From contig JAJEKV010000016.1 of assembly GCA_021234155.1 (NCBI GenBank), positions 4,115,896 to 4,179,895 on the forward strand: a stretch of DNA of 64,000 nucleotides, in the 5' to 3' direction. Made by a program: the position numbers and the translations under genes. The notes beneath the pieces are model-generated. The model had not been told where the DNA came from and made no database searches. It saw nothing but the letters and a program-made list of their open reading frames with translations. The DNA comes from Isoetes taiwanensis (taxonomy: Eukaryota; Streptophyta; Lycopodiopsida; Isoetales; Isoetaceae). Positions 1-64,000 of this stretch are shown piece by piece (positions within the stretch are counted from its first letter, which is position 1; each line of letters starts with the position of its first letter).

Positions 1-804
1 CCAGAGTAAATTGCTGTGACAGTGCTGCTTCCACAACGTTAATTATCGAATTCGGTTATTTGTACCATTCTAAACAATCGATTGCCAGACAATCGAGATC
101 CCATTACTCTGCTTTGTAAAGAGCTCGGATCAAATTGCTCATCTGAACAATTTCCCAGACTCAAGAAAAGTTGTTTTAGTGGTAAGCATCTAATCTTTGT
201 TGACAAATCTTTGGGAATGGTAAATAATGTGGAAATGGTTTCATTCTATTATATTTCATGCTTCTATATTGAAGACAAAGGTTAATGTAGCAGGTGTGGA
301 GGATTGCATTCCAGGTGTGGAGAATTTTTTGGGCTTGGTATCAACGGAAAGTACAGCTTAGTAATGTTTGGTCGTGCAAGTTCAGTAAGTTGATGCTAAC
401 GAGTTTAGCATTTGGTACTATGTTTGCAGACAATCAGTTAGCAAATTATGCTAACAGGTTATATTGGTACTATGTTTCGCAGGCAGTACTTGCTAGTTAG
501 TAACCCGAGTTACTTAGTGATTTCGTGCTATGTTTGCAGGCAACATTTGCTAAGTAGCAGGTTACATTAAGAACGCGAATTTTGTGCTACACTTGCAGGC
601 TCAAATTGTTATTAGCGGCGGTTGCTAAGAAGATGAAGTTCAGTGCTAAGTTAGAAAGAGTGAGCTGCTATTTAGCATGACATGCTAAGCATTTGCTATT
701 TTGCAGACAGTAGGCCCAAGGTAATTGGTGTTCATGACAATTAGTAATTATTTGGAAAAAGTAGACTATGGCCAGTGCAACAATTTTGGTCTACCAAAAT
801 CATG
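1..804. other. Leader of a minus-strand LTR retrotransposon (no gene)
   Basis: No convincing coding region. This stretch lies on the internal side of the primer-binding site at 805-816, so it should be the 5' leader of an LTR element read on the minus strand. The 35 bases next to the primer-binding site match the equivalent place at about 37950-37985. Between 410 and 690 a short phrase around TACTATGTTTGCAG recurs several times with drift, together with GCTAA-rich words, so part of the leader is a decayed tandem repeat. Confidence 0.5.
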
Positions 805-816
805 GCTCTGATACCA
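805..816 (-). other. Primer-binding site, initiator Met-tRNA type
   Basis: On the minus strand this reads TGGTATCAGAGC, the standard plant retrotransposon primer-binding site complementary to the 3' end of initiator tRNA-Met. It lies one base from the LTR terminus TGTGACG at 818, as expected for a 5' LTR to its right. Confidence 0.85.
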
Positions 817-2411
817 CTGTGACGCTCCCAGAGTCTATACGATGCCCCCATCGTATAAATATAGGAATTCCCCTCCCATGGCGACCACATCACCATGGCA
901 AGGCCCTTCGTCATACTCGGACCCCTTGGGATGGCCAAGTGTCCGGGCGAGGAACACAGAGGTGTCATTCGTCCCACGTCCTCTATGGGGAATCCTATAC
1001 CGCGGAAGCATACATATACGTTAGCATACCATCATCATGCAGAATAATATACCACCACGAAGGGTGGCCCATCCATCATCATCACGGAAAAGATAATATA
1101 TCCATAATAACATGAAATAACACCATGACAAGGCACTACCCCGGGCTCAGACTCCAAGGGATCAACTGACGGTCAGGGTCTCAAGATATCAATAGACGAA
1201 GGTATAACATGGCGTTGGCTGGCATAAGACAATGGCTAGGGTTGTCCACTCCATCCGCCCCTCCTGTGCACACTTTGCAGATAGGCTGAATCATGCTATG
1301 ACGTGCTTGTAGCCCTCCGGAGACGCAATCCCAAGGAATCACCCTTTCAGGACTACTCCGGGTTACATCTCCCCGGTCCGATGAGGCAGGTCAGAGAGGC
1401 GTCTCCTCCCCGAGTATGATGGATCCTGGGTGTGCTAGAGAACACGTGCCCCCTCAGTGACCCCCCCATCCGTACCCGACTTACTCTCCTAAATCTAAGG
1501 GTCAGCTCACCAACCCGTTCGAGCCCAGGACGGCCATCTATGACTCACGGCCTCCGGCCCAGAGAGTGTCAGACCCATACTCGGCCCACACACAGTGACC
1601 GGCTATAAGCCTAGCACACTATAGGAGTCCTGTAGCCGCGCTAGGCAAAACCCCACCCCCGATTCACCCTCATACTCGTTATCTGGTGCTGAACCACATC
1701 ATAGCATCCACAGCCAGGTAGGCTCTTGTGCACAGGCCGCAATTATTGGGTATTAAGGGATCTAGCTAGAGACATCTCTAGTGCTAAGAGGCTTTTAGGT
1801 ATGTACCCTTCCCTTAATTCCCAATACACAGAAGAAGCAGAAAGAACTAATGTAAATACCATTCAAGTATTCAAAGTAACTTACAAAAAAGAATTTAATC
1901 ATTTCATCTACTCAAAGAAGTGTCAGCGGAAAAGAAGCTATCTATTGACTAACCGGTGTCTTGGCTAGAGCCATGGTTACGGTAGGCATCCATAGTTGGA
2001 GGCTGGTGGTCAAGTGTTGGCAAAACAAGTGTAAGCTGCTGGCTGCTGCTCCCCTTCACTCCAAATTCGAATTTGGGGTGAACTGGAGGGTAGAACCCCT
2101 ATTCCTTGGCCCAAAATGGTAAGTCCTTCCTGGTCAATTGATTTGGGCCAGGTGGCACCCCTTCATTGGTCACAATTAGTTAATTAGACCATAATGGCTT
2201 AATTAGGTTAACTAGGCCATTATAATCCATAATTATCCTTTGGTTTTATTAGCATAGCTAATAAAATCCATTATAGGCGAACCCCTCACTTGGGCCCTTA
2301 GGCCTATAATGTGTCCGAAATTGCAAAGCGTATAGTTATACCATAAGATTTGGCAATGGTTAAGGGTTGTATTGGTATGGGAAACCGTATGATGCTGACG
2401 GTGGCAACATA

Positions 2412-2430
2412 GATTCCAAACCCTGGAATC
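2412..2430. repeat. 7-bp hairpin 5' of the Rep-like gene
   Basis: GATTCCA, loop AACCC, TGGAATC: a perfect inverted repeat about 240 bases before the first ATG of the Rep-like ORF. It sits close to the left limit of the DNA that interrupts the LTR, and could mark a terminus of the Rep-encoding unit. Confidence 0.55.
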
Positions 2431-2672
2431 ATGGGCGGGCATTTTGGAGCTCCCGAGCGCTGGTTGGGCGCAGGTGTTGGTGTCGCCTTGGGCTTCTGCA
2501 GGGATGGCGGAGCTCCTGGTGATGTGGCCGCTCATATGCTTTGTTTCTTTTCTGGTTTGGGTGGATAAGCTGGGGTCGCGGGCGTTGGCGGGGAGCGGAA
2601 GTGCATTGAAGAAGACAGAGGTAAGGTTCTTGGTTCTTGCTTTTGCTGCATCGCTTTTGCTTGTTATCTGCT

Positions 2673-3395
2673 ATGTCGATGAAGAGGGCAGCCAGAAAGG
2701 CTCAGAGTGGTCGCTCCTCTGGCCCTGCTTCTGTGAGCCATGTCTTGAATTCCAATTCCGGAGTGAGAGGCCAGGATTTGTTTGCTGGTCAGGATTGGAA
2801 CCTGATAGATGTGAGTGTGACTCTAGGTTTGTCTGGCCAGGATGTCCCTGTGAGTTTCTACGATGGGCTTGTTGGTTTTTGTGATAGGAGGTGTGTTGCT
2901 GGAGCTGTAGCTATGGAAAGGGGTGCTACTGTAGACCACCTGCACTGCCAGGCTGTCTTTAGAGGGCGTTTCAAAACCCCCAGGGCCATGAATGATGCCA
3001 TTAAGAAGGAATTTAACTGGTGTAGTAAGCCTCCTGGTGTTATCCTGGTCTGTAAAGCCTTGAAGAATACCCGCCTTCACTGTTTTGAAGGTATGGTTGG
3101 TTATTGTATGAAAGATTTTGGAAAGGTCCACTATGTCTGTCACCTTCATAATATCAGTGAGGATTGCATCGAGAAAGGTAAGGATTTATACCTGAGATGG
3201 GGAGCTGGTGACACCAAGAACTTAGTTGTGCTTGATAATAAGAATTTGCTTAATCGTGCTGCCCATTATGTCAACTATCATGGCAACCGTAAGATGACTG
3301 CTAGCCTCCTGTTTACATTGGCCAGAATGATCCGTTCTGGTAAGTTTACACTATCCAGCTTCTTGGATCATACCTTCCAATATCGCTCACATTAA
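2673..3395 (+). CDS. Rep-like HUH endonuclease domain (240 aa, then frameshift)
   Basis: Start chosen at the first ATG (MSMKRAARKAQSG). The track of conserved residues fits a Rep-type HUH endonuclease: motif II is DHLHCQAVF (His89 and His91 as the metal-binding HxH pair) and motif III is VGYCMKD (Tyr144 as the candidate nucleophile, Lys147 at Y+3). The H-to-Y distance of 53 residues is near that of rolling-circle Reps. A stretch IDVSVTLG at about residue 50 may be motif I. Such domains nick single-stranded DNA for rolling-circle-like replication in Rep viruses, plasmids and the eukaryotic HUH transposons called replitrons; which relative this is I cannot tell. Reading continues in another frame after 3370, so this copy is probably damaged. 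No helicase domain is visible in the window. Confidence 0.62.
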   Translation: MSMKRAARKAQSGRSSGPASVSHVLNSNSGVRGQDLFAGQDWNLIDVSVTLGLSGQDVPVSFYDGLVGFCDRRCVAGAVAMERGATVDHLHCQAVFRGRFKTPRAMNDAIKKEFNWCSKPPGVILVCKALKNTRLHCFEGMVGYCMKDFGKVHYVCHLHNISEDCIEKGKDLYLRWGAGDTKNLVVLDNKNLLNRAAHYVNYHGNRKMTASLLFTLARMIRSGKFTLSSFLDHTFQYRSH

Positions 3396-3688
3396 CGAGC
3401 ACCGCGTCCCAAAGATGGAGGGTGCTCCTAAATCCTTCTCAATGCATGCCCTCCGACATGAGAACTATTTTGTTTGGGCTACCTGCTGGGTTCGTGCCTG
3501 TAGAGCGAAATGGTGCTGGGAGGAGAAGGTACTGGGATGATAGCATCCCTGAGGATGAGCAGGACTTTAATTTCCAGGATGTTTGTGATCAATCTTATAG
3601 TCATGACAGTGATGATGTGGTTGTTTTGGAGCCTGGTGTGGATTTCATCCCCGTGCACAGGGGTGATTGCACCATGGCTGTTGGGTGA
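3396..3688 (+). CDS. Continuation of the Rep-like protein in other frames
   Basis: Directly after the preceding ORF the other frames stay open: a short piece containing MHALRHENYFV (about 3370-3465), then from 3455 a frame reading FGLPAGFVPVERN and ending in an acidic tail with DDVVVLEPGVDF, stop at 3688. Codon use and composition match the HUH part, so I read this as the same protein broken by two frameshifts. A possible donor GGGTGATC lies at the end. No known domain recognised here. Confidence 0.45.
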
Positions 3689-3751
3689 TCTATTTGTTGG
3701 TTTCGAGTGTACAGTTTTGTCTTTCTTTTCATGGCTTTGTTTGGTTCTTAG

Positions 3752-4177
3752 TTGCAGGTAGTGATGGACACTGATGGAGAGCCTGTTGCTGGGGTGGAAC
3801 AGCCTCCTGCTGTATCGTTGCCTGATTCCTTTATTTCCTCTAGAGTTGAAGCTTCACATCCAGATCCGATCATGTTTTCGCCTGAGCCTGAGGCTGTTTT
3901 CTCTGCTCAAGAATTTGTTAGTAGCATCGTGCAGGTGGGAACTGAAGCGCATAGGATTGCGGCGTCCTTGCGCTTGCTTAGGAGGCAGCTGAATGGGTTC
4001 TATGCTTCGATCCAGAATGCTATATCTGCTGTAGAATGGGATCAATTGGGTGTACCTGTGTCTGAGCTTCATGTGTTGCGCTCTCATATGAGCTTGGCTA
4101 GAGTCTTGCTCGTGCAAGAGATTCGGCGGTTGGATGAACTGATTAGGCATGCGCAGAGTGGCGCGCCCATGAACTGA
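3752..4177 (+). CDS. Likely last exon of the Rep-unit gene or a small second ORF
   Basis: An open frame of 141 codons, with a pyrimidine-rich tract and TTGCAG acceptor just before it, so it may be spliced to the ORF ending at 3688. The first methionine after the acceptor is at 3763 (MDTDGEPVAG). The second half is helical and rich in Arg, Leu and Ile (for example RIAASLRLLRRQLNGFYASI), consistent with an oligomerisation or coiled-coil segment. Not recognised. Followed within 240 bases by three hairpins. Confidence 0.4.
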   Translation: MQVVMDTDGEPVAGVEQPPAVSLPDSFISSRVEASHPDPIMFSPEPEAVFSAQEFVSSIVQVGTEAHRIAASLRLLRRQLNGFYASIQNAISAVEWDQLGVPVSELHVLRSHMSLARVLLVQEIRRLDELIRHAQSGAPMN

Positions 4178-4412
4178 TCTGTTTTCATGTCTTTGTCTAT
4201 GTTTTTGTGTGGCCTGGAAGAACTGATTATGCTTTTATGTAAATGAGAAACCTGTTTATTTTCTGAATATGTTGCAGCTTGGTCTTCTTTGGCAGGTATG
4301 ATGTTGACACGTGTTCATTCTTTTGCATGGGGCTGCTGTGTAAATCGAGTTTTAGGGTGGCTGTTTAGATATTGAAATAATCTTTTGATACTAACTTCTT
4401 TTGTTTGTTAGT

Positions 4413-4424
4413 GGGCTTCGGCCC
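4413..4424. repeat. GGGC-TTCG-GCCC hairpin
   Basis: Four-base stem closed by a C(TTCG)G tetraloop, an unusually stable RNA loop. First of three consecutive hairpins downstream of the Rep-like gene. Confidence 0.6.
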
Positions 4425-4430
4425 CTAGGT

Positions 4431-4464
4431 ATACTAGGCATCTCTCCTTTGAGATGCCTAGTAT
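4431..4464. repeat. Perfect 14-bp hairpin
   Basis: ATACTAGGCATCTC (4431-4444), six-base loop, GAGATGCCTAGTAT (4451-4464), without mismatch. Second of the three hairpins; a candidate terminator, nick-site cruciform or element end. Confidence 0.8.
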
Positions 4465-4469
4465 GCCTG

Positions 4470-4515
4470 GATGAGCGTGGGATCTGCTACTGGGGTTCGA
4501 CTCCCCAGGCTCATC
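4470..4515 (+). ncRNA. tRNA-like acceptor/T-arm fold
   Basis: GATGAGC (4470-4476) pairs with GCTCATC (4509-4515). Inside, CTGGGG, loop TTCGACT, CCCCAG (4490-4508) forms a T arm whose loop fits the TTCRANY consensus, and its 3' strand runs straight into the 7-bp acceptor strand as in a tRNA. D and anticodon arms are absent: only 13 bases separate the 5' acceptor strand from the T stem. It may be a tRNA-mimic terminal structure of the Rep unit or a deleted tRNA. The fold is seen directly; expression is unknown. Confidence 0.5.
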
Positions 4516-4714
4516 ATTGTCTATTTTCAATGTTTAATGTTGTTGTTTGGCTGCTAAGTAGAGAGCATGATATTTTTCCAATGGTTAGGGCTAAGTCAAC
4601 CAAGATAGGTGGGCCCCATCGTTGACCCCATCTTGACTTGTGTTTGAGGGTTACAAATTCGTCCCAGGGCATATGTTGTAGCATATGCCAACATCCAATG
4701 GCCTTAAAAAAATT

Positions 4715-4749
4715 TAATACACCCAGAATGATAATACACCCAGAATGAT
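4715..4749. repeat. Short tandem duplication
   Basis: AATACACCCAGAATGAT occurs twice in a row, near the point where LTR similarity seems to resume. Confidence 0.7.
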
Positions 4750-4787
4750 ATGCATACGTATACCGTATAGATACCTGGAACGTCATA

Positions 4788-5604
4788 TGAAGCCACCAAA
4801 GTACTGAAAAATAACTCCAAAAGCACCCACTACAAAAACTGGAAAACTTTGGCGTAGACTTCATAAATTCTTCTTTTGAGAAAATTCTTGCCTCTTTTCC
4901 TCAATCCACATGGTAACTAAAAAACCGTGGATTTAAAGCAGGCGAAGTAGAGTACAGAGACTGATTGCTTGTAGGGCAAGAAATGGGAAGGTCCACCCGA
5001 GGAATCCCCCAAATCTGAAGGGTTCAATTTTGACTATGGTCTTCTCTGTGTCAAGCCAAATGCATCCTCAGCATAAAAAAGATTAGGTTCAATAAAATAT
5101 TAGAATCAAGCAAAAAATGAAACTGCATTATATATGTTGTGACAAATATATTAGTATCATTACCTATTTAGTTGCCATCCTACTTTTGATGCTTTTGTAG
5201 TGCTACACGCTTCAACTACGTCTGTTTCAGTTGTTGATAAGCTCTAGATGTGGTTCATCATGTTTCAGATTTGTATTATGTAGAGATGCCCCATTATACA
5301 ATTGTACCTTTCTTATTAATGTTGCTAGTTCCTTTCAGCAGCCTAAGAGTATCATCAATCAGGGTGATGGTCGGATACGTGTCCCTCTTAAGAGGAAGTT
5401 CGACAAAAAAAATATCCAGCAGTTATATTAGCAATTTGAAATCTGGGGCTTACTTTGGTTATAGAAACTCTAAGGCTACAAGTAGCTCTGCACATAGGGA
5501 CTATTTTCCTCTGGGCTTTTAACGTGTACTTTAGTCTCATGTACTTGTTTTCATAATTCAATGATGAATATATCTGTCACCCTTATAAAAAGAAAAAAAA
5601 AAGT
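4788..5604 (+). mobile_element. Unclassified stretch ending in a poly(A) tract
   Basis: No complete gene. From about 5225 broken plus-strand frames remain (for example around VPLKRKFDKKN), followed by an A-rich tail at 5588-5602. The tail abuts exactly the base where the duplicated ARGOS block starts (GATGTACAAA). This looks like the 3' end of a decayed retroposed sequence that landed at the edge of the block. I found no matching left target duplication. Confidence 0.35.
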
Positions 5605-6346
5605 TATGATGTACAAACCTCTTCCACTGCACCTGGAAATCCAAACTTTCAAAGCGCTTTCTCGATCCTCTTCTAAATTTTATTGGCAACCACCCAAGTA
5701 AAGCTAACTTAACAATAGAAAGAATTTTAACTTAAACTTAACAGCGGGTGCTAATGTACCCTTATTATCTAAGTATTGTTTGCTAAACAGTTTTGGTAAT
5801 GATTCTACCTTTCATTATCTACTTCTCATGAATTATTGTTAAAATAAAATGACTAGTTTGATAGGCATGTGTTTCTCCAATAAACGTAGTTGGCATACAT
5901 GGAGTAATTACCAAGAGGTGGGAACACAACATGCGTAAGATAATTCCTATATGTAAAGGGACGTGGTGCACTGGAAATGTTTAAGAAGAATTAAAAAAAA
6001 AAAAGGAGGAAAAGAAGAAAGAAAGAATGATTTTCATCGTCCACAGAAACCAATTGGCCTATAGTTGGAAAAAGAACGATGAAAAGTGATTTAACAATAA
6101 ATATAGCACTAGATACCTTGCGTTTGATCCGTATGCACTTAGATGATAGTAATATGCCTTCCTGAATGATACAGGTACATGTACATATATGGCACTAGAT
6201 ACCCTGTGCGCGATTAAGATGCATTTAAGATGATAATAATATGCCTTCCTGAATGATACATGCTTGCATTTCTATGACAGATACATATTTCTAAGGAGTA
6301 GCATTTCTACTTGCAAAAGATGGACATTGATTTTCAAGTATATACC

Positions 6347-6583
6347 TCAAGGAACTGCCTTCTCCAGATTCCGTAGACTCAGAATCGGTGGTTGTGATGG
6401 ATAATAACTAGTTGGCTTCATCTCGGATGGATAGATGAATGCGAGCACCAAGAGAGGAGCAAAAGCTAATAGAGGAAGAAATAACATGAAGGTGGGAGGA
6501 GGGGCAGGAGGGGGCAATATGATCGGGAAAACCAAGAGCATGGCTGCAATGCAGCATAGAACAATAATAGAAGCTATAGCCAT
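6347..6583 (-). CDS. ARGOS/ORGAN SIZE RELATED-like membrane protein, copy 1
   Basis: Residues 4-58 match the OSR domain of ARGOS, ARL and OSR proteins: a hydrophobic helix (IASIIVLCCIAAMLLVF), the proline loop PIILPPPAPPPTF, and a second helix (MLFLPLLAFAPLLVLAF). Family members are short two-helix proteins of the endoplasmic reticulum that promote organ growth and damp ethylene signalling through RTE1/ETR1. Copy 2 at 47074-47355 is nearly identical through the domain. Here a 1-base deletion after the second helix (near 6408) replaces the acidic tail seen in copy 2 with SYYPSQPPILSL, so the C terminus is altered while the domain is intact. A TATA box lies 36 bases before the ATG. Length is at the short end for the family. 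Confidence 0.75.
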   Translation of the reverse strand: MAIASIIVLCCIAAMLLVFPIILPPPAPPPTFMLFLPLLAFAPLLVLAFIYPSEMKPTSYYPSQPPILSLRNLEKAVP

Positions 6584-6618
6584 ATCTACTCTTTAGAAGC
6601 CCTTATCCCTTTTAGAAC

Positions 6619-6626
6619 TATTTATA
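6619..6626 (-). promoter_or_regulatory. TATA box of ARGOS-like copy 1
   Basis: TATAAATA on the minus strand, 36 bases upstream of the start codon, conserved with the surrounding AGTTCTAAG-like bases in copy 2. It implies a leader of only about ten bases. Confidence 0.6.
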
Positions 6627-7083
6627 TGAAGGAATGGAGGCCGATTCCATCCTCCATTACGATTTGCCGTATTGCCCACTTGCATTTGTTTATGCAAACC
6701 AAGGTGAAATATTGGTGCTGCCAGTAGGGTACAGTCGTCTTGTGTTGCCAAATGCAAACCAAGGCGAAATGTTAGTGCTGCCAGTAGGGTATGGTCGCCT
6801 TGCATTGCGCATGTACCTTAGGCCCTGAGGTACCGTCTCGTGTACTCGAGCCCTGCAATCGTCGCCAAGTGTCGCACATGTACTTAGGACCCTCGGGTTA
6901 CTATCTCGTGTACTCGATAGTGTTTCCCCCTTGCAATTGGCATCTGTACACTATACACCATCGGGGTATAAATTCTTTTTAGCACTAGCAAATTTTGGTA
7001 TCAAAATAGAATATAGAATAAAATATTATAAAAAAAAAATCAACTCCAAAGGAAATAGGCTTTGCATAGTACTTCATCCGCTC

Positions 7084-7090
7084 TATAAAA
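7084..7090 (+). promoter_or_regulatory. Possible divergent TATA box
   Basis: CTCTATAAAAGG on the plus strand, about 450 bases behind the ARGOS promoter. Downstream are CTGCTGCTTAATCC phrases and a TTTTATTTTAG acceptor-like site, both also present in copy 2 (about 48270-48300). No long ORF follows, so if transcribed the product would be non-coding or have a tiny ORF. Confidence 0.3.
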
Positions 7091-7765
7091 GGGGTCTTTT
7101 TAGGGGTACTTCATCCTTCTCTGATAATGGCGGCATCTGCTGCTGCTTAATCCTTACTTTTCCGGCATCTGTTGCTGCTTAATCCTTAGTTTTTATTTTA
7201 GATTTGGTGACTATCTGCTGGTAGCTTATCTCCGTTCTTCTTACTTCTTCCTTTTAAGAACCTGGGTCTGCGACCAAGCACCTGGGGTCTGCCGAGGTCT
7301 GTAATAGCCAAAATCTGTTCATTTGTTTTGCTTCTTGGCATTTTTACGCTTTTCGTTCAGATCTGTTGACCTTTTGTTCATTTTTGTGTAATTTAGGCAG
7401 ATCTTTTGTTCTTAATCCTACTGTTTTTATGAGCAGAGCAGATCTTTTGCAGATGGAACACTATATTTTTTAAAGGACTTTCATTTGCATGTTTTATTCT
7501 TCCTTTCAATGTCCACAATCGTGAAATGCTAAATTGTTGCCTGGACGTTTGGTTTCAACGGGATTAAGTCCCCAGCTAGTAAATTTGGAACTTCTTTAAC
7601 TTTAAGCAGAACGGGAGGCGGAGAATGCAAATGATCGCAATAGAAATCTCGAAATGCAAGTAAAGTTCCCATAGAAGATTTTTTGGATTACCTTTAGCAA
7701 GGACTCTTTTCTAATGGCTTCAAGGATGTTCAATAGTATATTCTATTGTCTTTGCAAATTTTTCT

Positions 7766-8160
7766 TAAGGACAGACTCCACGGCTTTGAAGTCTTGTAAA
7801 CTATTAAACCCATCCACAATCTGGTGCAGGTTCGGTCCAGAATGTGACCTTGCTCTTTTGACAATTGAGAATGATTAATTTTGGAAGGGTGTTGATGCAT
7901 TGCAATTTGATAGCTTACTAGGACTCCAGATACTTATAACTGAAGTTTGTGTGACCTCTCATATCTCTGATTTTTCTATATGCACACCATATGCCAAAGG
8001 TGCCCTTTTAACCCGGGTACACACCATATGCCAAAGGTGCCCTTTTAACCCGGGTAGTAATGTGACTGATGCGCTTTTTGTATTGGGTCCCATAGGCCAA
8101 TTGGTCTCCGTGGACAATAAAAACAATTCTATTCTATTCTAATCTTTTATATTCTTTCAT
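7766..8160 (+). mobile_element. Non-LTR-like 3' end with (ATTCT)n tail
   Basis: The segment TTGGGTCCCATAGGCCAATT followed by GGTCTCCGTGGACAATAAAA and repeated ATTCT (8081-8142) recurs in reverse at about 43362-43420. A shared 3' sequence ending in a simple repeat is typical of LINE or SINE tails. The 5' limit is not visible. Confidence 0.45.
7983..8056. repeat. 37-bp perfect tandem duplication
   Basis: Two identical adjacent copies of a 37-base unit beginning CACACCATATGCC and ending CCCGGGTA (7983-8019 and 8020-8056). Identity implies a recent event. Confidence 0.9.
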
Positions 8161-8718
8161 TGGGTTTAAGAGCCATCAAACCATGTGTGGCTGCATTTAG
8201 AGCAAATCAGTTTGATCTAAATGATCCTACGCAGAAGAAACAATCATTCTGTATTTTCAATAAGCAGAAGAAACAATCATTCTGTATTTTCAATTGGTAT
8301 TATTTTGAGCTTGGTTTTATTATCTCAATGTGATAATGTATACACATAAAATTTAATTTGGGTGGAGCATTTTCTGCCCCATCCGTCTATCCCTGTGTGC
8401 CACGTGGCACACATTCTTTCCAAGAACCAGTGATTCTTCAAGTCCATTTTTCAGGAATCACTGATTCTCAAAAAAAAAAAAAAAAAAATCAGTATGTTTT
8501 TCACTAATTAGGTGTGTTTTTCAGTGATTTCTCAATCCCATACAGAGTTGTAAAACCAACTGAAAAATCAGAGGCTGCAAAACTCAGTAGACAAAATCAG
8601 AGGTTGAAAAACTCAGTAGACAAATAGATGAATCAAGTGTAAGAATAAGCTAAAGAAACACAAAATAAAAGCTCATTGCCTTACTATTCAACATAAAATA
8701 AAGACAGAAAGAATTGCA
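8161..8718. other. No gene seen; AT-rich with small repeats
   Basis: Holds a doubled phrase AAGCAGAAGAAACAATCATT (about 8232 and 8262), a second tandem phrase AAAATCAGAGG around 8560-8600, repeated CAGTGATTCT words in both orientations near 8430-8470, and an A tract at 8471-8488. Nothing coding. Confidence 0.6.
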
Positions 8719-8725
8719 CAAATCC

Positions 8726-9373
8726 ATTTTTTTTTTTGAAGGACGACAAACTTTATTGAAACTCCAAGCCAAAAAGCAAAATACAAATGCAGAGGCAGGA
8801 ATAAAGTCTCAGAGGATAATCATGATCCACTAAGTAGAACCACCAGCCTATGCATAAGACAACACACTCAAATAGGACTCAAATATTAACTGTCGCTTGG
8901 CAGGAGCAAGCGAAGAGCAATGGTAAGCCTTAACAATTCTAGCTTGTGCGTCTTGGAGGACAACTGCAGGAGGAATATCCAAACCCTGAAAGATAGATAG
9001 TCTTCTGCGCTTCCAGATGGACCATAACAACCATCCTGATGCTAAATGAAATGCTTGGCTCCGCAACTTATTCCAAGTATCCGGATAGACAGCCAGAAGC
9101 ACCTGCTGACTTGTCAATGTCACATGAAAAAGAGAAAGCAGCCAAGACCAAACAGGCTGGAGATGAACACATAAAAAGAAACAATGCTCAATGGTCTCAT
9201 CCCTTTGCTTGCACAGTGGGCAGAGTGCTGACACTCGAGGATCAAATCTATGGACAAGCACGTTCACACGAGGACATCTGTGAAGAATTTGCCACCAAAG
9301 CACAGCCACCTTAGGATGGAGTAGTTTATCCCAAGCCCAAGTCCACATACGTCTCCAATTACATTTTTGGTCT
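8726..9373 (-). mobile_element. 5'-truncated LINE with poly(A) and short TSD
   Basis: On the minus strand this is a 0.65 kb insertion ending in an A tract (plus-strand T tract at 8727-8737) and bounded by CAAATCC at 8719-8725 and 9374-9380. It contains the end of a LINE ORF2. Truncation at the 5' end and a variable short target duplication are what target-primed reverse transcription produces. Confidence 0.75.
8848..9348 (-). CDS. LINE ORF2 C-terminus, zinc-binding RVT domain
   Basis: Residues 10-75 match the zf-RVT module that follows reverse transcriptase in plant L1-type LINEs: LHPKVAVLWWQILHRCP, then CPLCKQRDETIEHCFFLC with the expected C-x2-C-x8-H-x4-C zinc ligands, then W-rich helices (WSWLLSLF, LLWSIWKRR). 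The reverse transcriptase and endonuclease domains are missing, so the fragment cannot move itself. It is open for 166 codons, suggesting a fairly recent insertion. Confidence 0.85.
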   Translation of the reverse strand: MWTWAWDKLLHPKVAVLWWQILHRCPRVNVLVHRFDPRVSALCPLCKQRDETIEHCFFLCVHLQPVWSWLLSLFHVTLTSQQVLLAVYPDTWNKLRSQAFHLASGWLLWSIWKRRRLSIFQGLDIPPAVVLQDAQARIVKAYHCSSLAPAKRQLIFESYLSVLSYA

Positions 9374-9380
9374 CAAATCC

Positions 9381-10535
9381 GAATCAATCCATCCAATCTT
9401 CAAGCTCATGCCACAGTCCTGCTTCCGGCCCTGCTTCATTCCCCTGGCCCTGCTTCGCCCCTGCTTCATTCTGGCACCACAGGTGCTCCATTATAACGAC
9501 CCTACTTCTGGCCCTGCTTAAAAAGAAAGATCCACAGGAAGTAAGCTCAGGAAGTAAAGATCCACAGCTATAAGCCAGCCAACTCCAAGAAACTCGTCCA
9601 CGGCTATAAGCCAGCTCTAAGAAACTCGTCCATGGCATGAAACTCGTCCAAGAAACTCCAAGAAGCTCGAAAAATGACAGGAAAGACACAATAAACTAAA
9701 GATCCTCCACAAGCTTATAAAATCGTAGGCGCTCTTGAAAATGGGATCAAAAGAAAGATCAGGCATAGGCGCCTTAGAAAATGGCAAGAACAAACAGATC
9801 CGAGATACCTAGAGCCCTAACGTCACGTCGATGCCATAGCCGGAGCTCGTCCGGCAAGACCAAAATGTGAACAATGAAATTAGCCACGTTAGCAGAAAAT
9901 TCTCCATCGAAATTTCAAACATTACATTAATGTTCGTTTGGAAGGGATTCCGGCCTAGAAAATTGGCCGATACGCGAAAATATAGGTTGGGTTTGGGGCT
10001 GGCCATATTAATATGCTTAAGTAGTAGTGTTTGTAGTTGAATCCCCTTTATATTGCCATGTGAATTTCAAAGGAAGCTCTTTTACAAGGCTTTGCCACAT
10101 TCTGCGAAAGAAAATTGAATCTACCACTTCATTCTGATATGTTGAGAATCATTGTAAGTTATGAAAAAAGGAACTGCAGAACTAAAGCATATAGATTAAT
10201 TCTAGTTTATATTTCTTTCATACATTTACAAGTAATAGATGTTGCTAAGCAATGTTGTCTTTACAGATGTCAAAAACTTCAACTTTGGAAAACTATGGCA
10301 TTTTCTTTGTACTCCATGGAACATTAGCTAAGGAATAGCAAAGTAGAATTCATTCCACGTGCTCTACTGTCACTATATTTGTCAAAATTCAATTTCCATT
10401 TTGTGCCTCCTTCACTCCTGCCTTTTTTGCTTGTGGTTGTTTCAAGCATGAATCTCCATCCTTTGCGACAAAAGGATGGCCGACCATAAAGTAATTAGTA
10501 TACGTAGGTCAATTGTTTGTCAAATTATTTGTCAA
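9381..10535. other. No gene seen
   Basis: 9400-9520 repeats the phrase CCCTGCTTC/CCCTGG several times, and 9540-9670 repeats AAACTCGTCCA and CTATAAGCCAG, so both are small decayed tandem repeats. The remainder is low-complexity AT-rich DNA. A track-long minus ORF here is produced by the repeats only. Confidence 0.55.
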
Positions 10536-10564
10536 CTAGCAACGTGTGCCCAGCGATGCCGGGC
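10536..10564 (-). mobile_element. Helitron 3' terminus
   Basis: Read on the minus strand: a 7-bp stem-loop with one mismatch (GCCCGGC, ATC, GCTGGGC; plus 10548-10564), then eight bases ACACGTTG, then CTAG, then host T. Hairpin, about 10-base spacer, CTRR and a 3' flanking T are the defining marks of a Helitron end. The element must extend to the right; I did not find the matching 5' TC terminus. Confidence 0.65.
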
Positions 10565-11931
10565 ATTATTCGAGGACGTATAATGGGTTTAGTGTAATAG
10601 ATTTAGCAGATGGAATAGAATATCCAAAATTAGCAGTGGATGGATAGGAATAATGGAAAGGTAGGATGGAATAGAATGGCTAGAGTTTGAGCTTGTGATG
10701 GTTTAAAGATTTCATAGCAAATTGTAGATCCAATGATTGCAATTGAAATGTAGTGTGGATCCTACTATCAAATATTGCAAATAAGACTGCTACATTTTAC
10801 TTGCATTGTAATTGATTTCTTTTTATTTCATCCTATTCATGCTTACAAAATCGTCTCTTAGAGAAACAGAGCTTGGCAGCTCAACCCTTCAGAATTGTTT
10901 CATATGATACATATGCTATCTAAATACATAAATACTAAAACCCAATCCAAAACACTAAACCCTAAGTATTTGTTCTGGTGACATGGTTGACAACATTGAT
11001 ACTGTGTAGCTATGAATGGTCATTGTTTCCCAGGTTTATGATAGAGAAAATCATTAACCACATAAATTGGGCACTAATTACTGTTTCGCCACACTATTGT
11101 GAGTTCATCATCATTATCATTGTTGATCACCGTACATGACATATTAGATGTAAGCTATTCAAAACAAGTTCTATGACTGGCTTCTTGCTCGATATCTAAT
11201 GCATGTACAATTGCTTCTTGTGTCTAGGTGTGGGACACAATGTCAGTATCTGAAGTATTGAATCGTTTTGGGAGACCAAGACACAAAAGAGGTTCGAGTC
11301 TCCAAAGTTGAGAGGTGTTCCATGTCAATACACTTGCTGGGTGCGTCAAATCTTGATGAATCATGCTGTACGTTCTTTTGGCCATGACATATGTATCTTC
11401 TTGAATGAATGGCATAAGGGCATAGTAGGCAAATCATATCCCACAAGTGCAATATATATACATATTTCAAAATATAGTATGCTCCTCTTTTAAAATTTTT
11501 AACCCTTTAACAATTTACATCCCACACTTAAAATTTACAAATACGAATTACCAACATCAACTTAGACCCTTGTGCCACACGCCATTAACCAATGCTAGCC
11601 CAACCATGGAGTCTTTACTAAGGCATCTTGACTTCTAGACATTAAGTTTTTAATCACAACATTTTTTTAAGCCACGTTTATTTCTCGCACAACATAGAAA
11701 AGCTTTACTCTCAAGTTGGGCGTACAAAGTGAAGCCAATTAATTGTATTTGATGGTGAAATTTCTCGGTCAAATGTCTAACCTATACGAAATTTAATAAC
11801 ATGAAGTTCTCCTCCTTTTAGCTCCTCACTACAGAACTTTTATCCCATGTTTACAATCATAGAATGTCATCGCATCTCCTACAAAAACAATTGAATAAAT
11901 TTCAGTACTTTAAAGTGGACAACAACATGAG
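10565..11931. other. Probable Helitron interior, no gene seen
   Basis: AT-rich DNA with only short frames. No Rep or helicase motif of an autonomous Helitron was seen, so if this belongs to the Helitron it is a non-autonomous one. Confidence 0.4.
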
Positions 11932-12300
11932 AATGTGATCGATTTGCGTAGCGAATCGACATTCTTGCACAAGACGAGCATGCATGCATTGCATGCGTCG
12001 CATGCATGCATCGCATGCATTTTTAGGCCGTTCATCAGGTTGGGGATCGCTACTTATTGCAGAGTTCTTCATCGATGTTTCATCGGCGCTTTCTCATCTC
12101 TCAGCAATATCCATGGCTTCTATTCTTGATCTCATGCGGAGGAGGGGCTTCTTCTTGCATGAGCTACTCTTTCTTGGCCATTCATATCCTTTCTAACCTC
12201 TTCTATCTTTGCCCTTTTGTCCGGCATAGGACAATCTTCAACCTTTCTCCTCGGATCTAGTATTTGAAGTTCTCTGGTATCGGGATATTGTTGGTTTCAT
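11932..12300 (+). repeat. R repeat, member 1
   Basis: Order of parts: hairpin 1 (GATTTGC, GTA, GCGAATC inside AAGAATG...CATTCTTGC), the GCATGCATGC-rich palindrome block (about 11978-12022), a conserved stretch with GCCGTTCATCAGGTTGGGGA and CATCGGCGCTTTCTC, hairpin 2 (CTCATGC ... GCATGAG at 12131-12163), and a join phrase TTGTTGGTTTCATG (from 12289) that leads into the next member. Confidence 0.8.
12131..12163 (+). repeat. Hairpin 2 of R, stem CTCATGC/GCATGAG
   Basis: Stem CTCATGC (12131-12137) with GCATGAG (12157-12163) around a loop containing GGAGGGGCTTCTTC. The same loop is held by unrelated stems at 60403-60429, 60463-60483 and 63957-63987. Confidence 0.75.
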
Positions 12301-12314
12301 GAGAGTCGCAGTGC

Positions 12315-13020
12315 AAGAATGTGATCGATTCGCATAGCGAATCGACATTCTTGCACAAGACGAGCATGCATGCATTGCATGCGTCGCATGCATGCATCAC
12401 ATGCATTTTTAGGCCGTTCATCAGGTTGGGGATCGCTACTTATTGCAGAGTTCTTCATCGACGTTTCATCGGCGCTTTCTCATCTCTTAGCAGTATCCAT
12501 GGCTCCCACCCTCCCCCCCTTAAAATTGTTATTTATATGTTCATATTTGTTATAATTGTCGCGTGGCACGCGTGACCAGCCCCTCGCTTTTTCGATGTGT
12601 AAATGTTGTTTTTTGTCGCGTGGCACGCGTGACCAGCCCCTCGCTTTTCGAGGTTTTTTCTCTATTGGTTTTTCTGTTGGTGATGTGCGGTCCGGGGTGA
12701 GTGATGCGCGACTTGATATTCTCCGTGGGCGCGGGTTTTTTGTGGGAACGTTTAGCAGCCCTGCGTTGTCCAAGCCCCTTGCCGAGATTTTATCGCTAGG
12801 GTTTTTCCTCGAAAACCCGAAAGGGCGAGGTTTTTTAATCCCGGTGATAAGCTCTTGGCAGGTACACTAGCCAACATCTGTAGCACACAATTTTATTTGG
12901 GGTCCAGGTGTTATAACTGGATATTCCCTATGTTTTTCATTTTTTGGGTAGCATGCGATGTGCAACTACCCACCCTATACCATTGTAGAAAAAACTGCTG
13001 AGATGAATGAAAAACCTATG
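12315..13020 (+). repeat. R repeat, member 2 (long form)
   Basis: Starts with a nearly perfect hairpin (GCAAGAATGT ... GATTCGC, ATA, GCGAATC ... CATTCTTGC), then the GCATGC palindromes and the conserved GGCGCTTTCTCATCTC stretch. From about 12500 it has a tail different from member 1: two copies of GTCGCGTGGCACGCGTGACC (12559 and 12616), the 81-base foldback at 12780-12860, and an end with GGGGTCCA and CATTGTAGAAA...GAGATGAATGA. The same long form occurs three times at 59590-61960. Confidence 0.8.
12780..12860. repeat. 81-base foldback of the R long form
   Basis: Outer arms TGCCGAGA...TTATCGCTAGGG and CCCGGTGATAAGCTCTTGGCA are imperfect inverted repeats, with CTCGAAAACCCGAAAGGGCG in the middle. 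Counterparts are at 59746-59826, 61059-61134 and 61436-61513. Confidence 0.75.
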
Positions 13021-15240
13021 GGATGTTATTGGTTTCATGCGAGTCGCAGTGCAAGAATGCAATATTTAGTGACTTAAACTTCCATATAACATCCTCTTTA
13101 CATTGTCTATCTATCTACCTATCCTTGCATTGTCCTTTTGTTGCAGAGCATGACAGTATGTTAGCACTTCTTGTCTTGGATAAATCTACAAAAAATTCCC
13201 AAACAAACCAATCATAACCAATCATTTTTGCAGCTCCACTGTTTTTCTAAAACCTGTAGAAAATCAAGTACTGCTAAAACGTCTATTCCATGACTAATAA
13301 ATTACTAAACCTTGGGCTTATATTACCTCCCCGTTTGTATATTGACATGGTGGCACTTTCATCAAGAACTAAGAATTATTAAATTTAGGTTATCAGTTCT
13401 GCAGTTAGGAAAGACTCAACGTGGTAGGCAAAATCTTTTATGGTTGGCTCTTAAACCTTTAAAATGCTTGGCATGCACATAAAGGAATGTTGGTTTGCTA
13501 AAGTTTCATATTGACTAACCTTTAAAAGACTTGGCAAACAAATGCACAAAGGAATGTTGGTGTGCTAAAGATTCACATTGGAGTGCCCTGGGACGGCTAT
13601 CTCATTATCAAGATCAATTACAAATGCATTATTTGATTTCTAGAGAAAAGAGATAACTCACTTGTTCTATGTGAAGATAAAATGTTCTTCAGAGTCCACT
13701 TCACCCAAATGGCATAGTTTGCAAAATTCTTCCTTTGAGCTTGAGCCTAGGTACCTTTTCATGTAGATATGTGCTCGCCTTGTCTCAATCTCAATATGAG
13801 CAGAAGCCTACAAATGTATATCTGAATATCTATGAGTCTTGACTACCAAGCTCACATGAAATGGGCACTGTCAACATAAAATTTCAGAAAGTATACCCTA
13901 CTGCTACAAATGATCCGTAAAGCAACAAGACAGAAACCTCATCCATATTCATGTACCGTGTATTCTGCTCTGTACAGCACAGAAGATCCTTGTAAGGAAA
14001 TCACATAAGATTTAATAAAATCACATAATTCAGATATGTTACATGCTTGGCATCATAGAAAGAGCACCAAACCAAGTGCAATCTTAATAATTTGTTATTC
14101 AAATTGAAAACGAAAAGAAAACAGTCAATCAAGCAACGTATTTTGGTTAATTGCATAGAAAAAAGGATAGTCATAAGAAAGAAGATTCCATTTCCTTCGA
14201 CATAAGATAAAGTAAAGCCTCCTTTGCAACCTATAAAACAACTTCTTGGGATCAAGCAGGATGAAGTAGGGCACCTGTTTGGCATGGTCTTGCTTCAATG
14301 TTAGTACTTAGTAATAACACATTCTGTTTATAGCTTGGAAAAAGAAGCAGAAAGAAATGCTCATCTTTGAAAAGACAAAGATCTAAATTGTGACTGAAGC
14401 ATCAAATGATGGTCAAACAACTGCCTTGGGTCTTACCGAAATCATCTGCAGAAAGACTCTGTTTCCTGTTAGATTCAAAGCCAATAAAACAGGCTCAACC
14501 ATTTACAAATTATAGCGGCGCCTTTGCTATGAAGCTCTTGAAGTTGAGAATGAAACAAATATAGTCATGTAACCTGCTTGATGTCTCAATCATTAAGCTG
14601 ATACTTTGACTTTACCTTTACTCCATATCTGCGCAAAAAATGTTGTGACAGAAGCATGCATGGCCTGCCCTTAGCACATCTCAGATCTTTTATATCTATC
14701 AGGGTCAAAGCCAAAAAAGAGCTCATGCCTTACCTCAATGAACGTGAATTGCACAAAAAAAATTGTGAGCCCATCCGGAAACATAGCAATAATTTGTATC
14801 CAGACTTTCTAATGATGTATCCTTGTCCTTAGTGCTCCATTTTTTCTCCATAAGTACATTTCGGAAATGGAACGATGCATCTAAATCACATCGTGCTATT
14901 ACAGTCTACCATCACACTTGTTACGGCAGGGAAAAATAGGGCAAAGTGTTAACAATTTCATGCATTGGTCGTATTTGAGGACCTAGAAAATGATATCTTC
15001 ATGCATGAAAAGAATTTATTCGTAGAGCCCAAGTGAAATTTAAAATAAGAGCACAGAAATGGCATAGGTGCAGCAAGCATCCAAGAAACTTTTAGACATT
15101 AAATAGCAATCTGTGAGAAGGAGATGCAGACCATAAAAGCCATTGTTTCAAAGCTCCAAGTGCTGATGCTACTCACAGATAAGATAACGCCTGCATTGCC
15201 AGGAAAGTTAGAATCCAAAGAGGATCCATGTGCCATATTC
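13021..15240. other. No gene seen
   Basis: Begins with a fragment of the R join phrase (GGTTTCATGCGAGTCGCAGT, 13031-13050). The rest is AT-rich with small direct repeats, such as TTAAA-CTTGGCA...AAAGGAATGTTGGT near 13455-13500 and 13520-13565. It lies downstream of the HYPK-like exons in their direction and might be intron, but no further exon was recognised. Confidence 0.5.
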
Positions 15241-15262
15241 TGCTGCAAATTGGTGAAAATAC

Positions 15263-15697
15263 CTCTAGCTCGTTGCACATCACATCGACATCAGACTGGC
15301 TTATCTTCATGGTAGCAAGCTCCTTTTCTCTAAAAGCAGAAACATAACAATATTCCAAATAAGATGATATGACAAAAACACTGATTTTAAACTCCAAATC
15401 TTACCTTCCAAGACTAGCTCCAAGAAGAACTCCAGCGTCTATATTCGAAGGTTCAGCTAAGAAAAAACAGAAAACTGAAAACAATATAAAATTTCTTCAC
15501 GAAATCTTACCTGCCAAGGTCGGCTCCAGAAGCTTCAAATCCTAGAATAAAAAATATTATCACTGGCTCAGCATGATCCAACCCACCTGAATCGTCCAAT
15601 GCTGTGTTTTACATAGTGCCCAAGTTGTTAAATGAACGGGTCTTGCAAGTGTAGATCCTGTAAACAAAGAGAAATAAAAAAGTAGAATAGGCTCACC
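15263..15697 (-). pseudogene. Fragment of a HYPK-like gene (three small exons)
   Basis: Minus-strand exons with good GT-AG borders: 15541-15511, 15456-15415 and 15329-15263, whose phases join in one frame. The third encodes REKELATMKISQSDVDVMC followed by NELE, matching the start of the UBA-like domain of plant HYPK, the small partner of the NAA10/NAA15 N-terminal acetyltransferase (REKELA-x2-KI-x3-DV-x4-ELE). The rest of that domain, normally ERTLREHKGDAVAAL, was not found downstream, and the first two exons do not resemble HYPK. A donor at 15696 ends a more 5' segment. I read this as a captured or rearranged gene fragment. Confidence 0.45.
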
Positions 15698-15986
15698 TTA
15701 AACGAAATGCAAAATCCGACATAGCTGAACCCATCTCAAGAACTTGTGGTGCACAAAGAGAGTGAGCAATTCTGAAATGCCCAAATCCTGAAGCACCCAA
15801 GTCACCGAAAACCGTGAGCTTCAGAAATTCGAATACGAATTTCTTCGCACTAATACAGAGAGATGGAGAGACGGTAGCATTGAAAGATGTGGGGCAGCGG
15901 GATTCAAAATTCGCATTTGCGTCCCGCAAGCGCAGAAGGGAGCGCCGCATGCGTCTGCACATGCGGCGTTCTGGCTCGAAAATCAA
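15698..15986 (-). CDS. Open frame upstream of the HYPK-like exons, unrecognised
   Basis: A basic, Arg-rich open frame (begins MIFEPERRMCRRMRRSLLRL) that runs into the donor AAG|GTGAGC. Its frame does not join the next exon without a stop, so it may be a 5' leader exon or chance. Downstream of it the plus strand turns AT-rich, and the GC content here is higher than its surroundings. Confidence 0.25.
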
Positions 15987-16560
15987 AGCCCTCCCATTTT
16001 AAAAAAGAAGATGACAAAACAGCTTCCATGTGCAAAGGAGCTTTAAACTAAAAAATCTACATCATTAAGTTTGGCTAAAGTATCCCAAAAGTTGAAGTGA
16101 AAGCTTCTAATGTTCAGCTAAACTTTCTAAATTTTGCCACCTCTACTTTCTTACGTTTGGCTAATTTGCACTAATTCAAGACCTAAATATTAACTGACCA
16201 TAATAAATATAAAGGTTGTAGGATAATTTGGCTAAAGTACACTAAAACTTGACGTAAAAGCTTCTAAGTTTTGGCTAAACTTTCCAAATTTTGGCAGTTA
16301 CACTTTCTTGCGATTAGCTTAAGCTGGATGAAATGGAGGTGGGGCGTGAAATAGACTTGGCTAAAATTTTATTTTTTTAGCCCAAAAAGGGCCATAGTTT
16401 AGCCAATTTTTTTCCAAACAAGGCCAAAATTTCGCCATTTAGCTAAGTTAAGCCACTAATTTTTTCCATGGTTGTTAGCTGCATGAGACAAATGGAAATA
16501 GCACAGTTCAAATCCCTAGCTCTAAGATCAATTATCTATATGTTGTTTTTATGTAAAAAA
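15987..16560. repeat. TTTGGCTAAA-type repeats
   Basis: Two diverged direct copies, about 16066-16165 and 16230-16325, share TTGGCTAAAGTA, AAAGCTTCTAA and GGCTAAACTTTC. Then 16347-16400 holds TTGGCTAAA ... TTTAGCCAA in inverted order, making a foldback. This looks like the terminal region of an old transposon; no ends with a target duplication were found. Confidence 0.45.
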
Positions 16561-16615
16561 GATGTTTCTATATGTAAACATCATACATTGCAGTCTTTTC
16601 ACTTTAAAGATATCA

Positions 16616-16981
16616 ATGGGATCTATAGAAGCTATGACAAGAAAGAAAGGAGATCTCAATATGGACAGTAGAAAAAGGATAGAAGCGGAGAAAGAGAGGG
16701 CTTCAAAGAAGTCCAAGTTCTTCCAATATCATAAGGAAATAAGGGCTTCATGTAATAATAAGAATCTGGGAACAACAAATAATGAGGCAGATTCAAATAC
16801 AAGAGATGTTGACAAGGATGTAGGTGAAGCAGATCTGGCACCTGAGCATATTGATAAAGCTGGAGAAATAAGATCCATGGAAGATCCTAATGGAGAACAG
16901 CAAAGTGTCAAGTACATTCCCACAATCAAGAACTCCAAAGCTGGTGCACAAGATACCACTCTCAAATCGGGTTTGATTTAG
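16616..16981 (+). CDS. Hypothetical basic/hydrophilic protein
   Basis: ORF of 121 codons from MGSIEAMTRKKG. The first half is Lys/Arg/Glu-rich and helical (RKRIEAEKERASKKSKFF), the second half hydrophilic and acidic. No domain recognised. Nearby transposon-like repeats suggest it could be the N-terminal part of a decayed transposase gene; equally it could be chance. Confidence 0.25.
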   Translation: MGSIEAMTRKKGDLNMDSRKRIEAEKERASKKSKFFQYHKEIRASCNNKNLGTTNNEADSNTRDVDKDVGEADLAPEHIDKAGEIRSMEDPNGEQQSVKYIPTIKNSKAGAQDTTLKSGLI

Positions 16982-17426
16982 GAGATTTGAAATTTCTAGT
17001 TAAAAACTAAAATAGATAAAGGACCAAATATAGACAATAGGGTATGGAAAATTTAAGGATGCTCTATGCTTAAAAATCTGAAATGGCAATTGTAAATTAT
17101 TTATGCTCGATATTTATCGCATCAGCCAAGGCCACTGCGAATATTTTCTCTTCACCAACATGCTTATTGATTTGAATTGTATCTATTTTAGTATCAACAT
17201 ATGGTGATGTGTCGTGTGTAGTCAAAATTATATGAAAGACCCAAGGTTGAGTGATTTTCCATGAAGGGATAATATTATTTATGAATGTTCGGACTTGACA
17301 TCATAAGGTTAAATCTTCCCAATAATGGAATTATGGCTATAAAGCATGAAGTGGAAGCAGCAAAACTACCACAACATGACGATTATGCATTAATGGATAG
17401 CTTTTATAACCGTCCTATATAATGGT
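16982..17426. other. No gene seen
   Basis: AT-rich DNA up to the LTR border. The five bases before the LTR are ATGGT, the expected target duplication of that element. Confidence 0.5.
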
Positions 17427-18471
17427 TGTGACGCTCCCCGAACCTATACGATGCTCCCATCGTATAAATACGGGAAATCCCCTCTTCCATGGCGACTACT
17501 TCACCATAGAAAGGCCCTCCGTCTGACTTGGACCACTTGTGATGGGCAAGTGTCCGGGTGAAGGGCACAGAGGTGTCATTCGTCCCACGCCTTCTATGGG
17601 AATCCTATATAGCGGAAGCGTATACATGTTAGCACCTGGCAACAATATAATAAATAACATACCAACACGAAGGGTGGCCCATCATCATCAATACGAATAC
17701 AACAGAATACCAACATAATAAAGGAAATGCATCATAAATAAGGGCTCTACCCTGGCTCAGACTCATGGGAATCAACTGACAGTCAAGGCCTCCAGATAAC
17801 AACAGATAGAATCATAACAATGGCGTTGGCTGGCATAGAACAATGGCTAGGGTAGTCCACTCCATCCGCCCTCCTATGCACACTTTACAGATAGGCTGGA
17901 ACATGCTATGGCGTGATTGTAGCCTTCGGAGACGCAATTCCATGGAATCACCCTATGGAACTACTCCAGGTTACATCTCCTCGGTTCGATGAGGCAGGTC
18001 GTAGAGGCGTCCCCTTCCCGAGTATGACGGATCCCTGGGTGTGCTAGAGAACGCTGCGGCCCCCTCGCGACCCCCCTGCTCGCATCCACTTACTCCCCTA
18101 AATCTAAAGGCCGGCTCACCCGCCTGCTCGAGCCTGGCCCCAATCATATTGGCTCGACACTGCGACCCGTGGTGTCGACCCATACCCGCCCTCTCCGTGA
18201 CCTAGGCTATAAGCCTAGCACAGTTGTAGGGTCCTCAGAGTCGCTTAGGCAAGATCCCACCCCGATTCACCATCATACTCGTTATCTGGTGCTGAATCAC
18301 ATCATAGTATCCACAGCCAGGTGGGCTCTTGTGCACAGGCCGCATTTAATGGGATTTAAGTGGTTCTAGCTAGGAGCATCACTAAATCTAGATAGCCTTT
18401 AGGTCTCTACCCCCCTTAATCCAATAGAACACGGGACGAACAGAAAGAGAAAATAGAATCGGATACAATCA

Positions 18472-18536
<65 letters not shown>

Positions 18537-18979
18537 AAGTAGATCATAGAATAGAATCTAATCATCCATCTACTCAAACAAGGGTTAGAAGAATACAAGC
18601 TACGCTAAACTAACCGTATCATAGCTATCTCTCCTCGGTTCTCCATCCTTCCGGGCCGAATCCAAGGAGCAAGCAGCCTCCTCCACCAATTTCCCCCAAA
18701 TCGATTTGGGGCAAATTGGGGTGGAAGCCGCAATTTGGGTGTCCCAAGCTGGTAGGTCTGCCTTGCCCAATCAATTTGGGCCAGGTGGTAGTTCTAGATT
18801 AGTTATCCTTAACTAATTGATATTTAGGCCTTTTTAATATTAGGTTAAGCCCTAAATTCAAATTAGGGTTTAGGGTTAGGTTTCCCCCTTAATAATTAAT
18901 GATGTGCATTAATTATTCATAGTGACGACGTGTCATGTATTTATTCCCAAAAGGGCATATAAATACGTGGAACGTCACA
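17427..18979 (-). mobile_element. 3' LTR (copy B) of a 20-kb nested LTR retrotransposon
   Basis: 1553 bases, from TGTGACG to CGTCACA, a 7-base terminal inverted repeat of the TG...CA class. The bases just to its right, TTCTCCCCACC, read GGTGGGGAGAA on the minus strand: a polypurine tract, so this is the 3' LTR of a minus-strand element whose interior lies to the right. Matching start of the 5' LTR is at 37999. It shares the bulk of its sequence with copy A at 818. Confidence 0.8.
18474..18536. repeat. (CAT)n microsatellite
   Basis: About twenty uninterrupted CAT triplets inside the LTR; copy A has only a few at the same place (near 1070), so the tract has expanded in this copy. Confidence 0.95.
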
Positions 18980-19615
18980 TTCTCCCCACCTTGAAAGTGA
19001 TGTTGTCCTCAGCATCAAGACTGTTCTTGCTCTGGGCCAACACATGACATGTTGGAAGCAAGTCTCCCCACCTTGAAGAGGTAATGCGAAATTATGTCAC
19101 ACAAAAGTTGTCATGTTCAAGGTGATCAAGTTTGAAATGACGTGTAATGCGCAATTTATAACTCGAGGAAAGTTGAACGGTAATTAACGTGAACTGACAT
19201 TAAATTACGGAAGGTGGACAGATTTGGGTAAAAAATATACATATGTAGAGCGTACTCTATCATCGTGTAGGACTGTAGTCCTGTCAAAAGTCGACAGTGA
19301 AGATATAATAGATAAGCAAGCACACTATTGGTCCATGGTGGACCGTAGCCTATAGGGCTGAGCAGTGGAAATAGAAAATACATATGACAAAAAGGACATG
19401 GGCCGATAATGTTCCCATTATAGCCGTAAACGAAGGCGTCCTATTATGATTATATGCCCATCCCCATTCTTAGGATGCATCTAGCCCGATCCCTCTACGT
19501 GAAGGCTGGCCTGCATGATCCCTGCCGGATGTAAGACTTAAGAGATGTCAATTGGTGGTTGTAGCACGTGCCGCCTTCCATCGAAACCAGAGTTGACGGC
19601 GACGCTTGTTGGGGC
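18980..19615 (-). mobile_element. 3' part of the nested retrotransposon interior
   Basis: Begins with the polypurine tract (minus GGTGGGGAGAA). Short minus-strand phrases such as LDAEDNITFKVG near 18985-19020 suggest the very end of a gypsy polyprotein, but the frame is broken. The insertion site of the 7-kb TIR transposon follows. Confidence 0.5.
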
Positions 19616-19619
19616 AGTT

Positions 19620-19649
19620 GGGTGTAAATATGGTAATGCTACCCAAAAA
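19620..19649 (+). repeat. Left TIR of the 7-kb transposon
   Basis: Complementary to 26588-26617 with one mismatch in 30 (A/G at position 14). Followed by a run containing AGCACTTAGCACC and AGCACCTAAAGCAC. Confidence 0.95.
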
Positions 19650-19852
19650 AACGCGAAAGCACTTAGCACCTAAAGCACCTAGGTTGCCTTCATTCCAAAG
19701 AAAAAAAAAAACCACCTCAGTTCAGGCGCGCGAAACTTCCCCTCAATTTCCTGTTTCATTCCTTTTGCAAATCCTTTAGCAGAGTTTCAATTCCTCTCCC
19801 ACAAGACAATATAGATTGTTTATCCTAACTAATCGCCGTGGAATCAAGCAAC

Positions 19853-20743
19853 ATGGTAGAAGAAGCAAGAATAATGGAGGATTTTTGAGATGCACGGGTT
19901 GTCAAATGAGGGTCTGCAGCCCCATATGAAATACAATTGGCTAGCAACCCAAATCACGAAGGAACAATGGGAATCCGTTTGGCAGAAAGTTTTAACTCAA
20001 AGTCGAAGTCAAGAATCAAGGTTGCCTTTGTTCAACCACATTTGAGGAGAAAAATCGGAAAGCTTATTGAGTGTGTTTTACCTAGATGGTGTTTCTAATA
20101 ATGAAGTAAGAAAACAATTGGCTCTTGCCTTTGCATGGGAAAATTGCCCCAAGCACCTTTGATCCCGAAGGTCATCGATAAATTGGGCTTCATATGGGGC
20201 AATGATTATGATGTACAAGAAATGCAAAAATCGAAAAAAAATGTTCAAAAAGCAAAAGCTGAAATTGAATCAAAGCCCGCTATTTCTCGCCAAAGGTATT
20301 CCTAAGCCTACTCTTGATCGACTAATTTGAAGCATAACCTGCAGCTTAGTAAATGTAAAACTTAGGGAAGCTTGAGAATAAAAAAAGGCAGAGATGGGAA
20401 AGAAAATGCAAGATATTGTTGTTAGTCCGGGTCACATGAGAAATCCAATGATAAAATATTTAAAACCTTGTCCGAAAAAAAAAGAAGCAAGATGGAAAAA
20501 AAGCTAAAGTCTACTATTGCCGAGAAGAGAGCTATGGTTATTACAAAGGAAGTGGAGTTAGAAATCGTGGATTTAGAAAAGAAATTGATGTTTGAAGAAT
20601 ATGCATGTGAGTCCTTGGAGTCCGCTTTGCAAACCTGAGATCCCAATCTTCTTGTGAAGAAGGAGGCATTGGAAGCTGAATTAATTCAATTGGATGTTGA
20701 GATAAATGCCTAAAAGGAACATGCAAGCAACCTTCACCTCTCG
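19853..20743 (+). pseudogene. Broken N-terminal part of the RING/HAD gene
   Basis: Codons remain in shifting frames: first a segment with EGLQPHMKYNWLATQITKEQ and SVWQKVLTQS-like text (19860-20010), then Lys-rich text, then from 20462 a coiled coil (KSTIAEKRAMVITKEVELEI, later VKKEALEAELIQLDVEINA) interrupted by two in-frame stops at about 20637 and 20711. The last frame continues without break into the ORF at 20744, so this is the upstream half of that gene, disabled by point mutations. The first segment is not recognised. Confidence 0.55.
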
Positions 20744-21711
20744 ATGCAAATCACCAGCTCTCCTTTCTCGCATCAACACCATCAAAAGAAGGCTTCCGTG
20801 TTTTTGCAAAGTGCTTGTGGTTTAAGTTTTCATAATAACTACAAGATGTCTGTAGTTCTTGAATGTGAACATGAATATCATGTAATGTGTGCTGCATTGT
20901 TCAAAGAGGGCAGATGTTTGAAATGTGACTGTAACATTCCTGAAGACCTTTATATTGAACTTGGTATGAGTACTCCAACAGGAATTGAGCAGGTTGCTTC
21001 TTTTGATCCTAAAGTAGCTCAGAAAGCTCGGCCAGATTTGGGATCAAATACTCGGCCTGATGTTGAAGATGTTTTGCCTGATCAGTTGAAGTCCCCTTCT
21101 ACTAGCACAAAGAGAAGGTTGAGACATGCAAGGGACGAGCCAGAAATTCTCCAGGATCAGTCTAAGATGACAAGCCCAAGACAATTGAGAAGCAGTGGTA
21201 AAATTGGAGAGGATTCAGAGGCAGGTCTGAATACTAGTGAAGTTGAGTGTCAAATATTAGACACTCCAGCCAAGAAGAAACAAAAAAAGGAAATGCCAAA
21301 GAAGGATGAGTTAATTAGCAAAAAGAAAGGGAACTCAAGTAGCAAGAAGGTCACCGGGTTGGGACCAAAGAAAAAAGAAAAAAGGTTGAGAGAACTAACA
21401 AGAAAAAAGTTGTGGAAACAAGAAAGTATCCACTGAGAAGAAGAATGCACATTGATTTGAATGAAGAAGGGGAGGAAAACTTGCAGGTGAATGAAGAGGG
21501 TGTTGAAAAGGAAATTATGGAAAATATAATGACAACCCTTGATGATATTGCAAGTGTAGATCCCACTGAGGTAAAAACAGGTGAAGTACAGGAGCCTAAT
21601 ACTGCAACACAATCTGTACACAATGAAGGTATAAATACTGATTTTGCAGCAATTATGGATGCTCTTAGAGGAAATTCAAACATCTCTTTGAGAGCACTAA
21701 TTCATAAATGA
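20744..21711 (+). CDS. RING-H2 half-motif and basic region of the transposon HAD gene
   Basis: Residues 43-60 read CEHEYHVMCAALFKEGRC followed by LKC, which fits the second half of a RING-H2 finger: C-x-H-x2-H-x2-C-x8-C-x2-C. The first Cys pair is incomplete (only CGLSF upstream), so the finger is probably damaged. Then come Pro/Ser/Asp-rich text and a long Lys-rich stretch (KKKQKKEMPKK, KKKEKR) that would act as a nuclear localisation signal. A frame change near 21412 leads into an acidic segment to 21711. Small phase-1 exons with the repeated text STELQ / CTELQ follow (about 21869-21995) and link it to the HAD domain, so I treat all as one gene. Likely nuclear; function unknown. Confidence 0.5.
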
Positions 21712-21980
21712 TGTTTTAATGTTCAGGGTTTAAGAAAGTAGTCCCAAGTGATGAGGACATAGATGTTTCCAATTTAACTTCCAGGTTTATGACTTTTTAA
21801 TTTGAATTCAATATTTGTGGAACCATTGAAGTCAGATTCACTTAATTAATTTTATGACTATTAGGTCTACCGAGTTGCAAAGTACAAATGTAACTTCGAG
21901 GTTAATAATTCTACATTTCACTTGTACTCTTCTTTTGATTCATTGATTGAATTGTTCTTTTACTTAATAGGTGTACTGAA

Positions 21981-22758
21981 TTGCAAGCTGTACCTATGAA
22001 AAAGAAACTATTAATACTAGATCTGAATGGCGTGCTCGTTAAGACTTACAGAAGAACAAATCAATTAAGAGAAGACCTAAGAAGGCTGAATTCTCAGTTA
22101 TTGAGATCATCTACAACTAACAAAATGGTTGTCTTGAGGCCAGGTGTGCATAGGTTCCTGCAAGAAGCTTCCAGGTTGTTTGACTTAGCAATTTGGTCCT
22201 CCATGAACAACTTCAATGTTCATGAAGTTATTGATGTTCTATGTCCCATGAACAAAAAAGATTTTGTATTTGTTTGGGACCAAAAATATTGTGATGAGAT
22301 GCCTTTCCATTGGCCTCTAGAATCAAGCAAAACCCGTTTTCATGAAGCCACTCCATAAAGTGTATGAAGCTTTCCCACAGTATGGAAATAATGTTATTCT
22401 TGCAGATGATGAAGTGTACAAGACTTTTATGTCCCCACCATTTACCTCCATCATGGTGCCTACTTTCACATGTGATCCTGAAGATGAGATCCTAAATTCA
22501 TACTTGCCTCCAATACTCAGACAAGCTGCAGAGGTTCATGATGTTTCTGGTCTATTGAAGCACTATTCTAGGCCAGAAGCTTATACAAGAACATCCCTAG
22601 GTGTTCTCGATGCACTATTTCAGAAGAACATTGCTGATGAGCATAAACTATTGGTCAAAGCCTACTGCAAGGGTCAAATTCAATGGTTAGTAGATGATTT
22701 TGGGAGTGCTTTCAGTTCTGATCAGTTGGAGCAGCTGCAGAAATATTTGAAGTGTTGA
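21981..22758 (+). CDS. FCP1/NIF-like HAD phosphatase domain (frameshifted)
   Basis: HAD motifs are recognisable: motif I LLILDLNGVLVKT (nucleophile Asp present, the usual second Asp replaced by Asn, as in a plant-specific branch of FCP1-like proteins), RPGVHRFLQEASRLFDLAIW with motif II Ser in IWSSM, motif III Lys in FMKPLHKVYEAF, and motif IV DD in VILADDEVYKTF. FCP1-type enzymes dephosphorylate the RNA polymerase II C-terminal domain; the D-to-N change makes activity doubtful. One base is lost in an A run near 22335, splitting the domain into two ORFs. The tail (SGLLKHYSRPEAYTRTSLGV) resembles the tail of such plant proteins. A homologous domain sits at 42340-42990. Confidence 0.75.
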
Positions 22759-23311
22759 AGAATATTTACTGAAGAATTACTTGTTATGATTCTTAGTAGA
22801 ATTACTTATTGCCTCAATTTTGGACAAGAGGCATGTATACTTATATATTTTAACCTTATATTGCCAATACTATACGAGTGCAGATAATGCCTCAATTTTG
22901 TGATATCTGAATATAGTGTTTCTCTTTATATTGTTGTTTCTCTTTTAAATGTTTTCAGTCTCAATTTTCAGTCTCAATTTTGTGATATCTGAATATAGTG
23001 TTTCTCTTTATATTGTTGTTTCTCTTTTAAATGTTTTCAGTCTTAAACTGCTGTCACCTTCATTCAGTTACATTTTCAGTAGTAAAGTGTTGTTGTCTAG
23101 CTATTTCAATGTATTTTCACATTTAAACTGCAGATATGCCTCAATTTGGCAGATTGACACAGAAATGATTTTGTACAAATTACCTTATGTAGAAAATGTA
23201 GAAATGATTTTGTACAAATTACCTTCTATGATGCAGGTGGTAGACTACTCATGATCTGCTGGCAAGTTTCTTCTGCCATGAAATACAAGTCTGAGTCATC
23301 TTCATCTGCAA
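22759..23311. other. Gap between convergent transposon genes with 82-bp tandem repeat
   Basis: Two near-identical copies of an 82-base unit (starting TCAATTTTGTGATATCTG at about 22892 and 22974) and a shorter doubled phrase GAAATGATTTTGTACAAATT (23162, 23202). No ORF; probably the shared 3' region with the terminators of both genes. Confidence 0.7.
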
Positions 23312-23912
23312 TCATGTCAAATTTAGAAAGTCTAACGAGATGGCTGTATACACTGGCTTTTTCTGCAATAGTTGAAACCTTAGACAACCATCAATTTGTT
23401 TATAATAATGTCCTGACACAATAACTTCTTCAATCCCAAATACATTTCCCCATCCATCCTTATAATCTTCTAGCAAAGTATTCTTTGCTTCAGTGCATCT
23501 AAGTACATAAAAGTCTACCCCTTCTTCATTCCCTTCTTCAGCATTTACAGCAAAATTGTCACCCACTTCTATCATAGAACTAATTACATCATCTTCATCC
23601 TCTTCTTCTTCCTCAACATCATACTCGTCATCTTCTTGCAAATCATTGCTATCACCTGTATTCTTAGGATCCTTCAACCTCAACTCAATGGTTGCCCAAA
23701 AACCAATTCGATCATATTAATGCATTTGTCCCACTTAAATTGAATGCAGTAGTTGCAAAAGCATGACAAAGGTCTGTAAGCTACCTTCAAAGAGTTCTTC
23801 TTGTCACATGGTCTTATGCAGTGGAGCAATTGAGTTCCCTTTAAAGTATGGCATTCCAATCTTTCTGATCTATCTATCTTTGAAGACTCTACCTCCCAGA
23901 AATATCTGTAAC
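23312..23912 (-). CDS. Transposase C-terminal exons
   Basis: Exon about 23912-23791 encodes YFWEVESSKIDRSERLECHT and continues to LHCIRPCDKKNS, with acceptor TTACAG and donor AAG|GTAGCT. A second segment, 23683-23312, begins with a strongly acidic run (DEYDVEEEEEDEDD) and ends with a conserved-looking module (VDFYVLRCTEAKNTL ... DGWGNVFG ... VSGHYYKQ). These follow the order in full-length transposases of this type. Downstream limit of the last exon is taken at the stop near 23312. Confidence 0.6.
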
Positions 23913-24002
23913 AATATGAAAAGCAAGTGCTTTAAGTCTTTGGATGATTAGCGAAGTGCTGAAATGTCTGCAATAAAATTGTAAAACACTACAAAATTAT
24001 AC

Positions 24003-24819
24003 CTTTTGATGTCATGATCAGATGGATGATTTTCAAAGTGCCATTTAAGAAAAGCAACTACCTCCTTTGCACACTGTAGTTTCCATCCATTATACTTCAT
24101 TTGCTCTTGAGTTAGTATCCTCTTTATAACTGCTCCAGCACCATCATGCTCACCTTTCCCATGTGAGCTAGCAAAAAAATTCCATAGAAGATCCTTGCCC
24201 ATTCTCCCATAAAATCTACCAAGAAAATGGAATGGTCTCGAAGACTTGAATTGTGAAGAACATCCATCACTCCAAAACACATGTTTTTATATTCAACTCC
24301 AATACTTTGCAACCAATCAAGATGCATTTGCGCACAATGTTGGACATATTACGTGTCATGTGATTTGTCATCACTAATATAGAAATGAGTTTCCTTCACA
24401 ATACCTTGGAGACTTTGTTTCCTTTTCTCTTTGGCCAAGTTCTTGTTCTTCATGCATGAGTTCTCTTCCTCTTTCTTTTTTCTTTCTTCTTCTTCTTCCT
24501 TTTTCATCCTCCTGTAGGTTATATGCACTAGAATTGACACCTGGTCAAGATGCCAATGACAGATTGAGCTTCTTCTTTGGATCTTAAATCCATAATTTTC
24601 AGCAAAATCTATGACGTAAACAATGGTATCATCTTGAAGTGTTGCCAAGCATTTCCTGAATTCCTTGGCTTGCCAATGAGCTCTATAATTATGAGGTACA
24701 AAAGATTTCAAAGTCTTTCTTGCATGCTCATTAAATTCAAAAGGACTACCCAATTTATAGGCCAATTTTGTAACCTTTGGAGGTTTCTTAGATGATCTCC
24801 TCTTCCTTTGGACTTCTAC
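24003..24819 (-). CDS. Transposase catalytic core (RNase H-like)
   Basis: Acceptor CATGGCAG at 24820. Three acidic blocks in order: VIDFAENYGF with HWHLDQVSI behind it, then FISDD near KSHD, WSDGCSSQFK, and WNFF followed by GHGKGEHDGAGAVIKR-type text. D in DFAEN, D in WSDGC and an acidic residue in GEHDGAGA are candidate DDD/E catalytic positions. I know this arrangement from uncharacterised transposases of plants and cnidarians. A long Lys/Glu run (about 24440-24500) interrupts the core. Breaks: an in-frame TAA after SHDT (about 24350) and a 1-base frameshift before the WSDG block (about 24280). Confidence 0.75.
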
Positions 24820-24928
24820 CTGCCATGTTAAGGCCAATTTATCAGCTCCTGATATGGAAGTCATATGATTGAATCATATTTAATGAAGTCACTAAATGCA
24901 CTTTGCAATCTAATTTGAAAGTTATTAC

Positions 24929-25446
24929 CTTCTCAAATACTTTCCAATTCACATTGTAAGTCTTGCTCTTACTCCTCTCCTTAGGACATGTTGGCAGCCT
25001 GCAATACATTATAGCAAACATGGTAAATAGAAAGCAAAATTATAGGTTTGAAACAAAGGAAACATTGTACTCACTTCTTTAAACCACATTTTGTACAAGT
25101 CTCAAGATCGGACACGCATGCTTATGCCACTCATCACTCTCATCCTTTTGGCAGACCACCATTCTCCAATAATCACTACTTGATTTGATGGTGTTCTCCT
25201 TAGCCATGCAGATTAGACCTGGTCCACAAACCTTGCACTGACACTTACAATCCTTATGAACACCATAAGGATCTATCCTCATATTGTTGATGGCCTGCCT
25301 TGCAAATTCTAAGTGCAAATGGTATTGGCAACAACAAGTCTCCCTTTCTTGAAGTTTTCTTACATAGCTTGGCTTCAGTTTTTCAAAACCTGCTGGGACA
25401 TCTTTATATTAGGATGTTCCTTCTTGAAAGCAAGGTACAATTGTAC
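24929..25446 (-). CDS. Transposase Cys-rich exons
   Basis: Exon 25446-25075: VQLYLAFKKEHPNIKMS, then (after a 1-base deletion near 25385) a run with CCCQYHLHLEF, then CKCQCKVCGPGLICMAKE, CQKDESDEWHKHAC and CTKCGLKK, with donor GAA|GTGAGT. Exon 24998-24929: LPTCPKERSKSKTYNVNW, donor AAG|GTAATA. The many Cys and His pairs look like zinc-binding knuckles preceding the catalytic core. Confidence 0.6.
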
Positions 25447-25539
25447 CTGAACACAATTACAATAATAATTTTAGTTATTTTATAAAGTGAATGAAAGAAT
25501 TAGTGCACAACATTCCAAATTTTTGGTCGAAACTATTAC

Positions 25540-26344
25540 CTGTGTAATCTCTAGCAAATGAATATGATGATCAATTTTATCACCATTTTCAGGGCTTCCT
25601 CACATGCTTCTTATAAGGTGAGACTCTAGTATTTTCATCCCAAAACTTCCTCACCGTGGATATTTCTTCAGCTGAAAATGCGTCACTTCTTCTCTTCCTT
25701 CCAAATATTGACCAAGGGCCAGCTTCACACTCTGCAAATATACGTCTTCTAAATGCCATGGCAATAGTTTTTCTTGGAACAGATAGAACCCTTGAAATTG
25801 CAGATTGATTAATCCCTCCTATCGAAGATGCTGCCATTTGAAGGGTGCTCTTTCTTGCTTGGAGGACATCAGTTGTTCTTTGCATTTTTTGTGCCTGCAT
25901 TGTCTCTCTAACATTCACAATCATGGTTTTCATTATAGCAATATCCCTGGGATCTGGTACATCTGCTTGCAATGGCAAATGTTTGTTTTTTTTGAAAAGT
26001 CTTTGAAGAACTTTCCCTTTATCCAAATCCTCAGAAATGTTCCTGACAATGTGATTAAAAGAATCATCTAACTCTTTTGAGAGTTCCTGCAATCTTCTTT
26101 CACTAAGCCATTGTTTTCTCTTCCTCTCGTTTGGTGGAATATTTTCCTTTTCCCTTTCTTTCATTCTCTTTCTCGATTCTCTTTTCCTGTTGGCTTCAAA
26201 TTCCAGATAAATTCTCCTCTTCTGATCATCAAGGCTTTCAGAATTGGCCATAAAATGGAGGTGCAATGGAGAACTGGAATTGGGATTGGGATCGGGATTG
26301 GGATTGGGATTAGAATTGAGAATTGCCAGTGAATTTTCAGCCAT
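25540..26344 (-). CDS. Transposase N-terminal exon
   Basis: Start at the first ATG, 26344 (MAENSLAIL). A short Asn-Pro dipeptide run (NPNPNPDPNP) is followed by a very basic region (KRRIYLEF ... RKRESRKRMKEREKEN), a helical stretch, and a helix-turn-helix-like segment (NQSAISRVLSVPRKTIAMAF) that likely binds the transposon ends. After RKP a 1-2 base loss creates a stop; the next frame continues to a donor CAG|GTAATAG at 25540. Promoter must lie in the 270 bases between the ATG and the right TIR. Confidence 0.65.
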
Positions 26345-26587
26345 GAACGGAGCTTGGGAAGAATGACAATCCAAGAAAGAAAACTTTCCTCAAGAATCCC
26401 GCCAACTTGAGATCCCGCCAAACATGAGAATTGCTCTGGCAATTCGCGCGGGGACATCCATGTCATCGATCCCTCCCCAACCGGAACATGCATACTATTT
26501 CTGGAGTAACAACCCCCGAGGTCGTTGAACGAAAATTCATCGAGTAAAAAGCACCTCAAGCACCTAAAGCACTTGTCCGGACGGTGC

Positions 26588-26617
26588 TTTTTGGGTAGCA
26601 TTATCATATTTACACCC
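26588..26617 (-). repeat. Right TIR of the 7-kb transposon
   Basis: Inverted copy of 19620-19649; preceded inside by AAGCACCTCAAGCACC and AGCACTTGTCCGGACGGTGC, the latter a small palindrome. Confidence 0.95.
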
Positions 26618-26902
26618 AGTTAGAAATCATTGTTTATTCACACATATGTAGCTAATTATATATTATACACAGGCATAGACATAAACAACCTCTATTTGTT
26701 CTTTTAACATAATATATATTTATAATTCTCTCATTGTTTACTACAATTGGTTCTAATCATATTAACGTCTGTCTATATGTCGAGTATACTCTCCCTTCAC
26801 TTTACAGTTTGTTTTATTACAGTCTGCCCTAATTTAATTTTGTATCGAAATTTTGTTTTCCTATTTTGTTACAGTTTTAACAATTCATATATTGTTATCC
26901 TA

Positions 26903-28243
26903 AGTGTTTTACATGATATGTATACCAGGATGGTTTCTTGGCGCCTACACGGCTAGGGCGGCGGCAGGGAAAGGGGCCGCCCCTAATCCTTGCTATCGGC
27001 ACTGCAGTGGCTGTAAATTTCTTCTGTTTCCAGATCTGATGGCTAGCACAAGGGTTTTGGCATCTCGGTTTTTCAGATTCTGCCTCCATCTGCTGCCGTT
27101 TTCTGGTTTTCTTGGAGTTTCTTCATGGCGGCCTCTCCAGCCTTCTCAGATTATCCACTAACGTGGATCTTTACTCTGATGCTTCTGGTCTAGGTAAGCA
27201 TTGTGTTTTTCCATAGAAGATTAGTCTGGCCAGCAGCCCATTCGTTTCTTTCTTGCCCTTTCTTGAAAGGCATAATTTTTTTGGGGCTGGGCTGGCCATT
27301 CCTTTTCCTTTGTGGATGCACACCGAAATGGTTCAGATTGCCTATAAGGTTGAGTAATTAAGATGCAGGGCTATGAGAGAAGATGCTTCAAATTTCTAGT
27401 TAATTGGCAGCTTCATTCTTTCTTCAGGTCTGTAATGCCACAAGCCTTTCCCTTCTTCTTGCTCTTTCCTACTAGCAGAAAGGTGTAGAGTTGTTTCTTG
27501 AAAAAGAAGAAGAATAGATTAGCCTGACTCTTCAGATTTTTTGATGAGATCGGAACTGGGTCAGATTGCAGAGCTAGGGATCTTCAATGCAGGATGAGGC
27601 TTCTAATATTTTATTGGACTGTTTGAGATGCCGAGCTAGGGAATTCTTTGAGCAGGATGAAGCTTATATATCTTGAGCCGGACTTTAGGGAGGAGTCTGG
27701 TAGCTGGGCTTTGGGGTCTAGTACAGGCTGACTGCTTCATATCCCGACAATGCAGCATTTCTGATGGCTACATTCATTCTAGGCTGACTGCATATATCCT
27801 GACAATGCAGCATCTTTCCTGGTACAATCAGTATTGATTAATTTGCAGAATGGTTTATTTAGAGCTGTGTTAGCTTCTTTGAGCAATGCGGGAGATTGCT
27901 CATGTTTTCTTCATGCCTTTCTCTGTTCGTCTCTACTCTTGCAAGAGGTGGTTCATAGAGCATTCAAGGTATATTCGTAGCTTGAGGAAAATTTATATTT
28001 GTCTCCTGTAGTATTCCTCTAGCTGGGAAGAAGTTGATTCTGATCCTGTAGTACTAGTTAGTTGGAAGAAGAGGTTGAGAAAAAATTATGAGTACCAAGC
28101 TTCAGATATTATATTTGATCCACATGGGATCCTCTGTACTTCAAGGTTATTTGATCCTTGCGGGATCTTTCTGATGTAATTCTTCCTATCTGAATATAAA
28201 TTTATCTTACCTTCAAAAAAAAAAAAAAAGAGTGTTTTACATG
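26903..28243 (+). mobile_element. Poly(A) retroelement insertion with 13-bp TSD
   Basis: AGTGTTTTACATG occurs at 26903-26915 and again at 28231-28243, directly after a run of about fifteen A. The 1315 bases between are a non-LTR retrotransposition product. The 5' 200 bases are GC-rich, and the middle repeats GCAGAGCTAGGGA/GCCGAGCTAGGGA and CTGACTGC...ACAATGCAGCAT. No ORF of use: either a LINE 3' region, a SINE-like element or a retroposed non-coding RNA. Tail signal: ATATAAATTTATC before the A run. Confidence 0.85.
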
Positions 28244-31200
28244 CCCACCATATTTGTACTTATCCTTTAATACAGTTATGTATTGCATTATATCTTCCAT
28301 TTTTAGATATATAGTTTGACATTAATTTCGTTGTATTATATTTGGCTTTGTGTTTAAATACTTTTCTCGTTTTGATTACCTTTAAGTGTTTCCACACGCA
28401 CACTATTCTATTCTATCTTAGCCATAGGTTACATTCACGTCGGTACACATTTGAATTCATTAGTTATATTATTCTTATTTTCGTATATTTATCATGCATA
28501 CAGATAGTCTTATATTTACACGGCACAGGTACGTCTCCCAGATACATTCAACGTGGCACTGCTAAGTTGATACTGCCCCGGTCGCTCTCCGGCAGTGCTA
28601 TGGCGATGCAATCCTCCTGTATCACAGTGTGCCTACGGTGTCCACGGCGGAAGCATCGAAAACATATCTGATCTTTCCTGAGCCTGTTATATAGTGATGG
28701 TTGAGCAGGTCCTGGACTCTTACGTGCAGTAGAAGTGTGGCACGTTGGGAATACGGAGTGGTAAGGTATCCTTATTTTGGATCGATAGTCAAGAGAATTG
28801 GTATGATGTAGATAACACCATATATCTGAGGGAGAAGTGGTATATGATTATCTGCCATAGACCACGTTAGAGAGATACTATACTAAGGTGGAAATTAGAT
28901 TATAAGTACCCAGCTCATGAAAGGGAGACCACTTAAGAAGTGTAGGGTTCGACAATGGTGGTGAAGGTATAGAATGTTGACCCGACATTTTATAGCTATT
29001 GCTGGTTGAATCGAGGTATGATTCGTGGAAAAATAAAGAATAACGGGATGTGAGGACACGGATCCATAACTACGGGTTAGAAAATTATGCATACATCACG
29101 TTTTGTGGAGATTGATGTTCCTGAGGTGTGCAATAAAGATGCAAGGGTATGCATGAGTAAGATGACCACATATGGATATGCTTATCTTGCTATCAGAAGG
29201 CGCAACCGTCTGAAAGCTACAAGGTATGTTGGAGCTTTGGTGAAGCTAGACTATGAAGGAAAGTTGACCTCCAACTAATGATACATTAGGAAGGCAAGTA
29301 ATGTACCGACACGACAAGTGGGAGACAAGAGGTGCTTGATTGTAAACAACATTTCAAAGAGAGAAAATGTGAAGGAACACTTTGAATAGTCCAAAGTCTG
29401 GAGTACCTACAAGATAGGTGCCCAATGAATATCTTAGCAAGGAGAATGTGTGAGTATCCCGAGGAGTGGCTTCGCGTTGGTATATGCGTAGTAGGACTAT
29501 TTAAGGCCATAGCAAGAAAAAGAAAGGGTGTAGAATAGAATTGTAGTGCACCGTCCATATGAATATGGAAACAATGAAGATAAGAGTTCCTAGAGTAGAC
29601 GTTAAGTATGTTCACTAGGAACTTAGGGTGGCATCTCTCACTGTAGTATTTGTGATTAGAACTCGAGGATCAAGTCGAACTAGGTTCTTTTTCTATGTAT
29701 GAATCAGAGACTATGGAAAGTGTGGTGTTAAAACAACAACATGTATAGTACAATATAACACGAAGTTGAATTATGGTGGATAATATTATCCACTAGATAG
29801 TTATACAGGTACAGATTATAATTATAGGCTACGACAAGAGTATACATGAAGGACACATGTATTAAACATGTGGGTAGTGAGGATTGTACAATACGGTAGC
29901 AAGTATGAGCACCACATGTGATTCTAGACTTAGGATTGGTTCACACATGTTACTATATCACATAATAACAAGGTAGCGGTCATGAATGTTGGAAAGTAGT
30001 ATCAAATACTGCATTAGTAATGAGATTACGGATGTCGTGCAAGACGAACAGGAAAATAGTAGGATATTCGTGCAAGACGAACGGAAAACAGGATAAAGTT
30101 ACAAATAAGCATAATGGTATGCCTGTACTCGAAGGTATTTAGCGAGGTATGAGGTACCAGACATAAGCGTTCAAGTTATCTCAATTGTTTGGGGTTGACT
30201 GACGTCGGCAAGTACAACATACTAAGGGACATGAAGGTGTTCAAGTCAGGAAAATAGCCAGGGTAAGTCTAGCATATATAGCGACATTACATTAAACAAT
30301 ATCCTGATGATGGTTGGAACGAAATGGACATAACACATAATAGGAGTTTAACTACTCAAAGGTTCTAGAGGCCAATGAATTGGTTCAGCGTTATAAGCTG
30401 AGAGTATCAAGTGGGTGTGGAAATAGCAGGATGGATGAAATATCCCTTCCAATAATGGAAGAAGGTTAAGATGGTGTCTCTGCCAATTATATTTTCAGGG
30501 ATAACTGACAAGAGGGCAATACATAACAGTCCCAAGTCCCAATAAGGAGCAAGATGAGGTGTATAGAACAGATGGGATGAGATTATATGAATCAGTAGTC
30601 TATATATTCTGAGAATTTCCTTACTCTCGGGGGAGCAATGCTAAATCTCGAAGGAGTGGCTTAAGTATCGCTTGCCTTGAGGTAAACAACTCCCATTAAA
30701 ATGATTTTAAGACCCTTAAGATGATAAAGAATTGGATAGTCCTATAGCGGTTGTTAACGAAGGTGCGAACATAGGGGTTTCTATTATGAGATCGAGAGGT
30801 TTTAATGCCTTCGTCTCAGTATGAGGGAGCCAAGGACAACAATGTTTGAAACCAATCAAAAGTTGAAGGTGACATGATAACTGAAAAAATATAGGTTAAT
30901 TGTGACAAGGCATGGTTGATGTTAGGGACACAAAGGATATTGAGCTGAAGGAGCCTTTAGAAAAGCTCCTCATCTGGGTAGTAAAACTTCGGAAGTATGG
31001 CATAATCCCGTGGGAGGATCATAGTTTATGTACACGACTGGAGTACCATAAGGCACTAAAGGAATGGTTGAAGTAGCTGGGGATCCTATCAAAATGTAGG
31101 CAGCATATAGAATTTCAACATAGAGTTGGCCACTGCCCAGTTGGAAAGTTGGTGGCTCAGCGTACATAGGTAATAGGTTTTGTGTCAAGGAACTACCAAG

Positions 31201-33879
31201 CTTATACTTTAGCTAAGTTAGAACAGAGCTAAGTTAGAACAGGTATTGTGGGATGAGGACATATGTTGGCAATAGAATACAACTCAAGATGATGGGGTTG
31301 AATAGTACGATAGTACAATTCTTGGCTGGATGACAAATAACATTTATCTGATGGAAATCAAATGTGGTTGTGCAAACATGAAAGGATAGATATCCAACAT
31401 GATGCCTGCTTGGACAAGGAAGAGTCGAAGTCAATGGGTTATGCAGAGTTATAATTTTAAACGTCTAGGGCTAGAACATCAATGCAAGCCGGGGTGGCAG
31501 CAAATTAACTATCTGGAGAATAGCAGACGTGGGGGTTTAGATAGAATTAGAAAACGCAAGGCATGCGTCATGATGACTCTAGGTAACTTACAAGTTTCAC
31601 AAAGGCTCACTCCCTAAATCAGAATATGACTATGGCTTATGGAAGTATGCCAAGTATTTGTAATGCCGGCATAGCAGCATGACAGCAACACAGAGGGATA
31701 TAACGTCTAATAGTTCTAAGGTGGATAACGACTGTAAATGATAACCCCCAATGATATGCGGGTTAAAAAGAGAGAGGGAGATTTAAATACATAGATGCAA
31801 CCTTTAAGGCAGAGACTATTGTATCATACGACATATAATAGTGGGTTAAAAGCCAACAAGAGGGTTAAAAGATATCTGAAAGAGTAAATGGGTCGGTAAC
31901 CTTATGGAGGATGACTCGTAACCAAAGGGAGTATAGAGAACATATTAAAGATGAAGATGAAAATAAAGGTGTACGATTCATATTAATGGGTAGGCCACCT
32001 GGTTGGGATGGTTACCACCTATACAACTTTGGGGATGAGTTACATAACGTAAGGATGACGACGACACTCAAGAAGTTAACTCTTGAAAATAGGGCATGTG
32101 TGGCGTATATGCGGATGCCAAGTTACGTGTGAAGAATATTCATGCTAATCCATTAATATCAGTGAAGACAAAGAACAGAAGGAGATATATGATCAGTTGG
32201 TTAAGGTTGAGCCACAAGTTCTATACGGTGGTGAAATAAGTTGATATGCATATGTTTATGCAATGGTCCAATGGTGCTATTGAAATGTACTTTCTCGGTC
32301 CAATAACTTGAAGGCAAATCCACGATCAAATGTGGAAACTACCTGGTACCATGGAGATCTGCCCAGCTATGCGCAAAGCGGCCGGATCTGGCCGAACCGG
32401 CCGGATCCAAGTAATATAAATAAAGTAGAAGTTCGATGGAGGTGGATTGATTGGAAGCTGTTCAAGGGGAACAGGCTCGGGCTATCGAAATATTATTCAT
32501 TGATTCTTATTGCATTGTCTAAGGTTTTGTATTGATTGAAGTTATATTATTGAATGAAGATACAATGCATAGGTCTATTATTTGAATAGATTGATATTAA
32601 CTATCTAGTTCATATCAAATCTTCAAGTACAAATTCTTCAACGTGTGATGGCACAACAGTGGCATGACATCGACATAGAAGAACGTAAGAAATAACAATT
32701 CAAAGATCTATGAGGATGCTAAAGCATAGGGTTCCAATGATATGCAGGGTAAAAGTCATAGAGAGATTTGAGCGTTTAACTGTAAAAAAATAACACGTTT
32801 CAAGGCCAGAGTGAAGGAGATCGATAGTCCTAAGAAGGTAGCAAAGAAAAAGACGAAATTAGTGGACCTTTACTCATTATGTGGGGCTACCGGGCGGAAA
32901 GGCAGCAGAGGATTTTGGAAAAACCGTTGAAGACTTAAATACGGGTTTTAGGAATAAAAGGATTTTAATTTCTGGGATAACATGGCGAACAATAATTTTA
33001 CAAGGACCCTAAGAGTAGAAGGAGTCGTTGTAGAAGGGTGCCGGATTGGTACTAGCATTTTGGGACTATTGTTCTAATTCCCTAAGATAGGTAGATTATT
33101 CATGGAACTCAGTGACCCTGTGACGCTAAAGTAATGGTTAGAAGGAGTTTGCCCTAATCAAATTTAGGTATTCTTGAAGGTGTTGATGAGTCAAGAATGG
33201 TGTTATACCTTCAAATGTTAGGGTAGAATAACTTGAAAAGAGGTTTGGCCATCGCAAGTTGACAGGCATGTGATGCAGGTATATAATTACTGGGATATAG
33301 GCGGTGAAGGGTGGTACAAACTGATACCAAGGTTTATGCTCTAGATAGATTCGAGTGAGGTGTTGACATGGCTGTGGGAGTTCGAACTCAAACAATTACT
33401 ATGTATTACAGAGTATGTGTCGTGACATAAAGAAGGTAGTGAAGGGTGATGGTACAATTTACAAACCCAAGTCCTAGAGGGTTGCTGCATGGCATCTAGT
33501 TGGTTGGGTCAAGAGAAGCCTATTCTCTGAGAAGTAAGGCAGTCAAGGCTTAGAGACTAAAAGAAACAGCATTAAGTATGGTGGGCTCTATAGTGCTACT
33601 TAGCTCCTGATATGTTAAGTCAAATGAAATAGCATTTAAAGCAGATGAAGGTACTAGAGATTTAAATGAAGGCAGGGTTGAAAGAATTTGCTACCAAGGC
33701 ATCTACTAGAGAAAAATTATTTAAACATCAGTACTGAAAAATTCCGTACTGCGAGGGTATTGTTGCGAGCGAACATTTATCCCAGGGGAGAGCGGATTAG
33801 GATCCTACCTAGGAGATGCTATCTCGCTCAGAAGAGTCACTGTCCATTCGGCATCGAGAAAGTGCGATGCTATGGTCGG
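28244..33879 (-). mobile_element. Decayed interior of the nested LTR retrotransposon
   Basis: 5.6 kb without an ORF above 110 codons and without readable protease, reverse transcriptase or integrase motifs. The assignment rests on position: LTR B and the leader at 37193-37985 enclose it, and together with the other remnants it adds up to a normal gypsy interior. Base composition is even and free of simple repeats, as expected of old coding DNA. Confidence 0.5.
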
Positions 33880-33884
33880 GGAAC

Positions 33885-34684
33885 TGATATGAATTAAGGA
33901 TTCTTAAAGATGTTATCCACCTAATTCAACAGTTGGATAGATAGAAAACAAAAGAAATAACTCTCAGAGTCTTATAACCGCTCTATTCAAGTACAAAAGA
34001 ACTTGGTCTCCGCAACCAAGCTTTGGAGCATCCAGTTTCCACCCAACCGGATCCAAAGATTAAGGCAATTTTCCAAGGGCTTTAGCGCGAAAGGATTGAT
34101 CAAGGCCTACTTCCCTTCAGCACAAGATCAATTCGTTCTTACAACGGCAATGGGTTTAGATGTGTTCAAGGGCAACGGTCAATGGTAAGAAGTCCGATGC
34201 AAGATTCCCTATCACTGTCAATACTGGCGAATTAGATCGGATCTGGGCATTGCAGGCAGGAACCAAATCACTGGAGTCTTCAAAGACAGCAGCGATGTAT
34301 AGGCCTGCTTGGTGAAGCCGGAAATGCTGGCAGAGTCTTCTCCTTGCCGAAACTGAAGTCTAGAGTTTTCCCTGAACCCTGTAACTGGCCGATATCTCCT
34401 TCTATTACCAAATTGGCCCCTTTTGGCCAGCGAAAAGGTTGCTGCATGCACTATTTCTGTCTCCTCCCGATCCACCTTTTTTTCCACGTTGTTCTAATCA
34501 ACGTCCAATCTTCCCCTTTTTACTAATATAGTTGCATGAAATCTATGTTGATATTTCCCTTTCTTTAAAATAAGATAAGTATTTCCCTTTTCTTTTGTAC
34601 TAATGGTTACTTGTAATACCCTGCAACCATTGGTTTCCATAAGCCCCATTGCCTTAACCACTCCCCCTAGCATGCTCCATATCA
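33885..34684 (-). repeat. 3' LTR of the gag-only element
   Basis: 800 bases. Compared with the 5' LTR it lacks about 54 bases after GGTAAGAAGT (near 34190), where AGAAG occurs at both edges, and about 11 bases near 34657. Both look like microhomology deletions. Confidence 0.85.
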
Positions 34685-35093
34685 ATCCATCCCTTCTTAA
34701 AGAAGATCGTCTGCGATCTTTCGAATGCACTTGAGATGGGTCCATCCCTTCTCAAGGTGATTGCTCCCGGATCAAAATGCATCGAAGGGTTCTCTAGTCC
34801 TGCAAACTTAAGAAACAGTTATGGATATCCGCGTACTTCCGCAGTACGATATATCCTTGTACCTCCGCGGTACCACTTGATTGACAGTATCTCCACGATA
34901 CCCAATCATTGTATCTCCGCGATACTGATGTAAATTTTGTCAGGCCTATTGGTACAACTACAATTACCATTTTTCAAAATTTACATCTAATGCACCATCC
35001 TTACGTAATAGTTTAATTTTCATTCCACACGAAAATCAACATACAAATCAAATCTTGCAAATCTTACCCTAAAGGTATAAATTTTAACTATGT
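34685..35093 (-). other. Interior between gag and 3' LTR, with GTAC/GATAC repeats
   Basis: The polypurine tract is at the LTR border (minus AAGAAGGGATGGAT). Around 34830-34925 the phrases TCCGCGTACTTCCGCAGTAC, CCTCCGCGGTACC, CTCCACGATACC and ATCTCCGCGATAC follow one another every 25-40 bases. Each can form a small hairpin. Confidence 0.6.
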
Positions 35094-36291
35094 TTACCGC
35101 AGAGTTCCCATTTGGAGCCATCTCCGTTCTTTGGCATGAGCCTTTGCTCGTTCCTCATCTTGGAAGCTTACACCTTTCTTCCACTCATCAGCAGCTTTAG
35201 AGGTCTCTGGTATATCTTCCAGTTTTGGACCTTCAATAGCATGCATTTGTGCACCCCTTTGAGGTTTAGGTGGCTCAACCTTTGTGATCCCCCCTTCTCC
35301 AAACGGACAATCCCTTAGGTAATCCTTTCCCCCGCATCTATAACAACCTCCCTTTGGTTCCCTCGTTTCCTTCCGCGGTCTACCTTGGCTTCCCTCTTCT
35401 CGCTTCGTTTCGGAACCATTACCGTTACCGTTATTCTTCCTCTTCTTGAGGCTTCTGGAGGATTCCTTGCTTCCATTCTTCTCTTTGCTACTCTTTTTGT
35501 CCTCTTGATCTGAAGTGTCCTCATCCCAAAAATCAAATTTCCTAGTTTTGGGATCTATTTTCCGTTCCACTGCAGATGCTAGTTTTATGGCTTCATCTAA
35601 ATCTTTGGGGTGAAATATTTCCATCTCCGCATAAATATCGTCCCTACATCCGCTGACATATTTTCTCAGAAGCTCTTTCCCATCCAGATTCCTTATTAGT
35701 GCCGCTAAATGAGTGAATTTGGAAGTGTAGGACTGACTACTCTCAGTTTCCCCCTGTTTCAGACGATCCCATTCCCTACGTAGCTCACTGTGATAGTTAG
35801 AAGGTAAATAATGTGCTTCAAATGCCGTTTTGAAACTTTCCCAATTATTGATTCTGGGATCACATTCTCGTCTGCCTTGCCACCATGCTTGGGCTTGATC
35901 TTTTAGATAAGTGTCCATGGCTTGCAGTCTTTCCACATCTGTTGCCTCGCACACGTTCAAAGAACTTTTCCCACTGACTGATGAAACTGACAACCTTGAC
36001 AGGCTTTGTCTTTCCCCCTTTAAAAGACGGCATGTCTGCTTTCTCTAACCACTTTCTCAGCTTAGGTGGCGGTGGAGGAGTTACTGGTGGAGGACCATTA
36101 GGCAGAGGGGGTTGCGAAGATTGCAGATAAATATTTGGAAGGAAGCGATACAGAATAGACAGCAATTCCACTTGCCTATCATACTCTTGCTGACTGCTAG
36201 GCATAGGCAATGCTAACTGGGATGCAATGTAGCTGGCATTAGACAAGGCTTGCTGATATTGTGCTTCAGTAACATTGAAGCATTGGGCCAT
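35094..36291 (-). CDS. Ty3/gypsy-type Gag (one frameshift)
   Basis: Start ATG at 36291 (MAQCFNVTEAQYQQALSN). N-terminal helical region, proline linker (PPPVTPPPPPKLRKW), then the retrotransposon gag core: WEKFFE and, in the next frame, DQAQAWWQGR, FKTAFEAHYLP and LKQGETESSQSYTSKF. After a basic segment there is one zinc knuckle, CYRCGGKDYLRDC, whose usual His is replaced by an odd residue (C-x2-C-x4-Y-x4-C), so zinc binding may be impaired. The two ORFs overlap at 35860-35993; one base change of frame lies between WEKFFE and the DVERLQAMD text. No protease or polymerase follows. Gag would form the particle that packages the element RNA. Confidence 0.85.
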
Positions 36292-36314
36292 TGATCAGGT
36301 ATGAGGATGGACTC

Positions 36315-36326
36315 GCTCTGATACCA
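36315..36326 (-). other. Primer-binding site of the gag-only element
   Basis: TGGTATCAGAGC on the minus strand, two bases from the 5' LTR at 36329. Same initiator Met-tRNA primer as the surrounding element. Confidence 0.9.
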
Positions 36327-36328
36327 CT

Positions 36329-37192
36329 TGATATGAATTAAGGATTCTTAAAGATGTTATCCACCTAATTCAACAGTTGGATAGATAGAAAACAAAAGAA
36401 ATAACCCTTAGAGTCTTATAACCACTCTATTCAAGTACAAAAGAACTTGGTCTCTGCAACCAAGCTTTGGAGCATCCAGTTTCCACCGAACCGGATCCAA
36501 AGATTAAGGCAATTTTCCAAGGGCTTTAGCGCGAAAGGATTGATCAAGGCCTACTTCCCTTCAGCACAAGATCAATTTGTTCTTACAACGGCAATGGGTT
36601 TAGATGTGTTCAAGGGCAACGGTCAATGGTAAGAAGTGAAACAGTCTCAGACTTCTTCAAGGAGGCCGTTATCAGGCTGATCAGAAGAACTCCGATGCAA
36701 GATTCCCTATCACTGTCAATACTGGCGAATTAGATCGGATCTGGGCATTGCAGGCAGGAACCGAATCACTGGGGTCTTCAAAGACAGCAGCGATGCATAG
36801 GCCTGCTTGGTGAAGCCGAAAATGCTGGCAGAGTCTTCTCCTTGCCGAAACTGAAGTCTAGAGTTTTCCGTGAACCCTGTAACTGGCCGATATCTCTTTC
36901 TATTACCAAATCGGCCCCTTTTGGCCAGCAAAAAGGTTGCTGCATGCACTATTTCTGTCTCCTTCCGATCTGCCTTTTTTTCCACGTTGTTCTAATCAAC
37001 GTCCAATCTTCCCCTTTTTACTAATATAGTTGCATGAAACCTATGTTAATATTTTCCTTTCTTTAAAATAAGATAAGTATTTCCCTTTTCTTTTGTACTA
37101 ATGGTTACTTGTGATACCCTGCAACCATTGGTTTCCATAAGCTCCATTGCCTTAATCTTTTTGGACCACTCCCCCTAGCATGCTCCATATTA
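36329..37192 (-). repeat. 5' LTR of the gag-only element
   Basis: 864 bases, full-length relative to the 3' LTR; retains the AGTCTCAGACTTCTTCAAGG segment (near 36642) deleted in the other copy. Confidence 0.88.
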
Positions 37193-37197
37193 GGAAC

Positions 37198-37985
37198 CCA
37201 TTGGCCGAGGCCAGTAATGTCCCTTGAGGTGAGGGCACCTTCCGATGGTTGCACAAGTCCGGCGGAGTTGTGCCACCACAGCGTAGGTTTACGGAAGGCA
37301 GTCTTCTAATTTAAATAGAAAATAGAACCTTATAAACAAAACCAAAACTATTTCAATAAAGGAACTTAGCCTATTGGTAAAAGGGTTGGCTTGGTTGCAG
37401 GAGGTCAGGGATTCAATCCCACTATATGACTCCTTCTTTTAGAAGAATTGTGTGTATAAAACAAATATAAAACGTAAACATCACACAAAAAGAAAGTTTG
37501 TATGTTGGTAAGGATGTAAAGTTGGAATTAGGAGATCACAGGTTTAAAACGCAGACGAGAATTTTTTTTATTTAAAAAAAAAAAGTCAATGCTCGGTCAA
37601 AACCGGCGGACTTTGAAATTTTTGAGTTTAGAATTTGAAAAGAAAACCCTTTTTTGCAGAATGTGCCGGTTTTGGATTTTCTCGTCCATTTTCGCCATTT
37701 TGAGTCGGCCAAAGGGTGTTCTAAGCTAATTTGAGGTCCCCGACGCTTCCTAGAGAAAGTTATGGCCTTTCAAAATGAGGGACCCTACTCTGCCAAAACT
37801 CCACATGGTTTTACCTTTATACCACTAAATTTTTCCACAACCATACTACTAGCACCATTTTTTTGGCCTCAAACAAACTAACTACAAGGCTCTAGAGAAG
37901 TCTTTCTATGTCAGAGTCCCCAACTACTTAACATTCTATCGAGTTAGAACATGGCCAGTGCAATGATTTGGTCCACCAAAATCAT
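37198..37985 (-). mobile_element. 5' leader of the nested retrotransposon
   Basis: No gene. Ends on the right with AACATGGCCAGTGCAA and GGTC-ACCAAAATCATG next to the primer-binding site, the same phrases as at copy A (about 765-804). It also holds two tRNA-like segments. Confidence 0.6.
37361..37560 (+). mobile_element. Two tRNA-like (A box/B box) segments, SINE candidate
   Basis: TAGCCTATTGGTAAAAGG (37367-37384) resembles a pol III A box, and GGGATTCAATCCC (37408-37420) a B box, about 40 bases apart as in a tRNA. A second, weaker pair follows: TGTTGGTAAGGATG (about 37503) and GGTTTAAAACGC (about 37541). Plant tRNA-derived SINEs carry such heads, and two in a row would be a dimer. A poly(T)/poly(A) run at 37563-37583 could be a tail. 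Confidence 0.4.
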
Positions 37986-37997
37986 GCTCTGATACAA
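37986..37997 (-). other. Primer-binding site (mutated) of the nested retrotransposon
   Basis: Minus strand TTGTATCAGAGC, one base off the initiator Met-tRNA site, one base from LTR copy C. Confidence 0.75.
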
Positions 37998-37998
37998 T

Positions 37999-38098
37999 TG
38001 TGACGCTCCCCGAACCTATACGATGCTCCCATCGTATAAATATGGGAAATCCCCTCTTCCATGGCGACTACTTCACCATAAAAAGGCCCTCCGTCTGG
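37999..38098 (-). mobile_element. Truncated 5' LTR (copy C)
   Basis: TGTGACGCTCCCCGAACC and onward is almost identical to the first 95 bases of LTR B at 17427, then similarity stops after CCTCCGTCTG and the palindrome array of the next element begins. The remaining 1.45 kb of this LTR does not reappear in the window. Confidence 0.8.
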
Positions 38099-38112
38099 AG
38101 AGAGTTCGGCAA

Positions 38113-38224
38113 CGGTATAAATTTATACCGTCTGAGCACGAGCGGTATAAATTTATACCGTTGCAGAGCCCTCTCGGTATAAATTTATACCGTGGGACCT
38201 TAGACTCGGTATAAATTTATACCA
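38113..38224. promoter_or_regulatory. Phased array of four 18-bp palindromes
   Basis: CGGTATAAATTTATACCG at 38113, 38143 and 38175, and with one change at 38207. Start spacing is 30, 32 and 32 bases, three helical turns, so dimers bound here would face the same side. The array ends about 130 bases before a TATA box. Confidence 0.85.
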
Positions 38225-38327
38225 TAGACCCAAGACAAAACAAAAACAAGAAGATTAAAAGAGATGTGGAACTAGAATGGTACGGATTAGAGACTTACGT
38301 GGCCATGACCGTATGGATTCGCTTATA

Positions 38328-38395
38328 GCTGTTCGAGAGAGCAAACTGGGGCCAGTATATAAAGCACAGCGCAAGCGGCTTCGACTCCGAACAGC
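38328..38395 (+). promoter_or_regulatory. Promoter of the DUF7869-type locus
   Basis: TATATAAA at 38356-38363, bracketed by the inverted repeat GCTGTTCG (38328-38335) and CGAACAGC (38388-38395). It lies between the upstream palindromes and the downstream set in the leader. Confidence 0.6.
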
Positions 38396-38501
38396 GTATA
38401 TAGAAAATAGACCGGCCGCCGCCGGGCTTTAGTACCTCTGCTCTGTGCCTTTCCGTATAGCGTTTCTCCATAACGTCTCCTATACGAATTTCTGTAAGTT
38501 T

Positions 38502-38624
38502 TCATATAAATTTATACCGTTTCTGTTTAACCTTACAGCTTCTCTGTATAAATTTATACCATCTCTGTATAAATTTATACCGTTCGCTTACGCTCCTGCT
38601 TCTGTGTCGTATAAATTTATACCG
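38502..38624. promoter_or_regulatory. Second set of TATAAATTTATACC palindromes in the leader
   Basis: Four more copies of TATAAATTTATACC at about 38505, 38547, 38567 and 38610, with starts 42, 20 and 43 bases apart. They are in the untranslated leader of the following gene. Confidence 0.8.
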
Positions 38625-38666
38625 TCTAACGCTACTTCCTGTCCTGCTCGCAGGCTCCCTCGTCCG

Positions 38667-39269
38667 ATGATTTCCACACCTGCCCCAATGTCACTAGGTA
38701 GTAGCCACGAAACTTCTGTCTCCGATATTCAAAGCCCCAGCCCTGACGTTCGTACACATCGGCTTCCACCACCAGTTCAGTTTACTCCACCACAGCCTGC
38801 TCCTGAACGTCATTTGCCCCCACCAATGCGTTTTACTCCACCACAACCCATAGAACAACGAAACGTTCCTCCACCCATTCATTTCACTCCAGCAAGGGAG
38901 GACGAGCTCAGACTCCCTCCTCCAGTTCGTTTTAGTCCTTCTCCCATAGTTCAACGTAGACAGCCTCCCCGGAGGCAAATCACACCAACTCCATCCATCT
39001 CGCTACTTGATACTACACTAAGTGGGAGCAGTCAGCGCCACGCAACTCCTGTATTCTATGACACTTCAGGAGCTGCTCAATTACGTCACCAACCTCAACT
39101 ACTTTTTCCCAGAGAGAGGGAAAGCAGCTCCCTCCAAGACCTGCCCACACCAAACCTCTCAGCATCTATTAGTACACCATCTGTTGCTCCCGTGTCAGAT
39201 GAAGAAACTCCTCATGTTGATCTCTCAGCCACAAGACTCTATGTTCGAATTCAAAGCTCCTGCGAGTGA
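38667..39269 (+). CDS. Proline-rich N-terminal segment of the DUF7869-type protein
   Basis: Start at the first ATG after the palindromes (MISTPAPMSLGSS). Contains a near-tandem repeat, LPPPVQFTPPQP, LPPPMRFTPPQP, VPPPIHFTPA, LPPPVRFSPSP, roughly every 18 residues. Probably a disordered extension that links to the transposase in a different frame, by frameshift or intron, around 39215. Confidence 0.5.
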   Translation: MISTPAPMSLGSSHETSVSDIQSPSPDVRTHRLPPPVQFTPPQPAPERHLPPPMRFTPPQPIEQRNVPPPIHFTPAREDELRLPPPVRFSPSPIVQRRQPPRRQITPTPSISLLDTTLSGSSQRHATPVFYDTSGAAQLRHQPQLLFPRERESSSLQDLPTPNLSASISTPSVAPVSDEETPHVDLSATRLYVRIQSSCE

Positions 39270-39903
39270 AAACCTTAAGCGAAACTTACACAAGAAAGCA
39301 TGTACATCGCAAAGAAGAAAGAAACTTATGGACGAGGCTCACTTGAGGGCAACACATACAAAGCACTGTTGTTTTCAACGTTGTTTGCTTAAGATTGGAC
39401 TAAAGGAATTGAGGTTGATTCGTGATAATTACAGTTCGATGAATCTGCTAGACCAAAGGGGCTACTTAGCCTTCAATATTAGGCCAGATTATGGTAAAAA
39501 GTTTACTTACACTACTGGTGGCTACACCGTCTGTCAAACAGCCTTTAAATTGATTCATGCTTTAGGCAGCAGACGACTTCACCGCCTGAAGAAAAGGCTT
39601 GACAAGAATCCCGGCATTAATGACTACTGCCATTCAGGAAGTATATCCAGAATTCATGCCCTTCAATGTGTTTCCTGGATGGAAGGTTTCTTTAAGGAGT
39701 CATACGAGAAACTCCCTAATAGCCCTATGTACCACTTGAGTGACAACTTCACGAAACGTGAAGTCTACAATAATTATAAGGATATGTGTGTTGAGGCTGG
39801 AGAATGCCATGTATGCTACTCTTACTTCACTGTGCTCTGGAAAAAAGGGTTTTCCCGCGTGTCTATTCCTAGAAAGCACCGGATGTCTGTTTACATGCTC
39901 TGA
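39217..39903 (+). CDS. DUF7869-type transposase, N-terminal region
   Basis: Open from about SQPQDSMFEFKAPA. Features seen in full-length members: HCCFQRCLLKIGL, LIRDNY, TGGYTVCQTAFKLIHALGSR, and CVEAGECHVCYSYFTVLW, then FSRVSIPRKHR. Many Cys/His suggest zinc binding. Near 39895 the frame closes, and the continuation (CSELKAQRQNARTLHTKSKL) is in another frame up to a TAG at about 39975, followed by intron 39989-40021 (GTAAGT...TTTCAG). Confidence 0.65.
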   Translation: MISQPQDSMFEFKAPASENLKRNLHKKACTSQRRKKLMDEAHLRATHTKHCCFQRCLLKIGLKELRLIRDNYSSMNLLDQRGYLAFNIRPDYGKKFTYTTGGYTVCQTAFKLIHALGSRRLHRLKKRLDKNPGINDYCHSGSISRIHALQCVSWMEGFFKESYEKLPNSPMYHLSDNFTKREVYNNYKDMCVEAGECHVCYSYFTVLWKKGFSRVSIPRKHRMSVYML

Positions 39904-40021
39904 ATTAAAAGCTCAGAGACAAAATGCAAGGACACTTCACACTAAAAGTAAGCTTTCACAACGTGCTCTTGCCTAGTTCTACTCAATGGTAAGTTTTTGT
40001 CCTGAACATATTTTCATTTCA

Positions 40022-40699
40022 GATGCAGTGAAAGAGAAACTGAACAAGCACAGAGAACAACAATCTTTGGAAAGGAGAAAATTGACAAAACACAGGAAGA
40101 AAGCACTGGAACAACCACACAACTACATATCGGTTGTTATTGATGGAATGGACCAGAAGAAGACCACCCTACCACATTTTGTCAATGTGCCTAAGGATAC
40201 TCCTGAAGAAGATTTCATACACCTTCATGTTGTTGGTGCTATGGTATTTAATGGGAAACTATCTTGCAAGGCATTTTTGAACTATCCAAACGTTCATGCT
40301 GATCCAAATCTCACTATCACAATATTGAATAAGATTCTTTCAAGTCTAGAACATATACCACCGGTCCTATATCTTCAGCTAGACAACACGACAAGAGAAA
40401 ATAAGAATCAAGCATTGTTTGCTTACTGTGCCATGCTAGTTGAGAAACAAATCTTCAAGAAGGTGAAGATTGGTTTCCTGCTTGTTGGTCATACACACGA
40501 TCAAATTGATCAGATATTCAGTAGGTTTTCTAAACGTCTTGCTCGAAAAAAAGCTCTCAGCCTGCCAGCAATGATTGAGGTTATCCAAGATTCCAACAAT
40601 CCTCGTCCAGACATCGAGTTATTGGAAGAAAATTATGATTTCATAAGGAATGGGTTTTTCGGAGAGATCAATTGGGTCGTTGTGCAATTGAGCCCTTGA
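40022..40699 (+). CDS. DUF7869-type transposase, catalytic core
   Basis: After the TTTCAG acceptor: basic helix (RKLTKHRKKALEQ), then three acidic blocks typical of the family: SVVIDGMDQKKTTLPHF, LYLQLDNTTRENKNQAL and LLVGHTHDQIDQIFSRFSK. The D of IDGMDQ, the D of LDN and the D of DQID are candidate RNase H-like catalytic residues, matching in order the D/D/E blocks of the transposase at 24003-24819. All three are intact here. The frame is lost at about 40665. Confidence 0.78.
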   Translation, partial: DAVKEKLNKHREQQSLERRKLTKHRKKALEQPHNYISVVIDGMDQKKTTLPHFVNVPKDTPEEDFIHLHVVGAMVFNGKLSCKAFLNYPNVHADPNLTITILNKILSSLEHIPPVLYLQLDNTTRENKNQALFAYCAMLVEKQIFKKVKIGFLLVGHTHDQIDQIFSRFSKRLARKKALSLPAMIEVIQDSNNPRPDIELLEENYDFIRNGFFGEINWVVVQLSP

Positions 40700-41345
40700 G
40701 AAATATTATATTTCAGCATCAGATCAAATTCTCTCTTGTAGATAGCAAGGCCATCTTACAAGGAAAGAAATATGCCACATCCTTGCAGTGGCAGCCAGCA
40801 GCTGGTATTCAATTCATTCGCACCATCCTCGATACTACTTCTATGCTCTCTGCAGAGCAAACTCTTAAAAGCTTAAAGGAATCACAAAGAGTAAAAAGGA
40901 GGGAAGGCCATTTGACTCAAACATATCATTGGATTATATTGAGACAAGTATTCAGTCATGCTCTAACCATTTTGGGGAGGCAAATGCTTTATGGTGGCCT
41001 CAATTTTTTTCTCGGCAACGTGACATGTTACAGGTTTTATTACAAGGTCGAAGACCAGTTACATTCAACTGGTCATCTATGCAAACTCTTTCTATGCAAG
41101 TTGAGAATCAAGAAGAATATATACAGATAATGGCTAGCTCAGATAAAGATGACAGAGTCATGTACACTGACCCTAGACGCACGGCACAACAAGTTGCTCG
41201 GGTATCTGGTTCAGTCTCAGAGATTCAGAAAAGAATGCTCGTAGCTGTCCCAGCTGATAATGATGAAACTGGGAAGCCATTCTGGCTAGCTAAAGTACTG
41301 GAGATAACAAGAGAGGATGGAATTCCCACTCAATTAAAAGTGCGA
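40700..41345 (+). pseudogene. DUF7869-type transposase, broken C-terminal region
   Basis: Two frames alternate. The second (from about 40929) reads WWPQFFSRQRD, then SSDKDDRVMYTDPRRTAQQV and a module MLVAVPADNDETGKPFWLAKVLEI, which resembles the small beta-barrel at the end of such transposases. A stop at 41346 replaces the expected continuation, so the copy is dead. Confidence 0.6.
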
Positions 41346-41518
41346 TGAGAACAAATACTGCCAATGCTTTCAGTGGGAGTTATACTTTGGAGATGGTAAA
41401 AACAGGAGTGGGAAAGAGAGCAAAGTCCAAACTAAACACTGTTGTCATAGATCTAGCTGAAGTAAAGGTTCTTGCATATGACTTTGTTCTGACTGCCTAG
41501 TGGCGTGACGTTAAAATA

Positions 41519-41697
<179 letters not shown>

Positions 41698-41749
41698 ACT
41701 GCTGCTAATAAGTTACGTGCGGTCACTCAAACTTTAATAAGGTCGGCAT

Positions 41750-41941
41750 GTGGATTATAGAAAGGTGGCCAAAAAAGATGATGAAGAAGACTCACTTGTA
41801 GACAGTGAGGAAGAAGATCGTTCGAGTACATCCAGTTTTGAGAGTGAAGATGAGGATGAAGGCTCTACTGATCAGGGACTAAATGAGTCTGAGGATGACA
41901 TGCATCCTGATATTGCTGCAAAATGTAAGTTTGTCCGATGA
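41750..41941 (+). CDS. Acidic tail segment
   Basis: Short open frame, strongly acidic (KKDDEEDSLVDSEEEDRSS, then FESEDEDEGS). A similar acidic run occurs near the end of the other transposase (23600-23680). Probably the C-terminal exon of the DUF7869-type gene. Confidence 0.4.
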   Translation: MDYRKVAKKDDEEDSLVDSEEEDRSSTSSFESEDEDEGSTDQGLNESEDDMHPDIAAKCKFVR

Positions 41942-42339
41942 CTCGAACATGTAAAGAACAAAAAGCGCAGGTGATGAGGGTTTGTCAAAATGTCCTATAT
42001 TTTTGACAATTTTGTTCATAATTTTTTAAAATTTTCACAAGCTTTGAATATATCACTTCTTTGTCACTCTACTACCCTTGATGGTTTTTTTATTGCCCCT
42101 TTTTTGCTACACTTCATATAAGTAGCTATTTTTTGTTCCAAATTAGGAGGATGAAAATAGCTATTAAATATTTTTGCATACAAGCTATGTTCAATCAACC
42201 CCTCAAAAAGGGTACCTAAATTAGCTAAATGGTCATACTTGTCACGAACCAAACCTTCAAAATGGACTTTTTTTAGGGAATTTTAGGGAATCTTTTAAAG
42301 ATTCCTTCTGAAGTGCATTTGGAGCAAATAAGTGCGTTT

Positions 42340-42990
42340 CAATTTAAACTTTGTTAAACGCCATCGAACAACAAAAAACTAATCCTCTTCAACTTGAATG
42401 GAGTTCTTCTGAAGACTTTCTCCAAAACAGAGCACCATGTACACTTCCTTTTCCAGCTGGGTTTCTAGAGACAAATACCAAATGGGTTTATCCAAGACCT
42501 GGTGTACAAAAATTGTTAACCCTTCTGAAGAACAGAGCATGTATTGGTATATGGTCCTCCATGATCAGATCTAACATACTCGATATTATATCAGTTGTTC
42601 CTGAGCTAAAGGACTTTGCCTTTCACGTCATTCTAGATCAAGGGAATTGTGGAGTTGCTCGTCGGCCACAACATAGCGCAAATGATATCTTCATCAAAGG
42701 CATACATGAAGCCTTGGAGGTGATAGAAGGATTTCAGGAAGACCATATATGTCTTATAGATGATGACCCCATCATAGTGTTACTTGAATGTAGAGAACAA
42801 CATAGATCCTCCATCATGGCACCCAAAGGATGAAGATGAAGAGCATTGGGTGTCAGCTGAAACACTTGAGATGTTTGATTCCCTTATATCAGCCCCCACA
42901 GTGCCTGCTTTCTTAAGAAGTAGACCAGATTTGCAAGGAAAAGCATATGCTCCAGATGTCGATCTGGTTGTAAAAAACTATTATCAATAG
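42340..42990 (+). pseudogene. FCP1/NIF-like HAD domain, second copy (dead)
   Basis: Same family as 21981-22758. Motif I reads FNLNGVLLKTF, so the nucleophile Asp is Asn here; RPGVQKLLTLL and IWSSM give motif II, FIKGIHEALE the motif III Lys, and CLIDDDPI motif IV. The C-terminal part (SAPTVPAFLRSRPDLQGKAY) takes the place of the tail in the other copy. At least two frame changes (about 42400 and 42790). It follows the DUF7869-type transposase on the same strand. Confidence 0.7.
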
Positions 42991-43361
42991 TTATGCACTC
43001 ATATTTGTGGTGTATATTGTACATATACATATCTTGTATTACTATAAAAGATGTTTTTTTGATGGAAAACTAATAGCCTCTTATTTCTTGTCTACACTCT
43101 CTTTTTTCCCGTGATTTTATTGTCCATGATTTTACTAGACATAAAAAATAGTGCAATGAACCCACCAATTCAAATTTAAAAAAATCACAGGTCGCAAATT
43201 CTATCTCATTGGAAAAAAATGAACACTAAATAATTTCAAAATAGCGAAATTGTGGTTAAAATGTTAATGTCGACAGAAAGTTGTTTTGCATAGTACTTTT
43301 TACAACAAAAAGTGTTGTTATTAAAGTATCATCGAGAGACTGAATTGAATAGAATGTATTT
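42991..43361. other. No gene seen; expected right end of the transposase locus
   Basis: AT-rich. A second terminal inverted repeat, a target duplication or more TATAAATTTATACC palindromes should be here if the locus is an intact transposon; none was found, so the right end may have been lost. Confidence 0.45.
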
Positions 43362-43490
43362 TTATTGTCAATGGAGACCAACTGATCTATGGGACCCAAA
43401 CAGAGAAAACAACAAGGATATTACTATCAGGATTAAAAAACCCCACCTCGAAGGGTTTTCAAGGGGAAAACCTTGGTAGTAATAGACATG
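43362..43490 (-). mobile_element. Reverse copy of the (ATTCT)n-tailed retroelement end plus R relic
   Basis: 43362-43405 is the reverse of 8081-8142 (GTCTCC, GGGTCCCATAG words, GAATAG tail). Then 43425-43485 (GGATTAAAAAACCCCACCTC and GGGTTTTCAAGGGGAAAACC) resembles the 81-base foldback of the R family. Confidence 0.5.
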
Positions 43491-46462
43491 AAGACAAACT
43501 ATACAATGATGTATTAAGGTACAACTTAGCGTCGTGCCAGAGAACATAGCTGAGTGCGTTTATCCATGATCTCGTGAAGATATGATCCCTGTGAGCCCAT
43601 AGCATACGTATAATGGTTGATTAGGCAAGACTAACACTAACAACATTGACAAATCCTATCCTCGCATGCCTCCGGAGTCCATCTACCTATCTCAATGCAA
43701 AGGTGATGCGCCCCCATTCAAATGGAGCCTATCAGTCTATGCTTCTTCATGGGCAGATGTGTATGTAGGTAGGATTGCGGACCTCGTGTCAGTGTGGAAT
43801 TGATCTACTGCTTTTAGTGTGCCATCTTAACTTATTCTAGGGCGCTCGCATCCCAAAATTTGCTAATGAAGGAAGCATCAAGGCACTGCCATAAATGGTG
43901 GTAGTCCTCTTCAGTTTGGACCTATATGCACCTCTATTCCTCCACGTTCCATCGCGAGAACCACTAGACTCGTTTCTCCTTCCAAAAAGCTTTAAGGCAT
44001 TGTGGCCCAGCTACGACATAAGCAAGGTTGGGGAGACGGGCATTGCCCATATCGACCATTTTCTGAAAGTAGATGGTGTGACAGTCCAATGCGGTATGTT
44101 GGAGGGGCAATAAACTTGTTTTCTACAATAATGAACTGTGCACTTTACCCCAAGTGTGAGAGCTAAGACGGTTTTCTACACCTGTTCCAAGTCATTCCAG
44201 GTGGCAAGGGATTTTACCGACCTCGACCCCGTAAAAGAGAACAAGATCTACAATTGCATTTTTTCGGGCATAATAAACAGTTAGTGAGAATTATGTCTAA
44301 TACCTTGTGGACACGTTGTAGGCAATTTCTCTGCCGGCTAAAATTGATATGGCAAGCACTGAATCCATTGCCGGATTACAAACTAATCACCCACAAAAAC
44401 ACATCACAAAGCAAAGGAAATATAACAACTAACTGGAATAAAGCTCGATTGCAAGCAGAGCAAAGAAAACTCTGATTTAGAGCAAGAAAATACTCTGCAT
44501 TAACTACTTTTACCTTCCATGGTTTCTTCTCCGCTCTGATAGACGGCTATGGCTAAACCTAAAAGAATATAAGAACTTGCAAACTTGTGTGGAAGCAGAA
44601 ACTCTACTGAATCCATGTGTCATCTATGGTGCTTGAAACCTGGTGTCAGTTATGGCGCTTGAAACCCTGTTGCAGTGTTGCACTTGCTATGGCTGCGGAA
44701 GAAATACTTGCTATTGTTGCCATGGATGAAGCCTTCAGAAGAAAGTTTGAGCGGTGCCGCCATGAACAGGTGGAGGAACATTTATGTGATTTAGAATGAA
44801 TGTAAGTTTTCAATAAGTTCCACTAATTGTTTATTATGTCCTTACAATGAAGCATCATGGAAATTAGGCTTCCTAGTTGTAATTAATAGCAAAATGCCAT
44901 TTTTACCTCCAAAATTATAAAAAAAAATAGCCCTTTGTCTTTATGGTTGATGCTAATACCCCTTTCTTCTTGTAGTGAGGTCTTCAAGCTAGCTCCTATT
45001 GTCTTCTTGGTGATCAAAATTACATATAGTGCATAAAGAGTTTGACTGCAGGTTTCCTAGCCTGTAGAACGCAAAGATGACCATATCTGCTTGGAAACCT
45101 TGCCGTAAGCCCCATGGAAAACACTTAAGTCATACTATCTCAAGATTGACAGAAGGCCCACAATATACAGATATTGCAGAAAATGCTTAGGATTATAGAA
45201 TTGATTAGAACAAATAAGATCTAATACTGAACACATGGTGAAGGGTCTATTGGAATACCTCGATAACCTCTGGTAGTTGATGCTCCAGCGGAGTATTGAA
45301 TTGACACCATCTCGTGGATACTCCTGTGATTTATAAAGCTCAGATCTGACAATTGAACGTAGTAAAGAATATATGCTTTTGTACATGTTTCATGGCCTTT
45401 TCCCTATAAAAACCCCTTAGATCAATATTCTACTCTTCCTTGGAACTACTCAATCGAACCAAATTATTATTGAATTTCAACACTTTGTACATGAAGCGAA
45501 CGTACCAAAGCAAGGGAGACTTCGGCAACGGTCCTAACGAGGATAATAATAGAATATAACCATCTACATAATATGATTATAAAACTTAAAACTAAACATT
45601 AGATACCTTAGCACGCTTCAAATTTCGATACCAACTACCTAGAGCAGGATCAAGTCTTACCTTGAAATGTGGTATATTGTAAAAAAAAGTTTCACCTATA
45701 AAAAAGGGAACGATGAGTTCAGATGGATTATCACAAAATCACACTTTTAAATTACAATGTTATACTGATGGGTGCAGGTTTTCAAGACCACGTTTATTAT
45801 TATCTTATATAATAGATAAATTAGGGGAGGCAACAATCAAAGATTCAAGGCCACAATATCCAGAACAGCATCAAATATTGCCATGCAAACAGTCATGCTT
45901 TTGCCTAGAAGAAAATATTCAGGTTGAAGGTTTTCAAACACAATCCAATTTACAAAAGACACTCTCTCACAACTAAGAAACCAAAAGGTTATCTCAGGAA
46001 TGGTTGCTCACAATGAATTCTTATATTTCTTTTTAACTAATCAACGATCCAAAACAGTCACTTACAGTTCTTATTTGTTCACAATAATAGGCAGAAGCTT
46101 GGATCCTCATAAATCCGTCTTCATACGATCCATTATACATGCACCAACGTCAAACCTTTGGAGCAGCAACTTGTAGGTCATCACCACACTTTTCTTCTCT
46201 TCCATCATAGCTGCACATATAAGGAAATATAAAATCAACACAAGAAATTGAAGATGACGAGGAGGAATGCTCAAGAATGCATGCCGGTTTGAACAGGCAC
46301 GACAACGCTCGACCAGCAACAGACGCTACGGGCAGAATGACGGCTACAACAAGTTTAGGCCAGTCATCTAGAACATTCAGGTGCATTCTGGTTTATGCCG
46401 AAAATATCCCACATTCTCCCATAAGCAGAGGGCTTGCCCTTAGGGGCAATCCAAAAACATTT
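43491..46462. other. No gene recognised
   Basis: Several frames of 60-90 codons but no motif I recognise; the longest plus one, 45713-45976, is Gln/Ser/Pro-rich. 44900-44945 contains AAAAAAATAGCCCTTTGTC, similar to the arms of the foldback at 52912-53868. Composition and word use resemble old transposon DNA. Confidence 0.5.
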
Positions 46463-47073
46463 TGATGTACAAATCTCTTCCACTTAACCTGGAAATCCAA
46501 ACTTTCAAGGAAATCCAAACTTTCAAAGCAATTTCTTGATCCTTTTTCAAATTTCATTGACAACCACCCAATTAAAGCTAACTTAACAGTAAAAAGCATT
46601 TTAACTGAAACAATGGTTGCTAATGTACCCTTATTACCTAAGTACTGTTTACTAAAAGGTTTTGGTTCGATGATATTTGTAACTACCTTTCATATTCTAC
46701 TTCTCATGGAATATTGTTAAAATATAAGGGCTAGTTTGATAAGCATGTGTTTTTTCTAGTTGACTTACATGGGGTTATTACCAAGAGGTGGGAGCACAAC
46801 ATGCCCGTGCTGCACTGCACTGGAAATGCTTAAGAAGAATTAAAAAAAAAGAGATAGAAGAAGAAGTGTAATAGTTGGAAAAAGAATGAAAAGTGATTTA
46901 ACACGCATTAGATACCTTGTGTTTGATTAGCACGCACTTAGATGATAGTAATATGCCTTCAAGAATGATACATGTGCATGTACATGTATGTCACTAGATA
47001 CCTTATGCTCGATTAAGATGCACTTAAGATGATAATAATAGGCCTTCCTCCTGAATGATACATGCACATATTT

Positions 47074-47355
47074 CTATGACAGATACATATTTCTAGATGA
47101 ACATTGATTTGCATGTATGTACCTCAAGAAACCGCCTTCTCCAGATTCTACAGACTCAGTGGTCGTGATGGATAATAAAGTAGTTGGCTTCACCTTGGAT
47201 GGGCAGATGAATGCGAGCACCAAGATAGGAGCAAAAGCTAATAGAGGAAGAAATAACATGAAGGTGGGAGGAGGGGCAGGAGGGGGCAATATGATAGGCA
47301 ACACTAAGAACATGGTTGCAATGCAGCATAGAACAATAGTGGGAGCTATACCCAT
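47074..47355 (-). CDS. ARGOS/ORGAN SIZE RELATED-like membrane protein, copy 2
   Basis: 93 codons. The OSR domain (residues 4-58) has two hydrophobic helices around PIILPPPAPPPTF, as in copy 1; only a few substitutions separate the copies. The C-terminal tail here is Ser/Thr/Glu-rich (LLSITTTESVESGEGG) and appears to be the original reading, since copy 1 contains the same text in a shifted frame. After FLRY a GTACATACATG sequence could be a splice donor, so the last 14 residues may not be real. Family role: growth promotion and negative control of ethylene response at the endoplasmic reticulum. Confidence 0.8.
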   Translation of the reverse strand: MGIAPTIVLCCIATMFLVLPIILPPPAPPPTFMLFLPLLAFAPILVLAFICPSKVKPTTLLSITTTESVESGEGGFLRYIHANQCSSRNMYLS

Positions 47356-47398
47356 GTACTCTTTAGAGGCGATTATGCTTCTTAGAACTATTTATATG

Positions 47399-47406
47399 GA
47401 GGAACG
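47399..47406 (-). promoter_or_regulatory. TATA box of ARGOS-like copy 2
   Basis: TATAAATA on the minus strand, 44 bases before the ATG, at the place equivalent to copy 1. Confidence 0.6.
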
Positions 47407-49381
47407 GAGGCCGATTCCATCCTCCACTACGATTTGCCTTATTGCCCACTTGCATTTGTTTATGAAAACCAAAGCGAAATATTGGTGCGGCTAGTAGGGT
47501 ATGGTGGTGTTGTGTTGCGAGATGCAAAGCAAGGTGAAATGTGGTGGTCCGAGTAGGGTATGGGCGCCATGTGTTGAGCATATACCCTGGGTCTTGAGGT
47601 ACCGTCTTGTGTTGTCGAGTCTGAAATCGTGGCCAAGTGTCAGTAGGGTATGGTCTCCCCCTGTTGCGCATATACCTGGGATTTTGAGGTAGCGTCTCGT
47701 GTAGTCGAGCTTACAATCGTGCCAAGTGTCGTGCATGCACTGAGAGACTAATAGTCGAGCCGTGCAATCGTGGCCCTGCAATTCTCGTCAAGTGTCGTGC
47801 ATGCACCCACACACAATGGTATCTCTCGTGCAGTCCAGGGTGTTTCCTTCTGCACTCGCCAGCTGTACACTATGAGAATTTTAACACTAGCAAATTAGCA
47901 ACAGAGTTTTAACACTAGGACAGTGGCCTTGCTTGCATAGTACATTTTACAGTAATACAAGGAGCTGAAGTTAGCTCCGGCGAACTTTTTGGCTTCTTGC
48001 CGCCTGGCCTTCTCTGCTAATGGCGCTCCAAGATCTTTCGCCGAATCATGCCGCTAGCCTTTTATTTGTAAGATCAAACCTTTCTTTTGCGAATGCAGGT
48101 CTTGTTTCCCTTCTAGTTGTTATCCTTTGTAGAATCGCCGATTTTAGTTGTGTATAAACTCTGTTTTTGGGAGAATCCCAGAACAGCTGATTTTACAATC
48201 AGATTTCGGATTATGATGCCGGTTTCTTTGTTTTCGTGAAGGAAAAGGTAACTCCTCTTTCCACCAGCTGCTGCTGCTTAATCCTTCGTTTTTTCTTTAG
48301 ATGTGGTGGCTGTCTGCTGATAGCTTATCTCAGTTTTTGTTCTTTCTTTTTAAGAACCAAGAACCTGGGGTCTGCAATAGGCCGAGGTCTGTAGTAGCCA
48401 AAATCTGTTCATTTGTCTCACTTTCATTTTGATTTGTTGCTTAGCGTTTTTGTGCTTTCCGTTCACCTTTGTTGATCTTTTGTTCATGTTTATGTAATTT
48501 TGGCAGATCTTTTGTTGTTAATCCTACTGTTTTTATGAGCAGATCTTTTGCCAATGGAATGCTCAGTTTTTGCTAATGGAACACTGCTGTTTCTAATGGG
48601 ATTTTCATTTGCATGCTTTTTTATTCGTCCTTTCAATGCCTACAACCTTGAAATGCTGAGCTGTTGCCTGGGCCCTTGCTTTCAACGGGATTAAGGGCCG
48701 CTTCACACTCGCAGTTAAAGTGCCATTAGGTTAAAAAATTAACTTAACTGTGTTTCACATTGGCTTCTGTTAAAAAATTCCGTTGTTAAGATTATGGGGT
48801 TAAAAAATAATGGCACAATTAAGGTAACGGTGCAAGATAACTGGGGTTCACACTGTATTCCGTTAGGTTAGGTTAAATTTTAACGGAGGACTTAACGGGC
48901 CATAATTTTTCCCTTCAAATTTAAGGGCAGGGGGGCCATCCCTTAAGCTCCATTTGCAATTCAATTTTTAACTTAACGGCGTGATAGTCAGTGTGAAGCA
49001 ATATTTAACTGTTTCCGTTATGTTAACTCTTAACATAACAGCGTGACAATCAGTGTGAAATAATATTTAACACTGTTGCAAATGAAACGGGAGTGTTGCA
49101 GAACTCCCGTTTCAAAGATTCCCTTCAAAAAAACACCATGCTCTAAAAAATGACCATTTTTAGAGTAACTGATGAGTTTCTAGAGGTTTAGTTTTTTTTT
49201 TCTGCATTTTGACACCCCATTAAGTGTCAAGTTTGTATTTTTGAAATGCCACAACTCAAAATTGGCAGAATTTAGACATGTCATGTACAATCCTTCAAAA
49301 ACATCAAAATAGAGATATAAAAATAATAAATATTTCAACAATAATTTTCAGTACATCATTTCTGGCTAAACAAGAACGAAA

Positions 49382-49605
49382 ATGTATTCCATAATACAGT
49401 TTACCTTCCAGGGAAAGGAGAAATGTATTCCCGAATACACTTCGCACACAACAGTAAAACCAAAACGTATTCCGGAATACAATTTGGTTTCACGAAAACC
49501 AAAAGTGTATTCCGGAATACACTTTGGTTTATGTCTTAAGGACAAAGTGTATTCCGGAATACACTTTGCTCTTCGGGAAAACCAAAAGTGTATTCCGGAA
49601 TACAC
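49382..49605. repeat. Left phased palindrome array (six copies)
   Basis: Core GTGTATTCCGGAATACAC or near variants centred at about 49390, 49431, 49473, 49513, 49555 and 49596: a 40-42 base period, four helical turns. Spacers share AAAACCAAAA. It lies about 700 bases inside the left end. Confidence 0.9.
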
Positions 49606-49619
49606 ATTTGTTTCCACAA

Positions 49620-51004
49620 AGTGCCTTTTTTTCGAATCACTTGCATCTCACACTTGTTAAGTATTGTCATCTTGCAAAACACGTAGTCAAATTTAATGCT
49701 TAAGGCAGAGTTATGGAATTATCTGTTACAAGCTTTAAGTTTGTTCATTGAACCATTTTTTACAATTTATAAAGTGTTGGTCTAAGGTCTCACCATGGTA
49801 GTCTCACCACACACGTATGCAAACAAGTAAAGTCGTTGCTGAGATGCTTGCATTATGTTTCCTGCTTACCACATTTGTTAGGTTTGATTCATGTGCTGCT
49901 TCCTCTCTGTCATCCTGAAATTTATGAAGAATGGATGGGGACTTAATGTAAACCTGAGATACCTAAAAGTCTAAGTCATAGTTGATGTAATTGTTGATGT
50001 AGAAAATCTTTAAGGCCATAAAAAATATTTTGTGTCATGCTTCCCAAATAGGGATTATTTCTAGAACATTGGACCAAAGAAGCAATGTACCGTAGTTTTT
50101 TTTTCTGATTTGTAATGAGTCATCATCCATTCCTTCACCAATCTGTGTATTGAAGCTTAGCAAAGATATACCATAACCACTATGGCAATAAAGATCTTTA
50201 GTATATCTACAAGAAGAGAGGGCTATTCCAATGCTTCCTATGCCTTATGCCTTGTATTCATTCTCTGAACATGATCCACTTAAAGATTAGTTAACAAGGT
50301 TCTCCATGTAAATCATTCTCTTAGCCACAAAGCTGAGATATGATTTAGGCCTACACTGTTTTTGCCAAGTGTGAAACCTGTCAAATGGAAGAGGTTGCTT
50401 TACATCACACATCAGGAAATCAATATGCGAGATCACGGATGGAAGATATATCAGCCTTGGCAACTTACTTAATATTAACAAAGCCTCCCCTCATTTAGCA
50501 TTATACCCCAAGCCGGTTATAATAAGCTCCCCCGGCATTTATCCACGCCTAGCTAGAAAAATCCAAAGGAGAGTTACATGGGGCATTCATAACGAACCAT
50601 GTTTCCAAAGTCTGAACAACTACATCATGCTTATCTTTGCATCTTATCATTCACATAAATATAATGTAAGCAAAGACCTTTGTTCTCTAAATAAATTCCT
50701 TACAGAGCTCTTGAATCGATGGGTGCAGCATTTAAGGAGAAGTAAATACAGGGACACGACTGTGAAAGCAAACTATTTCATCCATTTGACCATTATCAGA
50801 GCTAGCAACTGTGCTTGCATACCTATTCTTTGCCTAAGAATAGTTCTTGTAGCAAAAGCTTGCCTGCATACAGTTTTGTTTATATCACAAGATTCGAGTT
50901 ACCATGAATCACCTTTATCATCACAAAATAATGATTCACCTTACCTGGAAAATTAGGGAAATCTAGAACATAGGGAAAAAAAACTACGGTACATTGTTTT
51001 CCGG
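49620..51004. other. Interior of the Harbinger-like element with a 0.9-kb inverted repeat
   Basis: CAATGTACCGTAGTTTTTTTT (near 50083) is complemented by AAAAAAAACTACGGTACATT (near 50977), enclosing 0.9 kb. TCTAGAACAT lies outside the left arm and inside the right one. The enclosed DNA has a plus frame of 109 codons (50627-50956) without recognisable motifs. This could be a second element nested within the first, or captured host DNA. Confidence 0.55.
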
Positions 51005-51075
51005 TTAGAATCGTGGTCTGAGGTTAGAATCCGATCTGGTGGGTTAGAATCGTGGTCTGAGGTTAGAATCCGGAT
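51005..51075. repeat. Tandem repeat, about 38-base unit
   Basis: GGTTAGAATCGTGGTCTGAG followed by GTTAGAATCCG occurs twice, separated by a few bases. Confidence 0.8.
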
Positions 51076-51567
51076 GCAAAATCGGGAGGCCGGTGGGTCA
51101 AGGCCCTTTACAGAATAGAGCTCCAGAGCTTCTTCCAATACTGGACCCCGGCTTCTTCCGATTCTGGGTTAAAGACTTGCAACAATCAAAGATTTAGGAC
51201 AAGCAAACAATCAAAGATTTAGGCTCAGAAATCACAGACTTGCAGTGGGATGAAGTCACAGCTCAGAAATCCGGCTTCCCTGGATGGGCTTGATCTTAAC
51301 TTTTTGCAGAATCCGACTGTAACTTATGCCCCATGCTGTAAATCTTGTTGCTTGCTCTCATCTTCTGCAGAATCCGCAGAGCTCTGTCCCGAGCCAAGAG
51401 TTTTTGTTGAAAAAAAAATTCGGATCTCCCATGAAGAAGGCGATGTAGCCAACGATTGAAATTACTGCAAGAGAAACCTAAAAACAAGCAAGCGCCAAAA
51501 TAAAATGGGACCCATAAGGAAATCGCCTAAAAAAATAAGAACTGCCATGCTTTTTGAAAACCAAATC

Positions 51568-52017
51568 CTATTCTGGAATACAAAGTGTATTCCAGAATAA
51601 GATTCCCTATTTCTTTTTGAACCAATATCCTGTATCCCTAGTCCCCACAAAACAAACCAAACAATCCTTTTTCTATTTATACCACGATCCTGTATCTCCC
51701 TTAAAAAAAAAGATCCCAAGGTTGTTGGTTTGTATTTCTCTTTCGCTAATCCCTTGATGATCTAGAACTATGTTCATGTTTCAATTCAAACCAAAAGATT
51801 GCAAGGTCATTGAAAATCCAGAAATTTGGAAAATTGCAAGATCACTGTTGATTCTCAAAAACTTGTACATCAAAAATGTATTCCGGAATACACTTCGGAT
51901 TTCGAGCAAAACCAAAAGTGTATTCTGGAATACACTTTGACTTTCAAAAAAAGTAAAAGTGTATTCCGGAATACACTTCTGTTATTCTCTAATAGTAAAA
52001 GTGTATTCCGGAATACA
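51568..52017. repeat. Right phased palindrome array (six copies)
   Basis: Two variants close together (centres about 51574 and 51593), then four at about 51884, 51926, 51967 and 52009: again a 41-42 base period, with the same AAACCAAAAGTG spacer text. It ends about 570 bases before the right terminus, mirroring the left array. Confidence 0.9.
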
Positions 52018-52587
52018 ATTTTGGTACTTTAAAATATTATATCATTAAAAAATGTCTCATTGTAACCTAAAAGTACGTTTTCTGGAAAACGATCCAAGCT
52101 AACAAAATGTTGTGTAGGACGTACACTTAAATTAGTGGTTTTCTCAAAAAACACACTTCAGGTAAATTCTATCTGTTAGGAAAAGTGTCACTTTGACATA
52201 GTCAATTTTCTCTTTGCACAAAAAATGAGTGATTTTGGGGGGGTCAAAATGCATTTTTATGACAAAAATAAAATTTTTACCCCATTTTAGCTCTCTTTTT
52301 TTGGAAAAAATGGAATCTTTGAGGAATATTCCTTTTGCTCCCGTTTCAATGATTTTCTCCCGTTTCTATTGCAACTCTGTTATTTAACGATTTTCGTTAT
52401 GTTAATTTTTAACCTAACGGCGTGACCATCAGTATGAAGCAAGATTTAACGGTTTTTGTTATGTTAAATTTTAATCTAACGGCGAATGTGAAGTGAAACC
52501 TTTATGTTATGTTACCGCAACATAAAGGGCATCCCGTTATGTTAGCAATTTAACCTAACATAACGGCCAGTGTGTAATGACCCTAAT

Positions 52588-52694
52588 TAAGCATTTTAGA
52601 ATGCAAGTAAAGATCTCAGTAAGCAATATAAAAATCTCGAAAAGCATTTTAGAATGCAAGTAAAGATCTCAGTAAGCAATATAAAAATCTCGAA
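52588..52694. repeat. 54-base tandem duplication
   Basis: Two identical units beginning AAGCATTTTAGAATGCAAGT and ending AAAATCTCGAA. The single-copy equivalent in ARGOS block 1 is near 7645. Confidence 0.85.
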
Positions 52695-52911
52695 ATAGAC
52701 CTAAATGAAACATTCCCAATAATGGCAGTGATACAAATAGCAGAAATCTTGGCAGCGATACAAACAGCAGAAATCTCAATAGAAATTCACAAGTTACTAT
52801 AAATCTCAATCCAAGTTCACACACTTGTTACTATGGAAGATTTTTTGGATTGCTTTTAGGGAGAGCTCTTTCATTAACTAGTAGGGCTCCTTCATTCGAT
52901 AATTCTAGGGA

Positions 52912-53868
52912 AAATTACCAAAATAACCTTAATTGTCGATTTAATTCTCAATTAGCCCTTTGTATTTTTGAAATTCTCAAAATGCCCTTAATTTTTAAGT
53001 ATTTTTTCAAATAGCCCTTTGTATTTTAAAAATCACCATAAAAACACGTATTCATAATAGAGGATCATTTTCTAAGAGGAAGTGTTTCACAATAGAGGAT
53101 CATCTTCTAAGAGGAAGTGTTTCTTACAGATGACAATAATTTAGAATATAAGTATTTGAGAAATTTATCAAAATAACCCTAATTGTTGGCTTAATTCTCA
53201 AAAAGCCCTTCGTATTTGTGAAATTCTCAAAGTACTTTTAATTCTTAAGTATTTTCCTAAATAGTCAAAAGCTAAAGATAAGCCTATCATTTTAATACTA
53301 GAAATGATCGAAGATAATTAACTTAATGCTTTTATAAAAATCGTATTGAAGGACAAGCTTTTGGGCATGTTGTGGAGAAGCTGCCTTATACCCATTGTGT
53401 TACTTATAGAGCTCATTTTGTTATTTATATGATGTTTGTATCTATTCTCCAAATATTGAACTTCTTGAAAATAATGTATTGCTACCTCCTGCAATATGAC
53501 ATGTCATCGTCTTGGCAGGCCTAAAAGCAAACGGGATAGGGCAAAAGACATGGATAGAGAAAAGCGTGTATACAAGTGCACGTGGTAATGTCGGGCATAA
53601 TGAAGGTAGTTGCAGAAATTCTATTTGACATTTCTGTTGCATATTTATGTAATGATTTTTGAAATTTATATTCCAAATTATTGTCATCTGTAAGAAACAC
53701 TTCCTCTTAGAAAATGATATTGTGAATACGTGCTTTTTGGTGAGTCTTAAAATACAAAGGTCTATTTGAAAAAATACTTAAGAATTAAGGGCATTTTGGG
53801 AATTTCAAAAATACAAAGGGCTTTTTGGGAATTAAGTCAACAATTAAGGTTATTTTGGTAAATTTTCC
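52912..53868. mobile_element. Foldback element with long (about 200-base) inverted repeats
   Basis: GGAAAATTACCAAAATAACC at the left is complemented by the end of the right arm; both continue through TAGCCCTTTGTATTTTTGAA and GAGGAAGTGTTTC. A third copy of the arm start lies at 53157 (AAAATAACCCTAATTG), so one foldback may be nested in another. AAGAGGAAGTGTTTC is doubled at 53073 and 53108. The block-1 equivalent lacks it (near 7730). No clear target duplication. Confidence 0.75.
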
Positions 53869-53900
53869 TATATATATTTCTATTGTCTTTGCAATTTTCT

Positions 53901-54640
53901 TTTTTATTTCTGAACAGGAGATTCTACTAAACTTGGTCTTTATATGTTATTTAGGATAGATAAATTTTTAATTTCCATGTAGCCAGAGATCTGTATCACT
54001 TCGACCTCTGCCTCTATCACGATATTGGAAGCCAAAACTTATGGGACACATGCACATATGGGCAAAAACTTGTGGGACACATGCCCAAATGGGGAAGCTA
54101 TAACTTATGGGAGACATGCCCATATGGGCAGAAACTTGTGGGACACATGCCTAAATAGAATCTGCCTCCATTATCATACATGGCTGAAGTGGGCCCTTCT
54201 TCCACAACTTTAAATGACCATAGCCACTTTTGGGGCACACGTTCGGATGGGTTGAAGTCGAAACTTATGGGATACACATTTAGACGGGGACTTGCCTTCA
54301 CCATTACACATGGCTGAAGTGGCCTTTTCTCTCACTAACTTTAAATGATCATAGCCACTTCCACACAATGAGACACTGAACTCGTGAAATGACCTTGAGG
54401 ATAAGAGTTTAACTTTAGAATCTTACCACGTATATATACAAGTCCCTTAATATTTAGGGACTATACAAGTCCCTTGATATTTAGGGACTGTATATTGTCC
54501 CCTACTATATAAGGATTGTATGAGGCCGACGGCTGATTGTTTGAGTGCAAAGTTGCACTAATCTAAATATTTCATGTGTTGAACTTGAGATAGTATATTG
54601 TATCAGTAAATATAGACGCCAAACTGAAACTCAATAGCCA
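53901..54640. repeat. Tandem phrases, no gene
   Basis: 54036-54150 repeats AACTTATGGGACACATGC / ATATGGGCA about every 35 bases, and 54210-54360 repeats ACATGGCTGAAGTGG and AACTTTAAATGA-CATAGCC. 54445-54500 repeats ATATTTAGGGACT. Probably decayed satellite or transposon DNA. Confidence 0.65.
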
Positions 54641-54985
54641 ATCTACACATCAGAAGTTAAGTCCTTAATATTCCATAAAGATTCCCCTAGGCTCTTCAAG
54701 ATTCTTATGAATCCTCCTAGATTCCCTATGATTCTACAAAGATACAAAATTCTCCTAGATTCTCTAAGATTTCCTTAAAATTCTATAGGTATTCCTCTAA
54801 ATTCTTTAGCATTCCATTAAGTTAATTTAATTCCATCAAGACTCTCATATACCTCCTAATTCCCATCAAGATTCCCATAGATTTCATAAGGTTCTCCTAG
54901 ATTTCTTCAAGACTCTCTAAGTTTCTACCAAGTTTCCCTTAGATATCTCAAGATCTTTTGAAGATTCTTCACAAATTTAAGAATC
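54641..54985. repeat. AGATTC-type diverged satellite, first block
   Basis: AGATTC, CCTAGATTC, TCAAGATTC and close variants recur about every 12-25 bases without fixed spacing. Confidence 0.75.
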
Positions 54986-56109
54986 AAATCGGCCCTCTGA
55001 TTCCAGGTCAGAAAAGGAAGAGTGGGATTTTGAGCTGAGAGTGATCCGAAATCATCTCGACTAAATCATTGTTAGCGGCCTTTGTGGTCGATTCGAGACA
55101 CCCAGAGCAAATTTCGGCGTGCTCAACCCTCTTCTTGGAGCGAGTGAAGCTTCATGGATTTGCAGCAACTAGGTGTTTGAGGCGAGGATTGAAGGCGGAT
55201 ATCAGAAGGCCGGAGTAGATTCAGAAGGCCGGAGCAGAATGCCCACGCACCATTGCTTTTTTCAGTTTGGGATCTCCCGCCCTTTTTTTTTTGCTTGCAA
55301 CCATATGTCCAGTTTGGACCATTGGAAATGGCAGGCAAATTGTTGATGAAAAATGTAATGGCCTTTGATCTGGCATAAAACATAAAATATTCCAGAGATC
55401 AATGGTCATAAATAAGAGATGCAAAAAAAACATAATCCTTAAATTGTCATATTGCAAGTTTGTAGGTAGAGCCAATTCACCAAAAAAAAAAAGGGGGCGT
55501 AAAAAATAGGTGTTTTCAAAACGTCAACGCCACTGCCAGTAACATCAACCAACACTATCAACTACCATAAATTTTACTAGAAAAAATAAGACATGGAAAA
55601 GTCTGCCATCTTTTTTGATTAACTTACGTATTTCTTACTGGTGTGTAAAAATTTTATAATTCCATCTTGGCATGTGAAGAGATAGCAAGTTATAATTCAA
55701 TCCACCCATTTTCATTTCTAGAATGATTTTTCTCTTCCATTCCCTTCTTATCTTCTCTATTGTTGTATCAAGACATGCGGTGCATAGTGCGCAAAGACAG
55801 GTTAATGACGTTTAATTCGTGCACCATTGTTGAGTAGAGTTCTATATACATAGCATATTTCTATTCTTGTTTATTGGCATCTCCATGAGCCTACCTAATC
55901 GTCACATTTTCCTTATGGGCAAGATCGCTAGCAAGATCCAAAGAACAAATCATAAATGTCTATGGTCGTCTCCTTCATCTAACCGAACAGGATATGGGAT
56001 TATACGCAGACTATGAAGCCAAAACATGGCTCAGAATGGCATTTCGGTCTGAGACTACTATTGCTCTTCCTTGCAAACAACTATTTGTGACCCGCAAAAC
56101 TAATCCGCC
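54986..56109. other. No gene recognised
   Basis: Separates the two satellite blocks. 55060-55230 is GC-richer and contains a doubled AGAAGGCCGGAG. The rest is AT-rich without motifs. Confidence 0.5.
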
Positions 56110-56520
56110 ATGTTCCGGTTAAAACCTAGCAAACAACCATTTCCGGCTCACAAACCACAACAGCATGCAGTAAAACACAACATAAGGCTACCTACTCTGT
56201 CAATGGAGCTTCAATGGCAAGACCAAAAGAAAGCTTCGGAGGAAGAACAACGTGCATTATTTGGCAAAAAAAAGTCGTTAGATTCATGTTATAGAGCTGC
56301 ATTTGCAAGCTTGCAGGATCAAACGGATATACCATGTCGGAACTGCTTGAACTCCAGCTTCTCATTGGCAAGAAATATTGCTAGGCCTATGCTAGGACGC
56401 GATCAAGAGAGCAACGTGCATGATTTGCCAGTTCCGAAGCTTATCTTGGAAAATTTGCAACAAAAAAAACCTGTGAAAAAATTGAAGCTGCGCAAAACTC
56501 GCCGGCTGTTTGATCGCTAG
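56110..56520 (+). CDS. Hypothetical basic protein
   Basis: 136 codons from ATG to TAG, rich in Lys, Gln and Leu, ending KKPVKKLKLRKTRRLFDR. Central FALFGKK-like and CRNCLNSSF segments; one CxxC pair (CRNC). No domain recognised. Intact and longer than expected by chance in this composition, so possibly a recent gene remnant carried by a transposon. Confidence 0.35.
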   Translation: MFRLKPSKQPFPAHKPQQHAVKHNIRLPTLSMELQWQDQKKASEEEQRALFGKKKSLDSCYRAAFASLQDQTDIPCRNCLNSSFSLARNIARPMLGRDQESNVHDLPVPKLILENLQQKKPVKKLKLRKTRRLFDR

Positions 56521-57165
56521 AAAGATGGCAGAAAAGGGATCGACAGTGCCGGCTTTATGCCAAAAGTTCTAGCTCCCGAAATCCTTAACGTCCTGGTCCT
56601 CATCCTTTTGCTCTAGGAATTAATCTCAGCCGTTCTTTCTAAAGTGTTATATCCAGTAACATTGTGGACCAATTTGTTATGGCCATAACAAGCATGTTAT
56701 GGCCATAACAAGCAGAAAGGATGCAGAAAGGATCGCAGGATTTGATGCAGAAAGGATCGCAGGATTTGGGGCCTGGTTCTGTTGTGTCGGATTTGGGGCC
56801 TAGTTCTGTTGTGTCGCCGGATTTAGAAGGCATGGCCGATCGCCTTTGCGGGCCGGGCAAGATAGATCCTATCTGCTGCCAAATACAGACCAGAAATCGT
56901 GTCGTGATCCCTGCCAGATACAGACCAGAAACAAGCCAGAAACCGCTTTCTTTCTTTCTTTCTGTAGTTTCCAGTTTCTGTGGATACAGGCTTACTTTCC
57001 AGTTTTTGTAGATACAGGCACCGTATCCGGCAAAACAAGAACCAAGAACATAGTGCTAATGGTAGATCCGGCAAAAACTTATGCAATCACGGTAAACTTC
57101 TGCAAAACTTTTGTCAAACTTCTGCCGGATCTGTGCAAAAGGACTCGTCCCAGGACGTTAAGGCC
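56521..57165. repeat. Small tandem repeats, no gene
   Basis: ATGCAGAAAGGATCGCAGGA is doubled (56720, 56741), as are TTATGGCCATAACAAGCA (56677, 56696) and GATTTGGGGCCTGGTTCTGT (56762, 56789). Also CAGATACAGACCAGAAA phrases near 56880-56930. Confidence 0.7.
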
Positions 57166-57326
57166 GATAACGTCCTCCCCTCGGCGTTATGGCACAGGAA
57201 AATGGCCTCATGGCCATGTGGCTAGGAAATTCCTCGGCCGTACTGCCGTACGGCCTCGGAATTTCCTGGCCACATGGCCACTCGGCCATTTTCCTGAGCC
57301 ATAACGCCTCATGGGAGGACGTTATC
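57166..57326. repeat. 161-base hairpin, MITE or miRNA-precursor-like
   Basis: Arms of 78 bases pair almost throughout: GATAACGTCCTCCC with GGGAGGACGTTATC, GGCGTTATGGC with GCCATAACGCC, CAGGAAAATGGCC with GGCCATTTTCCTG, GGCCATGTGGC with CCACATGGCC, TAGGAAATTCC with GGAATTTCCTG, and GGCCGTAC with GTACGGCC. GC-rich against AT-rich surroundings. No clear target duplication. Confidence 0.9.
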
Positions 57327-57639
57327 TAGCCCATAGAACCACGAAGCAGCGAATGGCTTTACCGGAAAGGAAAGAAATTAGAGATCTTGTAAAAAACATA
57401 AACAAATAAGGCAGAAGAAGCAAGGGATGCTAGATCCGCGGTAATGGCCACGACCTTTTTTTGGCACTCCGACTGAAGGGTTGCGATGATTCACCATGTT
57501 ATGCCACGTGGCAGAAGAAAAGAATGGCTAGGATATTGCCACGTGGCAGAATTTGGGCCATCCATCAAGATCTAGGATTTGATGACGTGGCAGCTAGTGT
57601 TTGATGCAGGAAGGACATATGGGATAACATTATAATATA
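57327..57639. other. No gene seen
   Basis: Contains two TGCCACGTGGCAGAA-type palindromes (about 57502 and 57538) and a related GACGTGGCAG near 57583; CACGTG is a G-box core, but no gene follows. Confidence 0.5.
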
Positions 57640-58725
57640 GCATTTTAGATTTTCCAATGTCTTATGAAGATTCCATTGGATTCTTCAAGATTCTCTTAAG
57701 ATTCTCAAAGATCACCCTAGATTCCTTAAGATTCCACAAAAATTTCCATAGATTCTCCTATATTCTCTAAGGATCCACAAAGATTTCCATGGATTCTCCT
57801 AAATTCTCTAAGATTCTCACATATTGCTCAAGATTCTCCTAGGTTCCTTCTAGGTTCCTTAAGATTTCATCAAGGTTCTGTGAAAGATTCCCCTAGATCC
57901 CCTTGGACCCTTAGATTTCCATTGATTACCAAAGATTCTCTTGAGACTCCTATAGATTCACTAAAGTTCTAAAAAGATTACCCTAGATTCCCCAATATTC
58001 TAGGGGGATTCACATGAATTTCCCTAAGAGTCCCCTAGATCCCCTTAACGTTCCTCTATATCCCCTAAGGTTCCATATGCGTTCTCCAAAATTCTCATAA
58101 GAGGCCCCTAAATTTCGAAATATTATGTCAAGGTTACTCTAGATTCCTCAAGATTCCATGTAGATTCTTCGAGATTCCTTTAGATTTTATGAACATTACC
58201 CTAGATTCTCTAAGATTCCCTCAAGATTCTCCTAGATTCTCAAAGATTTTATCAACATTCCCTTGAAGATCCTTTAGATTCTCCTATATTCCCAAAGATT
58301 CTTTCAAGATTTTCCCAACATTCCCCACCCCTAGATACTATTCCAAGATTCCTCTAAATTCCACAAGATTCTATATAGATTCTCCTAGATTCTCTTACAT
58401 TCTATGAAGATTTCCCTATAATTCTCCAAGATTCCATCAAGATTCTGCTAGATTCTTAAAAATTTCATGAAGATTCCTTTATATTCCCCTTGATTCCCAA
58501 AGAATCTCTTGAAATTCTCATAGACCACTCTAGATTCCTTAAGATCCTATGAAGATTCCTTAGATTCTCTTGAATCACCATAAATTTTCATAAGATTCCC
58601 TTAGAAGGCTCCCCTATGTCGAAGCGTCCATAAAGATTCATTTATATTCTCTCAAGATTCCATTAGATTCATCGGGGTTCCATGAATATTCTTAGATTCC
58701 ATCAAAACTTCTTAGGGATCTTTTA
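57640..58725. repeat. AGATTC-type diverged satellite, main block
   Basis: About 1.1 kb in which AGATTC, CCTAGATTC, AAGATTCC and similar words recur more than 60 times on the plus strand. The unit is blurred, roughly 12-14 bases with multiples. The strand bias is very strong. Confidence 0.85.
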
Positions 58726-58898
58726 CCCTGACGGTGCAGGTTCCCAAAGTGACAAAACAATGCCATATATTCATGGGAAAGTTCTCGACAAAATGAATAC
58801 TATAGCATGGGCCCCACCTTGATGAAACACCTCTGCTGCAAGCTACGGCCATTTGAAGACAATGTACACCCTAGAAGTTAAGAAATTAATTGCTTTTT

Positions 58899-58966
58899 GG
58901 GTTGCCCCTAGGGGGGCAAACCCTCGTTTATTGGGTTGCCCCTAGGGGGGCAAACCCTCGTTTATG
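58899..58966. repeat. Tandem pair of TTGCCCCTAGGGGGGCAA hairpins
   Basis: GGGTTGCCCCTAGGGGGGCA with trailing AACCCTCGTTTAT occurs twice in a row (58899 and 58933). Each copy is itself nearly palindromic. Directly after, ATACTGAGTATATGCTGGAATATACTCAGTATATG adds another inverted pair. Confidence 0.85.
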
Positions 58967-59579
58967 TGGGTTTGTGGGATATACTGAGTATATGCTGGAA
59001 TATACTCAGTATATGTTGATGACTGCTAAAAACCCTTTGTTCCCTGTAAATGCACGGTCAATTGCGTTGTGGATCAAGGATGTTCTGGACCGGCTAACTG
59101 GGAAGACAGACGAAGCTCCAATCTTGCATTCCTCCACCTTTTTTGATGCAAATAAAAGGGCAGTCTCTGAGGCTGTGGAAGCAGCTATGGCCGCAGACAA
59201 AAATAGGCTTTGCAACCGACAGAGCCAAGAGGTTTTCCATGTCCGTATTGCCAAAGAAATTTCAAAGCTTTCAAGCTTTTGGCGGGCATCAATATGCGCA
59301 TAAAAGAGAACTGGCAGTGGCAAAGCAAGCACATAGGTCAAACAGTTTGATAGCTCGTTCTTATATATCCCTGTTATGTTTTATTCTGCTACCTACTATG
59401 TGTTTGCTCCTTCCAAATATCCGGGATGCCTCCATCGGTTCGGGCATACAAGGTCTTTAGAGCAAGCAAAAAAATCGTGAGTGCTTCCTGACCGTTTTGC
59501 TAAAACTTTCTCTTAATTTGATGGATTTCTCCTTGCCTGGGCAACTTTGTTTATGGTAGAAGGTTAAATTTAGATTTGT
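58967..59579 (+). CDS. Unrecognised frame after the hairpin pair
   Basis: A plus frame (from MLMTAKNPLFPVNARSIALW to about 59303) reads SIALWIKDVLDRLTGKTDEA and later HVRIAKEISKLSSFW. It is faintly similar in style to the C-terminal part of tyrosine recombinases carried by eukaryotic elements, but the catalytic R-H-R-Y set is not visible. The rest of the interval has no gene. Confidence 0.25.
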
Positions 59580-59589
59580 GAATTCATAG

Positions 59590-60445
59590 ATAGGCTTCTC
59601 ATTCATCTCAGCAGATTTCTACAATGGTGGACAGTGGATAGCCGCACACATGCGAACTACCCACGAAAAATAAAGGGAAAATCCAATTATAACATTTGGA
59701 CCCCAAAAACAAATACAATGCTAATAGATGAGTGGCTGATGTACCTGCCGAAAGCTTATCACCGGGATTAAAAAACCCCGCCCTTTCGGGTTTTCGAGGA
59801 AAAACCCTAGTGATAAGCCTTCGGCAAGGGGCTTAGACAAACGTAAGGCATAAAATCGCTCCCAAAAACCGCAGCATGGAGAAGTCAAAGCGGATGGCGC
59901 CGCCAACCTATACCGCACATCACCAACAACAAGCGAGAAACATACCAAAGAATAGCATCACCCGAGGGTGGAAAAAAGCATCACACAATCGGTGGAAAAA
60001 CATGATAAACGTAACTTATACAAAATATAGTAAACAAAGAAGGGGGAAGGGTGGGTTCAAAGAGAATAAGGTATTGCTGAGAGAAGAGGAAGCGCCGATG
60101 AAACGTCGATGAAGAACTTTGCAATAAGTAGCAAACGCCCAACCTGACGAACGGCCCAAAACGCATGCGATGCATGCATGCGACGCATGCAATGCATGCA
60201 TGCTCGTCTTGAGCAAGAATGCCGATTAAGCTCACGCGAATCGACGACATTCTTACCTTTAATCGCGATTCGCATGAAACCAACAAAGCGCCCGAATACC
60301 AAAGGACTTCCTTAACAAACTAGAATCGAGGACGAAGGTCACAGGACGAAGGCTAAAGGCTGGAAAAGGACAGCAAGAAAGAAACGCCAAATTGGCCAAA
60401 CCAGGCAGGAAGAAGCCCCTCCCCTGCCTCGGGAAACAATTCAAA
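59590..60445 (-). repeat. R repeat, member 3 (long form, reversed)
   Basis: Reversed order of parts: end phrase (TCATTCATCTCAGCAGATTT), 81-base foldback (59746-59826), conserved GATGAAACGTCGATGAAGAA, GCATGC block (about 60165-60210), damaged hairpin 1 (GATTAAGC...GCGAATC), join phrase CGCATGAAACCAACAAAGC, and hairpin 2 (60403-60429). Confidence 0.85.
60403..60429 (-). repeat. Hairpin 2 of R, stem AGGCAG/CTGCCT
   Basis: AGGCAG (60403-60408) pairs with CTGCCT (60424-60429) around GAAGAAGCCCCTCCC, the reverse of the constant loop. Confidence 0.75.
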
Positions 60446-61290
60446 GAGAATAAGGTACCGCAGTGGGAGGGGCTTCTTCCCACCGGGTTTGGCCAATTTG
60501 GCGTTTTCTTTCGGCTTTTCTTTTCCTCGCCTTTGCCTTCATCCCGTGACCTTCGCCCTCCGATCCTAGTTTGTTAAGGAAGTCCTTTGGTATTCGGGCT
60601 TTGTTGGTTTCATGCGAATGCAGCGGGCAAGAATGTCGCCGATTCGCTGTGAAAGCGAATCCGGCATTCTTTGCTCAAGACGAGCATGCATGCATTGCAT
60701 CGCCGATGCATGCATCGCGACGCGCTTTGGGCCGCTTGTCGCTACGCTTGCTACTTATTAAGCGAATTCTTCATCGACGCTTCATCGGCGCCTTCTCTTC
60801 TCGCTCAGCATCTTTATTCTCTTTGAACCCACCCTCCCCCTTCTTTGTTTATTCTATTTTGTACAAGTTCGCTTTGTCATGTTTTCCCACCCTGGGTGAT
60901 GCTTTTTCCACCCACTAGGTGATGCTATTCTTTTGGTATGTTCCTCGCTTTGTTGTTGGTGATGTGCAGTATGTGTGTTGGCGAAAATTTATCCGCTTTG
61001 ACTTCTCCATGCGCGGGTTTTGGGAGCGATTCTATGCCTTACGTTTGTCTAAGCCCCTTGCGAAGGCTTATCACTAGGTTTTTCCTCGAAAACCCGAAGG
61101 GCTGGGTTTTTAATCCCGTGATAAGCTTTCGGCAGTACATCAGCCACTCATCTATTAGCATTGTATTTGTTTTGGGGTCCAAATGATATAATTGGATTTT
61201 CCCTTTATTTTTTTGGATAGTTCGTGTGCGCGGCTATCCATCGTCCCACCATTGTAGAAAATCACGAGATGAATGACTATAGGCTTCTCA
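60446..61290 (+). repeat. R repeat, member 4 (long form)
   Basis: Mirror image of member 3: the two meet head to head near 60445, and CCCGAATACCAAAGGACTTC (60291) returns as GAAGTCCTTTGGTATTCGGG (60579). Hairpin 2 at 60463-60483, hairpin 1 around 60650 (GATTCGCT/AGCGAATC), 81-base foldback 61059-61134. Confidence 0.85.
60463..60483 (+). repeat. Hairpin 2 of R, stem GTGGGA/TCCCAC
   Basis: GTGGGA (60463-60468) and TCCCAC (60478-60483) hold the GGGGCTTCT loop; the stem sequence differs completely from the other members. Confidence 0.7.
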
Positions 61291-61945
61291 TTCATCTCAA
61301 AGAGATTTTCTACAATGGTGGGCCGATTGGATAGCGCACACATGCGAATCCATCCACAAAAAATAAAGGGAAAATCCAATTATATCATTTGGACCCCAAA
61401 AAAATACAATGCTAAAAGATGAGTGGTTGATGTACCGCCGAAAGCTTATCACCGGATTAAAAACCCAGCCCTTTTCGGTTTTCGAGGAAAAATCCTAGTG
61501 ATAAGCCTTCGCAAGGGGCTTAGACAAACGTAAGGCATAGAATCGCTCCCAAAAACCCGCGCATGGAGAAGTCAAAACGGATGGCGCTCGCCAACCTGTA
61601 CCTGCACATCACCAACAACAAACGAGAAACATACCAAAGAATAGCATCACCCAGTGGGTGGAAAAAAAGCATCACCCACCGGGTGGAAAAACATGATAAA
61701 ATGAACTTGTACAAAATAGAATAAACAAAGAAGGGGGAGGGTGGGTTCAAAGAGAATAAGGTAATCTTTGAGAGAGAAGAGGAAGCCGATGAAACATCGA
61801 TGAAGAATTCCGCAATAAGTAGCAAATGCCCAACCTGACGAACGGCCCAAAACGCATGCGATGCATGCATGCGACGCATGCAATGCATGCATGCTCGTCT
61901 TGAGCAAGAATGCCGATTCGCTATGCGAATCGACGACATTTGTGA
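61275..61945 (-). repeat. R repeat, member 5 (long form, reversed)
   Basis: Meets member 4 tail to tail: CACCATTGTAGAAAATC and GATTTTCTACAATGGTGGG lie back to back near 61280. Foldback 61436-61513, GCATGC block near 61850-61890, perfect hairpin 1 (GATTCGC, TAT, GCGAATC) at about 61915-61931. Confidence 0.85.
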
Positions 61946-63770
61946 ATTCCTCTGTGTGATCGGTTCTCTTCAGTGTCGTATATATTTTATGATGTTGCAT
62001 TGCTCTTTTCTCTCATGCAAAACCAGCAGCCATAGCCAAGCTTTTGCAATTGGATTCTTCAGGCTATTCAATGCATTTGCTTTGGCAAATAAGAAATAGC
62101 CGGCATCTCTCGCTCTAAGGCCATTACGGCCGTGCATTCAAGGTTATCGTCTTCTTATCGGGCCAGTTGGAGCATGTGTGGCTTCCATTTCTTGAAGGAA
62201 TAAAACCCATTAATGTATTCGGCCGATACTCGTGATTTTTTCAATACATATAGGGTTCTATTTGACATTTTGCTTCGATTCTCGATTCGAGAAACAGGGT
62301 TAGGAGTTAGTAATTAGTAGCAATTGTTGATGCTTGATGCTTAGCCCCTGCTACGCATTCTCCAAAAGCAATGCAGTAATCCAGACTCCTAGCGACAGCT
62401 TGAGCCCCTCATGTTCCCATACACCCATAAATTCCGAGACTGTTGGATAGGGTCCGGCGGTGCATTATGGTTCCGTTATGGTTCCGCACAAGTAAAGAAT
62501 GGATGAGAATGGATGTGAGCTTAAGCCTTCGCCACGGTTTAGGCCTCAAACTTGATCTTTGATTTAAGTTAAAGGGTAAAATCGGCATAAAAATACATCT
62601 ATCTATTACTGATATTGATAGACTGGTAGTCAATCTTGTTGCATGTCATTTTTGGACGATGAAATGAAGGAGGAATCTTCACTTTGAGTTCTGCAAAGGA
62701 AACTAACAACTGGTTTACTGCGCAAAGATTAGAAGGATGTGTATAAATCTCAAAGAGAAGCTCCATTCTCAAAGACAAGGGCTTTGTTGGAGAGCTCAAT
62801 GAGAGTTCCAAAAATGATGCTAGGTGCATGTTTCTGAATTTTCTAAGGTAAGCATGTCAAATAAATGGAAATACATTTGTTTGTCTCAATTTGAGAGATA
62901 ATTAGAAACATGGCCATAACTTTCTTTAAACAACCTCCGCTTTTTAGGTGCAAGAGCATGTGTTGGAAAGATGAGAAGAAGACCTTCAAATGCGCCTAGG
63001 CGTATATTTCCCAGATTGGTAGCAGAAATGCTTCGAAATAAAGAATACGTGTAATAGTAAGTTCAACCAGGTTGTTGCTTTTTCATTATTCTTAACATAT
63101 AATGATAGGATCTAATTCAATGGTTGTTGTGTGTGACAAGATTGATGAACCTAGATGTGATTGATGAACTTAAATGTGGTAATTAATAAAGTAGTCTAAC
63201 TTACAGGATAATGGCTCTTTCTCTTTCAAGATTCTGGAGCTTGCACATAAGAAGGCTCAGATTGCGCTAATATTTGTAACAACCAGCTTTTATAGCAGCT
63301 CAACTAGTGTAATTCTTGGTGAGGATTACTGGACTTGATTACATGTTTACTGTAACCACATTTTTATGCTGCAAATAGGTGCAAAGGAGTTTTGGATGCC
63401 TATTGAGATGCCGACGGTGAATAAGAACACAAACGGCTTTGTTGAGGCTTATGTAGAGTACACATGCTGTAAGACCAGAGCAAACTCTCATTTTGTATGA
63501 CCCAGGTTGGTTAGAAATGGGATAATTGCCCCATGATAAAGGTCTTGTTATTGCATTTTTTCTACTCATGGCTATAACTTTTTGTTTCTTGCAAATGCAT
63601 GGTTTGTCTATATGTGCATTGGATGCAGTTTATTCGTTGTTGAAAGATTGCTGTTCAATGTGAATAAATAATGTGCCCATGGTAGTCCTTTTGTTGACAA
63701 TAACTGTGATCTTATGATGTCTTTATTTATGGCGTATAGAGATGCCTTTTAATTGTTCCACCCCTTCTAT
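61946..63770. other. No gene recognised; one possible exon
   Basis: Mostly AT-rich with short frames. At 63380-63480, a GCAAATAG acceptor-like site is followed by an open plus stretch reading AKEFWMPIEMPTVNKNTNGF and VEAYVEYTCC; it could be a gene exon but I do not recognise the protein. Confidence 0.35.
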
Positions 63771-63777
63771 GATCCCA

Positions 63778-64000
63778 TCGATCCGAGACATCGGATCGCC
63801 ATTCTAGAATGGGACGAGCATGCAGGTTTTGCATGCATGCGGGCGGCGCATGCCCGTTCTGGTTGGGAGTTCGCTATTTTAGGCGTGTTTCTGCATCGAC
63901 GTCTCATCGGCGCTTCCTCTTCTCTCAGCAGTACCTATTTCTCTTTGAATTGTTTTCCAGGCAGGGGAGGGGCTTCTTCCTGCCTGGTTTGGCCAATTTG
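63778..64000 (+). repeat. R repeat, member 6 (diverged, cut by window end)
   Basis: Hairpin 1 is CGATCCGA, GACA, TCGGATCG (63778-63797), a different stem at the place of GATTCGC/GCGAATC. GCATGC words, CATCGACGTCTCATCGGCGC and CTCTCAGCAGTACC follow, then hairpin 2 with stem CCAGGCAG (63957-63964) and CTGCCTGG (63980-63987). Confidence 0.8.

Follow-up and report, generated by a model that had tools for sequence, protein, structure and literature searches.

Among the closest described DNA transposons are the Sola elements, 2-9 kb in size, which have terminal inverted repeats (TIRs), 4-bp target-site duplications (TSDs) and a reported DDD transposase and have been found in moss (PMC10741241; PMC9033089), with TIR lengths given as 11-1124 bp (PMC10741241). 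PIF/Harbinger elements encode a Myb-like second protein in addition to the transposase (PMC10741241), and KolobokP elements, described in animals, combine a DDD/E transposase with a His-Me finger endonuclease (PMC9587614). DNA transposons of fungi (KDZ, hAT, EnSpm and others) carry TET/JBP dioxygenases which are thought to counter host silencing; this element-encoded enzyme passes between lineages, and some families carry it while others of the same lineage (Plavaka) do not (PMC12730594).

In the stretch of 64,000 nucleotides of Isoetes taiwanensis DNA analysed here (the window) we identified a transposon of 6,998 bp (19620-26617), in which two convergent genes lie between 30-bp TIRs. Its features are the following:

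19616..19619, no strand: left TSD AGTT, read directly, identical to 26618-26621; 4-bp TSDs recur elsewhere
19620..19649, plus: left TIR, starting GGGTGTAAAT, 29/30 complementary to 26588-26617
19650..20470, plus: 5' part of the partner gene, strongly decayed; the piece LDGVSNNEVRKQLALAFAWENC is similar to the N-terminal part of this gene in the divergent copy L076 (translations by eye)
20471..20713, plus: partner gene, coiled-coil-like stretch, interrupted by in-frame stops in the window copy; whole or partial match in all 20 fetched copies
20714..21436, plus: RING-H2-like finger lacking the first zinc ligand, with basic linker (all eight ligands in L076)
21343..21711, plus: linker continued in the next frame (translation)
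21727..21784, plus: small exon with AG/GT borders (splice-site and frame check)
21865..21900, plus: small exon with AG/GT borders (splice-site and frame check)
21971..22358, plus: last exon, part 1, HAD/NIF domain with motif I LDLNGVL (Pfam NIF E=1.1e-13)
22321..22758, plus: last exon, part 2, after a frame change, remaining HAD domain and C-terminus; this region is in one frame in other copies
23312..23716, minus: transposase, C-terminal acidic region (translation)
23680..23931, minus: transposase, exon 3' of the catalytic core (translation)
23948..24286, minus: transposase catalytic core, WSDGC and GKGEHDG (candidate Asp 2 and 3), conserved in the 12-row alignment A2
24349..24873, minus: transposase catalytic core, DFAENY (candidate Asp 1), frame ending early in the window copy (translation, A2)
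25079..25408, minus: transposase, cysteine-rich region (translation)
25589..26344, minus: transposase, N-terminal basic region (translation)
26588..26617, minus: right TIR, complementary to the left one; the core is unique to both ends
26618..26621, no strand: right TSD AGTT, read directly

The borders claimed in the first-pass annotation, 30-base TIRs with one mismatch and an AGTT duplication, were thus confirmed. With up to 3 mismatches, the 25-bp TIR core occurs within the window at both element ends only, and in none of 100 shuffles. The left end has at least 40 matching places, window included (40 of 593 candidates scored), and 20 copies were fetched by left-end match; a right TIR of good quality was not found within 9 kb in 10 of these. 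Where both TIRs are present in independent insertions, a perfect 4-bp TSD was found in 8 of 9 (window counted), with letters that differ among the insertion sites, and the HAD gene lies inside the TIRs. Copy L019 has both TIRs and lacks a TSD. The divergent copy L075 (HAD 49%, transposase 62%) has TIR ends of the same type, with CCAT as the apparent TSD; the 9.4 kb of L076 gave no convincing pair of TIRs.

The 30-bp TIRs, the 4-bp TSD and the size agree with those described for Sola, of which the clade may be a lineage; a NIF/HAD partner gene is not mentioned in the Sola descriptions compared. PIF/Harbinger is likewise a two-gene DNA transposon with a conserved second protein, but its TSD is of 3 bp and its second protein is Myb-like instead of RING/HAD. 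KolobokP resembles our elements as a lineage marked by an unexpected second enzyme, although its hosts are animals and the enzyme is a nuclease. The fungal TET/JBP elements also join a transposase to an element-encoded enzyme; theirs, however, is a dioxygenase of patchy distribution, associated with many transposase superfamilies. Among the matches listed from open-licence papers, none concerned a transposon-borne NIF/HAD gene or its motif.

The DFAEN, WSDGC and GEHDGAGA blocks noted earlier are present on the minus strand, and in alignment A2 D82 is invariant and D196 and D237 are nearly so. The gene had been called an RNase H-like transposase. The motifs are there, and the label, putative as to the fold, rests on them, because the structure model built from the 12-row alignment was poor (pLDDT 41.6, too low for fold evidence). 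The profile search gave no Pfam match above cut-off for the transposase. The window copy is decayed, with in-frame stops and several frame shifts (by eye); outside the 6,998-bp element the window yielded no further trace of a DFAENY transposase, and no relatives of two transposase pieces were confirmed in viral contigs.

Splicing of the partner-gene exons is supported: those at 21727-21784, 21865-21900 and from 21971 onward have AG/GT borders, and the joined frame contains 0 stops versus 17 and 12 in the other two frames. The window HAD gene is itself broken by in-frame stops and about two frame shifts (by eye). A more complete form is offered by L076, a deep divergent copy in which the RING-H2 pattern is whole and is accompanied by a coiled coil and an AT-hook-like core, GRP. 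By pattern and by eye, the ligands C2-C-H-H-C-C2 number 8/8 in L076 and 7/8 in the window, below the Pfam cut-off; the L076 finger gave E 0.014 against zf-RING_2, under cut-off too. The partner had been described as having a coiled coil and half a RING-H2 finger, and both regions do recur in the copies, while the "half" finger looks like a decayed form of the full pattern. No RING turned up in the plus frames of L075, so that the finger is perhaps not a feature of every copy.

The HAD domain belongs to the NIF family (PF03031). The ORF 21951-22358 scored above the Pfam cut-off (E 1.1e-13) and the ORF 22321-22758 below it (E 0.0047); joined, they gave 71.2 bits (1e-19; gathering cut-off 21.8), and the divergent copies L076 and L075 gave 53.5 and 50.3 bits. 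The earlier label "FCP1-like HAD" is therefore right as to the HAD domain and too specific as to FCP1, since the joined domain stays far under the NCBIfam cut-offs for FCP1 (TIGR02250, 29.8 bits, cut-off 135.25), for Dullard/SCP-like proteins (TIGR02251, 41.7 bits, cut-off 139.15) and for UBLCP1-type HAD-IIID1 (TIGR02245, 30.5 bits, cut-off 192.25). Judged by its sequence, its proper label is a NIF-family HAD with a DxN motif. Motif I reads D-[LV]-N-G-V-L in 16/16 sampled copies covering it (DIN in L076) and not the DxDx of the catalytic NIF phosphatases; in the alignment its Asn falls opposite the second Asp of CTDNEP1. The best-scoring solved chain was UBLCP1 (E 1.2e-09). UBLCP1, CTDNEP1/dullard and FCP1 have the PF03031 family in common with the transposon HAD, which differs from them in having DxN and not DxD, in being joined to a RING and a coiled coil and in being transposon-borne. 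No relatives of the HAD domain were confirmed in prokaryote genomes.

If copies usually lacked the HAD gene, or if it were a host gene inserted in one copy, the pairing would fall; of the 20 copies fetched, 19 have both the HAD and the RING region. In the genome at least 146 HAD loci were listed after merging (window included), and 136 of 9,161 transposase candidates were scored. A listed transposase was found within 10 kb of 67 of the 146 listed HAD loci. All 67 pairs are convergent, and the gap measures 1.3-1.8 kb in 54 of them. Among the matches listed, the partner was absent for 79/146 HAD loci and for 69/136 transposase loci, and six such transposases were opened. An HAD match stood in the convergent place in 6/6 opened deep lineages (transposase 53-55% identical), spanning only 66 residues in L073. 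These counts bear out the proposal that the converging plus-strand gene is a true partner. The control transposase, DUF7869, had an HAD within 10 kb in 0/150 listed loci and within 20 kb in 2/150, one of which is the window itself.

Both genes are under purifying selection in the sampled pairs. For 20 chosen pairs with HAD dS 0.3-2, the median HAD dN/dS was 0.25 both at dS 0.3-1 and at 1-2, and the transposase of the same pairs gave 0.22 and 0.16; between lineages both are thus well below 1, and the divergences correlate (Mantel r 0.89, p 0.0001, for the dN matrices). The two trees have 10/17 splits in common. Some close pairs exceed 1 (up to 1.8 for HAD and 1.64 for the transposase). Between L029 and L030-L033 the transposase dS is 0.05-0.07 and the HAD dS 0.68-0.76, a contrast which indicates that the HAD can be exchanged between subfamilies.

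A second NIF/HAD relic is present in the window (~42373-42990), just downstream of a DUF7869 transposase, with 27-36% identity to the HADs sampled from the transposons. We considered whether an HAD cargo is common to two transposon superfamilies and rejected it: six other DUF7869 copies, inspected 0.7 to 3.5 kb downstream, had no HAD match there (0/6), and the absence of an HAD of the 6,998-bp-element type within 10 kb of the 150 listed DUF7869 loci also opposes it. In four of the six copies the similarity to the window extends as far as 42355-42357, immediately ahead of the relic; L077 and L082, the remaining two, show none in the downstream stretch. For the DUF7869 element, the left end had no inverted counterpart above background, no DUF7869 relatives were confirmed in viral contigs, and a single-sequence structure model was too poor (pLDDT 48.7). 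The codon-position bias seen on comparing both HADs of the window (58/64/31% identical) was dropped as evidence, since the blocks had been picked by protein similarity.

We are inclined to suggest, with a probability of roughly 60%, that the window element is a decayed member of a large and old clade of two-gene DNA transposons whose HAD protein is an obligate accessory and not a captured passenger. These would be cut-and-paste transposons with a DDD-type transposase convergent with a RING/coiled-coil/basic/HAD protein. The HAD protein may act with the transposase on the element DNA, the coiled coil and the basic/AT-hook-like region tethering it to the transpososome or to chromatin; the RING could recruit a ubiquitin-conjugating enzyme, and the altered HAD site might bind or slowly hydrolyse a phospho-substrate (transposase, chromatin or Pol II). 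More tentatively, the mobility of the clade may depend on this RING/coiled-coil/DxN-HAD protein as a ubiquitin-ligase-like pseudophosphatase, a standing part of transposition and a module swapped between subfamilies.

Among the alternatives, a somewhat unlikely one is that the HAD domain acts as a pseudo-enzyme that binds phospho-groups and leaves the work, for instance turnover of the transposase, to the RING/coiled-coil part. The change of the acid/base Asp to Asn, seen in L076 and in all 16 sampled copies that include motif I, fits this. However, the nucleophile Asp, the Ser, the Lys and the Asp pair are conserved in nearly all rows of the HAD alignment A3, which counts against a mere scaffold, as this would not need them, and the failure to find a RING in L075 speaks against it as well.

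It is a little less probable that the element encodes the HAD protein and selection maintains it, yet for countering host silencing (chromatin, Pol II or the small-RNA machinery) rather than for transposition itself. Purifying selection and retention are compatible with this as well, a Pol II CTD phosphatase and UBLCP1 are among the NIF relatives whose structures have been solved, and the exchange of the HAD between subfamilies resembles the lineage-to-lineage transmission described for TET/JBP (PMC12730594). Fungal TET is nevertheless patchy within a lineage (Plavaka), whereas no HAD-less lineage was seen among the six deep ones opened; because none had lost the HAD gene, a needed transposition cofactor is favoured over an optional anti-silencing cargo.

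That a host gene was captured once by the window copy or its subfamily and rides as a functionless passenger is very improbable: NIF domains do occur in cellular phosphatases too, but the reading is already contradicted by the counts of copies, convergent pairs and deep lineages and by a between-lineage dN/dS of about 0.25. Least probable of all is an amplified host family beside which the transposon prefers to insert, since the HAD gene lies within TIRs and different TSDs at independent sites, order and orientation are fixed with a narrow gap, and the unpaired HAD loci that would favour it were counted against a small scored fraction of the transposase candidates.

Second genes of DNA transposons reveal tasks beyond those of the transposase alone. 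An old, conserved partner of HAD-phosphatase fold with a RING would, if true, represent an unusual class of helper and would tie plant transposition to phosphorylation or ubiquitin signalling. Such HAD genes are likely to be mis-annotated as host phosphatases. Our analysis points to an unusual helper protein with a probable part in the movement or survival of these elements, and the many open-frame HAD copies in the quillwort genome make this idea testable.

The transposon under study is delimited in the window as follows:

19620-26617: DNA transposon with AGTT on both flanks, read in the sequence

The element is closed by inverted repeats of 30 bp with a single mismatch, and within the window the 25-bp core of this repeat occurs only at the two element ends (0/100 shuffled sequences contain it), in agreement with the repeats and the AGTT duplication described by the first-pass annotation. 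The convergent gene pair that it had proposed was also found: the minus strand carries a multi-exon transposase-like gene with the VIDFAENY, FWSDGCSSQFKSS and SSHGKGEHDGAGA blocks, and a plus-strand gene converges on it. This second gene comprises a coiled-coil-like region, a RING-H2-like finger whose first ligand is absent in the window copy and a basic linker, with two small exons ahead of the long final exon that encodes the HAD domain. AG/GT borders mark its last three exons, which give one frame with no stops when joined, and the joined HAD domain scores 71.2 bits against Pfam NIF (cut-off 21.8). Since both genes of the window copy carry stops and frame changes, this copy cannot itself be autonomous.

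At least 40 places, the window included, match the left 600 bases of the element (46 matches, of which six are second pieces; 593 candidates, 40 of them scored). The best 20 of the 39 other places were fetched, with 9 kb each. The HAD gene proved to be kept in copies with the same left end, as the HAD and RING regions are present as DNA in 19 of the 20; L020 is a left-end fragment only, with neither HAD nor transposase core. The transposase core was found in 17 of the 20 copies, and L011 and L024 have the HAD domain and no such core within their 9-kb stretch. The finger could be aligned full length and without a stop in 8 of the 19 copies, two of which have a changed ligand. Two good TIRs lie inside the 9-kb stretch in 10 of the 20 copies, L015 being excluded for five mismatches in its right-end match. 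When insertions sharing flanks (L010/L012 and L013/L025) are counted once, a perfect 4-bp TSD borders eight of nine independent two-TIR insertions, window included, its sequence varying between them; the exception is L019. The flanks of L010/L012 and of L013/L025 are identical at different places of the assembly, and we read them as duplicated regions or unmerged haplotypes.

Genome-wide, the HAD domain gave at least 150 matches (150 of 5,447 candidates scored), with identities of 45-98% and, in many of those listed, open frames, and the transposase core at least 138 (136 of 9,161 candidates scored). Sixty-seven of the 146 merged HAD loci listed, the window's included, are within 10 kb of one of the 136 transposase loci listed, when simple arithmetic predicts about 0.24 chance pairs (146 x 136 x 20 kb / 1.66 Gb). 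All 67 pairs are convergent, and the gap is 1.3-1.8 kb in 54 of them; among the matches listed, 79 HAD and 69 transposase loci have no partner. The unrelated DUF7869 transposase family served as a control (at least 150 loci, 150 listed of 9,928 candidates): none of the 150 listed has such a HAD or such a transposase within 10 kb, and two have one within 20 kb, one of these two being in this window. As none of the 19 listed transposases in the 50-60% identity band was paired, the 4.5 kb downstream of six of them were opened, and all six have a HAD match where the convergent arrangement predicts it (31-55% identity across the pieces that align; the match of L073, one of these divergent lineages, covers only 66 residues).

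Other features of the window are:

805-2155, 17426-18788 and 37998-38097: copies of one LTR-like sequence, the first and third preceded by GCTCTGATAC, which resembles a minus-strand primer-binding site
2625-3392: ORF encoding a Replitron HUH endonuclease domain (E 2.8e-20)
35097-36044, minus strand: Ty3/gypsy-like gag ORF
38098-42357: second, unrelated DNA element with a DUF7869 transposase (E 3.6e-49) and palindromic GGTATAAATTTATACC repeats close to its left end; it adjoins a truncated LTR-like fragment at 38097, and four other copies in the genome resemble it only as far as 42355-42357
42373-42990: degenerate NIF/HAD relic some 16 bp beyond the DUF7869 element; it shares 27-36% identity with the transposon HADs sampled and has an LNGVL motif as well
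49379-49612 and 51873-52025: palindrome arrays like AAAGTGTATTCCGGAATACACTTT, possibly subterminal repeats of another element

The transposase matched no Pfam family above cut-off. In the 12 copies aligned D82 never varies and D196 and D237 hardly do (numbering of copy L054), making them a candidate DDD triad; an RNase H fold was not confirmed by the structure model, which was weak. In its 4-bp TSDs, its size and its TIRs the element agrees with Sola as characterised in a review (PMC10741241), a likeness by description.

The label "FCP1-like" given earlier to the HAD domain proved too specific, as the domain stays below the FCP1 cut-off, and also below those of the dullard-like and HAD-IIID1 families; among solved chains UBLCP1 scores best (E 1.2e-09). 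All 16 sampled copies that span motif I have D-[LV]-N-G-V-L there (the other 4 of the 20 fall short of it), and the divergent copy L076 has DIN; in a profile alignment the Asn of the motif faces the second Asp of CTDNEP1 DLDET. Nearly all rows of the HAD protein alignment keep the first Asp, the IWSS serine, the KPL lysine and the motif IV Asp pair, the exceptions being L029, which lost one Asp, and L034, which stops short of motif I. Some plant HAD proteins also carry the LNG motif, and an origin of the partner HAD from a host gene of this LNG type is plausible.

In L076, whose transposase is 53% identical, reading by eye reveals a full C-x2-C ... C-x-H-x2-H-x2-C ... C-x2-C finger (below the Pfam cut-off, zf-RING_2 E 0.014), an extended coiled-coil-like region and, with lysines on either side, a GRP core resembling that of AT-hooks; no convincing TIR pair was found for it. 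The divergent copy L075 has the HAD domain, and its TIRs are of the same type (GGGTGTAAAT at the left end; one mismatch in the first ten bases at the right); no RING pattern was found in its three plus frames. Its TSD reads as CCAT, with CCCATG on both flanks, and the duplication may instead be longer and the TIRs shorter.

Nei-Gojobori distances were calculated on 20 of the 67 listed pairs, a sample that leans towards constraint because it was chosen for largely open frames (no stop in 20/20 HAD and 13/20 transposase stretches). At HAD dS of 0.3-1 the median dN/dS is 0.25 for HAD (n=22) and 0.22 for the transposase (n=22), and at 1-2 it is 0.25 (n=42) and 0.16 (n=31); comparisons with dS of 2 or more were excluded (94/190 HAD, 43/190 transposase). 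Close pairs (HAD dS below 0.3) have higher medians of 0.45 (HAD, n=29) and 0.47 (transposase, n=30), the largest individual values being 1.8 and 1.64, respectively, as expected of copies that decay after insertion. The dN matrices of the two genes are correlated (Mantel r 0.89, p 0.0001, the pairs not being mutually independent), and the trees have 10 of 17 splits in common, with five common among their 8 and 7 strong splits. Purifying selection on HAD in step with the transposase, the check proposed in the first-pass annotation, was observed in the sampled pairs, with a median HAD dN/dS of about 0.25 at HAD dS 0.3-2.

Between L029 and L030-L033 (with L049-L053) the transposase is nearly identical (dS 0.05-0.07) and the HAD half, at dS 0.68-0.76, appears swapped between subfamilies. 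Five left-end matches have the outer 60 bp at 89-97% and the remaining query, from base 207 onward, at 79-81%. The simplest reading of these sequences is that the HAD half was replaced through recombination between subfamilies.

No report of a transposon-borne NIF/HAD gene was found among the open-licence papers listed, so that the novelty is provisional. The anatomy of the two-gene element and the selection on it we hold with high confidence. The transposase would cut and join at the TIRs, leaving the 4-bp duplications observed. An optional anti-silencing cargo would be one role for the partner protein, as with the fungal TET/JBP cargo, which some families have and others do not (PMC12730594); a needed cofactor, which may be bound to the element DNA or to the transposase, seems likelier to us, because the fungal cargo is patchy between families. 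The ubiquitin and phosphate steps of the proposed role are doubtful. Taken as a whole, we give a probability of about 0.6 to the HAD protein being an obligate accessory protein. Since it is kept in the six deep lineages opened, convergent in 67/67 listed pairs and, in the pairs sampled, under purifying selection, the partner protein very likely does something that these elements need for spreading.
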